Origin: Kappaphycus alvarezii
Lineage: Eukaryota; Rhodophyta; Florideophyceae; Gigartinales; Solieriaceae
DNA length: 64,000 nucleotides
Assembly: GCA_002205965.3 (NCBI GenBank)
Contig: NADL03000613.1
Span: 1,174,833 to 1,238,832 of the forward strand
Direction of reading: 5' to 3'
Under the pieces are notes generated by a model. That model was not told where the DNA came from. It did not search any database and worked only from the letters and a program-made list of their open reading frames with translations. Positions 1 to 64,000 of the stretch are shown here, piece after piece (positions within the stretch are counted from its first letter, which is position 1; each line of letters begins with the position of its first letter). The translations under genes were made by a program, and so were the position numbers.

Positions 1-1161
1 CTTGGGTCTGGAGTTGATTCTGAACTTCCTACTACTCCGGACTTGACTTGAAATTGTCTGCCAACTTGCTTGACCTCCACAAGAGGAAGCGGTTTATTCA
101 GCTTATATAGACTTTTTGGGTATCCCTAAAGTCTCAAAGAAACATACTAAGAACCATAAAATGCATCAAATGGAATCGTGTGAACGAGAAAGACTAACAG
201 CAGATACTATCAGGATAAATATCTAGATTATTTCCTTAATATCTTATTCCTCTACATCAGAGCCAAATAGTTCCCCCAAAATATCCATTCCACCCAGACA
301 TTCCACACAAATATCCGCGAACGGCTTAGAATTCTCCATTGCCTCCTGTGAAATATCTGGACCACTGAGGACGTCCCCATCCGGTTCCGGAGTCGGAACC
401 ACCTGGTCCATATTTTCTGGCCCCTTCCCCACTAATCCAGCACTTCCATGTCTCCCTCCCCCTCATCCTCCTCTTCCTCCTCTTCTATTCTCTCTTCATC
501 CTCGTCAGAAGAGTCAGAGATCACAATACTCCCTCAGTCTCCCCTCCTTTCTCCATGCGAGCCCCCCGCCGTTATACACTAGTGATTCCCACGGATCCAC
601 CTAGTCCTCCTCTTCATCCTCCTCATCCTTCTCTTCATCTATCTCCTCTTCTCCCTCCTCCTCCTCCTCTGCCTCTTCTGCCGGCTCGAAGCAGTTACGG
701 CGGACCCACTCCCGAACGCGTTCCCGGTCCAACCTTCTACAGTAATCATCGTAGTCGGTTGGACCATTTGCCATCAGGGCCAAAGCGTTGAGTGGACGAC
801 GGCCTCGGGATGACTTGGTGATGGTGAGGTAAGGACGGAGTTTGGTCAAGTTAAGGGCTAAAAGAAGGGGTGAGCCGATGGGATAGTTAATGGCGGGGGG
901 TTGCCTCAACAACGTCGACTTCGAAGTTTAAATACTGCGACGTCTTCGAAAAGTATGTCGACCTTGGACGTGTACAGTAATGACATCTAGTAATGACACT
1001 GTGTCTTAAAATGAAAAATCAACTCATGAATTTGCCACACTTATCTAAATTAAAAATATCTTGCAAATTCAGGAACTGCAAAAAATATCTTGCAAATCCC
1101 GATACTGCATCCAAATTTGGTCCTCTAGATTTTTTTTCGTGTGCGAATTTTGCACACATCA
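1..1161 (-). mobile_element. Gypsy-type LTR, left arm, cut by window edge
   Basis: Minus-strand LTR, the arm copy of the complete solo LTR at 19139-20498. Its U3 terminus ends in CA (1160-1161) and is followed by GGGTG (1162-1166), the complement of the CACCC duplication seen on both sides of the right-arm copy. The R-U5 end lies beyond the window start. It contains TTTAAATA at 927-934 (an upstream TATA-like box on the minus strand), the acidic ORF remnant, and CTTATATA at 102-109 (the downstream box). It sits in the zinc-knuckle region of RT-A. Confidence 0.88.
244..774 (-). pseudogene. LTR-encoded acidic protein, broken (left-arm LTR)
   Basis: Remnant of the U3-encoded acidic ORF, read from an ATG at 774 (residues MANGPTDYDDY) through a Glu/Asp tract to a C-terminus reading MDILGELFGSDVEE at 244. 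The frame is interrupted after the first acidic block by a TAG where related LTRs have the Trp codon of an EWVxPxLVY motif, and by further shifts. The right-arm copy at 19526-20052 has the same TAG, so the lesion predates the inverted duplication. No known family is recognised; see the intact copy at 54620-55282. Confidence 0.75.
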
Positions 1162-3571
1162 GGGTGTCTCAGTGGTAGCAGTTGAGGGGCATGGAGTCAT
1201 CATACACTGGCAGTCCGAGGTGACGGCGGAACATTGTCTGCCAGTGTGTGTGTGCACCTTCGTAGCTGCCGTGGTGTGAGCGAAGAGAAACGCCGAAGCG
1301 GGGCTGCGGCGGAACGCTAAGCCACGGATGCGATTTCGAATGTAGGCGTCGCTATTGGCAGTTGGGTTTGAGGCATTCGCCGAGGATTCGTCCTGCCAAT
1401 GTACTCTTGCCCGCACCTCTTGCTGCACCCGTTTGAGAAGGGTTAGAGTGTTGGTGGGTGAAGCAGCTAGAGTTGGAGGGTCAAGGGTCAAGCCTGACGG
1501 AGGAGGAAGGACCGGTCGCCGCGGAAGCGGCCAGAATCTAGTGCACAAGGACGCGGCGTGGCGTATGCGGATGTCCGCTGCCGTGCGGGCGCAGCATCAA
1601 TGATGCTGGCGGCGGCTGCGCCGTGGAGGAACGAGGCGGTCTTTCGAATCCCTGACCGCCGAAGTGCATGGGGAGGCAGACTTGGTCCCAGGCTCGGTCC
1701 GTGAGTGCGATGCCATGTAACTTTTCATATGATGACCGTTGCAGATCATCAAATTCTTCTGCAGCGGACTCAGCTAAGCGCGGATCTGAGAGCTTGAATG
1801 CATGCGATAGGAGGCATGCAGAGACACAGATCCGGTGCATGTGGAACCGGGCGCGAGCGTCGCGGACCAGCAGGAGGCGGTCCAGGGTGCGGCGGCACTG
1901 AGCGATCTTGGACCGGAGAAAACTCTCCGTGAACGTTTTGTTGCCAATGGGGGCCCCTAGCCCCTAGCCCCTAGAAGCGGAAAGCCGCCCCGCGAGTATT
2001 CTGCTAGAGGGAATCCCGCCAAGAGGGCTGCTCGATCCGGGGGCATGACGTGAGGCCAATATATGCTTGTCTTACGTGGGTTGGCATGGAAGCCAACCGT
2101 GGGACCATCTCGGGCGAGGAGCCTGAACGCCTGATGGATGCCGCCAAGGCTCCCGACGATCTTGCCGTCATCGGCGAACCATTGGTAGAGAGCAATGTTG
2201 GGGATCTCAGCAACCCGACGGATGAGGGGTTAGATCGTTAGCGAGAACAACAACATGCTGGCCGGGTCACCCTGTTGGGTGCCCTGGGCACTTAGTATGA
2301 CGGTGCGATCCCGGTTCGGGACAAGCAATGGCGGTTGCATTCGGCCGTAGATCATGTTTGCGAAGCGGGCTAGCGAGGGGGCGAGCATAGGTAGGTGGTC
2401 CAGCATAGACTGCCGACCAACACGGTTAAAGGCGTTGTTGGCGTTTATGAGGACCGTGGCGACATTCGGGGTGGCGGAGAAGCGGCGTAGTGTGGTGTGG
2501 GTGTCGTGGACAACAGAGTCCAATCCGACTTTATCACCGTTGGCCGTCTGATGCGGCGACATAACCGATTGTAAATTATTGCGGCCGGGAGCAGTGCCTT
2601 CGTCACTATCCTGCGGAGCACAGACCTGATGGCGATTGGCGGACCTTGTCGGGAGTCGGCTGGAGCGGAGGAGCGTCGCCGCTGCCACGAGGGGAGCACA
2701 GCGTCCAGGAGTTCCCCCGTGCGAGCCAGGAAACGAGCTGTGTCAGGACACGCAGACCGGTCACACCGGCTTAAGGACTGACGCGAGCCTTAACGAGAAG
2801 GTGGAACCAGCAGGACGGCGTTCGTTCGGGTCCGGCGGTGGTGTCCCGCGGTCCGTGTTCCACAGCAGCCTCGGTGATGCACGGGGCGGCGGGAGTCGTC
2901 CTTCCGAGAGCGGCGAGACAGGGCGCGGCGGGGACGGGTGCAGATCCCGGAGCCGTTGAATCGTCGCCGGGTCCTTGACTTCAGCGAGCGGGCCTCTGGA
3001 GGGCGCGTATGGCCTTACCGTATCGGGCATCAGCAGCGCAAAGGGCCTCTGCACGACAGGCGCGCCCGTTGTCGGCGGGGACAGTTGGGCAACACAACGT
3101 GTCTCCTTCCCACCATTCAAGCCGAGCTTGATGAGCTGCGAGAGCTTCGGCCCAGAGTGCTCCCCACTGTGAGTCTGTGTGCGCACGACGGAGGCGTTTT
3201 CGGAGGGCGATCCGTTGGCTCTTGGGGTCCCGCCATCCGCGCTCTCCCCGAAGACAGCGATGGAGGACAGCCATGGGCAACATGTGAAGGGGAACGTTTG
3301 GGGGAACGTTTGGGTGTTTTACTGTTGGAAGATATTTCCGACCTATCCATGGTTTTCCAGACAACCGCAATCGACTCAAAAAGGGTATACCTACAGCGTA
3401 ATGGGAAGGAACTACGCTTCCTAAAATGCTACCTTGATTTGTTTTACTGTTGGAAGATATTTCCGACCTATCCCATGGTTTTCCAGACAACCGCAATCGA
3501 CTCAACAAGGTATACCTACAGCGTAATGGGGAATGCCTGTGGAGGTGAAGGAATGCTCACCACGTGCATAC
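1162..3571 (-). pseudogene. RT-A non-LTR retrotransposon, RT region (left arm)
   Basis: Minus-strand remnant of a LINE-like ORF, mirror of 16729-19138. Recognisable pieces in order are an N-terminal segment with ALCADARYGKAIRAL (about 3000-3070), a polymerase start with TPDKVRPIAIRS (about 2620-2650), INANNAFNRVG (about 2420-2450), AQGTQQGDPAS (about 2260-2290) and WFADDGKIVG (about 2160-2190), the catalytic YADD-type box. Several frameshifts and a stop after MLLFSLTI break it; the stop is shared with the right arm. Downstream the ORF is cut by the LTR at 1161; upstream it is cut by gypsy element 3 and resumes at 8860. Class assignment rests on RT motifs and on the endonuclease seen in sister copies. 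Confidence 0.8.
3309..3540 (+). repeat. Short dispersed repeat, two tandem units
   Basis: Two consecutive copies of a unit of about 100-128 bp that begins GGGTGTTTTACTGTTGGAAG and contains CCATGGTTTTCCAGACAACC and GGGTATACCTACAG. It interrupts the RT-A ORF: the other RT-A copies near 22860 and 33480 read through at this point. The mirrored pair is at 16752-17010. Related copies recur at 9340, 14718, 16184, 21027, 21661, 21972, 44711, 45010 and 45360. No coding capacity and no clear terminal inverted repeats were seen. Confidence 0.8.
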
Positions 3572-4159
3572 TGATAGGGGTAAATCGTGGGGAGAACAGA
3601 TACTCAGAACCAACCACCCCAAGAAGGAGGTGTTGCAAGCGACAAAAGTGCTACCGTGGTATAGTTGAACGAACGAAAAGGAGTGTATAGGGACGACAGT
3701 TGAATGGGCTACAAGCAAGTATGGAAGGGGCAGGTCTACCACCTATGCTTAGTGACTAGGGTAAAATAAATGCTTCTTGGGTCTGAAGTTGACTCTCAAC
3801 TTCCTAACTATTTGGGACTGAGCTTAAGCTGTCTGCCAACTTCCTTTATGCTTTGTGTTTGACTTAACTTGTTGAGCGCCCCGCTCGGGTATGCTGGCTC
3901 CCAAGTAGTCCTACCATTTCATGCAAACAGCCCCTTATATAGAGTTTTCAACCTCACATTCTGTAGCACCTATACAGTACCTATGTGCCAAATCTGCACC
4001 GCCACAGTACAGTGCAAAGCATCCCTCTAAAAATATTTAGAAATATAATTGTAAGTACAGTGCCAACTCAGCCAGCGCAGCATGCCAACTCAGCCAGCAC
4101 AGCATGCCAACTCGGCCAGCGCAGCATGCCAAGGAATATCTACAATTTTCATTATATCA
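3572..4159 (-). repeat. 3' LTR of gypsy element 3
   Basis: 588-bp LTR running from TGATAGGGG to ATTATATCA on the plus strand. 3572 to about 3846 is homologous to the U5/R end of the long LTRs of elements 1 and 2. From about 3847 the sequence is unrelated. A TTATATAG block near 3934 gives CTATATAA on the minus strand, the probable TATA box. Three 22-bp tandem units TGCCAACTCAGCCAGCGCAGCA fill 4061-4126 in U3. Confidence 0.93.
4061..4126. repeat. 22-bp x3 tandem repeat in U3 of element 3
   Basis: Three near-perfect 22-bp units, repeated in the other LTR at about 8762-8825 with one unit two bases shorter. Its place upstream of the TATA-like box in LTR orientation makes an enhancer-type role possible; this is inference only. 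Confidence 0.85.
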
Positions 4160-7100
4160 CGCCCCCTCGCTCAAGACGAACGTCCCGACTCGTCATCATT
4201 CTTCTTCTGTTTCTATTAATGTAAGTTGCCTTATTGTTAAAACATGAGGCCTTTCAAACGAATAGTGATGCAGTTGATTATCTATAATATATTCCAAAAA
4301 GTAGGTGCGCGTTTGATAGTTCCAATCATCTTTTTGGCTTTCATGTTTGACATAAGAGCGTAGTCGAGATCTGTCTTGAGCTGAATCCCTTTCTCTTCCA
4401 AGAAACGAAGCAGTGAAGTTGCAGTAAAACAAAGGGCGTTATCCGAGATGATCCTTTTGGAAGGCCAAACGGTTCAATTATTTCTTTTTCGATGAATTTC
4501 AGTACCACCTCAGCATTTGCCTCCTCAACTGCAACTGCTATTGGCCATCCAGTAAGATGTTCCACCCCTATAAGGAGATATTTGTTTCCGGAAGATGTTT
4601 CCTTGAACGGGCCCGCAAAGTCAATTGAGAAGGTTTCAAAGAGACCGGAAACTGGAAAACTTAGAGTTGTCTTATACTTCCGTATTGGAGTGAATTTTTG
4701 TCAGTTGTCGCAGCTTTTCACGAAATTATAGACGTCCTTATGGATACCGGGCCACCAGAATCTCTCAGTTACGAATTTTTTGGTTGTGTCGAGATCCCAA
4801 TGCCTTAACTTTTCATGGAAAGTCCTCAAGATCTTCATTCTTTCTTTCAAAGGGGCCAATAGTCGGGGACCGGCTTTAGTGTGCCGGAAGATTTTTCCAT
4901 TCCACAATGTAAAAGCCTTTTGATTCCTGCGTACCCAATTTCTATGTTCCAGATTAACCTTTAATTTCTAGTCCATCCAAGAACTTAATAAGTCCGTAAA
5001 TATTAGCTTCGTACTTTGTTTCGTTCGGCGCCTGCATCTCAGCAACTCCGATGATGTCCTCGGAAGCCTTTTCATTTGGACTCAGTGGATCCCTCAAGCG
5101 GGATAGGTAATCGGCGGGCTGATTATTGCGTCCGGGTCTATACACAATTTCAAACCGATATTCTGCGAAAATGTCGAGCCATCGGCCAAGCGGTGATGTA
5201 CATCCTTCTTTTGGAATGCTGTCTTAAGTGCCTGGTGATCAGTTATCAAGACAATGATAAAAGGTATACGCGAAACTTTTTCAGCGCGAAGACGACAGCT
5301 AGCGCTTCTTTCTCGCAGACTGAGTATCTCTTTTCCGCATCATTCAGAGTTCGGCTTGCGAATTGAACAGGTGTAGTCTTCCTTACTTAATTTCAGGCTG
5401 TACGCATCTATTCTCCACCACAGTCTTGACATGCGATATGTGCTGATCCAAGGTTTTTGAGAATATCACACATCATATAAACTCTTGCAAATGGAAGTCC
5501 TTTCAAAACCTCGTTCATCATTCTTTGGAATGTAGCTGGGGCATTCATGAGACCAAAAGGCATCACTTCGAACCTGAATGTACCGGCTTTGCTGGTAAAA
5601 GTTGTTATTTCCTTACATTTTTCATCTAATGGAATCTGCCAATAACCAGTGTAAAGATCAATTGAGGTGAAGTATCTCCCGTCCTTCAAGTCCTCGAGGA
5701 TTTCCTCCATGTTCGGAATCGGAAATCGATCGGGTATCATTCTCTGGTTTTCGGTAATCGACGCAAAAACGCAGCTTTCCATCCTTCTTTGGTGCGACCA
5801 CAACTGGAAATGACCATGGGGATGAAACTGGCCGAATATATCATTTTCCAGCATACTTGTAACATTGAGATCATATTTTGGCGGTTGACGTCTAGGCCTG
5901 TGGTAAATTGGTTGAGTATCGGTAAGTTCAAATGAGTGAGTGACCGGTACACTTGCTTGTCTTAAATCTGATACACTCCATGCAATTACTTCGGAAGATG
6001 CTAACATGCCGGATATTTTCAGTGAGGCGGCGGCGGGAAGGTGCTGCACTTTTCCTTGGATTTCTGCCATTTGGCGCCCTTTTTCTTCTTGATTCTCAAC
6101 CTCAATATTTTGAAGGACCTTTTCCGGCGTGCTCACATCTTCAGATATGGAATCCGATATATTCCTGTTTTCCTTGCAATTGTAATCTTCTTTCATGCTC
6201 CGAATTCCGTCCTTTGATTCGATATTATCGCAAAAAGAAACACATTCAGGTGTCACACCTACCCTAGAATTCCAGTCTTCATCTGTTTCAAACCCAGAAT
6301 CATAATCATCCCATGCCATGTTCAGTATCCCCCGAGCGTACCCTTCTCCACTTCCGAAAGTGTTAGTTGGTTCGAAATCTTCGCTGTCATAGCTAGAAGT
6401 GAAATCTTCACTGTCCGTTTCTTTCAAATCTACCGGATGTGTGCTTTTGTCGAAATCCAGGGGCATCTTCACGGTTCTGCCGTCAACATTAACTGAAACG
6501 ATTTGGTTGCCCAAGTCAATGCAGGTCCCTAGTCTTTCCATGGTAGGGCAGCCAATGATTGCATCGAAAGGGAGATCAGGCATGACAAGAAAGTCTAAAT
6601 CAACTTTAGAGTCCCCAAAGAACACGGAAACCTTGTCAACAGTGCCCATGCATTTTGATACGGTTCCATCCGCCACAGTTATTCTTCGAGTAGTTGGAAT
6701 AATTTCATAGATCTGTCACCAAAGTTTCTGAAATAACAGCGCCCGAATCGAAAAGAGCTTGGGTTTGCATTCCCAATACTTTGACTGGTACTAGTTTAAG
6801 ACGTCTTGGTGCTGTCGAGGCCGATTGAAGAAACAGTTTCTTACCCTTAGCGGACTTATTAGACCTGATAATTTTTTTGAGTTCTTTCCTCGCGTCCTCT
6901 GCGTCGCCCCTCAAAAGTTGACCAAACGTTATCCCAGTTGGGGCTGATGCAAGCTCAGCCACCAAATTGTACTTCTTCACATATTCTAGTACGTCCTTTG
7001 GGATATTCTTAAATTTCTTACTCTTTTTCGTCTTCTTGGCCGGAGTGACTCCACTCCTGGAACAACTTGATCAGACCTCTTGGTTCGAGGAGGTACAGGT

Positions 7101-8183
7101 GCTGGGATATGTTCCAGCATTCCATAATCTAGCCTAGGTTTCTTCGATAAAATGTTCCCTTCCCCATCCCTTTTTGTCACATTGACTTGACTGATTTCTT
7201 CAGCGATGGATACGTTACCGGCATCCGTCAACTTGTGATCCTTTCTGTTTTGTAAGATTTTCATCTCTGGTCCTGACTCGCTCCTTGCGTCCGATAAATT
7301 TGCTTTCTGTTGTCTTTAGACCAGCAGTTACTTTCATGATGCCCATATCGACCGCACTTTCCACAACGAGTGTTTCTATGTGGATTATCAGGACACCTAT
7401 TTGCAAAGTGTCCAGGCTTGTGACAGTAGGAACAGACTTCTGCGGCCTTGGGGCCCCAGACTGGTTCTTCTTAATGGTAAGAGTAAGGCTTTCCAACTGC
7501 GAGGTTATCATGTCAAGTCGATTATCGAATCGGGTTTCCAACCTTTCTTCCAAGTTTTTGACATCGCTCCTGACTGATTCCAATGCTGCTGCGCTAGTCG
7601 CTGGCCTTTGATAATTCTTTTCAGGATGTACGATAGATAGATGTGCGGGTTTCCCTCGGTATCACTCAGTGACTGAAACGTCTCCGAATTTTTGACAAAT
7701 TCTACTATGGTACCCTTCAGTTCATTAAAAGTGTGAGGGCCCTTGATGAGGAGGAAATCGGAGAGCCGCTTATCCCCCCATCGCCGCCTTACGCAGCATT
7801 CCGTACTTGGCTTGGGCGTTGAACCCAGCCTTTTCATAGAGATCACACAAGTATACCAATGAGCTTAACAAATCGTCGAAGTTGAGCCGGGCCTCTATGG
7901 CGGTACGAATCATCTCATCTGGTTCTACCTCCTTAGCATATTCTTTCACAAGCCACTCACATACCTCACCGAAGTTACGCCCATTCCCGTTAAGAGACCA
8001 CCCGTTGATAAACTTGGCCTTATATTTGTGCTTTGCGTCACCATGAAGATAGGCGAAGATACTTTCGGCCTTCTCTTCATCGCTCTTCTCACGCATCACA
8101 ACGTTGACATATGTATAGAGAAACTCCTCAACGTCTTCATTCTTGCCCCCTGTGAACGTTATACGAGCAGCGTTGAGATCCAT
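4160..8183 (-). pseudogene. Gag-pol of gypsy element 3, truncated
   Basis: Read from ATG at 8183 on the minus strand. Gag (about 8183-7300) has the same capsid-like region and two CCHC knuckles as element 2. Protease DSGA is near 6746. RT spans about 5990-5400 and RNase H about 5350-5000, both with indels; the catalytic region near 5470 reads YMMCDI where elements 1 and 2 have YIDDVV. Integrase runs from the HHCC module near 4900 to about 4300. The frame at the integrase KGIQLKT site (about 4390) is intact here, unlike elements 1 and 2. The reading frame breaks at 7780 (an extra C in a C run), near 6700, near 5470 and beyond 4360. Everything between integrase and the LTR is nearly gone, so the copy should be non-autonomous. 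Confidence 0.9.
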
Positions 8184-8272
8184 GATTACAGAAAAGAAAT
8201 CCCCTCGAATGGTTCCCTAAGACTGCTCAACTCGAATACCTCGGGTGCAACCCCCTCCACAAGAGTACCAAA

Positions 8273-8859
8273 TGATAGGGGTAAATCGTCGGGAGAAGAG
8301 ATTCAGAACCAACCACCCCAAGAAGGAGGTGTTGCAAGCGACAAAAGTGCTACCGTGGTATAGTTGAACGAACGAAAAGGAGTGTATAGGGAGACAGTTG
8401 AATGGGCTACAAGCAAGTATGGAAGGGGCAGGGTCTACCACCTATGCTTAGTGACTAGGGTAAAATAAATGCTTCTTGGGTCTGAAGTTGACTCTCAACT
8501 TCCTAACTATTTGGGACTGAGCTTGAAGCTGTCTGCCAACTTCCTTTATGCTTTGTGTTTGACTTAACTTGTTGAGCGCCCCGCTCGGGTATGCTGGCTC
8601 CCAAGTAGTCCTACCATTTCATGCAAACAGCCCCTTATATAGAGTTTTCAACCCTCACATTCTGTAGCACCTATACAGTACCTATGTGCCAAATCTGCAC
8701 CGCCACAGTACAGTGCAAAGCATCCCTCTAAAAATAATTAAAAATATAATTGTAAGTACAGTGCCAACTCAGCCAGCGCAGCATGCCAACTCAGCCAGCA
8801 GCATGCCAACTCGGCCAGCGCAGCATTGCCAAGGAATATCTACAATTTTCATTATATCA
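8273..8859 (-). repeat. 5' LTR of gypsy element 3
   Basis: 587-bp partner of the LTR at 3572-4159, differing by a few indels and substitutions. Just inside it, 8252-8270 reads CCCTCCACAAGAGTACCA, which on the minus strand is a TGGTACTCTTGTGG primer-binding site two bases from the LTR end, identical to elements 1 and 2. Confidence 0.93.
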
Positions 8860-9300
8860 CATACGACGAAGCTTTCACCAACTTGACAAAGAGCGGATAA
8901 ATTGGGTTAGGCAGGGAGCAGGGATATCTTGGAAGATATCCGTCTCGCGGTAGGGGTTAGAGAGGATTTCCAGGGAGTAGACAAGGGAAAGGCGCCGATG
9001 TATCATGCGGCGGGTGGACCGATTCCAGGGGTGGACCGTTCCATGGTGGGGAGGAGCGGCGTTAGGCCCACTGGCCCCTTGGCTGATGGAGGGGCTCCTC
9101 CACACCTTGGCATGCCGCCATCAACAGCTGCATGGAAACGGGTGAGGCGGACTCCTTACCCGTCGTTGCCGCGGAGGCGACTGCGGAGGAGAACGGCCGT
9201 GGGTCCCTTCTTCAAGAAACGTTCAACCCACCGGCCGTTATCCGCTCACATGTATTTACATCCCTTTTAGAACTTTCATTCTGCTGCATAGTTAATCGAA
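8860..9300 (-). pseudogene. RT-A N-terminal segment (left arm)
   Basis: Continuation of the RT-A copy at 1162-3571 across the element 3 insertion. On the minus strand it encodes a stretch reading ETDIFQDIPAPCLTQFI (about 8900-8950), matching EADIFQDIPTACVRHFV in the copies at 22740 and 33600. The function of this N-terminal part is unknown to me. Confidence 0.65.
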
Positions 9301-9339
9301 CGTCCAGCGGGCAGAAAATCTACTGCAGGAACTGAACTT

Positions 9340-9400
9340 GTTGTCTGGAAAAACTATGGGATACATCGGATATATCTTCTAAAAGTAAAACACCCAATTC
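9340..9400 (-). repeat. Short dispersed repeat, partial copy
   Basis: Minus-strand partial unit with GTTGTCTGGAAAAACTATGG and ATCTTCTAAAAGTAAAACAC, the mirror of 16184-16245 in the right arm. Confidence 0.7.
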
Positions 9401-9879
9401 TTCCCCCTAGAACTGAATTACCAGCAAGTAACGGTTCGATAGCTGCAACACGTATATGGACCCTTTCCCGGTACTTTCTTACATTTTGATCCTCTGTCGA
9501 CTCACACACGTTTCAGGGCATCTTTTCATCGGTAAAACGTCCACAGTTCCGATTGAGACCGTTGAAATACTCTGTATAGTACAGTACTGCGTCATCGCAC
9601 AATGGCCATATCGCCTCTCGTCACCCACCCAACCCTCATAGCCGCTAATGCCACACTCTAGTAAATCCCACATCATGCGCCACCGAGCCGCACGCGCCAA
9701 AATCACCAAATTCCAGAAACTGTCCCTCCATCGGACAAACTCCACATCCCACCCTTCGCTCCGTCCAAACCCGACGGTCAGTCCAAGCCGCCGCCCTTCC
9801 CTGAGCACATCACCCAAACTTGAACCCAAAACACACTGTTGCGAAGCACTTTACTACCCTTCGCAGCCCCACTGAACCC

Positions 9880-9887
9880 TATTTAAA
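9880..9887 (+). promoter_or_regulatory. TATA-like box TATTTAAA upstream of 97-codon ORF
   Basis: TATTTAAA in CCCTATTTAAATC, 255 bp before the ATG at 10142. The same octamer precedes the acidic LTR ORFs by 80-160 bp. The mirrored box in the right arm is at 15690-15697. Confidence 0.4.
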
Positions 9888-10141
9888 TCTCCACTAACTG
9901 CCCGGCCGATCCGCCACCACTTTCCACCCCACTCAAGCACCTCACCCTAGCCATCATCCAACTCTGCCCAAAGAAAAAACACCCTAGCGCCCCTTGTATC
10001 ACTCTGCTCCTTGCCCACATCATCTTTCTCACTCCTCCTGTCCTGCGCCCATCACATTCGCAAAATTATCCCTTCCTCTTTCGGTCTTTCGCTCCTGTTC
10101 GCCTTCCCCGGAAAACAGTCCCAAGCCAAAAAAGCCACGCA

Positions 10142-10360
10142 ATGCAAACAATGGATCAAGAAATTGAGAAATTGATCCGGGAGAACGAGGAAAGCTTGCG
10201 ATGCATGGTCGCGTCGGAACAGAACCCTGCCGCATGGAGCTTGCTACTCGAGCTGGAATCTGTCAAGACGAGTACAAGGCTATCCGGAAACAGGAGAGGA
10301 AGGATGCCAGCGGCTGCAATCAGAAAGGAGCGCAGACAGCACATGAAGAGGAGTTTCTAA
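10142..10360 (+). pseudogene. Charged coiled-coil-like ORF, frameshifted (left arm)
   Basis: Left-arm version of the 97-codon ORF at 15141-15434. It starts at the same ATG and matches for about 43 codons (MQTMDQEIEKLIRENEES). A missing base near 10268 and a rearranged GC stretch near 10310 then change the frame and end it at 72 codons. The flanking 9400-10454 holds no other recognisable gene. Confidence 0.5.
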
Positions 10361-10454
10361 GCAACGTACCAGTACGGGTATTCGGGAGGATACTGTTGCC
10401 GATACGTCCAGCTTGTTGCAAAATTTGCACTTTGACTTTGACAAGTAGGGTCCC

Positions 10455-11770
10455 TGATAGGGTCAAATCGTCGGGAGAAGAGATACTCAGAACCAACTAC
10501 CCAAGAAGGAGGTGTTGCAAGCGACAAAAGTGCTACCGTGGTATACTTGAACGAACAAAAAAGGAGTGTATATGGAAGAGAGTTGAGAGGGCTACAAGCA
10601 AGTTTGGGGGCAAGGTCTACCACTGATGCTCTGCGACCGGCGTAGGAAAAATATTTCTTGGGTCTGGAGTTGATTCTGAACTTCCTACTACTCCGGACTT
10701 GACTTGAAGTTGTCTGTCAACTTGCTTGACCTCTCCATGAGGAAGCAGTTTACTCAGCTTATATAGACTTTCGGCTACCCCGTAAGTCCGAACGAAACTA
10801 CAGAAGATACCAGGAAATGCATAAAAACACTTTGTGTGGACGATGTACTCTAAACAAAAGATACTTAAGGAACTAACAATCAATATGGTCCTTTTATTTC
10901 CCATTGTCTAAATCAGATCCAAACAACTCCTCTAAAATATCCATGCTGCCCAAGCAGTCCCCACAGATATATGCGAACGGCTCATAACTATCTATTTTCT
11001 CCTGGGAGATATCTAAACTACTAAAGATATACCCATCCGGTCCCATCGTCGGTACCACTTGTTCCATACATTCCACCATTCCAACACTTCCCATTCCTCC
11101 CTGTCTTTCATCCTCCTCGTCCTCGTCCTCATCCTCTTCATCCTCCTCATTCTCCTCGTCCTCCTCTTCCTTCTCATAATTAACCTCGTAGACCAATTCC
11201 GGGGCTGCCCACTCCTCGAAGGTCTCCCCAGCTCCCCTTCGACTTCCGATTCCTGCCCCTCAGGTACCTCCTCGGCCTCATCCTCGACGAAGAGTTTGCG
11301 GACGAACTCGATTATTTTCTTCTTATTCTGGCGTCGCAGGTAGTCGTCCGCGTCCGTCAGGCCATATACAGCGAGCGCAAGGCCGTTTAAGGGCGAGAGG
11401 GGCGTTTTTTGGTGATGGGGGCGAGGGGCGAAGGTCGTTCATTTTAGTTGTAAATGATTGTAGACGGAAGATAGGGGGGTGAGGGGGAGGGCTGTGTGTG
11501 TAGGGGTTGGTAGATCTCAAGAAATATTGGGTAAAATGGGTTTAAGTACACCTTAGGGTGGACTGGAGTCGGTACTAAAAAGTTAAAATCGAAATTACAG
11601 TAGCGCATTTGCACGGAATTTCTACACAAGGAGTGAGTTTGATGAAGAAGGTAGATTAAAAAAGACGTAACACGCTAGTTTGGAGGAGAGGACACAGTAT
11701 TAAAATATCTAGGGAGGGTGGGAGGCAAATTTGGAAAGGACGGTGAGCGAAGTCAGGGGCGGGATCGTTG
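10455..11770 (-). mobile_element. Minus-strand LTR of facing LTR pair
   Basis: Starts TGATAGGG at 10455, directly at the end of the left inverted arm. It has R-U5 sequence, CTTATATA near 10758, an acidic ORF remnant and a decayed U3. It meets a plus-strand LTR near 11770 with U3 ends facing. The 5' TG terminus of its U3 is not identifiable, so the inner boundary is approximate. No internal gag-pol lies between the two LTRs, and no matching target duplication is seen at 12963. Confidence 0.75.
10894..11442 (-). pseudogene. LTR-encoded acidic protein, broken
   Basis: Minus-strand remnant from an ATG at 11442 (MNDLRPSPPS) to a C-terminus reading PFAYICGDCLGSMDILEEL then FGSDL at 10894. The first part shifts frame after about 17 codons. 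The downstream part keeps the valine-rich VVPT motif, DISQE and the C-terminal block. Confidence 0.75.
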
Positions 11771-12963
11771 TAAGTTGCTGGACTACTACAAAATCCCTTG
11801 CAGATTTATTTTGTAATTATTCCTAATCTATAGAACCTGCCCCGGGAGCGTATTTAAACCCCTTTATTCCAAGTTTCAAACGTCCCTGATTATTTTACTT
11901 ATCACTCCTCTCCCTCTACACACCCAAAACACCCTCCATTGCCTCCCATTCCCCACAGCCTACCAAAATGAACAATCTATGACCCTCGAAAGTCATATCC
12001 AACTATCGCCATCCCGCCCCCTAAACTCTATTCCACTACTCCCTTTAGGACCTACTGACCGGGATGACTACCTGCGCCGGCAAACCAAAAAGAAGATGAT
12101 CGAATTCGTGCGTCGCCTTTTTATTGAGGATGAGGCGGAGGAGGTAGGTAAGGGGAGGGAGTGGGACATCGAGGAGGGAGCTGAGGATACCTTCGAGGAG
12201 TGGGTAGCCCCTGAATTGGTTTACTAGGTTAATAGCGGGGAGGATGATGAAGAGGAAGAGGAGGACGAGGAGGACGAGTACGAGGTGGATGAGGAAAAAG
12301 GGGACATGGAAAGTGTTGGAATGGTGGGGCCTGGACCGGGGAGTATGGAACAAGTGGTGACGACGCTGGAACCGGATGGAGATATCTTTAGTAGTTTAGA
12401 TATCTCCCAGGAGGAAATAGAGAGCTATGAGCCATTCGCAGATATTTTTGGGGACTGCTTGGGCAGCATGGATAATTTGGAGGAGTTGTTTGGATCTGAT
12501 TTAGAATGGGAATAAGAGGGCCTCATTGATTGTTTGTTTCTTAAGTATCTTTTGTTTAGAGTATATCGTCCACACAAATCGTTTTTATGCATTTACTGGT
12601 ACCTTCTGTAGTTTTGTTCGGACTTTAGGGGTAGCCGAAAGTCTATATAAGCTGAGTAAACTGCTTCCTCATGGAGAGGTGAAGCAGATTTGCAGACAAC
12701 CTCAAGCCAAGTTCCGAGTAGTAGGAAGTTCAGAGTCAACTCCAGACCCAAGAAAAATTTTCCTACGCTGGTCGCAGAGCATCAGTGGTAGACCCTATCC
12801 CTTTCATACTTGCTTGTAGCCTTGTAGCCTTCTCAACTCTCTTCCATATACACTCCTTTTTGTTCGTTCAAGTATACCACGGTAGCACTTTTGTCGCTTG
12901 CAACACCTCCTTCTTGGGGTAGTTGGTTCTGAGTATCTCTTCTCCGACGATTTAACCCTATCA
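11771..12963 (+). mobile_element. Plus-strand LTR of facing LTR pair
   Basis: Mirror-oriented partner of 10455-11770. It has U3 with TATTTAAA at 11851-11858, an acidic ORF, TATATAAG near 12645, and an end in CCCTATCA at 12963. Its upstream end is approximate. Confidence 0.75.
11968..12515 (+). pseudogene. LTR-encoded acidic protein, broken
   Basis: The ATG at 11968 sits in the same context (ACCAAAATGA) as in elements 1 and 2, but a stop follows within four codons. A shifted frame then gives GPTDRDDYLRRQTKKK, EEWVAPELVY and an in-frame TAG, then an acidic tract and PFADIFGDCLGSMDNLEEL near the C-terminus. At least one frameshift and one stop separate the conserved blocks. Confidence 0.78.
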
Positions 12964-13022
12964 ACTGTATCCGAATTTGTCCTCTTCTAGATTTTTTTCG
13001 TGTGCAAATTTAACGCACATCA
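12964..13022 (-). repeat. Fragment of an LTR terminus
   Basis: ACTGTATCCGAATTTG through GCACATCA resembles the complement of the first 60 bp of the solo LTR at 19139, and directly abuts the end of the plus-strand LTR. A similar fragment is at about 31440-31506. This looks like debris from LTR recombination. Confidence 0.5.
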
Positions 13023-15121
13023 GACTGCATGGCCAAGGAGACGTTTTGGGGGTCAAAATGGGCCTGATTTTTATGAAAATCACCCTAAGGAGTACAAAAA
13101 GATAACTTTTTAGAAAACATTTTTTCAGTTGTTTTTCTCCTAGACAAGGACCACTTGAATTCGGGTTATAGTTATAGGTTCGCGTAGTTGGGAATTTCAG
13201 AATAGCAAAAAAGTATTAAAGTACGGTCGAAGTGCTTCCTTCGAAAGAGGTCGGGCAGGTCGGAGGACAATTTCAAGTGCGAATTTGAGTAGCAGCGAAG
13301 CTTTTATCACTGCATAAGTACGAAGTGCCGGTTGCTGAGTAAATGTAACGCATTATGTACCCTTTAGACATAACGTCGTACTCTTAGTGTCTCTTCACAA
13401 CTACCTTTCCCTTTTTAACACAACTGTAATACAGTAGCACCTCTCTACGTTCCGGCCGAGTGCAGTGCAATCTGCGCCTGGCGAGGCACTTTAGGCACAT
13501 TTACACTTCCATCCGAGTTGACTGGGTGTCAGCCGGCATATCTCCTACGGTAAATGACTCTCTTGTTTTTCCCTTTTGTCGCTTCCAACGAATTTGCTTT
13601 GCCAAGCCCTGCGATGGCAGTTTCATTCGCGTCGACTCAATCCTGCCACACAGTTAAAGGATTAGGTGCTTTCCTCGTGAAAAATATATTTGATCCACTC
13701 TGTACTCAAATCAGGTCCTCTTTCATGTACTCCGTCGCGCTTAGTCTCTCGGTCATTCTCTCCCTCTTTCACCTCGTTTCTTCCTTGGTTAAACATTTTT
13801 GTGCGTATCAGAACAGTGTTTACCACAACTTTCATGGAAACTCTGAAAAATTACCCAAGTCTGGCTTTTGAGGAAGCTACCGAACTAGTGTCATGATGCG
13901 GAACTGTAACAGCTGCAATCACACAGCATCGCTCACATATGTCTGCCAAACTTCATTAGTGCTGCATGCCTGATTGCTGGTCTTCAGCCTTGTGCTGTAC
14001 GGTGACCTGAGCCCGCTGATGATCTCTCAGTGTGTGAGCCCACATCCATTACGCCTGATCGCATAGAGAGCTACTGGAATCACTCCGGGAAATGACCCCT
14101 ACCTTCCAGATGTATCTGTCAATCAGTGCCCTAAATGTGCAATAATTTCAAAGTCATGGTTTGTGTACGCAACGGAGAATGATTCAAAGCCTAGTTTGCC
14201 TCCCGTCTCGTCGAAGGTCTGTGTGTCATTTCTCTATCACCATTCCTTGTTTTGTTTCTGCTGTTTCAAACATATCCCTTTCTGTCGCATACTGTACACT
14301 TGGTACACGTTTCATTGTTTGACATGTCAACATACAATTTATTTCGGATCGCAATCGGAGACCATACCCTGGCGATTTCGTTTGGTATGTCGTCGATTTT
14401 TATTTTGTCAAGGAGCTGTAATCTGCCATAACCACGGGACTCGATTCTCGGTGAGGACTTGTCCGCAGTTCATCTTTCAATTTTCTGCCTTACCGATAGC
14501 CGTGCTTTTCGACTAGTGCCGCGCAGGGCGGCGCCTTACGAGAACGCGTATTACTGTACAGCATAATATCCCGCTGGTACAGAACTGTACAAGCGGATGG
14601 TTTTTCTTGTCAGGGATCAGTGGTACAGTAGGTGGGTTCAGCTAGAGATTACGAAGACGAGGTCTACTTTGCGTAGGGTATTCCATCAATAGGGTGGTTC
14701 ATTTACTGTAACAGATGCGGCCTGCTTGATGGCTGGCCTGAAGGTAACATTTTAGGGAGCGTAGTTCCTTTCACATTACTGTGTCGGTATACCCTTTTTG
14801 AGTTGATTTCGGTTGTCTGGAAAACCATGGGATAGACCGGATATATCTTCCAAGAGAAAAACACCCAAACCTTTTCCCTTTTTCCTGTAGCAGATACTGT
14901 AAGTTGGCCGAGTCCCAGTCAACTTGTATGAAAGTGTGCATGTAGTACATGAACTGTTGCGGTAGGCGCATTGAAAGTATTTTACCGGTCGGCTGTGGCA
15001 GTCGAAACGAGTTGGTCGCCAACCTGCATGTAAATATTGACAACTGCCGTTCTTTACCAGACAACTGGGAGGGGTCAGTGGTCACGTTCAGATTTTATGG
15101 ATTTAGATATACGAATGCAAG
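13023..15121. other. Spacer of the inverted duplication, no gene recognised
   Basis: About 2.1 kb containing only short ORFs with no family I can name. 13460-13657 (plus) encodes IRVDWVSAGI. 14771-15085 (minus) encodes IQVDWDSANL in a similar surrounding (HIYTSIRVDW against YMHTFIQVDW). The two may be diverged inverted copies of one short segment. A dispersed repeat sits at 14718-14870. Confidence 0.5.
14718..14870 (-). repeat. Short dispersed repeat with extended flank
   Basis: Longer version of the dispersed unit. It has GCCTGCTTGATGGCTGGCC at one end, then GGAGCGTAGTTCC, GTATACCCTTTTTGAG, GGTTGTCTGGAAAACCATGG and AAACACCCAAACC. The same extended flank is present at 44820-44880 and 45358-45400. 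Confidence 0.75.
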
Positions 15122-15140
15122 GGGACCCTACTTGTCAAAG

Positions 15141-15434
15141 TCAAAGGTGCAAATTTTGCAACAAGCTGGACGTATCGGCAACAGTATCCTCCCGAATACC
15201 CGTACTGGTACGTTGCTTAGAACTCCTCTTCATGTGCTGTCTGCGCTCCTTTCTGATTGCACGCCTGGCATCCTTCCTCTCCTGTTTCCGGATAGCCTTG
15301 TACTCGGTCTTGACAGATTCCAGCTCGAGTAGCAAGCTCCATGCGGCAGGGTTCTGTTCCGACGCGACCATGCATCGCAAGCTTTCCTCGTTCTCCCGGA
15401 TCAATTTCTCAATTTCTTGATCCATTGTTTGCAT
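15141..15434 (-). CDS. Charged 97-residue protein, unknown function
   Basis: 97-codon ORF starting at a plain ATG (15434) and rich in Glu, Lys and Arg. The first about 25 residues (MDQEIEKLIRENEESL) and the middle (EYKAIRKQERKDARRAIRK) look helical or coiled-coil; the middle is strongly basic and could bind nucleic acid. A TATTTAAA box lies 256 bp upstream on the same strand (15690-15697), like the promoters of the acidic LTR ORFs. I recognise no family. It may be an accessory ORF of another retroelement, a captured first exon, or a chance ORF; the left-arm copy is frameshifted. Confidence 0.4.
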   Translation of the reverse strand: MQTMDQEIEKLIRENEESLRCMVASEQNPAAWSLLLELESVKTEYKAIRKQERKDARRAIRKERRQHMKRSSKQRTSTGIREDTVADTSSLLQNLHL

Positions 15435-15689
15435 TGCGTGGCTTTTTTGGCTTGGGACTGTTTTCCGGGGGAAGGCGACAGGAGCGAAAGACCGAAAGAG
15501 GAAGGGATAATTTTGCGAATGTGATGGGCGCAGGACAGGAGGAGTGAGAAAGATGATGTGGGCAAGGAGCAGAGTGATACAAGGGGCGCTAGGGTGTTTT
15601 TTCTTTGGGCAGAGGTTGGATGATGGCTAGGGTGAGGTGCTTGAGTGGGGTGGAAAGTGGTGGCGGATCGGCCGGGCAGTTAGTGGAGA

Positions 15690-15697
15690 TTTAAATA
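15690..15697 (-). promoter_or_regulatory. TATA-like box TATTTAAA (right arm)
   Basis: Complement TTTAAATA at 15690-15697, mirror of 9880-9887. Placed upstream of the 97-codon ORF on the minus strand. Confidence 0.4.
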
Positions 15698-16183
15698 GGG
15701 TTCAGTGGGGCTGCGAAGGGTAGTAAAGTGCTTCGCAACAGTGTGTTTTGGGTTCAAGTTTGGGTGATGTGCTCAGGGAAGGGCGGCGGCTTGGACTGAC
15801 CGTCGGGTTTGGACGGAGCGAAGGGTGGGATGTGGAGTTTGTCCGATGGAGGGACAGTTTCTGGAATTTGGTGATTTTGGCGCGTGCGGCTCGGTGGCGC
15901 ATGATGTGGGATTTACTAGAGTGTGGCATTAGCGGCTATGAGGGGTTGGGTGGTGACGAGAGGCGATATGGCCATTGTGCGATGACGCAGTACTGTACTA
16001 TACAGAGTATTTCAACGGTCTCAATCGGAACTGTGGACGTTTTACCGATGAAAAGATGCCCTGAAACGTGTGTGAGTCGACAGAGGATCAAAATGTAAGA
16101 AGTACCGGGAAAGGGTCCAAGTATACGTGTTGCAGCTATCGAACCGTTACTTGCTGGTAATTCAGTTCTAGGGGGAAGAATTG

Positions 16184-16245
16184 GGTGTTTTACTTTTAGA
16201 AGATATATCCGATGTATCCATAGTTTTCCAGACAACCACAGTTCA
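16184..16245 (+). repeat. Short dispersed repeat, partial copy
   Basis: Partial unit beginning GGGTGTTTTACTTTTAGAAG and ending at GACAACCACAG; mirror of 9340-9400. Confidence 0.7.
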
Positions 16246-16475
16246 GTTCCTGCAGTAGATTTTCTGCCCGCTGGACGTTCGATTAACTATGCAGCAGAAT
16301 TGAAAGTTCTAAAAGGGATGTAAAATACATGTGAGCGGATAACGGCCGGTGGGTTGAACGTTTCTTGAAGAAGGACCCACGGCCGTTCTCCCTCCCGCAG
16401 TCGCCTCCGCGGCAACGACGGGTAAGGAGTCCGCCTCACCCGTTTCCATGCAGCTGTTGATGGCTGGCATGCAAG

Positions 16476-19138
16476 GTGTGGAGGAGCCCCTCCATCAGCC
16501 AAGGGGCCAGTGGGCCTAACGCCGCTCCTCCCCACCATGGAATCGGTCCACCCATGGAATCGGTCCACCCGCCGCATGATACATCGGCGCCTTTCCCCTT
16601 GTCTACTCCCCTGGAAATCCTCTCTACACCCTACCGCGAGACGGATATCTTCCAAGATATCCCTGCTCCCTGCCTAACCCAATTTATCCCGCTCTTTGTC
16701 AAGTTGGTGAAAGCTTCGTCGTATGCACGTGGTGAGCATTCCTTCACCTCCACAGTTCATTCCCCATTACGCTGTAGGTATACCTTGTTGAGTCGATTGC
16801 GGTTGTCTGGAAAACCATGGGATAGGTCGGAAATATCTTCCAACAGTAAAACACCCAAATCAAGGTAGCATTTTAGGAAGCGTAGTTCCTTCCCCATTAC
16901 GCTGTAGGTATACCCTTTTTGAGTCGATTGCGGTTGTCTGGAAAACCATGGGATAGGTCGGAAATATCTTCCAACAGTAAAACACCCAAACGTTCCCCCA
17001 AACGTTCCCCCTTCACATGTTGCCCATGGCTGTCCTCCATCGCTGTCTTCGGGGAGAGCGCGGATGGCGGGACCCAAGAGCCAACGGATCGCCCTCCGAA
17101 AACGCCTCCGTCGTGCGCACACAGACTCACAGTGGGGAGCACTCTGGGCCGAAGCTCTCGCAGCTCATCAAGCTCGGCTTGAATGGTGGGAAGGAGACAC
17201 GTTGTGTTGCCCCAACTGTCCCCGCCGACAACGGGCGCGCCTGTCGTGCAGAGGCCCTTTGCGCTGATGCCCGATACGGTAAGGCCATACGCGCCCTCCA
17301 GAGGCCCGCTCGCTGAAGTCAAGGACCCGGCGACGATTCAACGGCTCCGGGATCTGCACCCGTCCCCGCCGCGCCCTGTCTCGCCGCTCTCGGAAGGACG
17401 ACTCCCGCCGCCCCGTGCATCACGAGGCTGCTGTGGAACACGGACCGCGGGACACCACCGCCGGACCCGAACGAACGCCGTCCTGCTGGTTCCACCTTCT
17501 CGTTAAGGCTCGCGTCAGTCCTTAAGCCGGTGTGACCGGTCTGCGTGTCCTGACACAGCTCGTTTCCTGGCTCGCAGGGGGGAACTCCTGGACGCTGTGC
17601 TCCCCCTCGTGGCAGCGGCGACGCTCCTCCCGCTCCAGCCGACTCCCGACAAGGTCCGCCCAATCGCCATCAGGTCTGTGCTCCGCAGGATAGTGACGAA
17701 GGCACTGCTCCCGGCCGCAATAATTTACAATCGGTTATGTCGCCGCATCAGACGGCCAACGGTGATAAAGTCGGATTGGACTCTGTTGTCCACGACACCC
17801 ACACCACACTACGCCGCTTCTCCGCCACCCCGAATGTCGCCACGGTCCTCATAAACGCCAACAACGCCTTTAACCGTGTTGGTCGGCAGTCTATGCTGGA
17901 CCACCTACCTATGCTCGCCCCCTCGCTAGCCCGCTTCGCAAACATGATCTACGGCCGAATGCAACCGCCATTGCTTGTCCCGAACCGGGATCGCACCGTC
18001 ATACTAAGTGCCCAGGGCACCCAACAGGGTGACCCGGCCAGCATGTTGTTGTTCTCGCTAACGATCTAACCCCTCATCCGTCGGGTTGCTGAGATCCCCA
18101 ACATTGCTCTCTACCAATGGTTCGCCGATGACGGCAAGATCGTCGGGAGCCTTGGCGGCATCCATCAGGCGTTCAGGCTCCTCACCCGAGATGGTCCCAC
18201 GGTTGGCTTCCATGCCAACCCACGTAAGACAAGCATATATTGGCCTCACGTCATGCCCCCGGATCGAGCAGCCCTCTTGGCGGGATTCCCTCTAGCAGAA
18301 TACTCGCGGGGCGGCTTTCCGCTTCTAGGGGCTAGGGGCTAGGGGCCCCCATTGGCAACAAAACGTTCACGGAGAGTTTTCTCCGGTCCAAGATCGCTCA
18401 GTGCCGCCGCACCCTGGACCGCCTCCTGCTGGTCCGCGACGCTCGCGCCCGGTTCCACATGCACCGGATCTGTGTCTCTGCATGCCTCCTATCGCATGCA
18501 TTCAAGCTCTCAGATCCGCGCTTAGCTGAGTCCGCTGCAGAAGAATTTGATGATCTGCAACGGTCATCATATGAAAAGTTACATGGCATCGCACTCACGG
18601 ACCGAGCCTGGGACCAAGTCTGCCTCCCCATGCACTTCGGCGGTCAGGGATTCGAAAGACCGCCTCGTTCCTCCACGGCGCAGCCGCCGCCAGCATCATT
18701 GATGCTGCGCCCGCACGGCAGCGGACATCCGCATACGCCACGCCGCGTCCTTGTGCACTAGATTCTGGCCGCTTCCGCGGCGACCGGTCCTTCCTCCTCC
18801 GTCAGGCTTGACCCTTGACCCTCCAACTCTAGCTGCTTCACCCACCAACACTCTAACCCTTCTCAAACGGGTGCAGCAAGAGGTGCGGGCAAGAGTACAT
18901 TGGCAGGACGAATCCTCGGCGAATGCCTCAAACCCAACTGCCAATAGCGACGCCTACATTCGAAATCGCATCCGTGGCTTAGCGTTCCGCCGCAGCCCCG
19001 CTTCGGCGTTTCTCTTCGCTCACACCACGGCAGCTACGAAGGTGCACACCACACACTGGCAGACAATGTTCCGCCGTCACCTCGGACTGCCAGTGTATGA
19101 TGACTCCATGCCCCTCAACTGCTACCACTGAGACACCC
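16476..19138 (+). pseudogene. RT-A non-LTR retrotransposon ORF (right arm)
   Basis: Best-preserved RT-A 5' part and RT domain, in several frames. Order: N-terminal DIFQDIPAPCLTQFI (about 16650); interruption by tandem dispersed repeats (16752-17010); MLPMAVLHRCLRGERGW (17017); ALCADARYGKAIRAL (about 17260); polymerase motifs TPDKVRPIAIRS (17645), INANNAFNRVG (17850), AQGTQQGDPAS (18005) and WFADDGKIVG (18118); a thumb-like part with ARFHMHRICVSACLLSHAF (18445); and an HWQTMFRRHLGLPVYDDS segment (about 19055). The frame then enters a zinc-knuckle split by the solo LTR. RT plus C-terminal knuckle and nuclease fits early-branching site-type LINEs. It is broken by a stop at about 18067 and several indels. 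Confidence 0.82.
16752..17010 (-). repeat. Short dispersed repeat, two tandem units
   Basis: Mirror of 3309-3540, inserted in the RT-A ORF between HSFTST and MLPMAVLH. The sister copies at about 22850 and 33480 lack it. Confidence 0.8.
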
Positions 19139-19365
19139 TGATGTGTGCAAAATTCGCACACGAAAAAAAATCTAGAGGACCAAATTTGGATGCAGTATCG
19201 GGATTTGCAAGATATTTTTTGCAGTTCCTGAATTTGCAAGATATTTTTAATTTAGATAAGTGTGGCAAATTCATGAGTTGATTTTTCATTTTAAGACACA
19301 GTGTCATTAATAGATGTCATTACTGTACACGTCCAAGGTCGACATACTTTTCGAAGACGTCGCAG

Positions 19366-19373
19366 TATTTAAA
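19366..19373 (+). promoter_or_regulatory. Upstream TATA-like box of solo LTR
   Basis: TATTTAAA in CAGTATTTAAACTT, flanked by TCGAAGACGTCG and TTCGAAGTCGACG. It lies about 155 bp before the first ATG of the acidic ORF. Confidence 0.5.
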
Positions 19374-19525
19374 CTTCGAAGTCGACGTTGTTGAGGCAAC
19401 CCCCCGCCATTAACTATCCCATCGGCTCACCCCTTCTTTTAGCCCTTAACTTGACCAAACTCCGTCCTTACCTCACCATCACCAAGTCATCCCGAGGCCG
19501 TCGTCCACTCAACGCTTTGGCCCTG

Positions 19526-20052
19526 ATGGCAAATGGTCCAACCGACTACGATGATTACTGTAGAAGGTTGGACCGGGAACGCGTTCGGGAGTGGGTCCGC
19601 CGTAACTGCTTCGAGCCGGCAGAAGAGGCAGAGGAGGAGGAGGAGGGAGAAGAGGAGATAGATGAAGAGAGGATGGAGGATGAAGAGGAGGACTAGGTGG
19701 ATCCGTGGGAATCACTAGTGTATAACGGGGGGCTCGCATGGAGAAAGGAGGGGAGACTGAGGGAGTAATTGTGATCTCTGACTCTTCTGACGAGGATGAA
19801 GAGAGAATAGAAGAGGAGGAAGAGGAGGATGAGGGGGAGGGAGACATGGAAAGTGCTGGATTAGTGGGGAAGGGGCCAGAAAATATGGACCAGGTGGTTC
19901 CGACTCCGGAACCGGATGGGGACGTCCTCAGTGGTCCAGATATTTCACAGGAGGCAATGGAGAATTCTAAGCCGTTCGCGGATATTTGTGTGGAATGTCT
20001 GGGTGGAATGGATATTTTGGGGGAACTGTTTGGCTCTGATGTAGAGGAATAA
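19526..20052 (+). pseudogene. LTR-encoded acidic protein, one stop (right-arm LTR)
   Basis: From ATG 19526: MANGPTDYDDY, a basic stretch (RRLDRERVREWVRR), then a Glu-rich block to a TAG at 19694. This TAG falls where relatives have the Trp of EWVxPxLVY, followed by VDPWESLVYNGG. A second open frame (19738-20052) has VIVISDSSDEDEE (SIM-like: hydrophobic core then Ser/Asp/Glu), an acidic tract, VVPTPEPDGD, DISQE and a C-terminus ending GELFGSDVEE. Both arms carry the TAG. A frame change between the two parts is also likely. No known domain is recognised. Confidence 0.75.
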
Positions 20053-20503
20053 GATATTAAGGAAATAATCTAGATATTTATCCTGATAGTATCTGCTGTT
20101 AGTCTTTCTCGTTCACACGATTCCATTTGATGCATTTTATGGTTCTTAGTATGTTTCTTTGAGACTTTAGGGATACCCAAAAAGTCTATATAAGCTGAAT
20201 AAACCGCTTCCTCTTGTGGAGGTCAAGCAAGTTGGCAGACAATTTCAAGTCAAGTCCGGAGTAGTAGGAAGTTCAGAATCAACTCCAGACCCAAGAAAAC
20301 TTTTTCCTACGCTGCTCACAGAGCATCAGTAGTAGACTCTGCCCCTTTCATACTTGCTTGTAGCCCTCTTAACTCTCCCATATACACTCCTTCTTGTTCG
20401 TTCAACTATACCACGTTAGCACTTTTGTCGCTTGCAACACCTCCTTCTTGGGGCAGTTGGTTCTGAGTATCTCTCCTCCCGACGATTTACCCCTATCACA
20501 CCC

Positions 20504-21000
20504 CTTGGACACCCTCGGGGATCATGCCGCGACCTCTGCTGCCCTATTTTCGGCCGTCGTCACTGCCATGACTCGCTCTGTCATGCATTTGCGACACACG
20601 TTACCCGCGCCTCGGGTCTGGATACTCGGCACGAGGTTCCGCTCCTCGTCCCGGGCACTGAGCTCCGGCCCGCCGATATCCTTGTACAACCCCCCTCATC
20701 GCCGAAAGGCACAACTTTGTGCCCCATTGCGTGTGACATCACTGTCATCTCACCGTTCAAGGCCACAGTTCCCACCGATTCCCACCGAGGCGACCCAGGT
20801 TGCCAGTGGCGCTGCTGAAGTGGCGGCCCGCGACAAGGTTACAACTCTGGAACGCAACCTCGCCCGACGCCTCCCCGCTCCCTCAACTGGCCCATCTTCT
20901 GATCCTTATACGCCAAACTTCACGTTTCGATCTCTGGCGTTTGATTCCCTGCCCCTTCCCCTGGTACAATTGCATTTATCGAGGAGTTAGTTCCGCGAGT
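20504..21000 (+). pseudogene. RT-A C-terminal zinc knuckle and endonuclease
   Basis: Resumes the RT-A ORF after the solo LTR with LDTLGDHAATC, then HCHDSLCHAFATHVTRASGL, then EVPLLVPGTELRPADILV and CDITVISPF. RPAD(I)... plus D-x-TVISP matches the PD-(D/E)XK-like layout of restriction-like endonucleases at the C-terminus of R2-type LINEs. The assignment is from motif order, not from a search. Confidence 0.7.
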
Positions 21001-21026
21001 CGCGTCCAAGGAAAAAGGTTTGGGTG

Positions 21027-21125
21027 TTTTACTCTTGAAGATATATCCGGTCTATCCCATGGTTTTCCAGACAACAACAATCATCAAAAAGGGTATACCA
21101 ACACAGTAATAGGGAAGGAACTACG
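21027..21125 (+). repeat. Short dispersed repeat
   Basis: GGGTGTTTTACTCTTGAAG ... CCCATGGTTTTCCAGACAAC ... GGGTATACCAACACAG ... GAAGGAACTACGC. Plus orientation, slightly diverged. It lies just past the end of the first endonuclease module. Confidence 0.8.
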
Positions 21126-21319
21126 CGTCCAAGTGTCACTCGACACTTGGTGTTATCCGCCGCCGTATCTACCAGCGACTGAGTTGTACCCTCTGGTCAT
21201 CCATTGCTCAAGCTATCCTGTCCCGAGCCCCGATGCGCATGGACGACGAGGTACATCCGGTCAGATCTTAGCCGTATAGTTAGGACGTGCGCAGTCCTCA
21301 GTAGATACTGAATGCATTA

Positions 21320-21660
21320 AACTTCTTCCACGCTGCACGTGGCCGACGTAGACCACCCGGTGAGCTCGTAGCTAGCAATATAGTCGGATCCTGCAGCGAA
21401 AACCCGTTTTACTGATGCCATAAAGTTACGAACATCCGCCCCGCGGGAATTCTCATACAACCCCTGCCCCTGCCCACTGGCCAACAGGTCCGCCCTATAG
21501 CCTGCGACCTTGCCGTTGTCTCTCCGTTCAAATAAGGCGTGGTCACAAGGGCCACGCAAATGGCCAGCGGCGCCGCCAACATTGCCCACTGAGACAAAGT
21601 TAAAGATTTGGAGCGCAAACTGGTACGCCGCATCCCGTCCCCTTTGCACAACACCCACCA
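21320..21660 (+). pseudogene. RT-A endonuclease module, second copy in cluster
   Basis: Fragment with RPAGILIQP, then VRPIACDLAVVSPF, then DKVKDLERKLVRRIPSP, matching the tail of the first module (DKVTTLERNLARRLPAP). Its upstream part carries ACGTGGCCGACGTAGACCACCCGG, a 3' end signature also found near 22545 and 33790. Confidence 0.65.
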
Positions 21661-21705
21661 GGATATATCTTCCAAGAGTAAAACACCCAAACCTTTCCCC
21701 CTCCA
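21661..21705 (-). repeat. Short dispersed repeat, partial copy
   Basis: GGATATATCTTCCAAGAGTA AAACACCCAAACC, the terminal part of the unit in minus orientation. It is attached to the end of the endonuclease fragment. Confidence 0.7.
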
Positions 21706-21971
21706 GGAACTGGGTTTCGATTCCCTGAGTGCGCCATCCTCCGCCTCTATTCTGTTTCCAGAATATTCATCCCGCGCATCGCAGAGAAGTTTAACACAAC
21801 CAAGGAGTGATCCGCAGACGTCCTTATCAGCGCATAAGTTGCAAACTTTGGTCTTCTATTACAATGGCAATTCTATCGCGAGCCCACTGTACGTGAGTGA
21901 CGTGGAACATCCGGTTAGTTCTTAGCCGTAAGTCAGACCTGCGGTGTACGCGATAGATACTCAATGGTGGA

Positions 21972-22030
21972 AAGGTTTGCTTTTTTTCTTGTAAGATATA
22001 TCCGATCTATCCCATGCATATTCAATGAAG
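21972..22030 (+). repeat. Short dispersed repeat, decayed partial copy
   Basis: TTGTAAGATATATCCGATC followed by TATCCCATG; only the first half of the unit is recognisable. Confidence 0.5.
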
Positions 22031-22035
22031 TAAAG

Positions 22036-22600
22036 TTTCTTCGTACCGGCCGTATCGCCCGTGCAGCCGGTCTGGACTGCCAGTTTGAGGTCCCGCTCCT
22101 GGTACCTGGCACCAAGCCAAGACCCGCTGATATCCTCGTCCATCCACCGCCAGCTCCCGATGGCACTGCGAAGCGCCCCATCGCCTGCGAAGTCACCGTC
22201 ATATCACCGTTCAAAGCCGACGTACGATCAAGGCGACCCGTGAAGTGGGAGGCGCTGCGTCAATTGCACATCGCAACAAGGTCACTGACTTGGAACGCAA
22301 ACTGTCGCGTCGACTCCCCCCGCACTCCGATAGCCCCACACAAGCCCCAATTTCGATTTCCAACCGCTGGATTTTTATTTCCTGGGTTCGCCTTTCCCCG
22401 CTACTGTCCGCTTCATAGATGAACTCCTCCCGCGCATCGAGGGAAAATTGCATACATCCGTTGGAGTCATTAGAACGAAATTTACCGACGCATTAGTTAC
22501 ACGATCTGGTCGTCTTTGGCGAACGCTATCATTTCCCGCACACCTGCACGTGGCCGACGTGGACCACCCGGTTAGCACTTAGCTAACAACATAGTCGGTT
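22036..22600 (+). pseudogene. RT-A endonuclease module, third copy in cluster
   Basis: Contains EVPLLVPGTKPRPADILV, RPIACEVTVISPF and a basic tail, ending with LHVADVDHPVST near 22545-22580. It contains the intact form (GAGTC at 22464-22468) of the site where gypsy element 1 inserted in the minus-strand relative at 33877/42974. Confidence 0.68.
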
Positions 22601-22659
22601 CCTGCACTTGACCCTCGCATGTGAATGCAGTAAAGTTTCTCCCGCCCTATGTCCTGCGG

Positions 22660-23280
22660 CGGACACCCGTTATACTAATGCCGTAAATATCTTCTTTTCT
22701 GTCCCTTTGCAAACCCCTTGTGACATCCTCCGAACCCCTTACCAGGAGGCAGACATCTTCCAGGACATCCCCACTGCATGTGTCCGCCATTTCGTCCTCC
22801 TCATCAAACTGATCAAAGCCGCTCCCAACGCGTGCGGTGAAGCTGCCATCCATAGCGGCTTCCTGCATCTTCATAGGCTGCCCACCGCTGTCATGCGGCG
22901 TAGCCGTGGGGGTGAGGAAGGGTGGAGATCCGTCCAAGGACAACGCTCCACGCTACAGGACCAGATAAGGTGGGCTCACAATGGCTCCCAATAGGGCGCC
23001 CTATGGGCTGATGCTCTCGACGCGTATCACCACCGGGAAGTGTGGGTTATCGGGCATCGCTCTAGTGCTCACGCTCGCGCTCTGTCCACTAACCCTAAAC
23101 GTTTTCGGTGGACTGAGGCCCTCTGCGCAGATGCTTGCTATGGGAAGGCGATGCGAATACTCCACAATGCCCAGTGCGCCGACGGTAGAACGGGTCGCCG
23201 AAAAGGCGGGTATTATACGTAATCAGTGGTACGCTGATGACGGCACAATCATGGGATCACTCACCGGTATATAGCAAGCC
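22660..23280 (+). pseudogene. RT-A 5' region with large internal deletion
   Basis: Encodes EADIFQDIPTACVRHFV and KAAPNACGEAAIHS, then LPTAVMRRSRGGEEGW, then ALCADACYGKAMRIL, and jumps directly to NQWYADDGTIMGSLTGI, the RT catalytic box. About 800 bp of RT found in other copies is missing. Uninterrupted at the site where the arm copies carry the tandem dispersed repeats. Confidence 0.7.
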
Positions 23281-23319
23281 CCACGATCTATTGCGCTCGG
23301 AGGTCCGTCTTTTGGTCTT

Positions 23320-24771
23320 TGAGAGGGAAAATCGTTGGATAAAGAGATACTTAGAACACATTACCCAGAGATAGAAGTTTTGCTAGCGACAAAAGTGCTA
23401 CCATGGTATATTTGAGAGATCAGAAAGAGATGGGTAAGGACAACATTTGAGAGGGCTACCAGCGAGTATAGAAGAAGCAGGGTCTACCGCTTATGCTCTG
23501 TAGCCAGCGGAAAACAAACGGTTCTTGAGTCTTGATTTGACTCTTAACTTCATAACTACTTGAAACTCAACTTGAAGTTGTCAGCCAAATTGCTTGACCT
23601 CCACAAAGGAAGCAGATTAATAAGCTTATAAAGAATTTCGGCTAACCCCAAAGTCTCAAACAAAAATAATAAGTATCACGAAATGTGTGAACTCTCGTTA
23701 GTAAGTTAGTTACTGTTAGTATCTCTCGTGTGAACGAGAGATACTAACAGTAGATACTATCAGGATAAATATTTATATTTTCTCCTCACAATCTTAGTCC
23801 TCGAGATCAGAGCCAAGTAGTTCCTCCAAAATATCCATACACCCAATGTAGTCCATATAAATCCCATCGGACGGCTTAGAATGATAGATAGCCCGCTCGA
23901 CATATCCATCTCCTCTAATCACTCCTCACAACTTTCAACCTCCTCTTAATCCCCGTCAGAGAAGTCCCAAACGAAAGCTTACTCCCTCACTATTTCCTCC
24001 ATCCTCCACAGCAGCTCCACTACCGTTGCACACTAGTGGCTTTGACGTGTCCACCAGTCATCCTCATATTACGATCCTTCCACCTCAGCCTCATCCTCCG
24101 CCTTTTCTAAATACTCTTCTGCCTTCTCTTCCTCTGAGTCTTCCTCTGCCTCCTCTTCCTCCTCGAAGCAGTGCCGGCGGGCCCACTCCCTGTCGCGTTC
24201 CCGTTCCATTACTCTTAAATAATAATCAGAGTCAGCTGGTCCATTGGCCATCAAGTCCAGGGCATTGAAATGCGGCGGGCTCTGTATGATTTGACGATGG
24301 TGAGGGATAGAGGGAGGTTAGTGGTGTTGAGGGCAATAGGAGGGTGAGGTGATGGGGTGCTTGATCGGGGATATTTTTTCAACGATGTTGATTTCGAGCT
24401 TTAAATAAGGAGATGTATTAGAAAAGGTTCAAGGAGTTGGACGATAAAAAAACGCAAGGCAATGCCACAGCTTTGAAATTACGCGCACTCAGGGCAATAA
24501 TGAAACATCTGCTTGATAAAATATCGGACCTGAATTTGTAGGACGAAGCGGATTGCGAGTTGATTGGTTTCCTACAAAAATATTTAGAGATAAACTATAA
24601 AATGGAGTTGTAGAGTGAAATTGGATTCTTAGGGGAAATATTGTTTCAGGATTTTGCTCCTAGAATATAATAGGTGGGAAGAGTTGTTTTCAAAATCATA
24701 GTTCAGAGATGAAGACAGAATTTTGTAGAGAGGACCGCTTTCCTACAGAAATGACCGCTCTTATAACAACA
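23320..24771 (-). repeat. 3' LTR of gypsy element 4
   Basis: About 1.45 kb, from TGAGAGGG at 23320 to about ACAACA at 24771. It contains the R-U5 homology, a weak CTTATAAAG box near 23625, the acidic ORF, and TTTAAATA at 24400-24407 (TATTTAAA on the minus strand). Boundaries are by homology. Confidence 0.75.
23794..24251 (-). pseudogene. LTR-encoded acidic protein, decayed
   Basis: Starts at ATG 24251 with MANGPADSDYYLR, then RERDREWARR and a Glu-rich block to about 24069. It shifts frame and retains a C-terminus reading MDILEELLGSDLED before a stop at 23794-23796. The middle VVPT and DISQE parts are not readable. It keeps both termini although the rest of element 4 is heavily decayed. Confidence 0.7.
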
Positions 24772-25890
24772 CGCCCTCACGCTCAACACGATCGTACCGG
24801 CTCTTCATTGTTCTTCCTCTGTTTCTGTTAATGTTCAGCGAAGAAATATATGTGATATACGTACTTGTCTGGAAGTGCCACAGAATGATTTCCATAATTA
24901 AAGAAGAAACGCAGCAACAGGAATGAGTCTTCGTATGAAATTGCGGTCCGTGTAGGTATCGAAAACATAAACACATGCTTATCATGAAATAGGCAATAAA
25001 TTGTGCTGATAACCCGAGCAGGACCTTCTGAAAGGCGCAAGTCGTCAAGAAGAGGCTCTAGACATCCGCCGAGAGGTCTTACTGCTCGAACTAGCACAAA
25101 AATGGGTGGGAGCGAAATTACACCGAGGGGTTACGCGGCATCTTCATCCATACATGTTCTTCATATTCATGCCCAGCATCCGGTTGGTAGGTATAGGATA
25201 TCCTTTTGGCTGCTCAATATTTCCGAGGACGCAAATGACGCGTTATTGTCAGTCGCGTAGTAAGGTTCCCATGGTGGGTACGGTACTAATCGATATTCCA
25301 TATCCAGTGGTAAGCTTACCTTCTAAGTTGCACGTCTTGATTGTGCTTGAGAAATGTAAAGACCGGGCGGATAATATTCAGATAGATTTGCCATAATTCT
25401 CTGCTAGCTACTTTCCAATATCTTCCCATAGAGCAAGGATATATTAATTCCACAAACTATGGACCTGAATCCATGAGCCTAACATTTTGAAACGAAATTA
25501 GAACTCTTATTAATAGCTGGAAATATTGTTCTGACAGCAATAGGCCGTTCAACCTACGAAAACGTAGGCATATATTAATGTAGAAATCGATGATTACGTG
25601 GAGCTCGTAATAGTCCCGCGTAATTGAGATGATCCATTTCCGGCTTTTTTTCTCCCATATAAATAATTCTATAGTTATAGATGAGTATGTTTCGTGGTTA
25701 CACATAGTCGTTTTTAAGAAGTAATTCTTCAGGAATTTGGTGGTAAGGCACAAAAACACGTGCATAGATGTCCCTCTTTGATCTCTTCCCTGATCTTGAA
25801 CAGAGGTTGTAATGCATGTGTCTTTCCTACTTGACGGTGCAAACATTCGAGTACTTCGTTTGGAAAGCAGGCCACGTCACGGTTTGCTGC
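24772..25890 (-). pseudogene. Pol C-terminal accessory domains, element 4
   Basis: Two fragments of the duplicated domain downstream of integrase. Repeat 1 is at about 25450-25640 with WIISITRDYYELHVII, INICLRFRRLNG and RVLISFQNVR. Repeat 2 is at about 24830-25010 with FMISMCLCFRYLHGP. Between them, pieces of the linker and of DMEYRLVPYP survive in other frames. 25740-25890 matches the integrase C-terminal module (FQTKYSN region). This shows the duplicated domain is older than the split of element 4 from elements 1 and 2. Confidence 0.7.
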
Positions 25891-25899
25891 ATGGATCTT

Positions 25900-27166
25900 C
25901 GCACCGCACGGTCTCACAGAGAGGATGGAGATGCCAATGAAAACGCAGCAGCCCTTGCTTTTCCTTCGTTAACAGAAAATCTCTCATCGTATTCGAGGAA
26001 AGACAGGTTTAATGCAGATGAATGTGGCTTAAACTATTATATACCACCGGAAAAAACTGCTGCGCTTCGGCCTCTCCCAGGGCGTAAGATGGCGAAAGAG
26101 AGATTAAAAGTTCTCTCTTGATGTAATGCGGAAGGATCTGAGAAGATCGAGCCAATGTTTATCGGCACTGCTGCTCGTCCACGTGCATTCAAGAAGAAGG
26201 GCAGTCGAGAACTTGGGCTTGATTATCACCACAATAAGAAGGCATGGATGACTGATTTGTTTTTGAAATGGTTCGGACGGTTCCACGCATAAATTTCAGC
26301 TACAATAGGCAGGAAAGCAATCCTGTTCATCGACAACTATAGCGCCCATGGCAGTGTTTCCAACATTCCAGATTTGTCCAATGTTAAGGTGTAGTTTATA
26401 CCTTCGAGCAACACTTCCAAAATCCAGCCGTTGGACGCTGGCATCATCGCGGCCATGAAGCTTCGTTATCGTTCATTTCATATGGACCGTGCTCTGGACC
26501 TGCTTGATGAAAACGTTCGTACAATATGCAAGGTGGACATCCTGTCTGCTATGCAAACGGTTAAGATGCAGTGGAGAGAGCTAGAGGCGGCCATCATAAT
26601 CAATTGTTGGAAGCACACAAAACTGGAATCTGACCAAACAAGTACGGACGGCAACGTTTTACGTGCCGATGAGCAACGTGCACTGGACGCAATGGAGGCT
26701 TTAATTCCGGTTCATTCGCGAATGTCGGTAGCTGCGCTCCTGAATATGCCAGGGGAGGAGGACCACACTCAAATCGTTTCGCTCGACACGCTGGTTGATC
26801 AAATGGTAGTGGAACACATTGACGGCGACAGCGGCGATGAAGAAGAACCGATTGAATCTCCACAGGCGCCTCAACGCAAAGAGACTCTACGTGCAATTGC
26901 AATGGTCAAGAGATATGCTGCAGCGCGAGGCATTCTGTCCGCCCCCCTACACAGGGCGCTCTGTTCCTTTCAGAGCGAGATTCGCGAGGGGGTCCGCGGT
27001 GCACGTATGCAGCTGACGCTGGATTAGATGATGGGAGGTGATGGTAGTTAAATCAACTGAAGCGTCTGACACGTGTAGTCATACAGTCTTTGTAATTGCA
27101 CCAATACATTAATTGCACCAAGTAGAGGTCCCCCCACGTCGGTGCAATTATCGAGCAACCACTGTA
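25900..27166 (+). pseudogene. pogo/Tigger-like DDE transposase remnant
   Basis: One continuous plus frame (about 25930-27025) with three stops, near 26119 (TGA), 26290 (TAA) and 26394 (TAG). The DDE_1 order is clear: FNADECGL (first Asp), GRKMAKERLKVLS, CNAEGSEKIEP, NKKAWMTDLFLKWF, LFIDNYSAHG (second Asp) and IQPLDAGIIAAMKLRYR (third Asp). An acidic C-terminal tail follows (GDSGDEEEPIE). The 3' terminus looks like a TIR: GTGCAATTATCGAGCAACCA CTG ending at 27164, followed by TA and by gypsy sequence at the expected position. The N-terminal DNA-binding half and the 5' TIR are missing, apparently lost with part of the host gypsy pol. Confidence 0.82.
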
Positions 27167-27169
27167 ACA

Positions 27170-29510
27170 TGTTCATATCTCGCTGTCGACGTCTAAGCCC
27201 ATGTTAAATTGGTTGAGTACCGGTAGATTACAATGAGTGAGTGACTGATACACTTCCTTGTCTTAGATCTGAATCGCTCCATGCAATTACTTCGGAAGAT
27301 GTTATTATTTTAATATTTCGGATATTTTCTTTCATGAGGGAGCGCAGAGTTTCTGCATTTATTTTCAAATTTCTGCGATCTTGCGGTTTTCTTCTTCATG
27401 GTACATACTATTTCTGTTTTGAAGGAGCTCTTCCGGTATGCACATATCTTCAGATTTGAAATTCGACACTTTCTTATTTTCTTTGCAGAAGTATTCGCCT
27501 TTTCAAACTCCAAATAATAATATCCTTTGATTCGATGTTATCCCAAAAGGAAACACAATTTGAGGTCAATTTCGCCGTATAATTCAATTCTTTGTCTATT
27601 TTAAACCCAGAATCATAACCATCCCACGGCCAGCTTTAGTACTCCTCTGGTATATCTTTTTCCATTTACGAAAGTGTGGATTGGCTCGGTTTCTCGCTGT
27701 CATAGCTAGAGGTGAATCTTCGCTGTCAGTTTTTTAAATCCTCCGGATGTATGCTTTTGTAAAAGTCCAGCGACATCTTTACGGCCCTACCGTCAATATG
27801 AACGAGACGATTTGGTTGCCTTAAGTCAATGCATGTCACCAGTTATTCCATGGTAGGACAACCAATGATTTTATCGAAAGGTAGATCAGGCATAACAAGA
27901 GTGTCGAAATCTACTTTAGAGTCCAAAAAGAACACGGAAACCTTGTCAAAAGTGCGGTTCAATTTGCACCAGTAATTTTTCGTGCAGTTAGAGTAATTTT
28001 GAGATCGAGATTTGTCACCAAACTTTCTGAAACGAGATTTGGAACAGCGCCCGAATCGGGAAAAGATTGGGTTTAATTACCGATTTTGACTTGTACCAGC
28101 TCATGAGTCTTGGTACTATCGAGGCCGATTGAAGAAACAATTTCCTACCCTTAGCGGAATTATTTGATATTATATTTTTTGCGTCCTTTTTGGAATCCCG
28201 TGCGCCGCCCCTCAAAATGTCCCTAAACGTGATTGCAATTAAGGCCGATGCAAGCTCAGCTACCAAAATGCACTTCTTCGCCTATTCTAATGCGTCCTTC
28301 AGAGTAATCATCAATTTCTTAATCTTTACTACTTTTTGGCTGGAGTGATTTCAATTTCTGGAACAAATTCACCAGACCTCTTCGTCCGAGGAGGTACAGC
28401 TGCTGGGATATTTTCAAGCATTTTATAATCAACCTAGGTTTTTCGATAGAATGTTCCCCTCTCCATCCAATTTTTGTCACATTGACTTGACTGGTTTCGT
28501 AAGCGATGGGTATGATACCGTCATTTGTCAAATCTTTATTCTTCCTGTTTTTACAATTTTCATCTGTGGTCTTGATTCGTTTTTTGGGTCCGATAAATTT
28601 GCTCGACTGTTGTATCTAGACCAGCAGTTACTTTCATGCTATCCATGCGACTGTATGAGCAGCATTAAAGTAACGGCAGAACTTTCCACAAAAATTATTT
28701 CTATGTAGATTTCAGGCAAGTACTTGAAAACTGTCCATTTTTGTAGCGGTAAGAGCAGAGATCTGCTGCCTTCGGGATCTCATACTGATTCTTCTTGATG
28801 GTAGCAGCAAGGCGCTCCAACTTTGAGGTTATCGTGTCATGTCGATTATCGAATCGGGTTTCCAGTCGTTCTTTCAAGTTTTTAATATTGCTCCTGACAG
28901 ATTCTGGTACCACTGCTCTAGTAGCCGGCCTTTGATAATTCATTTTAGGATGTGCAGTAGACATCGATGTACGGTTTTCCCTCGGTATCTCACTCAGTGA
29001 CTGAAATGTCTCCGAGTTTTTGACAAATTCCACTGTGGTACCCTTCAGTTCACTAAAAGTGTGAGGGCCCTTGATGAGGAGGAAATCGGAAAGCCGCTTA
29101 TCCTCCATCGCCGCCTTATGGAGCATTCCGTACTTGGCCTGGGCGTTGAATCCAGTCTTTTCATAGAGGATAAACAAGTAAACGAATGGGGTTACCAAAT
29201 CATCGAAGTTGAGTCGGGCCTCTATGGCAGTGCGAATCATCTCATGTGGTTCTACCTCCTTAATATATTCTTTCACAAGCTACTCACATACCTCACCAAA
29301 GTACGCCTCTTCCCATTAAGGGCTCACCTGTCGATAAACTTTGCCTTATATTTATGCTTTACGTCACCATAACGGTAGGCGAAGATACTTGCGTCATTCT
29401 CTTCATTGCTCTTCCCACGCATCAAACATTAGCATTTGTCTAGAGAAACTCCTCAACGTCTTCATTCTTGCTCCCTGTGAACTAAATACGGGTAGAGTTG
29501 ATATCCATGG
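27170..29510 (-). pseudogene. Gag and protease remnant, element 4
   Basis: Minus-strand homology to element 2 from upstream of RT (27190) through the protease area (about 27990-28060, spacing kept but frame lost) to gag. The best piece is 28701-29276, with VEPHEMIRTAIEARLNFDDL and FLLIKGPHTFSELKGT. The gag start lies near 29508, just inside the LTR. Many stops and shifts. Confidence 0.8.
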
Positions 29511-29594
29511 TCACCAAAAAATCTCACTTAAATGTTCCCTAATACTTTACAAGTCGAATGCCTCAAGTACAACTCCCTACACATGAGTACCAAA

Positions 29595-30290
29595 TGATGG
29601 GGATGAATTGTCCGGAGAAGAGATAATCAGAACCAGTTACCCCAAAAAGGAAGTGTTGCAAGCGACAAAATGGTACCCTAGTGTAGTTAATCGAACAGAA
29701 AAAAGATGAGTAAGGTCAACAGTTTAGAGGGCTACCTGCGAGTATAGAAGGAGCAGGTCTACCGCTTATGTTCTGTGATCAGCCTAAAAAAACGGTTCTC
29801 GGGCCTGAAGTTGAATCTCAACTTCATAACTACTTGGGCTTGACTTGAAGTTGTTTGCCAACCTTCTTGATCTCCACAACAGGAAGCAGATTAATCAGCT
29901 TAGGAAGACTTATTGGCTAACCATAAAGTCTCAAAAAATTATAATAAGTACCATAAAATGCAGTAAAGGGAATCATGTGAACGAGGGCAACTAGTAGAAG
30001 ATATTTTTCAAGGTAAGTACCTAGGTGCCGTACCTATGCCCGTTACCCATGAGCCGGGGGTGGGAATTGATGCAGCTATCATATAGATTAAAAAAGTCAC
30101 TATTGGTATCACCCAGAATATTGGCGGCTATTGAAATATACTGATGCCAGCGTGTCAATAAAAAATCAGTAAATGAGTCTGCCACACTCATTCAATTTAA
30201 AAATATCTCGCAAATTCAGATACTGTAAAAACATCTTGCAAATTAAGATAGTGATACCATTTTTGACTATATAATCGAGCGCTGCGTCTG
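29595..30290 (-). repeat. 5' LTR of gypsy element 4, internally deleted
   Basis: Starts TGATGGGG at 29595 with R-U5 homology to about 29960. After about 120 bp of unassigned sequence, 30170-30290 matches the U3 start of the solo LTR (repeated ATCTTGCAAATT motifs). The acidic ORF is absent. It could be one LTR with an internal deletion or two abutting fragments. Confidence 0.55.
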
Positions 30291-30299
30291 CACACTGAC

Positions 30300-31350
30300 T
30301 GAAGGACTTGGATTCGGAGGTCTCCGATGACCTTCAATTTCCAGGGAAATCACTGGATCCGCAGAGGCCCTCCTTTGGCACCAGATTTACTTCCGCCAAT
30401 AACATCGCCGCGGCCGCCTTCCTCGCCTCCAATGAGGACACCAACAGGTTTTGCAAAATTTTCTGCCCACTCCTGTCACGTTTTGGATACCCATCGTCAT
30501 TGGTCATTTCCTGTCTGCGGTCAAGGATTCTACCATTACTGCCTTTTTCTCACGAAACACAACATCGCAGGAGAAAATAACCGACGCAATACATGCAGCG
30601 GTTCAGGAAAGAATTCCCCCCGGGGATCAAAGAAGACAGGAATTCTGCGCCTCTATGGCCCTCCCGGGCGCCAAGGAATGGGTCAAATGCGCCCTGTGTC
30701 CCGTTCTCAAGATCATCATTTACTCCCATGAATTCGCGGTGTAGCTCCAATACTTCTGCAAATCCCGCTGTTCTCTTCGGACGTGCCGTGTCCGAGACGA
30801 AAGTGCTCGGAAACCCTCGACTTTTTAGGGGTCACCTCCTCCACTACAGACATGGTCGGCACAGAACTCGACGACATTACGATTAAGTGGCCCTCTTCAC
30901 GCAAGACCAGCAGAAGGCGGCTGGTCACCCCGCCTGCGAACCACGAGATGGGGTCCATCGCACGAGGCCAGACATTCGGGGATGGGAACCAATGAAGGTA
31001 CCTATTTCTCTGACGTGACGTTCGTCAACCCGCTGAAACACTCCCATAGGAGGTTCCAAACGTTTGCTCACATCCCTTAATGCGGCCTTCTTTGCGAAGC
31101 ATTGAAGATATGAATCTTTAAGTGCAATCTCCGTGAGAGATAGGCTCGTGCATATCCCTATATCTACTGGAGGTTGGCAGCCAGACGCTTATAGAGTGCT
31201 AACGACCTCGCGCGGAACATGACCGTTAGGGAGATGGAGGTATATGGTAAGGTCGAGCGGTATATACTCAGAGGCACGCTGCCGCGGCCGTATTATCAAA
31301 CGCCGCTTGACTGCTGGGCGGCATTGAGCCGGCATGTTTAGGGGAATTTA
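30300..31350 (+). pseudogene. RT-B non-LTR retrotransposon, 3' fragment
   Basis: Matches 51930-52880 of the complete RT-B copy. It has RFTSANNIAAAAFLAS, FCASMALPGAKEWV, a cysteine-rich CPRRKCSETLDFLG then HLLHYRHGRHRTRRHYD (knuckle), YFSDVTFVNPL (nuclease-like core), and GGWQPDAY near the end. Frames are shifted. The 5' truncation is typical of LINEs. Confidence 0.7.
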
Positions 31351-31439
31351 AGAGGTACTACGGTACTGGTCACCGTATAGGATATTGCGGGTCACAACCG
31401 AAAATATCTTTCAAATATTAAGTCACCACGCATTTCTCC

Positions 31440-31506
31440 CCGATACCGTATCCAAAATAGGTCCTTTTCTAGATCTTTTAGCGGACGAAATTTTAATGAA
31501 TATCAC
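31440..31506 (-). repeat. LTR-terminus fragment
   Basis: GATACCGTATCCAAAATAGG and TTCTAGATCTTTTAGCGG resemble the complement of the solo LTR start at 19139 and end in ATATCA. Similar debris is at 12964-13022. 31507-31650 shows nothing I recognise. Confidence 0.35.
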
Positions 31507-31649
31507 AGGGGATGCGAGTGTTGTGGCGATTGATGAAAAGAACGCAAGACGGCCCGTAGAGCGAAAGAGACGGTGGGACCGCCTTAGATTGGTGAGTGAT
31601 CTCATGTTTGTGCCGTCATCGGCTTACAACTGATTCCGTATGATATTGT

Positions 31650-33089
31650 TAAGAGAGAAACTGGAGTTATTATCCTTACGCGCAGAAGTTCACCCGCTTC
31701 TGCATTTCTCTCGCCATTATCTTTCCGTTTTTTCTGCGTTGTTTTTCTTTTTCTTTTACGTCACCAGTTTTACATTTCTTTATACTATTTTTTCTCGCTT
31801 CCCTATTCATGAGCGAGTAGCTCCCCATTTGATGGTTATCCTTTTCTTGTTTTCCATTTATTTGATCTTCTTCGCCCCAAAATATCTTTTTCCATGATCA
31901 ATATTACTACACCTGATTTTCGGCATGACTCACCCCTTTTTAAGGCGGTTTTCACAAAACTTCACTACAAGACCAACTTTTGTCTGCTTTTTTTATTCAG
32001 TGGGCCTGTCAATATGAGCTGTTTGGCGCTATTTAAACTCATCGGGAGCCGCCTACAATTGATACTCGACCCTGCAACGACAAAAGCCCGACAATTCAGC
32101 CCCCGTTTGCAGCCATCATGCACCAACTCCCTCATTCTCGCCCCAGTGACAAAACCTGTCACCCTAGCCCTATCGACGTCTCGTATTAATTCCATTCTGG
32201 CCCAACCGACGTCGAGGACTACCTCTTTTGCCAAAGCAGGAAACGCTTGGCAGAGGTCATTGCTCGTCAACTGGTAGAGATCAAATTGCAGGAATCTGTA
32301 GGGGGACTCTGCTTAGGAGGATAGTAAGGGGGGTGGTGCTTCCTGGAGTGGGTGGATCTCGAGCTGGTCTACGGGATGGAACAACTGGAGGCCGAGGACG
32401 AATCCGGAGAGGAGGAAGAAGAAGGCGGTGGTGGGGAGGAAGGAGAGGAAGATGAAGAGTCCACAGATGAAGGTGGGGGCCTCAAACCGGGTCATATGGA
32501 AGGGGAAGGAATGAGCTGGCTGAGCCAGGTGGTCCCGGCCATGGACCCGTTTGGAGGGGATCCAAGTAAGCTCTATTCTTTGCAGGAAGGGGCGGACAAT
32601 TGTTGGCCATCCGCCGGTATATACGGGGAGTACATGGGCACTTATGATAAATTAAGGAAAGTAGTAGGTCCTAATCTAGAAGATGTATATTTTCAGGAAT
32701 AGAGTCATTTGGTTTCTTTCAAGTATCTTTTTTCAAACTCTTTGTGTACACATTTAGTCTTTTCCTACTTTTTCTGGTGCTTCTAGATTTATCGAGATTT
32801 CAGTTTTGCAAAGAGTCGGTGCAAGGTAATTAAATTGCTTCCTCCATGAGAAGGAAAGCAAGTTGGCAGACAATTTGAGGTCCAGTCCTAAATAGATAGG
32901 AAGTTGAGAGTCAACTTCAGACCCAAGAATCTTTTTTTCGCCAGTTGCAGAGAATAGGCGGTAGAGCCTGCCCTTCAGAGTTGGCTACTAGAACAGTCAC
33001 TCAGCTGTCAAGCCCGCTCCTCTTCACTGCCCATTAACGTCTACTGTCGCACTTTGGTCGCTCGCAACGTAATAAAACCCCTAATCTCA
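31650..33089 (+). mobile_element. Divergent gypsy-type LTR (fifth lineage)
   Basis: TATTTAAA at 32030-32037, an acidic ORF remnant, then R-U5 homology (GAGTCAACTTCAGACCCAAG near 32910), ending about CCCCTAATCTCA at 33089. The 5' boundary is not resolved. The downstream TATA box is degenerate (near 32830). It is probably a solo or broken LTR; no internal sequence adjoins it. Confidence 0.65.
32118..32702 (+). pseudogene. LTR-encoded acidic protein, most divergent copy
   Basis: From ATG 32118 (MHQLPHSRPSDK), an in-frame TAA, then GPTDVEDYLFCQSRKRL, a shift, then LEWVDLELVYG, an acidic tract (GEEEEEGGGGEEGEEDEE), VVPAMDP and a C-terminus ending PNLEDVYFQE. The order and spacing of GPTD, EWV-LVY, acidic tract and VVP are the same as in elements 1 and 2, while the DNA is barely alignable. 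Confidence 0.68.
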
Positions 33090-33876
33090 CCTCGGATTGT
33101 TAGTGGTTCCATTTTCCGTTGGTGCCATTTTCATACTAACCGTACCCTCCTTTTCGGCGACCCGCGCTAACGTCGGCGCACTGGGTATTGTGGAGTGTTC
33201 AAATAGCCTTTCCATAGCGAGCATCTGCGCAGAGGGCTTCAATCCGCCGAAGACGTTTGGCTTAAGTGGACAGAGCGCGAGCGTGAACACTAGAGCAGTG
33301 CTCGATAATCCACCCTGCCCGGTGGTCATACGCATCGAGAGCATCAGCCTATAGGGCGCCCCATTTGGAGCCACTGTGAGCCCGCCCTAGCGTGGAACGT
33401 TGTCCTTGGACGGATTTCCACCCTTCCTCACCCCCACGGCTACGCCGCATGACAGCGGTGGGCAGCCTATGAAGATGCAGGAAGCCGCTATGGATGGCAG
33501 CTTCACCGCACGCGTTGGGAGCGGCTTTGATCAGTTTGATGAGGAGGACGAAATGGCGGACGCATGCAGTGGGGATGTCCTGGAAGATGTCTGCCTCCTG
33601 GTAAGGGGTTCGGAGGATGTCACACGGGGTCGGCAAAGGGACAGACAAGAAGAACTTTATGGCATAGTATAACGGGTGTCCGCCGCAGGACAGAGGGCGG
33701 GAGAACATTTACTGCATTAACATTCGAGGGTCCAGTGCCGGACCCAACTATGTTGCTAGCTATGTGCTAACCGGATGGTCCACATGGGCCACGTGCGCAA
33801 GTGTGTGGGGCACGAAGGCGTTCGCCAGAGAAGACCAGATCCTGTAACTAGTGCGTCGGTAAATTCTCGTTCTGAT
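33090..33876 (-). pseudogene. RT-A tail joined to next RT-A 5' segment
   Basis: Minus-strand counterpart of 22464-23200: an endonuclease tail signature (about 33750-33876), then EADIFQDIPTACVRHFV (about 33600), KAAPNACGEAAIHS, and an ALCAD-like part (about 33200). It has the same abrupt switch from tail to 5' segment as at 22600, so both regions descend from one rearranged ancestor. It is separated from the rest of its copy (42974-45900) by gypsy element 1. Confidence 0.7.
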
Positions 33877-34225
33877 GACTCTGTTAGGCGCAGATTTTTT
33901 TTTGTCGCCGTCATCTACAGGCCTATAGTTTACTGTACTACCTCTCCTTGTCCAAATTTGCTTATAGTTCCGGTCCTTCCTCGTCCTCCCTGAACCTCGC
34001 TTATCATTACCGCGGTCCTCCCAAATTTACTTCCATTTTATCTAGATATTTTTATACTGTATCTACCCCTCTGAATCGATCCCGAATCAAGTTCTTTTTC
34101 CCTTTTTGCTTACCTCCTCCTCCAAATTCGTTTTTTTTGAGAAAAAGGGCGCAAATGCACTACTACAAAATCCCTTGCAGATTTATTTTACCTATTCCTA
34201 ATCGATAGAACCTGCCCCGGGAGCC

Positions 34226-34233
34226 TATTTAAA
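34226..34233 (+). promoter_or_regulatory. Upstream LTR promoter box (acidic ORF), 5' LTR
   Basis: TATTTAAA, 109 bp before the acidic ORF ATG. The equivalents are at 41793-41800 (3' LTR), 55391-55398 and 62990-62997 (element 2), and also in the four other LTR lineages. Conservation in position and sequence supports a promoter; no transcript evidence is available. Confidence 0.55.
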
Positions 34234-34341
34234 CCTTTTTATTCCAAGTTTCAAACGTCCCTGATCATTTTACTCATCACTCCTCTCCCCAACACACCCA
34301 AAACACCCTCTATCCTCCGTCTACAATCATTTACAACCAAA

Positions 34342-34963
34342 ATGAGCAACCTTCGCCCCTCCGCCCCCATCACTAAAAACCGCCCCTCTCGCCCCTTAAA
34401 CGGCCTTGCGCTCGCAGTATATGGCCCGACGGATGCAGACGACTACCTGAGACGGCAGACTAAGAAGAAGATAATAGAATTCGTCCGCAAGCTCTTCGTC
34501 GAGGATGAGGCCGAGGAGGTACCTGAGGGTCAGGAGTGGGACATCGAGGAGGGAGCTGGGGAGACCTTTGAGGAGTGGGTAGCCCCTGGATTGGTCTATG
34601 AGGTTAATAACGAGGAGGACGGGAGATGAGGTGAAGAGGAGGATGAGATGAGGATGAGGATGAGAGGAGGATGAGGATGAGGATGAGGATGAAGAGGAGG
34701 AAGAGGAGGATGACGAGGACGAGGACGAGTTGGATGAGGGAAATGGGGGCATGGAAAGTGTTGTACTGGTGGGGCCTGGACTGGAGAGTATGGATCAAGT
34801 GGTGCCGACGCTGGAACCGGATGGAGATATCTTTAGTAGTTTAGATATCTCCCAGGAGGGAATAGAGAGCTGTGAGCCATTCGCAGATATTTGTGGGGAC
34901 TGCTTGGACAGCATGGATATTTTAGAGGAGTTGTTTGGATCTGATTTAGAGAATGGGAAATAA
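34342..34963 (+). pseudogene. LTR-encoded acidic protein, 5' LTR of element 1
   Basis: ATG 34342 in AACCAAAATGA. The first part is open to 34629 (MSNLRPSAPIT, GPTDADDYLRRQTKKK, EEWVAPGLVYEVNN). Slippage in the GAGGAT/GAGGAC repeat (34610-34735) shifts the frame. The second part (34730-34963) has VVPTLEPDGDIFSSLD, ISQE and MDILEELFGSDLENGK. The same protein is intact in the LTR at 54177. Only repeat-length change disables it. Confidence 0.85.
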
Positions 34964-35090
34964 GAGGACCTCATTGATTGTTAGTTTCTTAAGTATCTTT
35001 TGTTTAGAGTATATCATCCACACAAATTGTTTGTATGCATTTCCTGGTACCTTCTGTAGTTTTGTTCGGACTTTAGGGTAGCCAAAAGTC

Positions 35091-35098
35091 TATATAAG
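35091..35098 (+). promoter_or_regulatory. Downstream LTR TATA box (genomic RNA), 5' LTR
   Basis: TATATAAG in GTCTATATAAGCTGAGTAAAC, downstream of the acidic ORF and about 300 bp from the LTR end. Retained in elements 2 (54484-54491 and 62091-62098, complement), the facing LTR pair, the solo LTR and, as CTATATAAG, in element 3. Confidence 0.6.
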
Positions 35099-35406
35099 CT
35101 GAGTAAACCGCTTCCTCATGGAGAGGTCAAGCAAGTTGGCAGACAGCTTCAAGCTCAGTCCCAAATAGTTAGGAAGTTGAGAGTCAACTTCAGACCCAAG
35201 AAGCATTTATTTTACCCTAGTCACTAAGCATAGGTGGTAGACCCTGCCCCTTCCATACTTGCTTGTAGCCCATTCAACTGTCTCCCTATACACTCCTTTT
35301 CGTTCGTTCAACTATACCACGGTAGCACTTTTGTCGCTTGCAACACCTCCTTCTTGGGGTGGTTGATTCTGAATATCTCTTCTCCCGACGATTTACCCCT
35401 ATCATT

Positions 35407-35424
35407 TGGTACTCTTGTGGAGGG
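35407..35424 (+). promoter_or_regulatory. Primer-binding site of gypsy element 1
   Basis: TGGTACTCTTGTGGAGGG two bases after the LTR end; TGG is the complement of a tRNA CCA tail. It is identical in elements 2 and 3 and nearly so in element 4. I cannot assign the tRNA from memory. Confidence 0.65.
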
Positions 35425-35493
35425 GGTTGCACCCGAGGTATTCGAGTTGAGCAGTCTTAGGGAACCATTCGAGGGGATTTCTTTTCTGTAATC

Positions 35494-36552
35494 ATGGATC
35501 TCAACGCTGCTCGTATAACGTTCACAGGGGGCAAGAATGAAGACGTTGAGGAGTTTCTCTATACATATGTCAACGTTGTGATGCGTGAGAAGAGCGATGA
35601 AGAGAAGGCCGAAAGTATCTTCGCCTATCTTCATGGTGACGCAAAGCACAAATATAAGGCCAAGTTTATCAACGGGTGGTCTCTTAACGGGAATGGGCGT
35701 AACTTCGGTGAGGTATGTGAGTGGCTTGTGAAAGAATATGCTAAGGAGGTAGAACCAGATGAGATGATTCGTACCGCCATAGAGGCCCGGCTCAACTTCG
35801 ACGATTTGTTAAGCTCATTGGTATACTTGTGTGATCTCTATGAAAAGGCTGGGTTCAACGCCCAAGCCAAGTACGGAATGCTGCGTAAGGCGGCGATGGG
35901 GGATAAGCGGCTCTCCGATTTCCTCCTCATCAAGGGCCCTCACACTTTTAATGAACTGAAGGGTACCATAGTAGAATTTGTCAAAAATTCGGAGACGTTT
36001 CAGTCACTAAGTGAAATGCCGACGGAAACCCGTACATCTATGCCGATCGTACATCCTGAAAAGAATTATCAAAGGCCAGCTACTAGCGCAGCAGCATTGG
36101 AATCAGTCAGGAGCGATGTCAAAAACTTGGAAGAAAGGTTGGAAACCCGATTCGATAATCGACTTGACATGATAACCTCGCAGTTGGAAAGCCTTACTCT
36201 TACCATTAAGAAGAACCAGTCTGGGGCCCCCAAGGCCGCAGAAGTCTGTTCCTACTGTCACAAGCCTGGACACTTTGCAAATAGGTGTCCTGATAATCCA
36301 CATAGAAACACTCGTTGTGGAAAGTGCGGTCGATATGGGCATCATGAAAGTAACTGCTGGTCTAAAGACAACAGAAAAGCAAATTTATCGGACGCAAGGA
36401 GCGAGTCAGGACCAGAGATGAAAATCTTACAAAACAGAAAGGATCACAAGTTGACGGATGCCGGTAACGTATCCATCGCTGAAGAAATCAGTCAAGTCAA
36501 TGTGACAAAAAGGGATGGGGAAGGGAACATTTTATCGAAAAACCTAGGCTAG
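35494..36552 (+). CDS. Gag, gypsy element 1 (frameshifted at 3' end)
   Basis: 352 codons from ATG 35494. Residues 1-200 are a capsid-like region (MDLNAARITFTGG, EVEPDEMIRTAIEARLNFDD). 205-240 is heptad-like and probably coiled coil. Two CCHC knuckles lie at 252-265 (CSYCHKPGHFANRC) and 275-288 (CGKCGRYGHHESNC) and should bind element RNA. In element 2 the same frame continues into protease with no stop, so gag and pol are one polyprotein. Here one base is missing near 36539, giving a stop at NLG. Confidence 0.9.
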   Translation: MDLNAARITFTGGKNEDVEEFLYTYVNVVMREKSDEEKAESIFAYLHGDAKHKYKAKFINGWSLNGNGRNFGEVCEWLVKEYAKEVEPDEMIRTAIEARLNFDDLLSSLVYLCDLYEKAGFNAQAKYGMLRKAAMGDKRLSDFLLIKGPHTFNELKGTIVEFVKNSETFQSLSEMPTETRTSMPIVHPEKNYQRPATSAAALESVRSDVKNLEERLETRFDNRLDMITSQLESLTLTIKKNQSGAPKAAEVCSYCHKPGHFANRCPDNPHRNTRCGKCGRYGHHESNCWSKDNRKANLSDARSESGPEMKILQNRKDHKLTDAGNVSIAEEISQVNVTKRDGEGNILSKNLG

Positions 36553-36560
36553 ATTATGGA

Positions 36561-37373
36561 ATGCTGGAACATATCCCAGCACCTGTACCTCCTCGAACCA
36601 AGAGGTCTGATCAAGTTGTTCCAGGAGTGGGAGTCACTCCGGCCAAGAAGACGAAAAAGAGTAAGAAATTTAAGAATATCCCAAAGGACGTACTAGAATA
36701 TGTGAAGAAGTACAATTTGGTGGCTGAGCTTGCATCAGCCCCAACTGGGATAACGTTTGGTCAACTTTTGAGGGGCGACGCAGAGGACGCGAGGAAAGAA
36801 CTCAAAAAAATTATCAGGTCTAATAAGTCCGCTAAGGGTAAGAAACTGTTTCTTCAATCGGCCTCGACAGCACCAAGACGTCTTAAACTAGTACCAGTCA
36901 AAGTATTGGGAATGCAAACCCAAGCTCTTTTCGATTCGGGCGCTGTTCCAAACCTTATTTCAGAAACTTTGGTGACAGATCTAGGTCTTGAAATTATTCC
37001 AACTACTCGAAGAATAACTGTGGCGGATGGAACCGTATCAAAATGCATGGGCACTGTTGACAAGGTTTCCGTGTTCTTTGGGGACTCTAAAGTTGATTTA
37101 GACTTTCTTGTCATGCCTGATCTCCCTTTCGATGCAATCATTGGCTGCCCTACCATGGAAAGACTAGGGACCTGCATTGACTTGGGCAACCAAATCGTTT
37201 CAGTTAATGTTGACGGCAGAACCGTGAAGATGCCCCTGGATTTCGACAAAAGCACACATCCGGTAGATTTGAAAGAAACGGACAGTGAAGATTTCACTTC
37301 TAGCTATGACAGCGAAGATTCGAACCAACTAACACTTTCGGAAGTGGAGAAGGGTACGCTCGGGGGATACTGA
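36561..37373 (+). CDS. Aspartic protease region, gypsy element 1
   Basis: Open frame after the gag frameshift. The retropepsin active site is ALFDSGAVPNLIS (about 36922-36960), and a conserved downstream hydrophobic strand reads FDAIIGCPTMERLG (about 37120). Before it lie a Lys-rich stretch (TPAKKTKKSKKFKN) and a linker. A missing T near 37319 ends the frame at 37373; element 2 reads through. Expected to cleave the gag-pol polyprotein. Confidence 0.88.
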   Translation: MLEHIPAPVPPRTKRSDQVVPGVGVTPAKKTKKSKKFKNIPKDVLEYVKKYNLVAELASAPTGITFGQLLRGDAEDARKELKKIIRSNKSAKGKKLFLQSASTAPRRLKLVPVKVLGMQTQALFDSGAVPNLISETLVTDLGLEIIPTTRRITVADGTVSKCMGTVDKVSVFFGDSKVDLDFLVMPDLPFDAIIGCPTMERLGTCIDLGNQIVSVNVDGRTVKMPLDFDKSTHPVDLKETDSEDFTSSYDSEDSNQLTLSEVEKGTLGGY

Positions 37374-37375
37374 AC

Positions 37376-37672
37376 ATGGCATGGGATGATTATGATTCTG
37401 GGTTTGAAACAGATGAAGACTGGAATTCTAGGGTAGGTGTGACACCTGAATGTGTTTCTTTTTGCGATAATATCGAATCAAAGGACGGAATTCGGAGCAT
37501 GAAAGAAGATTACAATTGCAAGGAAAACAGGAATATATCGGATTCCATATCTGAAGATGTGAGCACGCCGGAAAAGGTCCTTCAAAATTTGAGGTTGAGA
37601 ATCAAGAAGAAAAAGGCGCCAAATGGCAGAAATCAAGGAAAAGTGCAGCACCTTCCCGCCCCGCCTCACTGA
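37376..37672 (+). pseudogene. Acidic linker between protease and RT, element 1
   Basis: Frame continuing the polyprotein after the frameshift (MAWDDYDSGFETDEDW). Acidic and without a recognised domain, it ends by another indel near 37590. The intact equivalent lies in the element 2 ORF. Confidence 0.6.
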
Positions 37673-37736
37673 AAATATCCGACATTTAACATCTTCCGAA
37701 GTAATTGCATGGAGTGTTCAGATTTAAGACAAGCAA

Positions 37737-39314
37737 GTGTACCGGTCACTCACTCATTTGAACTTACCGATACTCAACCAATTTACCACAGGCCTAGACG
37801 TCAACCGCCAAAATATGACCAATTTATCTCAGAGAATTGTTACAAGTATGCTGGAAAATGATATTATTCGGCCAGTTTCATCCCCATGGTCATTTCCAGT
37901 TGTGATAGCACCAAAGAAAGATGGAAAACTTCGCTTTTGCGTCGATTACCGACAGCTGAACCAGAGAATGATACCCGATCGATTTCCGATTCCAAACATG
38001 GAAGAAATCCTCGAGGACTTGAAGGACGGGAGATACTTCACCTCAATTGATCTTTACACTGGTTATTGGCAGATTCCATTAGATGAAAAATGTAAGGAAA
38101 TAACAACTTTTACCAGCAAAGCCGGTACATTCAGGTTCGAAGTGATGCCTTTTGGTCTCATGAATGCCCCAGCTACATTCCAAAGAATGATGAACGAGGT
38201 TTTGAAAGGACTTCCATTTGCAAGAGTTTATATCGATGATGTGGTGATATTCTCAAAAACCTTGGATCAGCACATATCGCATGTCAAGACTGTGGTGGAG
38301 AGAATAGATGCGTACAGCCTGAAAATTAAGTTAAGCAAATGCTTCTTTGCGAAAACGTCTATCCAATTACTCGGTCATATCGTCGATCAAGAGGGAATTA
38401 AAGTGGATCCAGAGAAAACGAAAAAAATCAAGTTGGCACCCAGGCCCGCTTCAAAGACGGAGGTTCGAAGCTTCTTAGGACTGGCCTCATATTACAGAAG
38501 ATTTATCAAAGATTTCGCCAAAACTGCAGCACCGTTACATGCCAGCACTACGAAGAACGGAAAATTTTACTGGAACAAGGAAATGCAGACTGCATTTGAG
38601 GAGCTTAAAGATAAGCTATGTGTCCCCCCAGTGCTCATGTATCCAGATTTCAAGAGACCATTTGTTGTGGAGACAGATGCCTCAGAACGGTCTTTGGGTG
38701 CCATTTTGTCCCAAAAAGACGAAAACGGAAGACTACACCCTGTTCAATTCGCAAGTCGCACTCTGAATGATGCGGAAAAGAGATACTCAGTCTGCGAGAA
38801 AGAAGCGCTAGCTGTCGTCTTCGCACTGAAAAAGTTTCGTGTTTACCTTTTATCACTCGAGAAATTTGTCTTGATAACTGATCACCAGGCACTTAAGACA
38901 GCATTCCAAAAGAAAGATGTACATCACCGCTTGGCCCGATGGCTCGACATTTTCGCAGAATATCGGTTTGAAATTGTGTATAGGCCCGGACGCAATAATC
39001 AGCCTGCCGATTACCTATCCCGCTTGAGGGATCCATTGATTCCAAATGAAAAAGCTTCCGAAGACATCGTCGGAGTTGCCGAAGTTCAAGTGCCGATCGA
39101 TAACGAGTACGAAGCTTATATTCACGGACTTATTAAATTCCTTGATGGACTAGAAATGAGAAAGGTTGATCTCGAACACAGAAATTGGGTACGCAGGAAC
39201 CAAAGGCCTTTACATTGTGGAATGGGAAACTCTTCCGACACACAAAGCCGGTCCCGACTAGTGGCCCCTTTGAAAGAAAGAATGAAGATCTTGAGGACTT
39301 TCATGATGAGCTAG
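37737..39314 (+). CDS. Reverse transcriptase and RNase H, element 1
   Basis: 525-codon frame. [15 protein letters not shown] (finger), [32 protein letters not shown], and the catalytic box YIDDVVIFSKT near 38230. Connection: FLGLASYYRRFIKDFAK. RNase H: FVVETDASERSLGAILSQ (first Asp), [18 protein letters not shown] (Glu) and [10 protein letters not shown] (Asp). Gypsy class is set by RT sequence and by RT-RNaseH-integrase order. The frame fails in the pre-integrase region (about 39260) by an indel. A run of six C near 38627 keeps the frame here; element 2 has five. Confidence 0.93.
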   Translation: MYRSLTHLNLPILNQFTTGLDVNRQNMTNLSQRIVTSMLENDIIRPVSSPWSFPVVIAPKKDGKLRFCVDYRQLNQRMIPDRFPIPNMEEILEDLKDGRYFTSIDLYTGYWQIPLDEKCKEITTFTSKAGTFRFEVMPFGLMNAPATFQRMMNEVLKGLPFARVYIDDVVIFSKTLDQHISHVKTVVERIDAYSLKIKLSKCFFAKTSIQLLGHIVDQEGIKVDPEKTKKIKLAPRPASKTEVRSFLGLASYYRRFIKDFAKTAAPLHASTTKNGKFYWNKEMQTAFEELKDKLCVPPVLMYPDFKRPFVVETDASERSLGAILSQKDENGRLHPVQFASRTLNDAEKRYSVCEKEALAVVFALKKFRVYLLSLEKFVLITDHQALKTAFQKKDVHHRLARWLDIFAEYRFEIVYRPGRNNQPADYLSRLRDPLIPNEKASEDIVGVAEVQVPIDNEYEAYIHGLIKFLDGLEMRKVDLEHRNWVRRNQRPLHCGMGNSSDTQSRSRLVAPLKERMKILRTFMMS

Positions 39315-39318
39315 GGCA

Positions 39319-39741
39319 TTGGGATCTCGAAACAACCAAAAAATTCGTACTGAGAGATTCTGGTGGCCCAGTATCCATAAGGACGTCTATAATTTCGTGA
39401 AAAGCTGTGACAACTGTCAAAAATTCACTCCGATACGAAAGTATAAGACAACCCTAAGCTTCCCAGTTTCCGCTCTCTTTGAAACCTTCTCAATTGACTT
39501 TGCCGGCCCATTCAAGGAAACCTCTTCCGGAAACAAATACCTCCTTATAGGGGTGGAACATCTTACTGGATGGCCAATAGCAGTTGCAGTTGAGGAGGCC
39601 AATGCTGAGGTGGTCCTGAGATTCATCGAAAAAGAAATAATTGAACCGTTTGGTCTTCCAAAAAGGATCATCTCAGATAACGCCCTTTGTTTTACTGCAA
39701 CTTCACTGCTTCGTTTCTTGGAAGAGAAGGGATTCAGCTGA
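39319..39741 (+). pseudogene. Integrase N-terminal part, element 1
   Basis: HHCC zinc module (ELGHWD just upstream, then FVKSCDNCQK at about 39395) and the first two catalytic residues: FSIDFAGPF near 39490 and IISDNALCF near 39670. The frame ends at FLEEKGFS, where one A is missing relative to element 3; the core continues in another frame from 39687. The same lesion occurs in element 2. Confidence 0.88.
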
Positions 39742-41411
39742 AGACAGTTCTCGCATACGCTCCTATGTCAAACGGTAAAGCGGAGAGGATGGTTGGAACC
39801 ATCAAACGAGCAATATCGAAAACTATGTCGAAGAATGAAATCCAGTGGGAAGATGCCTTACCAAAAGTGTTATACGGCTATCGTCGAAGAAGAGGAAGAA
39901 GCGGACGGTCACCATTCGAGCTAATGTACGGAAGGGCTCCTAGAATGTTACAGAGAGACATGGAAACAAATATTATCGATGAAGAGAGTAGAGAAGTCGA
40001 ACTACTGGCCACTGAAGGCTGGAGATCACACCGCGCGCTAACACAGACAAGAAATAAGAATGAAGAGCCTCCAGTCCAAACCTTTTCAGTCGGCTCTAAA
40101 GTACTTGTAGTACATGGGAAAGCAATGCAGCAGGCTGTGAAGTGGCCGGCCTTCCAAACAAAGTACTCGAATCCTTGCGTCGTCACGGAGGAAAGACACC
40201 CGCACTATAAGCTATGTTCAAGCTCAGGGAAGAGATCAAGGAGGGCCATCCATGCACGTCGTCTAGTCCCTTACCATCAGAGGCCTGAAGAATTCCTTCT
40301 CACACAGGACTATGCGCAACCACGGGGCATACTCATCTTTAACTATAGAATGATTCCTATGGGAGGAAAAAGGGCCTGGGAATGGATCATCTCGATTACG
40401 CGTGACTACTACGAACTCCACGTAATCGTCCATTTCTACATTAATATATGCCTATGTTTTCGTACGTTGAACGGACCATTGCTACCTCAAGAAGATTTCC
40501 GACTATTGATCAGAATTCTATTCTCATTCCAAAACGGAAGGTTCACGGAAGCAGGTCCAGAGTTTGTGGAAGTCATATATCATTACTCTATAGGAAGGTA
40601 TGGAATGGTAGCTATCGGAGACTTGTCGCAAACATATCTGAACATTATCCGTCCGGTTTACGTATTTCTTAAGAACAACCAAGATGTGCGACTGAGAGGT
40701 TACAGCTTGCCCCCTGATATGGAATATCGACTGGTCCCGTATCCTCTATGGGAACCTTACGTTGCTCCGCTCAGAAACACAACCTCAGCCGAAGACCAGG
40801 ATCCTCCCGAGGCCGTGATGATGATACGAGCTGGACCATCAAGTGATCGGGGCGGATCATCGAAGAGGGCAAGGCGTCGGGAGCAGCGAGGAAGATCGCC
40901 AAGAAGATCGCCTCAAACACCGCCTAGTCTCCCAGGGGGAAACTATGCATCCTTAATTATTGGACGGCTACCAATTAGACGTTGGCTTCGCGAAATGACA
41001 GAGGACCCACGAGAAGCAGAAGTAATTTCCTTTTTTGCAATTAGTATTTGCATGTGCTTCCAGACCATTCACGGGGCGCACCTTACTCGTGAGGACTCAG
41101 TCCTTATGTTGCGAGTTTTTTTCTCCTTCAGATACCCGTTTCTGGACCCGTTGCCAGAAAAGTTTGCATACTACGTTTATTACCTCACATTTGGAAGGTT
41201 TGGAGAAGTGAAACGGGAGGAGCTCATTAGAGAACACTATGAAACCATACGCCGAATCTACGAAACTCTTGACCAAGGAGATGAGCCGGTCATCGCACGG
41301 TACACACTCTCTCATCATATTGGAAATGAGCTACTACCATATCCTTATAGTGAACCCTATACTCTCCCTGATGAATGGATAGAACTCCCACAAGAACAAC
41401 AAGAGCATTGA
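39687..41411 (+). CDS. Integrase C-terminus plus duplicated accessory domain, element 1
   Basis: 574-codon frame. Residues 10-50 finish the integrase core (LAYAPMSNGKAERMVG, catalytic Glu). 130-200 form the integrase C-terminal module (VGSKVLVVHGK, KWPAFQTKYSNP). No chromodomain is seen. Residues about 233-362 and 433-564 are two homologous copies of an unfamiliar domain. Each has NICLCFRTLNG / SICMCFQTIHG, L-x2-ED, RILFSFQNGRF / RVFFSFRYPF, a PE-x(9)-Y hydrophobic segment, a GR(Y/F)G turn, and PYPxxEPY near the end. The linker 385-415 is Arg/Ser-rich (SSKRARRREQ, RGRSPRRSPQ), NLS-like. The ORF stops 30 bp before the G-run next to the 3' LTR, so the domain is part of pol. Function unknown; not env-like (no signal peptide). 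Confidence 0.9.
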   Translation: MFYCNFTASFLGREGIQLKTVLAYAPMSNGKAERMVGTIKRAISKTMSKNEIQWEDALPKVLYGYRRRRGRSGRSPFELMYGRAPRMLQRDMETNIIDEESREVELLATEGWRSHRALTQTRNKNEEPPVQTFSVGSKVLVVHGKAMQQAVKWPAFQTKYSNPCVVTEERHPHYKLCSSSGKRSRRAIHARRLVPYHQRPEEFLLTQDYAQPRGILIFNYRMIPMGGKRAWEWIISITRDYYELHVIVHFYINICLCFRTLNGPLLPQEDFRLLIRILFSFQNGRFTEAGPEFVEVIYHYSIGRYGMVAIGDLSQTYLNIIRPVYVFLKNNQDVRLRGYSLPPDMEYRLVPYPLWEPYVAPLRNTTSAEDQDPPEAVMMIRAGPSSDRGGSSKRARRREQRGRSPRRSPQTPPSLPGGNYASLIIGRLPIRRWLREMTEDPREAEVISFFAISICMCFQTIHGAHLTREDSVLMLRVFFSFRYPFLDPLPEKFAYYVYYLTFGRFGEVKREELIREHYETIRRIYETLDQGDEPVIARYTLSHHIGNELLPYPYSEPYTLPDEWIELPQEQQEH

Positions 41412-41440
41412 GAACGAGACGGGACGTTCGACCTAAGTCC

Positions 41441-41447
41441 GGGGGGG
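41441..41447 (+). promoter_or_regulatory. Polypurine tract candidate, element 1
   Basis: GGGGGGG directly before the 3' LTR TG. The element 2 counterpart is CCCCCCC at 55743-55749. Confidence 0.6.
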
Positions 41448-42973
41448 TGTTAGGCGCAGATTTTTTTTTGTCGCCGTCATCTACAGGCCTATAGTTTACT
41501 GTACTACCTCTCCTTGTCCAAATTTGCTTATAGTTCCGGTCCTTCCTCGTCCTCCCTGAACCTCGCTTATCATTACCGCGGTCCTCCCCAAATTTACTTC
41601 CATTTTATCTAGATATTTTTATACTGTATCTACCCCTCTGAATCGATCCCGAATCAAGTTCTTTTTCCCTTTTTGCTTACCTCCTCCTCCAAATTCGTTT
41701 TTTTTGAGAAAAAGGGCGCAAATGCACTACTACAAAATCCCTTGCAGATTTATTTTACCTATTCCTAATCGATAGAACCTGCCCCGGGAGCCTATTTAAA
41801 CCTTTTTATTCCAAGTTTCAAACGTCCCTGATCATTTTACTCATCACTCCTCTCCCCAACACACCCAAAACACCCTCTATCCTCCGTCTACAATCATTTA
41901 CAACCAAAATGAGCAACCTTCGCCCCTCCGCCCCCATCACTAAAAACCGCCCCTCTCGCCCCTTAAACGGCCTTGCGCTCGCAGTATATGGCCCGACGGA
42001 TGCAGACGACTACCTGAGACGGCAGACTAAGAAGAAGATAATAGAATTCGTCCGCAAGCTCTTCGTCGAGGATGAGGCCGAGGAGGTACCTGAGGGTCAG
42101 GAGTGGGACATCGAGGAGGGAGCTGGGGAGACCTTTGAGGAGTGGGTAGCCCCTGGATTGGTCTATGAGGTTAATAACGAGGAGGAGGAGATGAGGTGAG
42201 GGGAAGAGGAGGATGAGGAATGAGGATGAAGAGGAGGATGAGGATGAGGATGAGGATGAAGAGGAGGAAGAGGAGGATGACGAGGACGAGGACGAGTTGG
42301 ATGAGGGAAATGGGGGCATGGAAAGTGTTGTACTGGTGGGGCCTGGACTGGAGAGTATGGATCAAGTGGTGCCGACGCTGGAACCGGATGGAGATATCTT
42401 TAGTAGTTTAGATATCTCCCAGGAGGGAATAGAGAGCTGTGAGCCATTCGCAGATATTTGTGGGGACTGCTTGGACAGCATGGATATTTTAGAGGAGTTG
42501 TTTGGATCTGATTTAGAGAATGGGAAATAAGAGGACCTCATTGATTGTTAGTTTCTTAAGTATCTTTTGTTTAGAGTATATCATCCACACAAATTGTTTG
42601 TATGCATTTCCTGGTACCTTCTGTAGTTTTGTTCGGACTTTAGGGTTAGCCAAAAGTCTATATAAGCTGAGTAAACCGCTTCCTCATGGAGAGGTCAAGC
42701 AAGTTGGCAGACAGCTTCAAGCTCAGTCCCAAATAGTTAGGAAGTTGAGAGTCAACTTCAGACCCAAGAAGCATTTATTTTACCCTAGTCACTAAGCATA
42801 GGTGGTAGACCCTGCCCCTTCCATACTTGCTTGTAGCCCATTCAACTGTCGTCCCTATACACTCCTTTTCGTTCGTTCAACTATACCACGGTAGCACTTT
42901 TGTCGCTTGCAACACCTCCTTCTTGGGGTGGTTGATTCTGAATATCTCTTCTCCCGACGATTTACCCCTATCA
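41448..42973 (+). repeat. 3' LTR of gypsy element 1
   Basis: 1526 bp, nearly identical to 33882-35404. Contains TATTTAAA 41793-41800, acidic ORF 41909-42530, and TATATAAG 42659-42666. Confidence 0.95.
41909..42530 (+). pseudogene. LTR-encoded acidic protein, 3' LTR of element 1
   Basis: Same protein as at 34342. First part open to 42199; second frame 42213-42530 with the acidic tract and C-terminal MDILEELFGSDLENGK. The acidic repeat has a different length from the 5' LTR of the same element and again breaks the frame. Confidence 0.85.
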
Positions 42974-44710
42974 GACTCCAACAGATGTATGCAATTTTTC
43001 CGCAATGCGAGGGAGGAGATCCTCATCAAGCGGATATTAGCGGGGGAAGGCGAAGCAATGAATCGAAATCCGGCGGATGGAAATCGAAGTTGGGGTCCTG
43101 TGTGGGGTTGTCGGAACGGGGCGGGAGTCGACGCAACAGTTTGCGTTCCAGCTCAGTGACCTTGTTGCGGTGCGCGACTGAAGCAGCACCTCCTGCTTCT
43201 CGGGTAGTCCTTGATTGTACGTCGGCCTTGAATGGTGATACGATTGTGACGTCGCGGGCGATGGGGCGCTTCGCAGTGCCATCGGGAGCTGGCGGTGACT
43301 GCCCCAGGATGTCAGCGGTCGCAGCTCGGTGCTTGGCACCAGGAGCGGAACCTCAAACTGGGAGTCCAGACCGGCTGCAAGGGCGATACGGCCGGCAATG
43401 ACGTTGTGTAGCGAGTCATGCCGGTGCTTGCGACAGAAACCTGAAAGACAAAGGTCCACTGAGTGGTCCCCTAGCCTGTCCATGGGTCGTTTGCAACGCT
43501 CACAGTTCGGAAGGAGCGTGTCATCATAAGCAGACCGTCCAAGGTAGCGACGTACCATGGTTTTCCAGCGTACTGCCGATACTTCCGTGTCGGTGGTGGG
43601 ATGCGCGAGGAGAAATGGCCGACCCGGCCTTTGCGGAATGCGAGGCCCGTATCCGGTTCCTCACTGCGGCGGCGGTGTGATCGTCTGGATTTGGGCAACG
43701 AACCCAGCTTCGTCCTCCAGTGTGCCTTGGCCAGCTCCTCCCGCTGCTTTAGGTAGGCTTTCACATGGGTGTCGCTGCAGAGAGGGGAAGCGAGTCGAAG
43801 GAGCCCAGGTCGACTAAGTAGGGATGGCCGGGTATGCGGAGGATAACTCGCGCATAGGAACGGCAGCTTGGCGGAGGAGGAAAGACTTATATTGACGCCA
43901 TCGAGAGCCAGTAAGGGCGGTGGAGCGTGGTGCGATGTGTGCCCGGACCTGACGAGTGCAGGTGCTGCTCGATGAGACTTGCGGTAGCGGCACCGTGAGG
44001 AATGGTTCGATAAGTGAGAAGCCGGGACCACAAAGTCGGAAGGGCAGTGTAGCCTGCGATCATGCTTCGTCTGACAGCGTGACACTATGAAGCTCCGTAA
44101 AGTACGACTTTGAAGGGCGTCAAATGCTTCGGCAGCGGTACGGGCGTGTGTCGGGTCGGCAAGTTTGAAAACATGGTCTACTAGACACGCCGACGCGCCG
44201 ACGCGATGCATGTGATAGCGTGCGCGGGGGTCGGCCACTTGTCGAGCAGCTGGAGAGTACGGCGGCAACTTTCAATTTTTGCGAGGAGGACCGAGCCAGG
44301 GTACATGTGGGGTGATTTCATATCTGAAAGATATGGTCGGTTGCGGCCTGAATACCCTACAGGGTGCCTGTAATACCGCGACAGTGAACTCTTGATTACG
44401 GAGCGGCGCCCCCAGACGTTCAAACCCGTCTGAGGAGCACTCCTGGAGGCGGAACTCACGGAGAAAGGCTTCGTGCTCTGGTCGTCGCACAGTTGGCCAG
44501 AAGATGCGAGTTTTGTCCGTGTTAACGTGCAGGCTGTAGGCAAGTCGACGGTCCGAACGATCCAAGGGCACGCCCAAGTCGGGCAGGGATCCTACGAGGG
44601 TGTCGTCGTCAGCATACTACTGTTTCAGGATAATACCTGCTTCCCCCGATCCGCCGGATGAGTGGCTGGAACGTGAAAGAGAACAAGACATGCTGGCCGG
44701 GTCCCCTTGC

Positions 44711-44880
44711 GGGGAAAGGTTTGGTTGTTTTACTCTTGGAAGATGTATCGATCTATCCCATGGTTTTCCAGACAACCGCAATTGACTCAAAAAGGGTATA
44801 CCGACACAGTAATGGGGAAGGAACTACGCTCCGTAAAAGCTACCTTCAGGCCAGCCATCAAGCAGGCGGCATTGGACATG
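44711..44880 (+). repeat. Short dispersed repeat with extended flank
   Basis: Full unit in plus orientation with the longer flank AGGCCAGCCATCAAGCAGGC, inserted within minus-strand RT-A near the RT catalytic region. Confidence 0.8.
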
Positions 44881-45009
44881 GCGGCTGCTGCGGCGTGCCT
44901 TTGCCTCAAAACCTCCATGGTCCCCTTGCTGAGTGCCTTGAGCACTGACGATAATTGTATGGACATGATTTGGAAAGATCAACTGAGGTCCAATGCGGCA
45001 ACCTGCTTC

Positions 45010-45110
45010 GGCATACCTTTTTGAGTTGTCTGTGGTTGTTTAGAAAACTATGGATAGATCGGATATATCTTCCAAGAGTAAAAACCAAACCTTTCCCCTT
45101 CTCTGAGGTT
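45010..45110 (-). repeat. Short dispersed repeat, minus orientation
   Basis: GGCATACCTTTTTGAGTTG through CCAAACCTTTCCCCTT, inserted in RT-A between EDVS... remnants and the VVYGRTQP segment. Confidence 0.75.
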
Positions 45111-45357
45111 GTGTCCGCCCATACACCACATTCACAAACCTGGCGAGGCCTAGGGCAAGTGACGGCAGCCGAGTTAGCGTGGACTGATGATCGACGCAGT
45201 TGAAAGCGTTCTGCGCGTCGATGAGTACTGCGGCGGTGTCGATGCGGTGAGAGAAACGTCGAAGCAGCACATGAGTGTCGTGAACAATTGCTTCCATCCA
45301 GGCCTTGATCCTATTTGCCATTTGGAATGGCACGATGAAGGCCTTCGATTCATCAAT

Positions 45358-45585
45358 TGATGCTGGCCTGAAGGTAGCCTTTTAGGGAGCGTAGTTCCTT
45401 CCCATTACTGGGGAAAAAGGTTTGGGTATTTTACTCTTGGAAGATATATCCGTCTATCCATGGTTTTCCAGACAACCGTTACTGTGTCGGCATACCTTTT
45501 TGAGTCGATTGTTGTTGTCTGGAAAACCATGGGATAGAACGGATATATCTTCCAAGAGTACAATACCCAAACTTTCCCCTCCATC
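45358..45585. repeat. Dispersed repeat fold-back cluster
   Basis: A minus-oriented flank (45358-45415), a plus-oriented partial unit (45420-45477) and a minus-oriented full unit (45478-45585) abut. Inverted pairs such as CCATGGTTTTCCAGACAACC at 45458 and GGTTGTCTGG-type sequence at 45515 could form a hairpin. Confidence 0.75.
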
Positions 45586-45915
45586 AATTGTGGTGGTAGC
45601 AGCGTCTTCGTCACGCCACGGCAGAGGATCAACCCGATAGCGATATGCCGGCTCTTTTTAGGCTTGTGCCGTAGAGGCAGCAATGTTGCGGCAGCCAGGA
45701 GCGAGAGGACAGAGCTGTGAACATCACCGGTCGCAAAACGCGCGACGAGTTTGGTGAGCACCCCTTTGCCCTTGACTCCTGTCGAATTTCTCGTAAAGGA
45801 TCCCGCGGGGAGGCAGGAAGCAATCCCTTGCGCGTCCTAAACCTTGGCCGCCTTCACCGTTTCCACGAGAAGGAGGAAACGATTGGGTTCGCGACACAAC
45901 CGTTAACTACCTGAA

Positions 45916-46630
45916 GCAGTGTTTGGATGACCTTGTCGGTTGGTTTGTTGTTTTGCAAATCGATGGTCTGTTTATTGTGAATGGTACTTGTCGTGATATC
46001 TATACCTGTACCGCTGTGCTCACTACAATTCTTGTTTGATTATTTCATTAGCTCCCAGCGGTGAGATAATTACATCACCTCTCTTTTGGGTACCTGTGAG
46101 TAATGTTATGAATCACTCCCAGTGCACTCTCTGATAATCAACTCACGCACTCTCCTGAAGCAATAAAGTATAATAACCGAAACATGAGTAACCAGTCACT
46201 GGAAGGTATGAATTCCCTTAGGCATTGGAAGTGACAACTCCAGCTTCAGCGCTTACTCGAGTAGGCACGAGGAAATGGAAGCAGCGCTCCGGCGTGCGGT
46301 CGGGCCAGCAGACGTGCCCGGGAGATGCGGCAAACTGCACGCTCAACTGCATCTGTTGTAACTGTGGGGGCGGTAGTAGAGAAACTTTACTTCACTGAGT
46401 ATCTATCGTGTGCACTGCAGGTCTGACTATACGGCTAAGAACAAACAGGATGTTCACGTCAGTCATGTGCAGTGGGGCTCGAGATCGAATCGACATCGCA
46501 ATAGAAAACCACAATGTGCAACTTATGCGCTGATAAATGAGCCGGCGGATCACTCCTGTGATTGTGCTGAGCTTGTCTGCGATGCGCAGGATGAAGTCTT
46601 CTAGGACAGAATAGAGGCAGGAGATGGGCA
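45916..46630. other. No gene recognised
   Basis: About 700 bp of mixed sequence between two RT-A pieces. I see no coding family or LTR termini; only short chance ORFs. Confidence 0.5.
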
Positions 46631-46758
46631 CCCAAGGAGTCGTAAGTCAGGGGCTGAAACTTGGAGTTCAGTTCCTAGAGGGTGTTGTGCGAAGGGGGCG
46701 GGATGTGGCGTACCAGTTTGCGCTCCAAGTCTTCGACTTTGTCTCGGTGGGCAATGTC
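46631..46758 (-). pseudogene. RT-A endonuclease tail fragment
   Basis: Complement of the DKVKDLERKLVRR-type tail at 21590-21640 (GGCGTACCAGTTTGCGCTCC shared). Interrupted at 46758 by the copia LTR. Confidence 0.65.
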
Positions 46759-46982
46759 TGTTAGTGTGACACGAAACGTAGGAAACTGTGACACGCGACA
46801 TAAGGAATTAGTGTTTTCTGCACCTGCATTCATCCGCTAATTATTTAAGGCTGCAACTTGACTCTCCTCGTACCCTTGATAATTACTGTGTCAGAGAGTA
46901 ATATTTTCATTGAGTAGAATTGACAACCCCTATCTGGCTTGCACTACTTAACACTGACCACAACTCAGAATTGTCGAATACA
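46759..46982 (+). repeat. 5' LTR of copia element
   Basis: Starts TGTTAGTGTGAC where RT-A homology stops. It ends just before TGGTATCA at 46984-46991, which fits the initiator-Met primer-binding site usual in copia elements. The 3' LTR lies beyond the window, so the length (about 224 bp) is inferred. Confidence 0.6.
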
Positions 46983-47173
46983 CTGGTATCACACCTTTTG
47001 ACTCATAACCTATTCCTTTCCTCTCCTAATAGGTTATGGGCCCAGAACACTTCTAAAAGCTTTTTTTCATTCACTCTGTTTCTTCTCATTGCTTTGCTGT
47101 TCATCTACGCTCTACTCTCTATCCTTGTATCCCTCTTCCTTCGCTCAAGTTTTTTCTCTTGTTGGGGTTGTCG

Positions 47174-47953
47174 ATATGTCCGAAGATAAGTTTGATACAT
47201 CTTCCTTGCGAATAGAGCATCTAAGCTCAAAAAATTATTACCTTTGGGCCAAAGTTGAGATGTTTCTGAGGGGAAGGGACTTTGGACGTATGTTGATGGA
47301 AGTATAAGAAGGCCTAGTAAGGATCTGGAAAGGACTTGGAGGTTTATTTGAAAAGGAGCGATATGGCTCTCGCCAATATAATGATGACTATTGACCAGGG
47401 TTGTAAGGCCTCAGTTATCGGGATTCGTGACCCTCGAGTTGTACGGGAGACACTCAAGAAAAAATATCAGACTGTTTATGAAGCGTCATTTGACGCGAAC
47501 CTTTTTGCACTACAGGAAGTATCAATGAGCTCACCGGAGTCGGTGATCGAGTTCTCTAAAAGCATTGAAACACTGGATAATGAGTTTGCATCAATTGGAC
47601 ATACAGTGTTTCAGATAGAAAAGAAACGAGCACTATTACGAGGACTCTCAAGCGAGTTTGCTGTCGCTGTTCAAGTGATCAGTTTGACTGGCAAAACATA
47701 TGACCAAGCAATTGCTGATCTCGTCGTAGCCGAATCAGCAATGGAAAAATTATCTGACCAAACAGCCTTGGTACTCGCGGTAAGAAGAACCTATACAACT
47801 GTACGCATTGTGACAAACAAGGTCATAAAGCCGACATCTGCTTCCATAACCCAAGGAGCAACAAGTATAACAAGAAATTCACTGGTTCAAATACGACGGG
47901 AAAAACCAGAAAAGGTGATTATAATAAGAAGAATATTCCGAAGAGAAGGTTAA
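47174..47953 (+). pseudogene. Copia gag
   Basis: Begins MSEDKFDTSSLRIEHLSS, NYYLWAKVEMFLRGR (UBN2-type gag start), with a shift near 47305. The main piece runs to 47953 with IEFSKSIETLDNEFASIG and LLRGLSSEFAVAVQ. A CCHC knuckle CTHCDKQGHKADIC is readable in another frame near 47800-47845. Confidence 0.8.
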
Positions 47954-48059
47954 GCAAGACAAAGTGGTTACATCTATGTTGGTCACACCTGTCCCGACTA
48001 CAAACGATTCTAGATTTTCAAGTGCCCTTATGATTCGGAATGGAAACTCGCCGACGTCT

Positions 48060-48867
48060 ACTAAACGGCTTTTAGATTCGGTTGTACTTCGCACTTGTCA
48101 AATGACATTTACAATTTCAATAAATTCCAATTTAGTAACGGATTCGTACAGGTGGGTAACAAAGGGTTTATCAACACGAAAGGAGTAGGGGCCGTTGTTA
48201 CCATTCCATTGTGAATGGGAAGTGTGAGAAGGTCATTTTTAATGATGCGCTGTACACATCAGATATTTGTAAAATCTACTGTCCGTGTCCAGAATCCGGA
48301 GCAAGGGATTCCGTGTTATATTTGATGATGCTGAAGATCCTGAATCAAAACATGGACTCTGCACTGTTGAAGAAAAGCAGAGCGGAAAGACCAAACTTTT
48401 GGCTCATGAAACACCTATCGGACTATACGAGGTCGCTATAGGTGTTAGAAAAACAAAAAATTAATACTGCACCCTGGTAGCGACTTGTGATGAAAACTAA
48501 CTTTGGCATAAACGCATAGGCCATTTCAGCAATAACAATTTGAGGAGATCACTACCAATTTCGAAAGGCATTAACATTAAGACTAATCCAAAGAAAGTTG
48601 CCTGCTCGAATTGCTTACAGGGAAAAGCGATTTGACATCCACGGCCAGCTGTGGATGATGTTGGCGCCGTTTCGGAACGCCTTCAGCGGTTTTACTCTGA
48701 TGTAGTGGGTCGATACGAGTTCGGTCATTCTCTGTTCCCAGGTTTTCGGCACTCTGGTTGACGAACATAGTGGGTACTCGATGGTCCGTTTTATGAGGCG
48801 CAAAAGCCAAGCTGCTCAGGGTCTGCGTGAGATGATATTGGAACTCGAGAATCTACTAAATGGTTCT
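48060..48867 (+). pseudogene. Copia protease and integrase start
   Basis: Protease-like piece near 48075 (DSG-type motif frame-broken) and FNDALYTSDICK near 48240. Pre-integrase zinc motif HKRIGHFSNNNL plus CSNCLQGK (48505-48630). Integrase core start RFYSDVVGRYEF (48688-48725) to ELENLLNGS at 48867, where the LINE enters. Many shifts. Confidence 0.75.
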
Positions 48868-51800
48868 ACGAAAATAATGTTTGTCTGACCAGTGGATTCT
48901 TTTTGGAGAATTCCCTTCCCTCCCTTCCTCCCCCGCCCCCCTCTTCGTCCCCCCGTCGTTGCGCGGGCCGCGAGGAGCCGCCACGAGGCGGCGGTGCCAT
49001 TCAACAAGCTGACCTCGCAAGGCGATTTCCTTTGTTTCCACTGACATTCTCCTTCCACCGCGTTCATTCTGGTGTAAGTATCACGCTACTCTCACTTTGA
49101 TGCTCAACGCCAACACCCCGCCTCCCGCCAACACACCATTTCAGCTTTCGCATCTCCACCTCTTTTTGGCTACTCGAGAGGCGATTACGCTGTAGGCGTC
49201 CAACACTTCTCCCCGCGCCGATCCTCACTTCCCAAGAGCCCAACTCCGCCGGCAAGTTCGAATATTGAAACGGTCAATTTTTTGATCAACTACACGTGGC
49301 CACCTGGAACCCAGGTTTGGTGACAATTACACTGTTGAAAAAGGAGGTCCGAGGTGCATACCGGCGTACAGGATCGGAGTCCCGAGGTTTGGCATACAGC
49401 ACTGTAATAAGCCCAATCGTTTAGTAGGTGCACTGCTTTAAGACCTCAGGGAGGCGGAAATTTGTTACTAAGCCCCCACGTGGCCACTTTCGGACATACT
49501 GTAATCATGGAGCACTTGCGCCACCTAGAACACAAGCCCATCGAAGGGGATGACGGAAAATGGCTGTCAGAAAGCCCGATGTCAGGCACCAACTCGACAA
49601 GGCTACTACCAAGGCCCGGATATTGCCCGCTGTGCCCATCGCTGAGGCCGGGAATACGAACAGTCGCCAGTCTACTGGCCCACCTTCGTACTACACACAG
49701 CGTCGGGTCCAAGATGGACAACCAAAGGCGCATCAGCACGGCAAGTTGATGAGCTATCTCGCACAGGTGGGCTACTGGTACTGTGGTTGTCACAACCAGT
49801 ACATAGGCTCTAAGGTTTCCGGCCCGACGGCAAACGGCCTCTTCGAGTTCTCCTACTCAAAGTGCCCAAGATGCACAGTCCATACGGCGCCGAGGCGGTA
49901 CCTACCACTACACAAGACACAACTGCGCAGCCCATTACCGCCGACGACAGCCTCCCCAGTCCCCGTCCCAGACGACCCCGCCCACCGGCAAACACTGGGT
50001 GTACCACACCTTGTATTCCCCCAAAAGGCCCTGTCCCGCGGCTCTTTCATCACCAGCACCCGCGGTAGTCGCTCAACCATTGCCACCAGAGGCAGACGCT
50101 CAACCATCGACACCGGAGATACAGCCACTGCCACCTATCCAAGACATATTCACAACGCACACTCCGTCATGGCACATATCCCAACAAAATTCCGGGGACT
50201 ACTCGCCGAGTTGTATGCCAAGACAATGGAGGAGGCAGTTGCCCGCCTGCACATCTGGACAACCCCAGCGAGTGCAGATATTTGCCAAAGTATTCCTGTT
50301 TCGGCAGTGATGTTTTCGGACATGTCCCTCCCCAGCTCCTGTTCTCTCGAACGCCGCCCGCAATCGATCGCAGAAGCAATGAAAGAGCGGGTAGAACTAT
50401 GGACCTCCGGCCAATACATGATTTGTGGGAACAGGCCGTCAGTACGTCTCCCCCACGCGCTGCGGCTACGCCGCCTATCTCCGACCAGCAAAGGGTAAAT
50501 ATCAGCAGAGCTACTAAACTGGCCAAGGAGGGGGCATATGGAAAGGCAGCACAGGCCTGGCTCGTTGGGCGTCTTACCACCCCACCCGAGGTCGTCCAGG
50601 CACTCCTCGCGAAGCACCGCAACAAGCTCCCAACGACGAGGCAGCGCACCACACCCCACTAGACATTATCTCGCCTTCGCGACTTCACGGAGAAGGAGGT
50701 GCTCGATGCTGTTCGTGGTTTAAACCAGGTTCCTCTGCGGGGGGTTCCGGTCTCAAACCTTGCCACCTCGTCGAACTTCTGCGAGCCCCGTCTTCATCTG
50801 GCCCGTCGGATTTTGGCAGCCTTGTCTAAAATGGTGAACACCCTAGCAGCCGGCAAGGCCCCAGCCGCTCTTGCACCTTGGATAGCTGGAGCGCCCCTAA
50901 CCCCTTTGGCCAAAAAAGACCGGACACCCAGGCCAATAGCCTAGGAGAAACGCTGCGCAGATTGACTGGTAGTTGCCTGATGACAAGAGCCTCCGCGAGA
51001 GCAGCTAAATACCTACAACCGCTGCAGGTTGGCATTGCTACCCGATCCGGCACTGATACCGTCGTCCATGGAGTCCGAAGGGTCGTACAGAAGTTTGGGC
51101 ACACTCCGAATACGCATTGCTGACTGTCGATCTCAAAAATGCATTCAATTTGTGCAGTCGGACAGCTTTCCTGGCAGCAGTCAAACACCAGTTCCCGACT
51201 GTTCCCGTGGGTGGCATACTGCTATGCACATGAGCCCCGCTTTCTTGTGGTTTGGCAGCCATATAATCCGAAGCGTGCAAGGAACGCAACAAGGGGACAA
51301 TCTCGGTGGGCTCCTTTTCGATCTTGCGCTGCACCCCCGTTATCCTCAAAAATCCAACGGTTATTGAAATCAGAGGATGACGAAGAGCAGCAACTCGGCA
51401 ACCTGCTGTTCCAACTCTGGTACCATGATGATGGGTACATCATCGCAAAACACGACCAGCTCCGCAAGGCACTGGACATCTTGTCATCGCCAGAGGCCAC
51501 AGCTCGGGGTCTGCACTAGCAGTGCCGAAATGCAGAATCTGGTGGCCAACTCCACCACTGGAGTCAGTGCAACGCCTCTATCCAACAGAACTCCCACAGG
51601 AGTACAGCGAGGGCACAGTTGTCCTGAACGCTGCGGTTGGCACCAACCGGTTTACCCAACAGCACTTCAGGCCATGTGAAGTCCCTGAAGCCGTTCCTCG
51701 ACACTATCATCGCCTTGGGGAACACGCACATCGCGTTCCAGCTCCTGCGCAACTGTTTGGGGTCTGTAAGCTCGGATACCTGTTACGGGTGGTGCCACCA

Positions 51801-53042
51801 GCTTGCACTGCGGAAGGCGCTGCAATATTCGATGCAATGATGGAGAACTGTGTCGCACACTGGCAGGGGGCGTCCTCGACCCCGACATATTTCGAGAACT
51901 GCAGTAGCCCATGAAACCGATCACCACCAAGAAGCCATCACTGGGAATTTGACTCACTTCGGCGAAGTCAATTGCAGCTGCAGCCTTCCTCGCCTCCAGC
52001 GAGCGTCCAACAGGCTGTGTGCAGCCCTCCTCCCAGCGGCAATTACGGATCTCTCAACGTACCGAGACATCGTCGAGGCGCACCAGATTTGGTCCCTCTT
52101 CTTGCTCCCAGTCCAGGATATCCCCTTTAGTGCCCTCTGCTCAAACAAAACACCATCACAGAAGACATCGGACGCCATCCCGAGCGGGTGCAAGAGGAGA
52201 TCGATGTGGGCGACAATAGACGGCAGGCCTTCCGTGCCTCCATGGGGCTCCCCGGCGCGAAAGATTGGGTGTACTGCACCCCATCTCCGGGCTTAAGACT
52301 AGCATTGAACCAAGAATTCTCAATATGGTTCCAATACTATTGCCAAGTCCCGCTCTTCCCTCCGGAACACCATGCCCCAAGCGGAACTGCCCCGAAACTC
52401 TCGACTGTTTCGGCGACCATCTGTTGCACTGCTTACACGGGGGCGAGAGGACGCGAAGACACGACTGTCAGGTTCGTTTATTGGCAAGCGATCTCATGAA
52501 AGCCGCGCGACATCAGTCATCGAGCCGCGAGAAGGGGTCCACCGCACAAACCTGATATTCGCGCAATGGGACGAACGGCGAAACAGACTTCTTCGACGTC
52601 ACCTTTGTCAACCACTAGCGCCTCGAACAGGAGAGTGAGGACATTCAACCCACTCACCTCGCTTAACGCGGCAAGAACGGCGAAACACAGAAGATACGAG
52701 TCCTTTATCGCGTCTTCCGCCGGAAGTAGGCTAGTGCCCGTCCTATCTCTACCCTCGGGGGATGGCACCCGGACGCCCACGCGTTGCTAACCGACGTCGC
52801 ACGCAACGTCGCTACGAGGGCAAGGGAGACCTACGCAAAGGTCAAAGAAATATTAACACAAGCGTATGCCGCAGCAGCAGTAATGTCCAATGCAGCGTGC
52901 CTGTTGGCCGGCCTCCCGTCAGTTTTCTAGCGTTTTGACAACTTCCCGCCAACCCTTTATATTGTAAGCCTTTACCATCACGACATCCCTTAGGGAACAG
53001 CTGACCATATTTTTCATGCATTAAAAACACCCCAAATTTCCC
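48868..53042 (+). mobile_element. RT-B non-LTR retrotransposon with 12-bp TSD
   Basis: 4175-bp insertion flanked by CTAAATGGTTCT at 48856-48867 and 53043-53054. Copia integrase coding reads across if one copy is removed. There are no LTRs and no long A tail; the 3' end is CATTAAAAACACCCCAAATTTCC. A long, variable target duplication is expected for target-primed reverse transcription. Confidence 0.88.
49462..52920 (+). pseudogene. RT-B ORF: zinc fingers, RT, knuckle, endonuclease
   Basis: In order, over several frames: a C2H2 finger YCPLCPSLRPGIRTV with HLRTTH (about 49620-49700), a second Cys pair set CGCHN...CPRC (49780-49875), a linker, EGAYGKAAQAWLVG (about 50530), RT start TPLAKKDRTPRPIA (50897-50942), VDLKNAFN (about 51128), VQGTQQGDNLGGLLF (51276-51320), WYHDDGYII (51418-51445) as catalytic box, thumb, ASMGLPGAKDWV (about 52235), knuckle CPKRNCPETLDCFGDHLLHC (52372-52432), and nuclease-like DVTFVN (about 52600). 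N-terminal fingers plus C-terminal knuckle/nuclease are the layout of R2-like elements. The catalytic box reads HDDG instead of the usual ADDG. Many shifts; 48868-49440 shows no gene. Confidence 0.82.
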
Positions 53043-53054
53043 CTAAATGGTTCT

Positions 53055-53600
53055 GTTGCGAAACTTGTCTTTCTGAACCGTAAGCGTGTGAAATGGTTGC
53101 GTTTAGACGGTGGAGGTGATTACTTATGCAAAATCCTGCATGATTGGATAAAAAGCCGTGGCATCGTACAAGAACTCACCACTTCTTCCTCACCGGAGTC
53201 CAATGGATGAAGAATGAAGAACAGGGGACGTCAATGGGCTGAAGCTATCAATTGTGCAAATTATTTGAGAAATCGACTCCACACTTCGAGTTGCAAGAAT
53301 GGCACCACTCCCTAGGAAGCAATTCATGGCAAAGCCCCAGACCTATCTCACATTAGGGTGTTTGGGTGTAAGGCATTCGTTCATGTACCTAAATCAAAGC
53401 AAGGGGGAAATTTTGACCCCGTGCTGAAGAAGGAATCCTCATTGGGTATGGAAGGGGAAAGCGTACAGATTATTTTATCCCTCTACTCAAAACGTGGTTA
53501 TTTCTCAAGACGTTGATTTTATGGAACTAGAACTTCCTAAGGGTACCGTCGTTAATCTGAGCGACTCTTATGTATATATATACTAGAATTTGATGATCTT
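53055..53600 (+). pseudogene. Copia integrase, second part
   Basis: Continues with RVKWLRLDGGGDYL (catalytic region), GIVQELTTSSSPESNG (Glu motif), NYLRNRLHTSS and IRVFGCKAFVHVPKSK. One in-frame stop follows SNG. Confidence 0.8.
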
Positions 53601-54176
53601 GCCGAAATTATGGCCACTATCGAATCCCCTGAGCTTGCAATACTCCAGCAGAGACTCCTGCGCCCAATCCATTGCATGAAAATGAACTGGAACACATTCC
53701 TCTGGATCTTAGACGCTCTACAAGAAGTTCCGCAGGGTCCCTCCTGTCCTTTTCGGGTTTCATACAGCATTTGTAGTCACTGATTCCACTATGATTGTGG
53801 ATCGACTGGATGTACCGACTACGTATGAGGAGGCTTTCAATAGTAATGAGTGTTCCATTGGCGTATGGCGATGGCTAAAGAAATATCCTCTCTTCAGCGA
53901 TTGGGTACATGGTCACTGGTTTCTTCTCCCAAGGATCGCAAATGCATCAAGATTAAATGGGTGTATGACCTGAAAACGGATAGCAAAGGAGAAATAGAGC
54001 GCGACAAGTCTCGCGTAGTCGCCAAAGGGTTCACTCAGAAGCACGGGGTAAATTGTTTTGAGGTCTTCAGTCCTGTTGCAAATTATGCTACACTCAGGTT
54101 TTTTGTGGCATACATTACACTACGCGAGTGGAAAAGCAAAATGCTTGATGTCAAGAGTGCTTTTTTGAATGCACCC
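53601..54176 (+). pseudogene. Copia RT, N-terminal part
   Basis: VPTTYEEAFNSNE, then SSLQRLGTWSLVSSPKDRK, IKWVYDLKTDSKGEIER, RVVAKGFTQKHGVN and MLDVKSAFLNAP. The last is the first catalytic Asp motif of copia RT; gypsy element 2 enters two codons later. Confidence 0.88.
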
Positions 54177-54483
54177 TGATAGGGGTAAATCGTCGGGAGA
54201 AGAGATATTCAGAATCAACCACCCCAAGAAGGAGGTGTTGCAAGCGACAAAAGTGCTACCGTGGTATAGTTGAACAAACGAAAAGGAGTGTATAGGGAAG
54301 ACAGTTGAATGGGCTACAAGCAAGTATGGAAGGGGCAGGGTCTACCACCTATGCTTAGTGACTAGGGTAAAATAAATGCTTCTTGGGTCTGAAGTTGACT
54401 CTCAACTTCCTAACTATTTGGGACTGAGCTTGAAGCTGTCTGCCAACTTCCTTCACCTCTCCATGAGGAAGCGGTTTACTCAG

Positions 54484-54491
54484 CTTATATA
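54484..54491 (-). promoter_or_regulatory. Downstream LTR TATA box, 3' LTR of element 2
   Basis: CTTATATA on the plus strand, TATATAAG on the LTR strand, 129 bp past the acidic ORF stop. Confidence 0.55.
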
Positions 54492-54619
54492 GACTTTTGG
54501 CTACCCCTAAAGTCCGAACAAAACTACAGAAGGTACCAGGAAATGCATACAAACAATTTGTGTGGATGATATACTCTAAACAAAAGATACTTAAGAAACT
54601 AACAATCAATGAGGTCCTC

Positions 54620-55282
54620 TTATTTCCCATTCTCTAAATCAGATCCAAACAACTCCTCTAAAATATCCATGCTGTCCAAGCAGTCCCCACAAATATCTGC
54701 GAATGGCTCACAGCTCTCTATTCCCTCCTGGGAGATATCTAAACTACTAAAGATATCTCCATCCGGTTCCAGCGTCGGCACCACTTGATCCATACTCTCC
54801 AGTCCAGGCCTCACCAGTAAAACACTTTCCATGCCCCCATTTCCCTCATCCAACTCGTCCTCGTCCTCGTCATCCTCCTCTTCCTCCTCTTCATCCTCAT
54901 CCTCATCCTCATCCTCATCCTCATCCTCATCCTCATCCTCATCCTCATCCTCCTCTTCAACCTCATCCTCATCCTCATCCTCCTCTTCAACCTCATCTCC
55001 CCGTCCTCCTCGGTTATTAACCTCATAGACCAATCCAGGGGCTACCCACTCCTCAAAGGTCTCCCCAGCTCCCTCCTCGATGTCCCACTCCTGACCCTCA
55101 GGTACCTCCTCGGCCTCATCCTCGACGAAGAGCTTGCGGACGAATTCTATTATCTTCTTCTTAGTCTGCCGTCTCAGGTAGTCGTCTGCATCCGTCGGGC
55201 CATATACTGCGAGCGCAAGGCCGTTTAAGGGGCGAGAGGGGCGGTTTTTAGTGATGGGGGCGGAGGGGCGAAGGTTGCTCAT
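54620..55282 (-). CDS. LTR-encoded acidic protein, intact
   Basis: 220 codons, ATG 55282 to stop 54620, entirely inside U3 of the LTR. N-terminal part (1-65): MSNLRPSAPITKNRPSRPL, GPTDADDYLRRQTKKK and a basic amphipathic stretch (IIEFVRKLFVED). Then EEWVAPGLVYEVNN, about 55 residues nearly all Asp/Glu, and a C-terminal 75 residues with MDQVVPTLEPDGDIFSSLD and PFADICGDC...MDILEELFGSDLE. The end mixes bulky hydrophobics with acids, as acidic activation domains do; that is inference. TATTTAAA lies 109 bp upstream. Homologues sit in five LTR lineages here. No signal peptide and no nuclease or polymerase motifs. I recognise no described family. Confidence 0.8.
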   Translation of the reverse strand: MSNLRPSAPITKNRPSRPLNGLALAVYGPTDADDYLRRQTKKKIIEFVRKLFVEDEAEEVPEGQEWDIEEGAGETFEEWVAPGLVYEVNNRGGRGDEVEEEDEDEDEVEEEDEDEDEDEDEDEDEDEDEDEEEEEEDDEDEDELDEGNGGMESVLLVRPGLESMDQVVPTLEPDGDIFSSLDISQEGIESCEPFADICGDCLDSMDILEELFGSDLENGK

Positions 55283-55390
55283 TTTGGTTGTAAATGATTG
55301 TAGACGGAGGATAGAGGGTGTTTTGGGTGTGTTGGGGAGAGGAGTGATGAGTAAAATGATCAGGGACGTTTGAAACTTGGAATAAAAAGG

Positions 55391-55398
55391 TTTAAATA
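55391..55398 (-). promoter_or_regulatory. Upstream LTR promoter box for acidic ORF, element 2
   Basis: TTTAAATA on the plus strand (TATTTAAA on the LTR strand), 109 bp before ATG 55282. Same spacing as in element 1. Confidence 0.55.
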
Positions 55399-55778
55399 GG
55401 CTCCCGGGGCAGGTTCTATCGATTAGGAATAGGTAAAATAAATCTGCAAGGGATTTTGTAGTAGTGCATTTGCGCCCTTTTTCTCAAAAAAAACGAATTT
55501 GGAGGAGGAGGTAAGCAAAAAGGGAAAAAGAACTTGATTCGGGATCGATTCAGAGGGGTAGATACAGTATAAAAATATCTAGATAAAATGGAAGTAAATT
55601 TGGGGAGGACCGCGGTAATGATAAGCGAGGTTCAGGGAGGACGAGGAAGGACCGGAACTATAAGCAAATTTGGACAAGGAGAGGTAGTACAGTAAACTAT
55701 AGGCCTGTAGATGACGGCGACAAAAAAAATCTGCGCCTAACACCCCCCCGGACTTAGGTCGAACGTCCCGTCTCGTTC

Positions 55779-57502
55779 TCAATGCTCTTGTTGTTCTTGT
55801 GGGAGTTCTATCCATTCATCAGGGAGAGTATAGGGTTCACTATAAGGATATGGTAGTAGCTCATTTCCAATATGATGAGAGAGTGTGTACCGTGCGATGA
55901 CCGGCTCATCTCCTTGGTCAAGAGTTTCGTAGATTCGGCGTATGGTTTCATAGTGTTCTCTAATGAGCTCCTCCCGTTTCACTTCTCCAAACCTTCCAAA
56001 TGTGAGGTAATAAACGTAGTATGCAAACTTTTCTGGCAACGGGTCCAGAAACGGGTATCTGAAGGAAAAAAAACTCGCAACATAAGGACTGAGTCCTCAC
56101 GAGTAAGGTGCGCCCCGTGAATGGTCTGGAAGCACATGCAAATACTAATTGCAAAAAAGGAAATTACTTCTGCTTCTCGTGGGTCCTCTGTCATTTCGCG
56201 AAGCCAACGTCTAATTGGTAGCCGTCCAATAATTAAGGATGCATAGTTTCCCCCTGGGAGACTAGGCGGTGTTTGAGGCGATCTTCTTGGCGATCTTCCT
56301 CGCTGCTCCCGACGCCTTGCCCTCTTCGATGATCCGCCCCGATCACTTGATGGTCCAGCTCGTATCATCATCACGGCCTCGGGAGGATCCTGGTCTTCGG
56401 CTGAGGTTGTGTTTCTGAGCGGAGCAACGTAAGGTTCCCATAGAGGATACGGGACCAGTCGATATTCCATATCAGGGGGCAAGCTGTAACCTCTCAGTCG
56501 CACATCTTGGTTGTTCTTAAGAAATACGTAAACCGGACGGATAATGTTCAGATATGTTTGCGACAAGTCTCCGATAGCTACCATTCCATACCTTCCTATA
56601 GAGTAATGATATATGACTTCCACAAACTCTGGACCTGCTTCCGTGAACCTTCCGTTTTGGAATGAGAATAGAATTCTGATCAATAGTCGGAAATCTTCTT
56701 GAGGTAGCAATGGTCCGTTCAACGTACGAAAACATAGGCATATATTAATGTAGAAATGGACGATTACGTGGAGTTCGTAGTAGTCACGCGTAATCGAGAT
56801 GATCCATTCCCAGGCCCTTTTTCCTCCCATAGGAATCATTCTATAGTTAAAGATGAGTATGCCCCGTGGTTGCGCATAGTCCTGTGTGAGAAGGAATTCT
56901 TCAGGCCTCTGATGGTAAGGGACTAGACGACGTGCATGGATGGCCCTCCTTGATCTCTTCCCTGAGCTTGAACATAGCTTATAGTGCGGGTGTCTTTCCT
57001 CCGTGACGACGCAAGGATTCGAGTACTTTGTTTGGAAGGCCGGCCACTTCACAGCCTGCTGCATTGCTTTCCCATGTACTACAAGTACTTTAGAGCCGAC
57101 TGAAAAGGTTTGGACTGGAGGCTCTTCATTCTTATTTCTTGTCTGTGTTAGCGCGCGGTGTGATCTCCAGCCTTCAGTGGCCAGTAGTTCGACTTCTCTA
57201 CTCTCTTCATCGATAATATTTGTTTCCATGTCTCTCTGTAACATTCTAGGAGCCCTTCCGTACATTAGCTCGAATGGTGACCGTCCGCTTCTTCCTCTTC
57301 TTCGACGATAGCCGTATAACACTTTTGGTAAGGCATCTTCCCACTGGATTTCATTCTTCGACATAGTTTTCGATATTGCTCGTTTGATGGTTCCAACCAT
57401 CCTCTCCGCTTTACCGTTTGACATAGGAGCGTATGCGAGAACTGTCTTCAGCTGAATCCCTTCTCTTCCAAGAAACGAAGCAGTGAAGTTGCAGTAAAAC
57501 AA
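55779..57502 (-). CDS. Integrase C-terminus plus duplicated accessory domain, element 2
   Basis: 507-codon frame (57502-55979) plus a shifted last 86 codons (56039-55779). Near-identical to element 1 residues 1-574: integrase end, Arg/Ser linker, accessory repeat 1 (about 56806-56417) and repeat 2 (about 56206-55811). The only break is an extra-base shift near 56055 in the FFSF segment. Two nearly independent readings of the same long frame support that it is a real product. Confidence 0.88.
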
Positions 57503-57792
57503 AGGGCGTTATCTGAGATGATCCTTTTTGGAAGACCAAACGGTTCAATTATTTCTTTTTCGATGAATCTCAGGACCACCTCAGCATTGGCCTCCTCAAC
57601 TGCAACTGCTATTGGCCATCCAGTAAGATGTTCCACCCCTATAAGGAGGTATTTGTTTCCGGAAGAGGTTTCCTTGAATGGGCCGGCAAAGTCAATTGAG
57701 AAGGTTTCAAAGAGAGCGGAAACTGGGAAGCTTAGGGTTGTCTTATACTTTCGTATCGGAGTGAATTTTTGACAGTTGTCACAGCTTTTCAC
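57448..57792 (-). pseudogene. Integrase core start, element 2
   Basis: SCDNCQK zinc residues, FSIDFAGPF and IISDNALCF catalytic motifs, ending FLEEKGFS at the same missing-A site as element 1 (about 57463). Confidence 0.88.
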
Positions 57793-58569
57793 GAAATTAT
57801 AGACGTCCTTATGGATACTGGGCCACCAGAATCTCTCGTACGAATTTTTTGGTTGTTTCGAGATCCCAATGCCCTACTCATCATGAAAGTCCTCAAGATC
57901 TTCATTCTTTCTTTCAAAGGGGCCACTAGTCGGGACCGGCTTTGTGTGTCGGAAGAGTTTCCCATTCCACAATGTAAAGGCCTTTTGGTTCCTGCGTACC
58001 CAATTTCTGTGTTCGAGATCAACCTTTCTCATTTCTAGTCCATCAAGGAATTTAATAAGTCCGTGAATATAAGCTTCGTACTCGTTATCGATCGGCACTT
58101 GAACTTCGGCAACTCCGACGATGTCTTCGGAAGCTTTTTCATTTGGAATCAATGGATCCCTCAAGCGGGATAGGTAATCGGCAGGCTGATTATTGCGTCC
58201 GGGCCTATACACAATTTCAAACCGATATTCTGCGAAAATGTCGAGCCATCGGGCCAAGCGGTGATGTACATCTTTCTTTTGGAATGCTGTCTTAAGTGCC
58301 TGGTGATCAGTTATCAAGACAAATTTCTCGAGTGATAAAAGGTAAACACGAAACTTTTTCAGTGCGAAGACGACAGCTAGCGCTTCTTTCTCGCAGACTG
58401 AGTATCTCTTTTCCGCATCATTCAGAGTGCGACTTGCGAATTGAACAGGGTGTAGTCTTCCGTTTTCGTCTTTTTGGGACAAAATGGCACCCAAAGACCG
58501 TTCTGAGGCATCTGTCTCCACAACAAATGGTCTCTTGAAATCTGGATACATGAGCACTGGGGGACACAT
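57793..58569 (-). pseudogene. RNase H and pre-integrase, element 2
   Basis: [31 protein letters not shown] and [10 protein letters not shown] (RNase H), then YRPGRNNQPADYLSRL and the zinc-module start. Separated from RT by one missing C at about 58560 and from integrase by indels near 57840-57880. Confidence 0.88.
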
Positions 58570-61500
58570 AGCTTATCTTTAAGCTCCTCAAATGCAGTCT
58601 GCATTTCCTTGTTCCAGTAAAATTTTCCGTTCTTCGTAGTGCTGGCATGTAACGGTGCTGCAGTTTTGGCGAAATCTTTGATAAATCTTCTGTAATATGA
58701 GGCCAGTCCTAAGAAGCTTCGAACCTCCGTCTTTGAAGCGGGCCTGGGTGCCAACTTGATTTTTTTCGTTTTCTCTGGATCCACTTTAATTCCCTCTTGA
58801 TCGACGATATGACCGAGTAATTGGATAGACGTTTTCGCAAAGAAGCATTTGCTTAACTTAATTTTCAGGCTGTACGCATCTATTCTCTCCACCACAGTCT
58901 TGACATGCGATATGTGCTGATCCAAGGTTTTTGAGAATATCACCACATCATCGATATAAACTCTTGCAAATGGAAGTCCTTTCAAAACCTCGTTCATCAT
59001 TCTTTGGAATGTAGCTGGGGCATTCATGAGACCAAAAGGCATCACTTCGAACCTGAATGTACCGGCTTTGCTGGTAAAAGTTGTTATTTCCTTACATTTT
59101 TCATCTAATGGAATCTGCCAATAACCAGTGTAAAGATCAATTGAGGTGAAGTATCTCCCGTCCTTCAAGTCCTCGAGGATTTCTTCCATGTTTGGAATCG
59201 GAAATCGATCGGGTATCATTCTCTGGTTCAGCTGTCGGTAATCGACGCAAAAGCGAAGTTTTCCATCTTTCTTTGGTGCTATCACAACTGGAAATGACCA
59301 TGGGGATGAAACTGGCCGAATAATATCATTTTCCAGCATACTTGTAACATTCTCTGAGATAAATTGGTCATATTTTGGCGGTTGACGTCTAGGCCTGTGG
59401 TAAATTGGTTGAGTATCGGTAAGTTCAAATGAGTGAGTGACCGGTACACTTGCTTGTCTTAAATCTGATACACTCCATGCAATTACTTCGGAAGATGCTA
59501 ACATGTCGGATATTTTCAGTGAGGCGGCGGCGGGAAGGTGCTGCACTTTTCCTTGGATTTCTGCCATTTGGCGCCTTTTCTTCTGATTCTCCTCAATATT
59601 TTGAAGGACCTTTTCCGGCGTGCTCACATCTTCAGATATGGAATCCGATATATTCCTGTTTTCCTTGCAATTGTAATCTTCTTTCATGCTCCGAATTCCG
59701 TCCTTTGATTCGATATTATCGCAAAAAGAAACACATTCAGGTGTCACACCTACCCTAGAATTCCAGTCTTCATCTGTTTCAAACCCAGAATCATAATCAT
59801 CCCATGCCATGTTCAGTATCCCCCGAGCGTACCCTTCTCCACTTCCGAAAGTGTTAGTTGGTTCGAAATCTTCGCTGTCATAGCTAGAAGTGAAATCTTC
59901 ACTGTCCGTTTCTTTCAAATCTACCGGATGTGTGCTTTTGTCGAAATCCAGGGGCATCTTCACGGTTCTGCCGTCAACATTAACTGAAACGATTTGGTTG
60001 CCCAAGTCAATGCAGGTCCCTAGTCTTTCCATGGTAGGGCAGCCAATGATTGCATCGAAAGGGAGATCAGGCATGACAAGAAAGTCTAAATCAACTTTAG
60101 AGTCCCCAAAGAACACGGAAACCTTGTCAACAGTGCCCATGCATTTTGATACGGTTCCATCCGCCACAGTTATTCTTCGAGTAGTTGGAATAATTTCAAG
60201 ACCTAGATCTGTCACCAAAGTTTCTGAAATAAGGTTTGGAACAGCGCCCGAATCGAAAAGAGCTTGGGTTTGCATTCCCAATACTTTGACTGGTACTAGT
60301 TTAAGACGTCTTGGTGCTGTCGAGGCCGATTGAAGAAACAGTTTCTTACCCTTAGCGGACTTATTAGACCTGATAATTTTTTTGAGTTCTTTCCTCGCGT
60401 CCTCTGCGTCGCCCCTCAAAAGTTGACCAAACGTTATCCCAGTTGGGGCTGATGCAAGCTCAGCCACCAAATTGTACTTCTTCACATATTCTAGTACGTC
60501 CTTTGGGATATTCTTAAATTTCTTACTCTTTTTCGTCTTCTTGGCCGGAGTGACTCCAACTCCTGGAACAACTTGATCAGACCTCTTGGTTCGAGGAGGT
60601 ACAGGTGCTGGGATATGTTCCAGCATTCCATAATCTAGCCTAGGTTTCTTCGATAAAATGTTCCCTTCCCCATCCCTTTTTGTCACATTGACTTGACTGA
60701 TTTCTTCAGCGATGGATACGTTACCGGCATCCGTCAACTTGTGATCCTTTCTGTTTTGTAAGATTTTCATCTCTGGTCCTGACTCGCTCCTTGCGTCCGA
60801 TAAATTTGCTTTTCTGTTGTCTTTAGACCAGCAGTTACTTTCATGATGCCCATATCGACCGCACTTTCCACAACGAGTGTTTCTATGTGGATTATCAGGA
60901 CACCTATTTGCAAAGTGTCCAGGCTTGTGACAGTAGGAACAGACTTCTGCGGCCTTGGGGGCCCCAGACTGGTTCTTCTTAATGGTAAGAGTAAGGCTTT
61001 CCAACTGCGAGGTTATCATGTCAAGTCGATTATCGAATCGGGTTTCCAACCTTTCTTCCAAGTTTTTGACATCGCTCCTGACTGATTCCAATGCTGCTGC
61101 GCTAGTCGCTGGCCTTTGATAATTCTTTTCAGGATGTACGATCGGCATAGATGTACGGGTTTCCGTCGGCATTTCACTTAGTGACTGAAACGTCTCCGAA
61201 TTTTTGACAAATTCTACTATGGTACCCTTCAGTTCATTAAAAGTGTGAGGGCCCTTGATGAGGAGGAAATCGGAGAGCCGCTTATCCCCCATCGCCGCCT
61301 TACGCAGCATTCCGTACTTGGCTTGGGCGTTGAACCCAGCCTTTTCATAGAGATCACACAAGTATACCAATGAGCTTAACAAATCGTCGAAGTTGAGCCG
61401 GGCCTCTATGGCGGTACGAATCATCTCATCTGGTTCTACCTCCTTAGCATATTCTTTCACAAGCCACTCACATACCTCACCGAAGTTACGCCCATTCCCG

Positions 61501-61694
61501 TTAAGAGACCACCCGTTGATAAACTTGGCCTTATATTTGTGCTTTGCGTCACCATGAAGATAGGCGAAGATACTTTCGGCCTTCTCTTCATCGCTCTTCT
61601 CACGCATCACAACGTTGACATATGTATAGAGAAACTCCTCAACGTCTTCATTCTTGCCCCCTGTGAACGTTATACGAGCAGCGTTGAGATCCAT
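58422..61694 (-). CDS. Gag-protease-RT polyprotein, element 2
   Basis: 1090-codon uninterrupted frame from ATG 61694. Capsid-like 1-200, coiled-coil-like 205-240, CCHC knuckles 252-265 and 275-288, protease DSGA at about 480, acidic linker about 600-740, and RT about 790-1000 with YIDD at about 913-916. The last ~25 codons are out of frame after a C5 run (C6 in element 1). Gag and pol are therefore fused in one frame, with no frameshift signal between them. The start is the first ATG 90 bp inside the LTR. Confidence 0.94.
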   Translation of the reverse strand: MDLNAARITFTGGKNEDVEEFLYTYVNVVMREKSDEEKAESIFAYLHGDAKHKYKAKFINGWSLNGNGRNFGEVCEWLVKEYAKEVEPDEMIRTAIEARLNFDDLLSSLVYLCDLYEKAGFNAQAKYGMLRKAAMGDKRLSDFLLIKGPHTFNELKGTIVEFVKNSETFQSLSEMPTETRTSMPIVHPEKNYQRPATSAAALESVRSDVKNLEERLETRFDNRLDMITSQLESLTLTIKKNQSGAPKAAEVCSYCHKPGHFANRCPDNPHRNTRCGKCGRYGHHESNCWSKDNRKANLSDARSESGPEMKILQNRKDHKLTDAGNVSIAEEISQVNVTKRDGEGNILSKKPRLDYGMLEHIPAPVPPRTKRSDQVVPGVGVTPAKKTKKSKKFKNIPKDVLEYVKKYNLVAELASAPTGITFGQLLRGDAEDARKELKKIIRSNKSAKGKKLFLQSASTAPRRLKLVPVKVLGMQTQALFDSGAVPNLISETLVTDLGLEIIPTTRRITVADGTVSKCMGTVDKVSVFFGDSKVDLDFLVMPDLPFDAIIGCPTMERLGTCIDLGNQIVSVNVDGRTVKMPLDFDKSTHPVDLKETDSEDFTSSYDSEDFEPTNTFGSGEGYARGILNMAWDDYDSGFETDEDWNSRVGVTPECVSFCDNIESKDGIRSMKEDYNCKENRNISDSISEDVSTPEKVLQNIEENQKKRRQMAEIQGKVQHLPAAASLKISDMLASSEVIAWSVSDLRQASVPVTHSFELTDTQPIYHRPRRQPPKYDQFISENVTSMLENDIIRPVSSPWSFPVVIAPKKDGKLRFCVDYRQLNQRMIPDRFPIPNMEEILEDLKDGRYFTSIDLYTGYWQIPLDEKCKEITTFTSKAGTFRFEVMPFGLMNAPATFQRMMNEVLKGLPFARVYIDDVVIFSKTLDQHISHVKTVVERIDAYSLKIKLSKCFFAKTSIQLLGHIVDQEGIKVDPEKTKKIKLAPRPASKTEVRSFLGLASYYRRFIKDFAKTAAPLHASTTKNGKFYWNKEMQTAFEELKDKLCVPQCSCIQISRDHLLWRQMPQNGLWVPFCPKKTKTEDYTLFNSQVAL

Positions 61695-61763
61695 GATTAC
61701 AGAAAAGAAATCCCCTCGAATGGTTCCCTAAGACTGCTCAACTCGAATACCTCGGGTGCAACC

Positions 61764-61781
61764 CCCTCCACAAGAGTACCA
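61764..61781 (-). promoter_or_regulatory. Primer-binding site of gypsy element 2
   Basis: CCCTCCACAAGAGTACCA on the plus strand, complement of the element 1 site, two bases inside the 5' LTR. Confidence 0.65.
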
Positions 61782-61783
61782 AA

Positions 61784-63329
61784 TGATAGGGGTAAATCGT
61801 CGGGAGAAGAGATATTCAGAATCAACCACCCCAAGAAGGAGGTGTTGCAAGCGACAAAAGTGCTACCGTGGTATAGTTGAACGAACGAAAAGGAGTGTAT
61901 AGGGACGACAGTTGAATGGGCTACAAGCAAGTATGGAAGGGGCAGGGTCTACCACCTATGCTTAGTGACTAGGGTAAAATAAATGCTTCTTGGGTCTGAA
62001 GTTGACTCTCAACTTCCTAACTATTTGGGACTGAGCTTGAAGCTGTCTGCCAACTTGCTTGACCTCTCCATGAGGAAGCGGTTTACTCAGCTTATATAGA
62101 CTTTTGGCTAACCCTAAAGTCCGAACAAAACTACAGAAGGTACCAGGAAATGCATACAAACAATTTGTGTGGATGATATACTCTAAACAAAAGATACTTA
62201 AGAAACTAACAATCAATGAGGTCCTCTTATTTCCCATTCTCTAAATCAGATCCAAACAACTCCTCTAAAATATCCATGCTGTCCAAGCAGTCCCCACAAA
62301 TATCTGCGAATGGCTCACAGCTCTCTATTCCCTCCTGGGAGATATCTAAACTACTAAAGATATCTCCATCCGGTTCCAGCGTCGGCACCACTTGATCCAT
62401 ACTCTCCAGTCCAGGCCCCACCAGTACAACACTTTCCATGCCCCCATTTTCCCTCATCCAACTCGTCCTCCTCTCATCCTCTCCTCTTCTCTCCTCATCC
62501 TCATCTCATCCTCATCCTCATCCTCATCCTCATCCTCATCCTCCTCTTCAACCTCATCCTCATCCTCATCTCCTCTTCATCCTCATCCTCCCCGTCCTCC
62601 TCGTTATTAACCTCATAGACCAATCCAGGGGCTACCCACTCCTCAAAGGTCTCCCCAGCTCCCTCCTCGATGTCCCACTCCTGACCCTCAGGTACCTCCT
62701 CGGCCTCATCCTCGACGAAGAGCTTGCGGACGAATTCTATTATCTTCTTCTTAGTCTGCCGTCTCAGGTAGTCGTCTGCATCCGTCGGGCCATATACTGC
62801 GAGCGCAAGGCCGTTTAAGGGGCGAGAGGGGCGGTTTTTAGTGATGGGGCGGAGGGGCGAAGGTTGCTCATTTTGGTTGTAAATGATTGTAGACGGAGGA
62901 TAGAGGGTGTTTTGGGTGTGTTGGGGAGAGGAGTGATGAGTAAAATGATCAGGGACGTTTGAAACTTGGAATAAAAAGGTTTAAATAGGCTCCCGGGGCA
63001 GGTTCTATCGATTAGGAATAGGTAAAATAAATCTGCAAGGGATTTTGTAGTAGTGCATTTGCGCCCTTTTTCTCAAAAAAAAATTTGGAGGAGGAGGTAA
63101 GCAAAAAGGGAAAAAGAACTTGATTCGGGATCGATTCAGAGGGGTAGATACAGTATAAAAATATCTAGATAAAATGGAAGTAAATTTGGGGAGGACCGCG
63201 GTAATGATAAGCGAGGTTCAGGGAGGACGAGGAAGGACCGGAACTATAAGCAAATTTGGACAAGGAGAGGTAGTACAGTAAACTATAGGCCTGTAGATGA
63301 CGGCGACAAAAAAAATCTGCGCCTAAACA
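61784..63329 (-). repeat. 5' LTR of gypsy element 2
   Basis: 1546 bp. CTTATATA 62091-62098, acidic ORF remnant, TTTAAATA 62990-62997. It differs from the 3' LTR mainly by indels in the GAGGAT repeat and one extra A at the terminus (CTAAACA). Confidence 0.95.
62227..62889 (-). pseudogene. LTR-encoded acidic protein, 5' LTR of element 2
   Basis: Same protein as 54620-55282. C-terminal part open at 62227-62457, with the N-terminal part (ATG near 62865) in another frame. The acidic repeat (62460-62600) has lost bases at several points, and one G is missing near 62848. Confidence 0.82.
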
Positions 63330-63334
63330 CACCC

Positions 63335-64000
63335 CTTTCTGAATAAATATATGTATCTCAGTCACAGGGGTTTGAGGAAACTCGTTCTGAAGATATGGTA
63401 CACCGTCTGAACAAGGCTCCTTATTGACTTAAGCAATCTGCAAGGGCATGATACACCTTGCTTTATTCTTTTCTAGTATCACTTTGATTTGAAGTCATCT
63501 TATGCAGACCTAAGCCTTATCTTTAGAGAAATGATACAAAATTACCTTGTTATTAGTTTATTTGGATATATTTGGTTGACTGGAAATGACCAAGCTCAAA
63601 TCGAAACTACTTTGAAATCCATGTGTATCCGTTTAAGCCAGAGTGTCTGATGATGTTCAAAGTTTCTTGGGTGCTGTTGTTGATTCTAGTAGGGAATAAG
63701 TAAGCCACGTCATTCTCCACTCAATGAGCTAGTACTGGTGTTCTTTGGAATGGAAAACTGTGCCACCACAAAGTTCCATTGCCGCTGGGGACTGCTTTGA
63801 ACATATCTGGCACTGTACGTGAGAAGGAGTCGGATGACGTCGAAAAGACTCCGTGCCAACAGCTGGTGGGTTGTCTTTTTCGTTCTTCAAACACGACTCG
63901 GCCAGAATATATCATATGCGGTGGGTTATCTTTCTCGGTTTATGCAGAAAAGCCGAATATTGCTCTGTGGATATGCAAAGCATATACTGCGGTATCTAAA
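63335..64000 (+). pseudogene. Copia RT end and RNase H region
   Basis: Resumes copia RT after element 2: a QGFEE-like segment, VHRLNKAPY-L-KQSARA (about 63395-63450), LTGNDQAQIETTL near 63580, ALNISGTVREKESDD and QQLVGCLFRSSNTTRPEYI (63860-63915), the conserved block before RNase H. Several stops. Truncated by the window end. Confidence 0.8.

Follow-up and report, generated by a model that had tools for sequence, protein, structure and literature searches.

An optional open reading frame in the probable U3 region of Ty3/gypsy LTRs evolves under purifying selection and may encode a trans-acting regulator

Genes located in the U3 region of LTRs are known from vertebrate retroviruses. The Tas gene of spumaviruses overlaps the 3' LTR only in part, and typical members of Ty3/gypsy (Metaviridae) are not known to carry a gene inside the LTR. 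MMTV is described to harbor an ORF in U3 (Sag) and a U3 promoter, P2, in addition to its promoter P1 (PMC9412291). Tas (Bel1) is described as a trans-activator required for both the LTR and the internal promoter of spumaviruses (PMC8670036, PMC4929722). A literature search with partial coverage (titles and the beginnings of abstracts) yielded no example of an LTR retrotransposon that encodes a protein within its LTR.

The DNA analyzed here, a stretch of 64 kb referred to as the window, stems from the 336-Mb genome of Kappaphycus alvarezii (884 contigs) and constitutes a nest of Ty3/gypsy elements (Table 1). Element A, whose 3' LTR contains the ORF under study (U3 ORF), shows the order PR-RT-RNaseH-integrase, and Ty3 is the nearest solved structure to its RT by sequence. 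Its LTRs end in TG...CA, the element is bordered by a short TSD, and a PBS-like site, TTTGGTACTCTTG, lies immediately 3' of the 5' LTR; TTTGG... adjoins 5' LTRs. TSDs of 5 bp flank elements A and B, the element at 3572-8859 and the element on contig C509, and were also found at 22 of 50 loci of the genome, which were typed as solo LTRs by this feature. Downstream of the integrase, a tandem pair of ~100-aa domains is present at 55782-56857 (minus strand) and 40332-41408 (plus strand), with copies ~30% identical to each other and without a match in Pfam.

Table 1. Features of the U3 ORF, its host element and related LTRs (window positions unless a contig is named)
Feature	Position	Strand	Remarks
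Element A, Ty3/gypsy	63329 down to 54177	minus	TSD GGGTG at 54172-54176 and 63330-63334
3' LTR of element A	54177..55742	minus	1566 bp, TG...CA ends; U3 start at 55742
5' LTR of element A	61784..63329	minus	U3 ORF copy frameshifted
gag-PR-RT frame of element A	58422..61694	minus	Pfam
RNase H, part of integrase and post-integrase duplicated domain of element A	55779..58569	minus	
U3 ORF	54620..55282	minus	ATG frame, 220 codons open, wholly within 3' LTR of element A
N-terminal block, aa 1-90	55013..55282	minus	GPTDxDDYL (GPTDxxDYL), then basic stretch; EWVxPxLVY
Asp/Glu tract, aa 91-148	54839..55012	minus	48 of 58 residues D/E; length varies between copies
C-terminal block, aa 149-220	54623..54838	minus	VVPxxxPDGD, DISQE, MDILEELFGSDL; acidic and hydrophobic
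P1, TATTTAAA box upstream of ORF	55391..55398	minus	candidate promoter for transcribing the ORF separately
P2, TATATAAG box downstream of stop	54484..54491	minus	candidate genomic-RNA promoter; R-U5 presumably follows
Element B	33882..42973	plus	TSD GACTC; LTRs of element A's family; U3 ORF region in both, broken in both
Solo LTR, fourth lineage	19139..20498	plus	1360 bp, TSD CACCC; decayed U3 ORF and P1
Decayed LTR, another lineage	23325..24800	minus	remnants of U3 ORF, P1 present; outer end approximate
Most divergent LTR in window	31600..32975	plus	U3 ORF remnants and P1; ends approximate
Sister element without U3 ORF	3572..8859	minus	LTRs 587-588 bp, TSD GTATG
Complete ORF-less element	contig C509 (L054 and L051)		TSD CCAAC; LTRs 716 and 719 bp, 99.4% identical

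The initial annotation had described an intact 220-codon ORF entirely inside an LTR, and this holds: the ATG frame is open, and the LTR enclosing it recurs at the other end of element A. Further versions had been reported from LTRs across the window. The ordered sequence blocks indeed recur, whole or partial, in the facing LTRs (~10455-12963), in the solo LTR at 19139-20498 and its inverted copy (1-1160), in both LTRs of element B, and at ~23325-24800 and ~31600-32975, but among the copies translated that at 54620-55282 is the sole intact one, the others showing frameshifts or stops. The assignment of a copy to an ‘element 1’ is wrong if the element at 3572-8859 was meant, as its LTRs are devoid of the ORF, and the statement that the LTRs of this gypsy lineage encode the protein was too broad, since sister elements lack it. 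Both solo LTRs of the fourth lineage are contained in a 2.7-kb inverted repeat (1-2694 and 17603-20295, 99.5% identical), and they therefore probably represent one insertion duplicated along with its surroundings. A further arrangement was observed at 23325-30310 (minus strand), apparently a single old element with an ORF-less 5' LTR (29595 to ~30310) and an ORF-bearing 3' LTR (23325 to ~24800), the 3' parts of which are 79% alike over ~345 bp; this element is possibly a recombinant.

A genome-wide protein search with the ORF returned at least 172 matches at E <= 0.001 (of 10962 candidates, 150 were scored; some copies are represented by two partial matches), and a search with the N-terminal block of the fourth lineage at least 150 (150 of 5775 candidates scored). 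Six copies, on contigs C167, C595, C669, C679, C846 and C866, share an identical score (348 bits at 83% identity over query 2-220), as would be expected after a recent burst. The first 50 loci comprised the best 30 of the ranked protein search and 20 from further down, a sample that favors intact copies. The resulting set of main-backbone LTRs encompasses 53 rows, namely 49 loci with both LTR ends (L047 was dropped) and 4 LTRs of the window; as L001 is the window's own copy, one locus is counted twice. These LTRs have a length of 1511-1606 bp, those of the fourth lineage mostly ~1330-1396 bp. By type, the rows are 22 solo LTRs, 16 3' LTRs, 11 5' LTRs, two flanked by element sequence on both sides and two unclear cases. 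An intact ORF is present in 37 of the 53 rows, including 16 of the 22 solo-LTR rows, proportions to be read with the sample's preference for intact copies in mind. Of twenty fourth-lineage loci followed from the beginning of the ORF, L057 stays open throughout from an ATG (199 aa) and L066 from an ATT, and the remaining 18 are broken. Locus L053 contains host sequence at 2301-3789 and 6274-6810, with a match to glycosyltransferase family 2 and a fragment of a Plant_tran (Harbinger-like) transposase.

Two TATA-like boxes flank the ORF, which agrees with the placement in U3 originally proposed. P2 follows the stop codon at a distance of ~128 nt within a well conserved part of the LTR and, as it lies behind the stop, the ORF is probably located in U3 and not in R. 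The TATA-like box before the ORF had suggested a leader-encoded ORF situated in R; this possibility was discarded because the TATA-like box following the ORF is the more strongly conserved one. P1 and P2 were each found in 52 of 53 main-backbone rows. Of the 20 loci of the fourth lineage, 13 have an exact P1, three a P1 with one mismatch at the same place and four no close match there, and P2 is exact in 15 and carries one mismatch in five; L057, with its intact ORF, shows one mismatch in either box. In seven LTRs of six lineages (fam1-fam4, D, G, H), P1 precedes a common codon by 138-172 nt, the reference codon in H being shifted by one. When a 200-nt stretch was shuffled by mononucleotides, the sequence TATTTAAA arose in 0.3-0.9% of the shuffles (four lineages tested). 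Counted from 30 nt past P1 on, the first ATG is that of the ORF in all 52 main-backbone rows with P1. The simplest reading of this arrangement would be that P2 starts the genomic RNA and P1 a separate mRNA.

Comparisons between lineages were used to assess the coding frame. In the N module (62 codons, three lineages, 3 pairs), GY94 omega amounts to 0.00-0.11 in the coding frame (p 5e-9 to 3e-16) and GY omega to 1.65-4.6 in both shifted forward frames. The NG ratio of one reverse frame is 0.31-0.36 in this module, which is read as a by-product of codon-position overlap. The C block (56 codons; fam1 versus fam4, L075 and L080) yields omega values of 0.07-0.19 in the coding frame (p 4e-4 to 9e-7) and GY values of 1.25-1.75 in the shifted forward frames, with an NG ratio of 0.84 in one control pair. 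For the intact full-length ORFs of L007 (fam1) and L057 (fam4), omega is 0.23 (p 5e-7) when codons encoding D/E in both sequences are left out. The decayed lineages G and H concur in part: the N block of G gives 0.21 against fam4 (p 0.001) and its C block 0.04 against fam1 (p 1e-4) and 0.36 against fam4 (p 0.07); the C block of H gives 0.27 (p 0.01) and 0.49 (p 0.11), respectively. The decayed window copy D against fam1 shows an omega of 2.2 in the C block, which is not significant (p 0.2). Over the whole ORF, omega is 0.59 for L007 versus L046 of fam3 (p 0.03) and 0.64 for L049 of fam2 versus L046 (p 0.07), values probably elevated in part because L046 reads a portion of the tract in another frame. 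The dN/dS comparison proposed in the initial annotation thus gives values below 1 between well separated lineages, but not among fourth-lineage-like loci, where fam4, L075 and L080 compared mutually range from 0.76 to 1.18 without significance. Changes seen once within a family have a normalized N/S of 0.83 in the C block and 0.91 in the fam1 N block of the fam1 backbone, based on few changes, and are lower in fam2 and fam4 (0.40 and 0.52) in a sample biased by protein-score ranking. This pattern fits a gene of the element that is constrained while its lineage moves and freer after insertion. A chance ORF was rejected by the frame controls: in the N and C blocks, neither of which includes the microsatellite, the coding frame shows a low omega, and each shifted forward frame reaches 1.2 or more. 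Judged from these substitution patterns, the ORF is real and its protein is kept by purifying selection, which applies to both the N and the C block and bears out the selection suspected at the outset.

The encoded protein comprises 220 aa with a pI of 4.05. Its middle corresponds to a GAG/GAT microsatellite. In the window's intact ORF the acidic tract begins with RGGRGDEV, and EEDGED is found in most intact copies. The motif MDILEELFGSDL is followed by only a few residues, and the C-terminal 39 aa have a net charge of -11 and contain six W/F/Y/L by composition. In L031 and L046, a frame shift renders a portion of the acidic tract basic (RMRMR...) before the original frame is regained. The AlphaFold model (ten window rows) is uninformative, with a mean pLDDT of 50 and helices at 31-37, 41-52 and 193-212. 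A known domain was dismissed as identity of the protein: Pfam delivered sub-threshold matches only, located in or near the acidic tract, and the 21 matches from PDB were weak and overlapped it. Neither search revealed a known activation or DNA-binding domain, and no relatives were found in viral_contigs. In the fourth lineage, the acidic region of L057, L063 and L066 contains VIVISDSxDEDEE-like segments that are absent from the window's intact ORF, and the proteins of this lineage show a hydrophobic-then-acidic VIVISDSSDEDEE-like segment; we take both kinds of segment to resemble SUMO-interacting motifs.

The acidic-plus-hydrophobic C terminus, together with the basic N-terminal stretch, is compatible with a transactivator, a step suggested by composition only. 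The product of the U3 cassette, i.e. P1, a short leader without upstream ATG and an ORF of ~200-230 codons, followed by P2 and R-U5, is therefore only tentatively proposed, at somewhat less than even chances, to be a nuclear trans-acting regulator, most likely raising LTR transcription. Every LTR, even a solo one, would produce a short mRNA from P1, and the acidic, largely disordered product would work in the nucleus in trans, where it would most likely enhance transcription from the LTRs of the element. The N-terminal part might serve as a recognition or nuclear module and the acidic-hydrophobic C terminus as effector. Since P1 proved less universal than first thought, confidence in this regulator model is slightly lowered. 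The same composition could also be explained by an Asp/Glu tract that keeps the LTR chromatin open through binding to histones or to a silencing factor, without classical promoter activation. This anti-silencing role is the main rival of the regulator model, though unlikely on balance. In its favor, the tract stays acidic despite its length drift (D/E residues make up 80% or more of the inter-block stretch in 35 of 37 intact rows, with a length of 43-73), and the VIVISDSSDEDEE-like segment of the fourth lineage would suit it, being reminiscent of a SUMO-interacting motif, but the searches retrieved no matching domain beyond the subthreshold Pfam and tract-overlapping PDB matches, and the conserved hydrophobic block at the C terminus would be superfluous for a simple charge buffer.

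If the regulator model applies, a lone solo LTR may represent a complete one-gene unit. On the genomic RNA, the copy in the 3' LTR would be the last ORF, and this position, along with the basic N-terminal stretch, would also suit an accessory factor of replication that aids assembly, nuclear entry or the choice of the integration site instead of transcription. Such a role appears rather unlikely, as the promoter-like box upstream of the ORF and the intact ORFs in solo LTRs would better fit an early regulator.

The N-terminal part of the cassette is exchangeable. When two LTRs of fam2 and one of fam3 were compared with L007 (fam1) as reference, they were 95.3-96.9% identical to it outside positions 361-840 and 65.0-66.7% identical at 421-660; at 661-720, fam2 is 98-100% and fam3 72% identical. 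From these steps it follows that the exchanged stretch begins in the P1 leader and ends near codon 66 in fam2 and near codon 86 in fam3. The presence of three N-terminal modules on one LTR backbone is, to judge from the alignment, a cassette swap. As the coding differences are biased to synonymous changes, an old module appears to have been swapped onto a common backbone, which argues against an adaptive burst. The five lineages with barely alignable DNA of the initial annotation are thus partly mosaics, with three N modules sharing one LTR backbone.

Entire cassettes are optional as well. Over 5042 aligned bases, the C509 element shares 96% identity with element A in its interior, and its LTR matches that of the fourth lineage on either side of the missing P1-ORF stretch, with ~100 bp unmatched in between; an open RNase H-integrase frame of 865 codons is found in this element at L051 2240-4837. 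The LTRs of the element at 3572-8859 combine a 96-98% identical 3' part with a third, ORF-less U3. The sequence TATTTAAA was found in none of five ORF-less LTRs (L051, L054, both of 3572-8859 and 29595-30310), and TATATAAG is kept in L051, L054 and the LTRs of 3572-8859, not in 29595-30310. ORF-plus and ORF-less LTRs resemble each other in the P2 region, so that a cis site peculiar to the former was not found. Given the recent movement of ORF-less elements, the protein is dispensable in cis, at least with other copies present, and the C509 element, with its TSD and nearly identical LTRs devoid of the ORF, suggests that the protein is optional and acts in trans. A tree of the P2-R-U5 region (16 rows) requires three changes to account for the ORF-less state, two of which are forced by well supported branches; with 8 of 13 inner branches weak and the LTRs mosaic, the tree gives no order of gain versus loss of the cassette. 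These changes, the joint lack of ORF and P1 in ORF-less LTRs and the three N modules on one backbone would all be expected of a satellite cassette that is selected for its own spread between LTRs by module exchange, with little benefit to the element. This explanation is nevertheless improbable, because both blocks are under purifying selection at high dS, which suggests a function replicating with the element. That there is no gene at all, and a microsatellite-driven frame was kept open by chance or by constraint at the DNA level, would agree with the GAG/GAT repeat in the middle and the near-neutral copies after insertion (N/S 0.83 and 0.91), but frame-specific omega contradicts it in the N and C blocks, neither of which contains the microsatellite, and it is highly improbable.

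Returning to the regulator model, a broader version can be formulated, in which each LTR would be a free-standing regulatory gene, the N-terminal recognition module would be shuffled while the effector half stays constant, several specificity classes of trans-factors would exist, and ORF-less elements would parasitize the factors of others. Taken as a whole, this version is doubtful.

A selected, probably separately promoted and optional gene in a Ty3/gypsy LTR would show that LTR retrotransposons can carry regulatory accessory genes, and solo LTRs would then not necessarily be inert relics. ORF-plus and ORF-less sisters in the same genome provide a natural with/without comparison, which makes the question testable.

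Compared with the known systems, element A shares gag, PR, RT, RNase H and integrase with Ty3/gypsy (Metaviridae), with an RT closest to Ty3 among solved structures. Pfam includes a Sag family, and neither the Pfam nor the PDB search produced a Sag-like match to the ORF protein. The parallel to MMTV drawn at the beginning is apt for the architecture, without a sequence relation in these searches: as with the MMTV U3 ORF (Sag/Naf), the gene probably resides in U3, and the second U3 promoter described for MMTV has a possible counterpart in the candidate boxes P1 and P2 (PMC9412291). Unlike Sag, which belongs to a vertebrate retrovirus, the ORF protein is acidic, optional between sister LTRs and, by reading of its sequence, devoid of a hydrophobic run of membrane-anchor length. 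With regard to the proposed function, the nearest model for the ORF product would be the spumavirus trans-activator Tas, as far as described (PMC8670036, PMC4929722).
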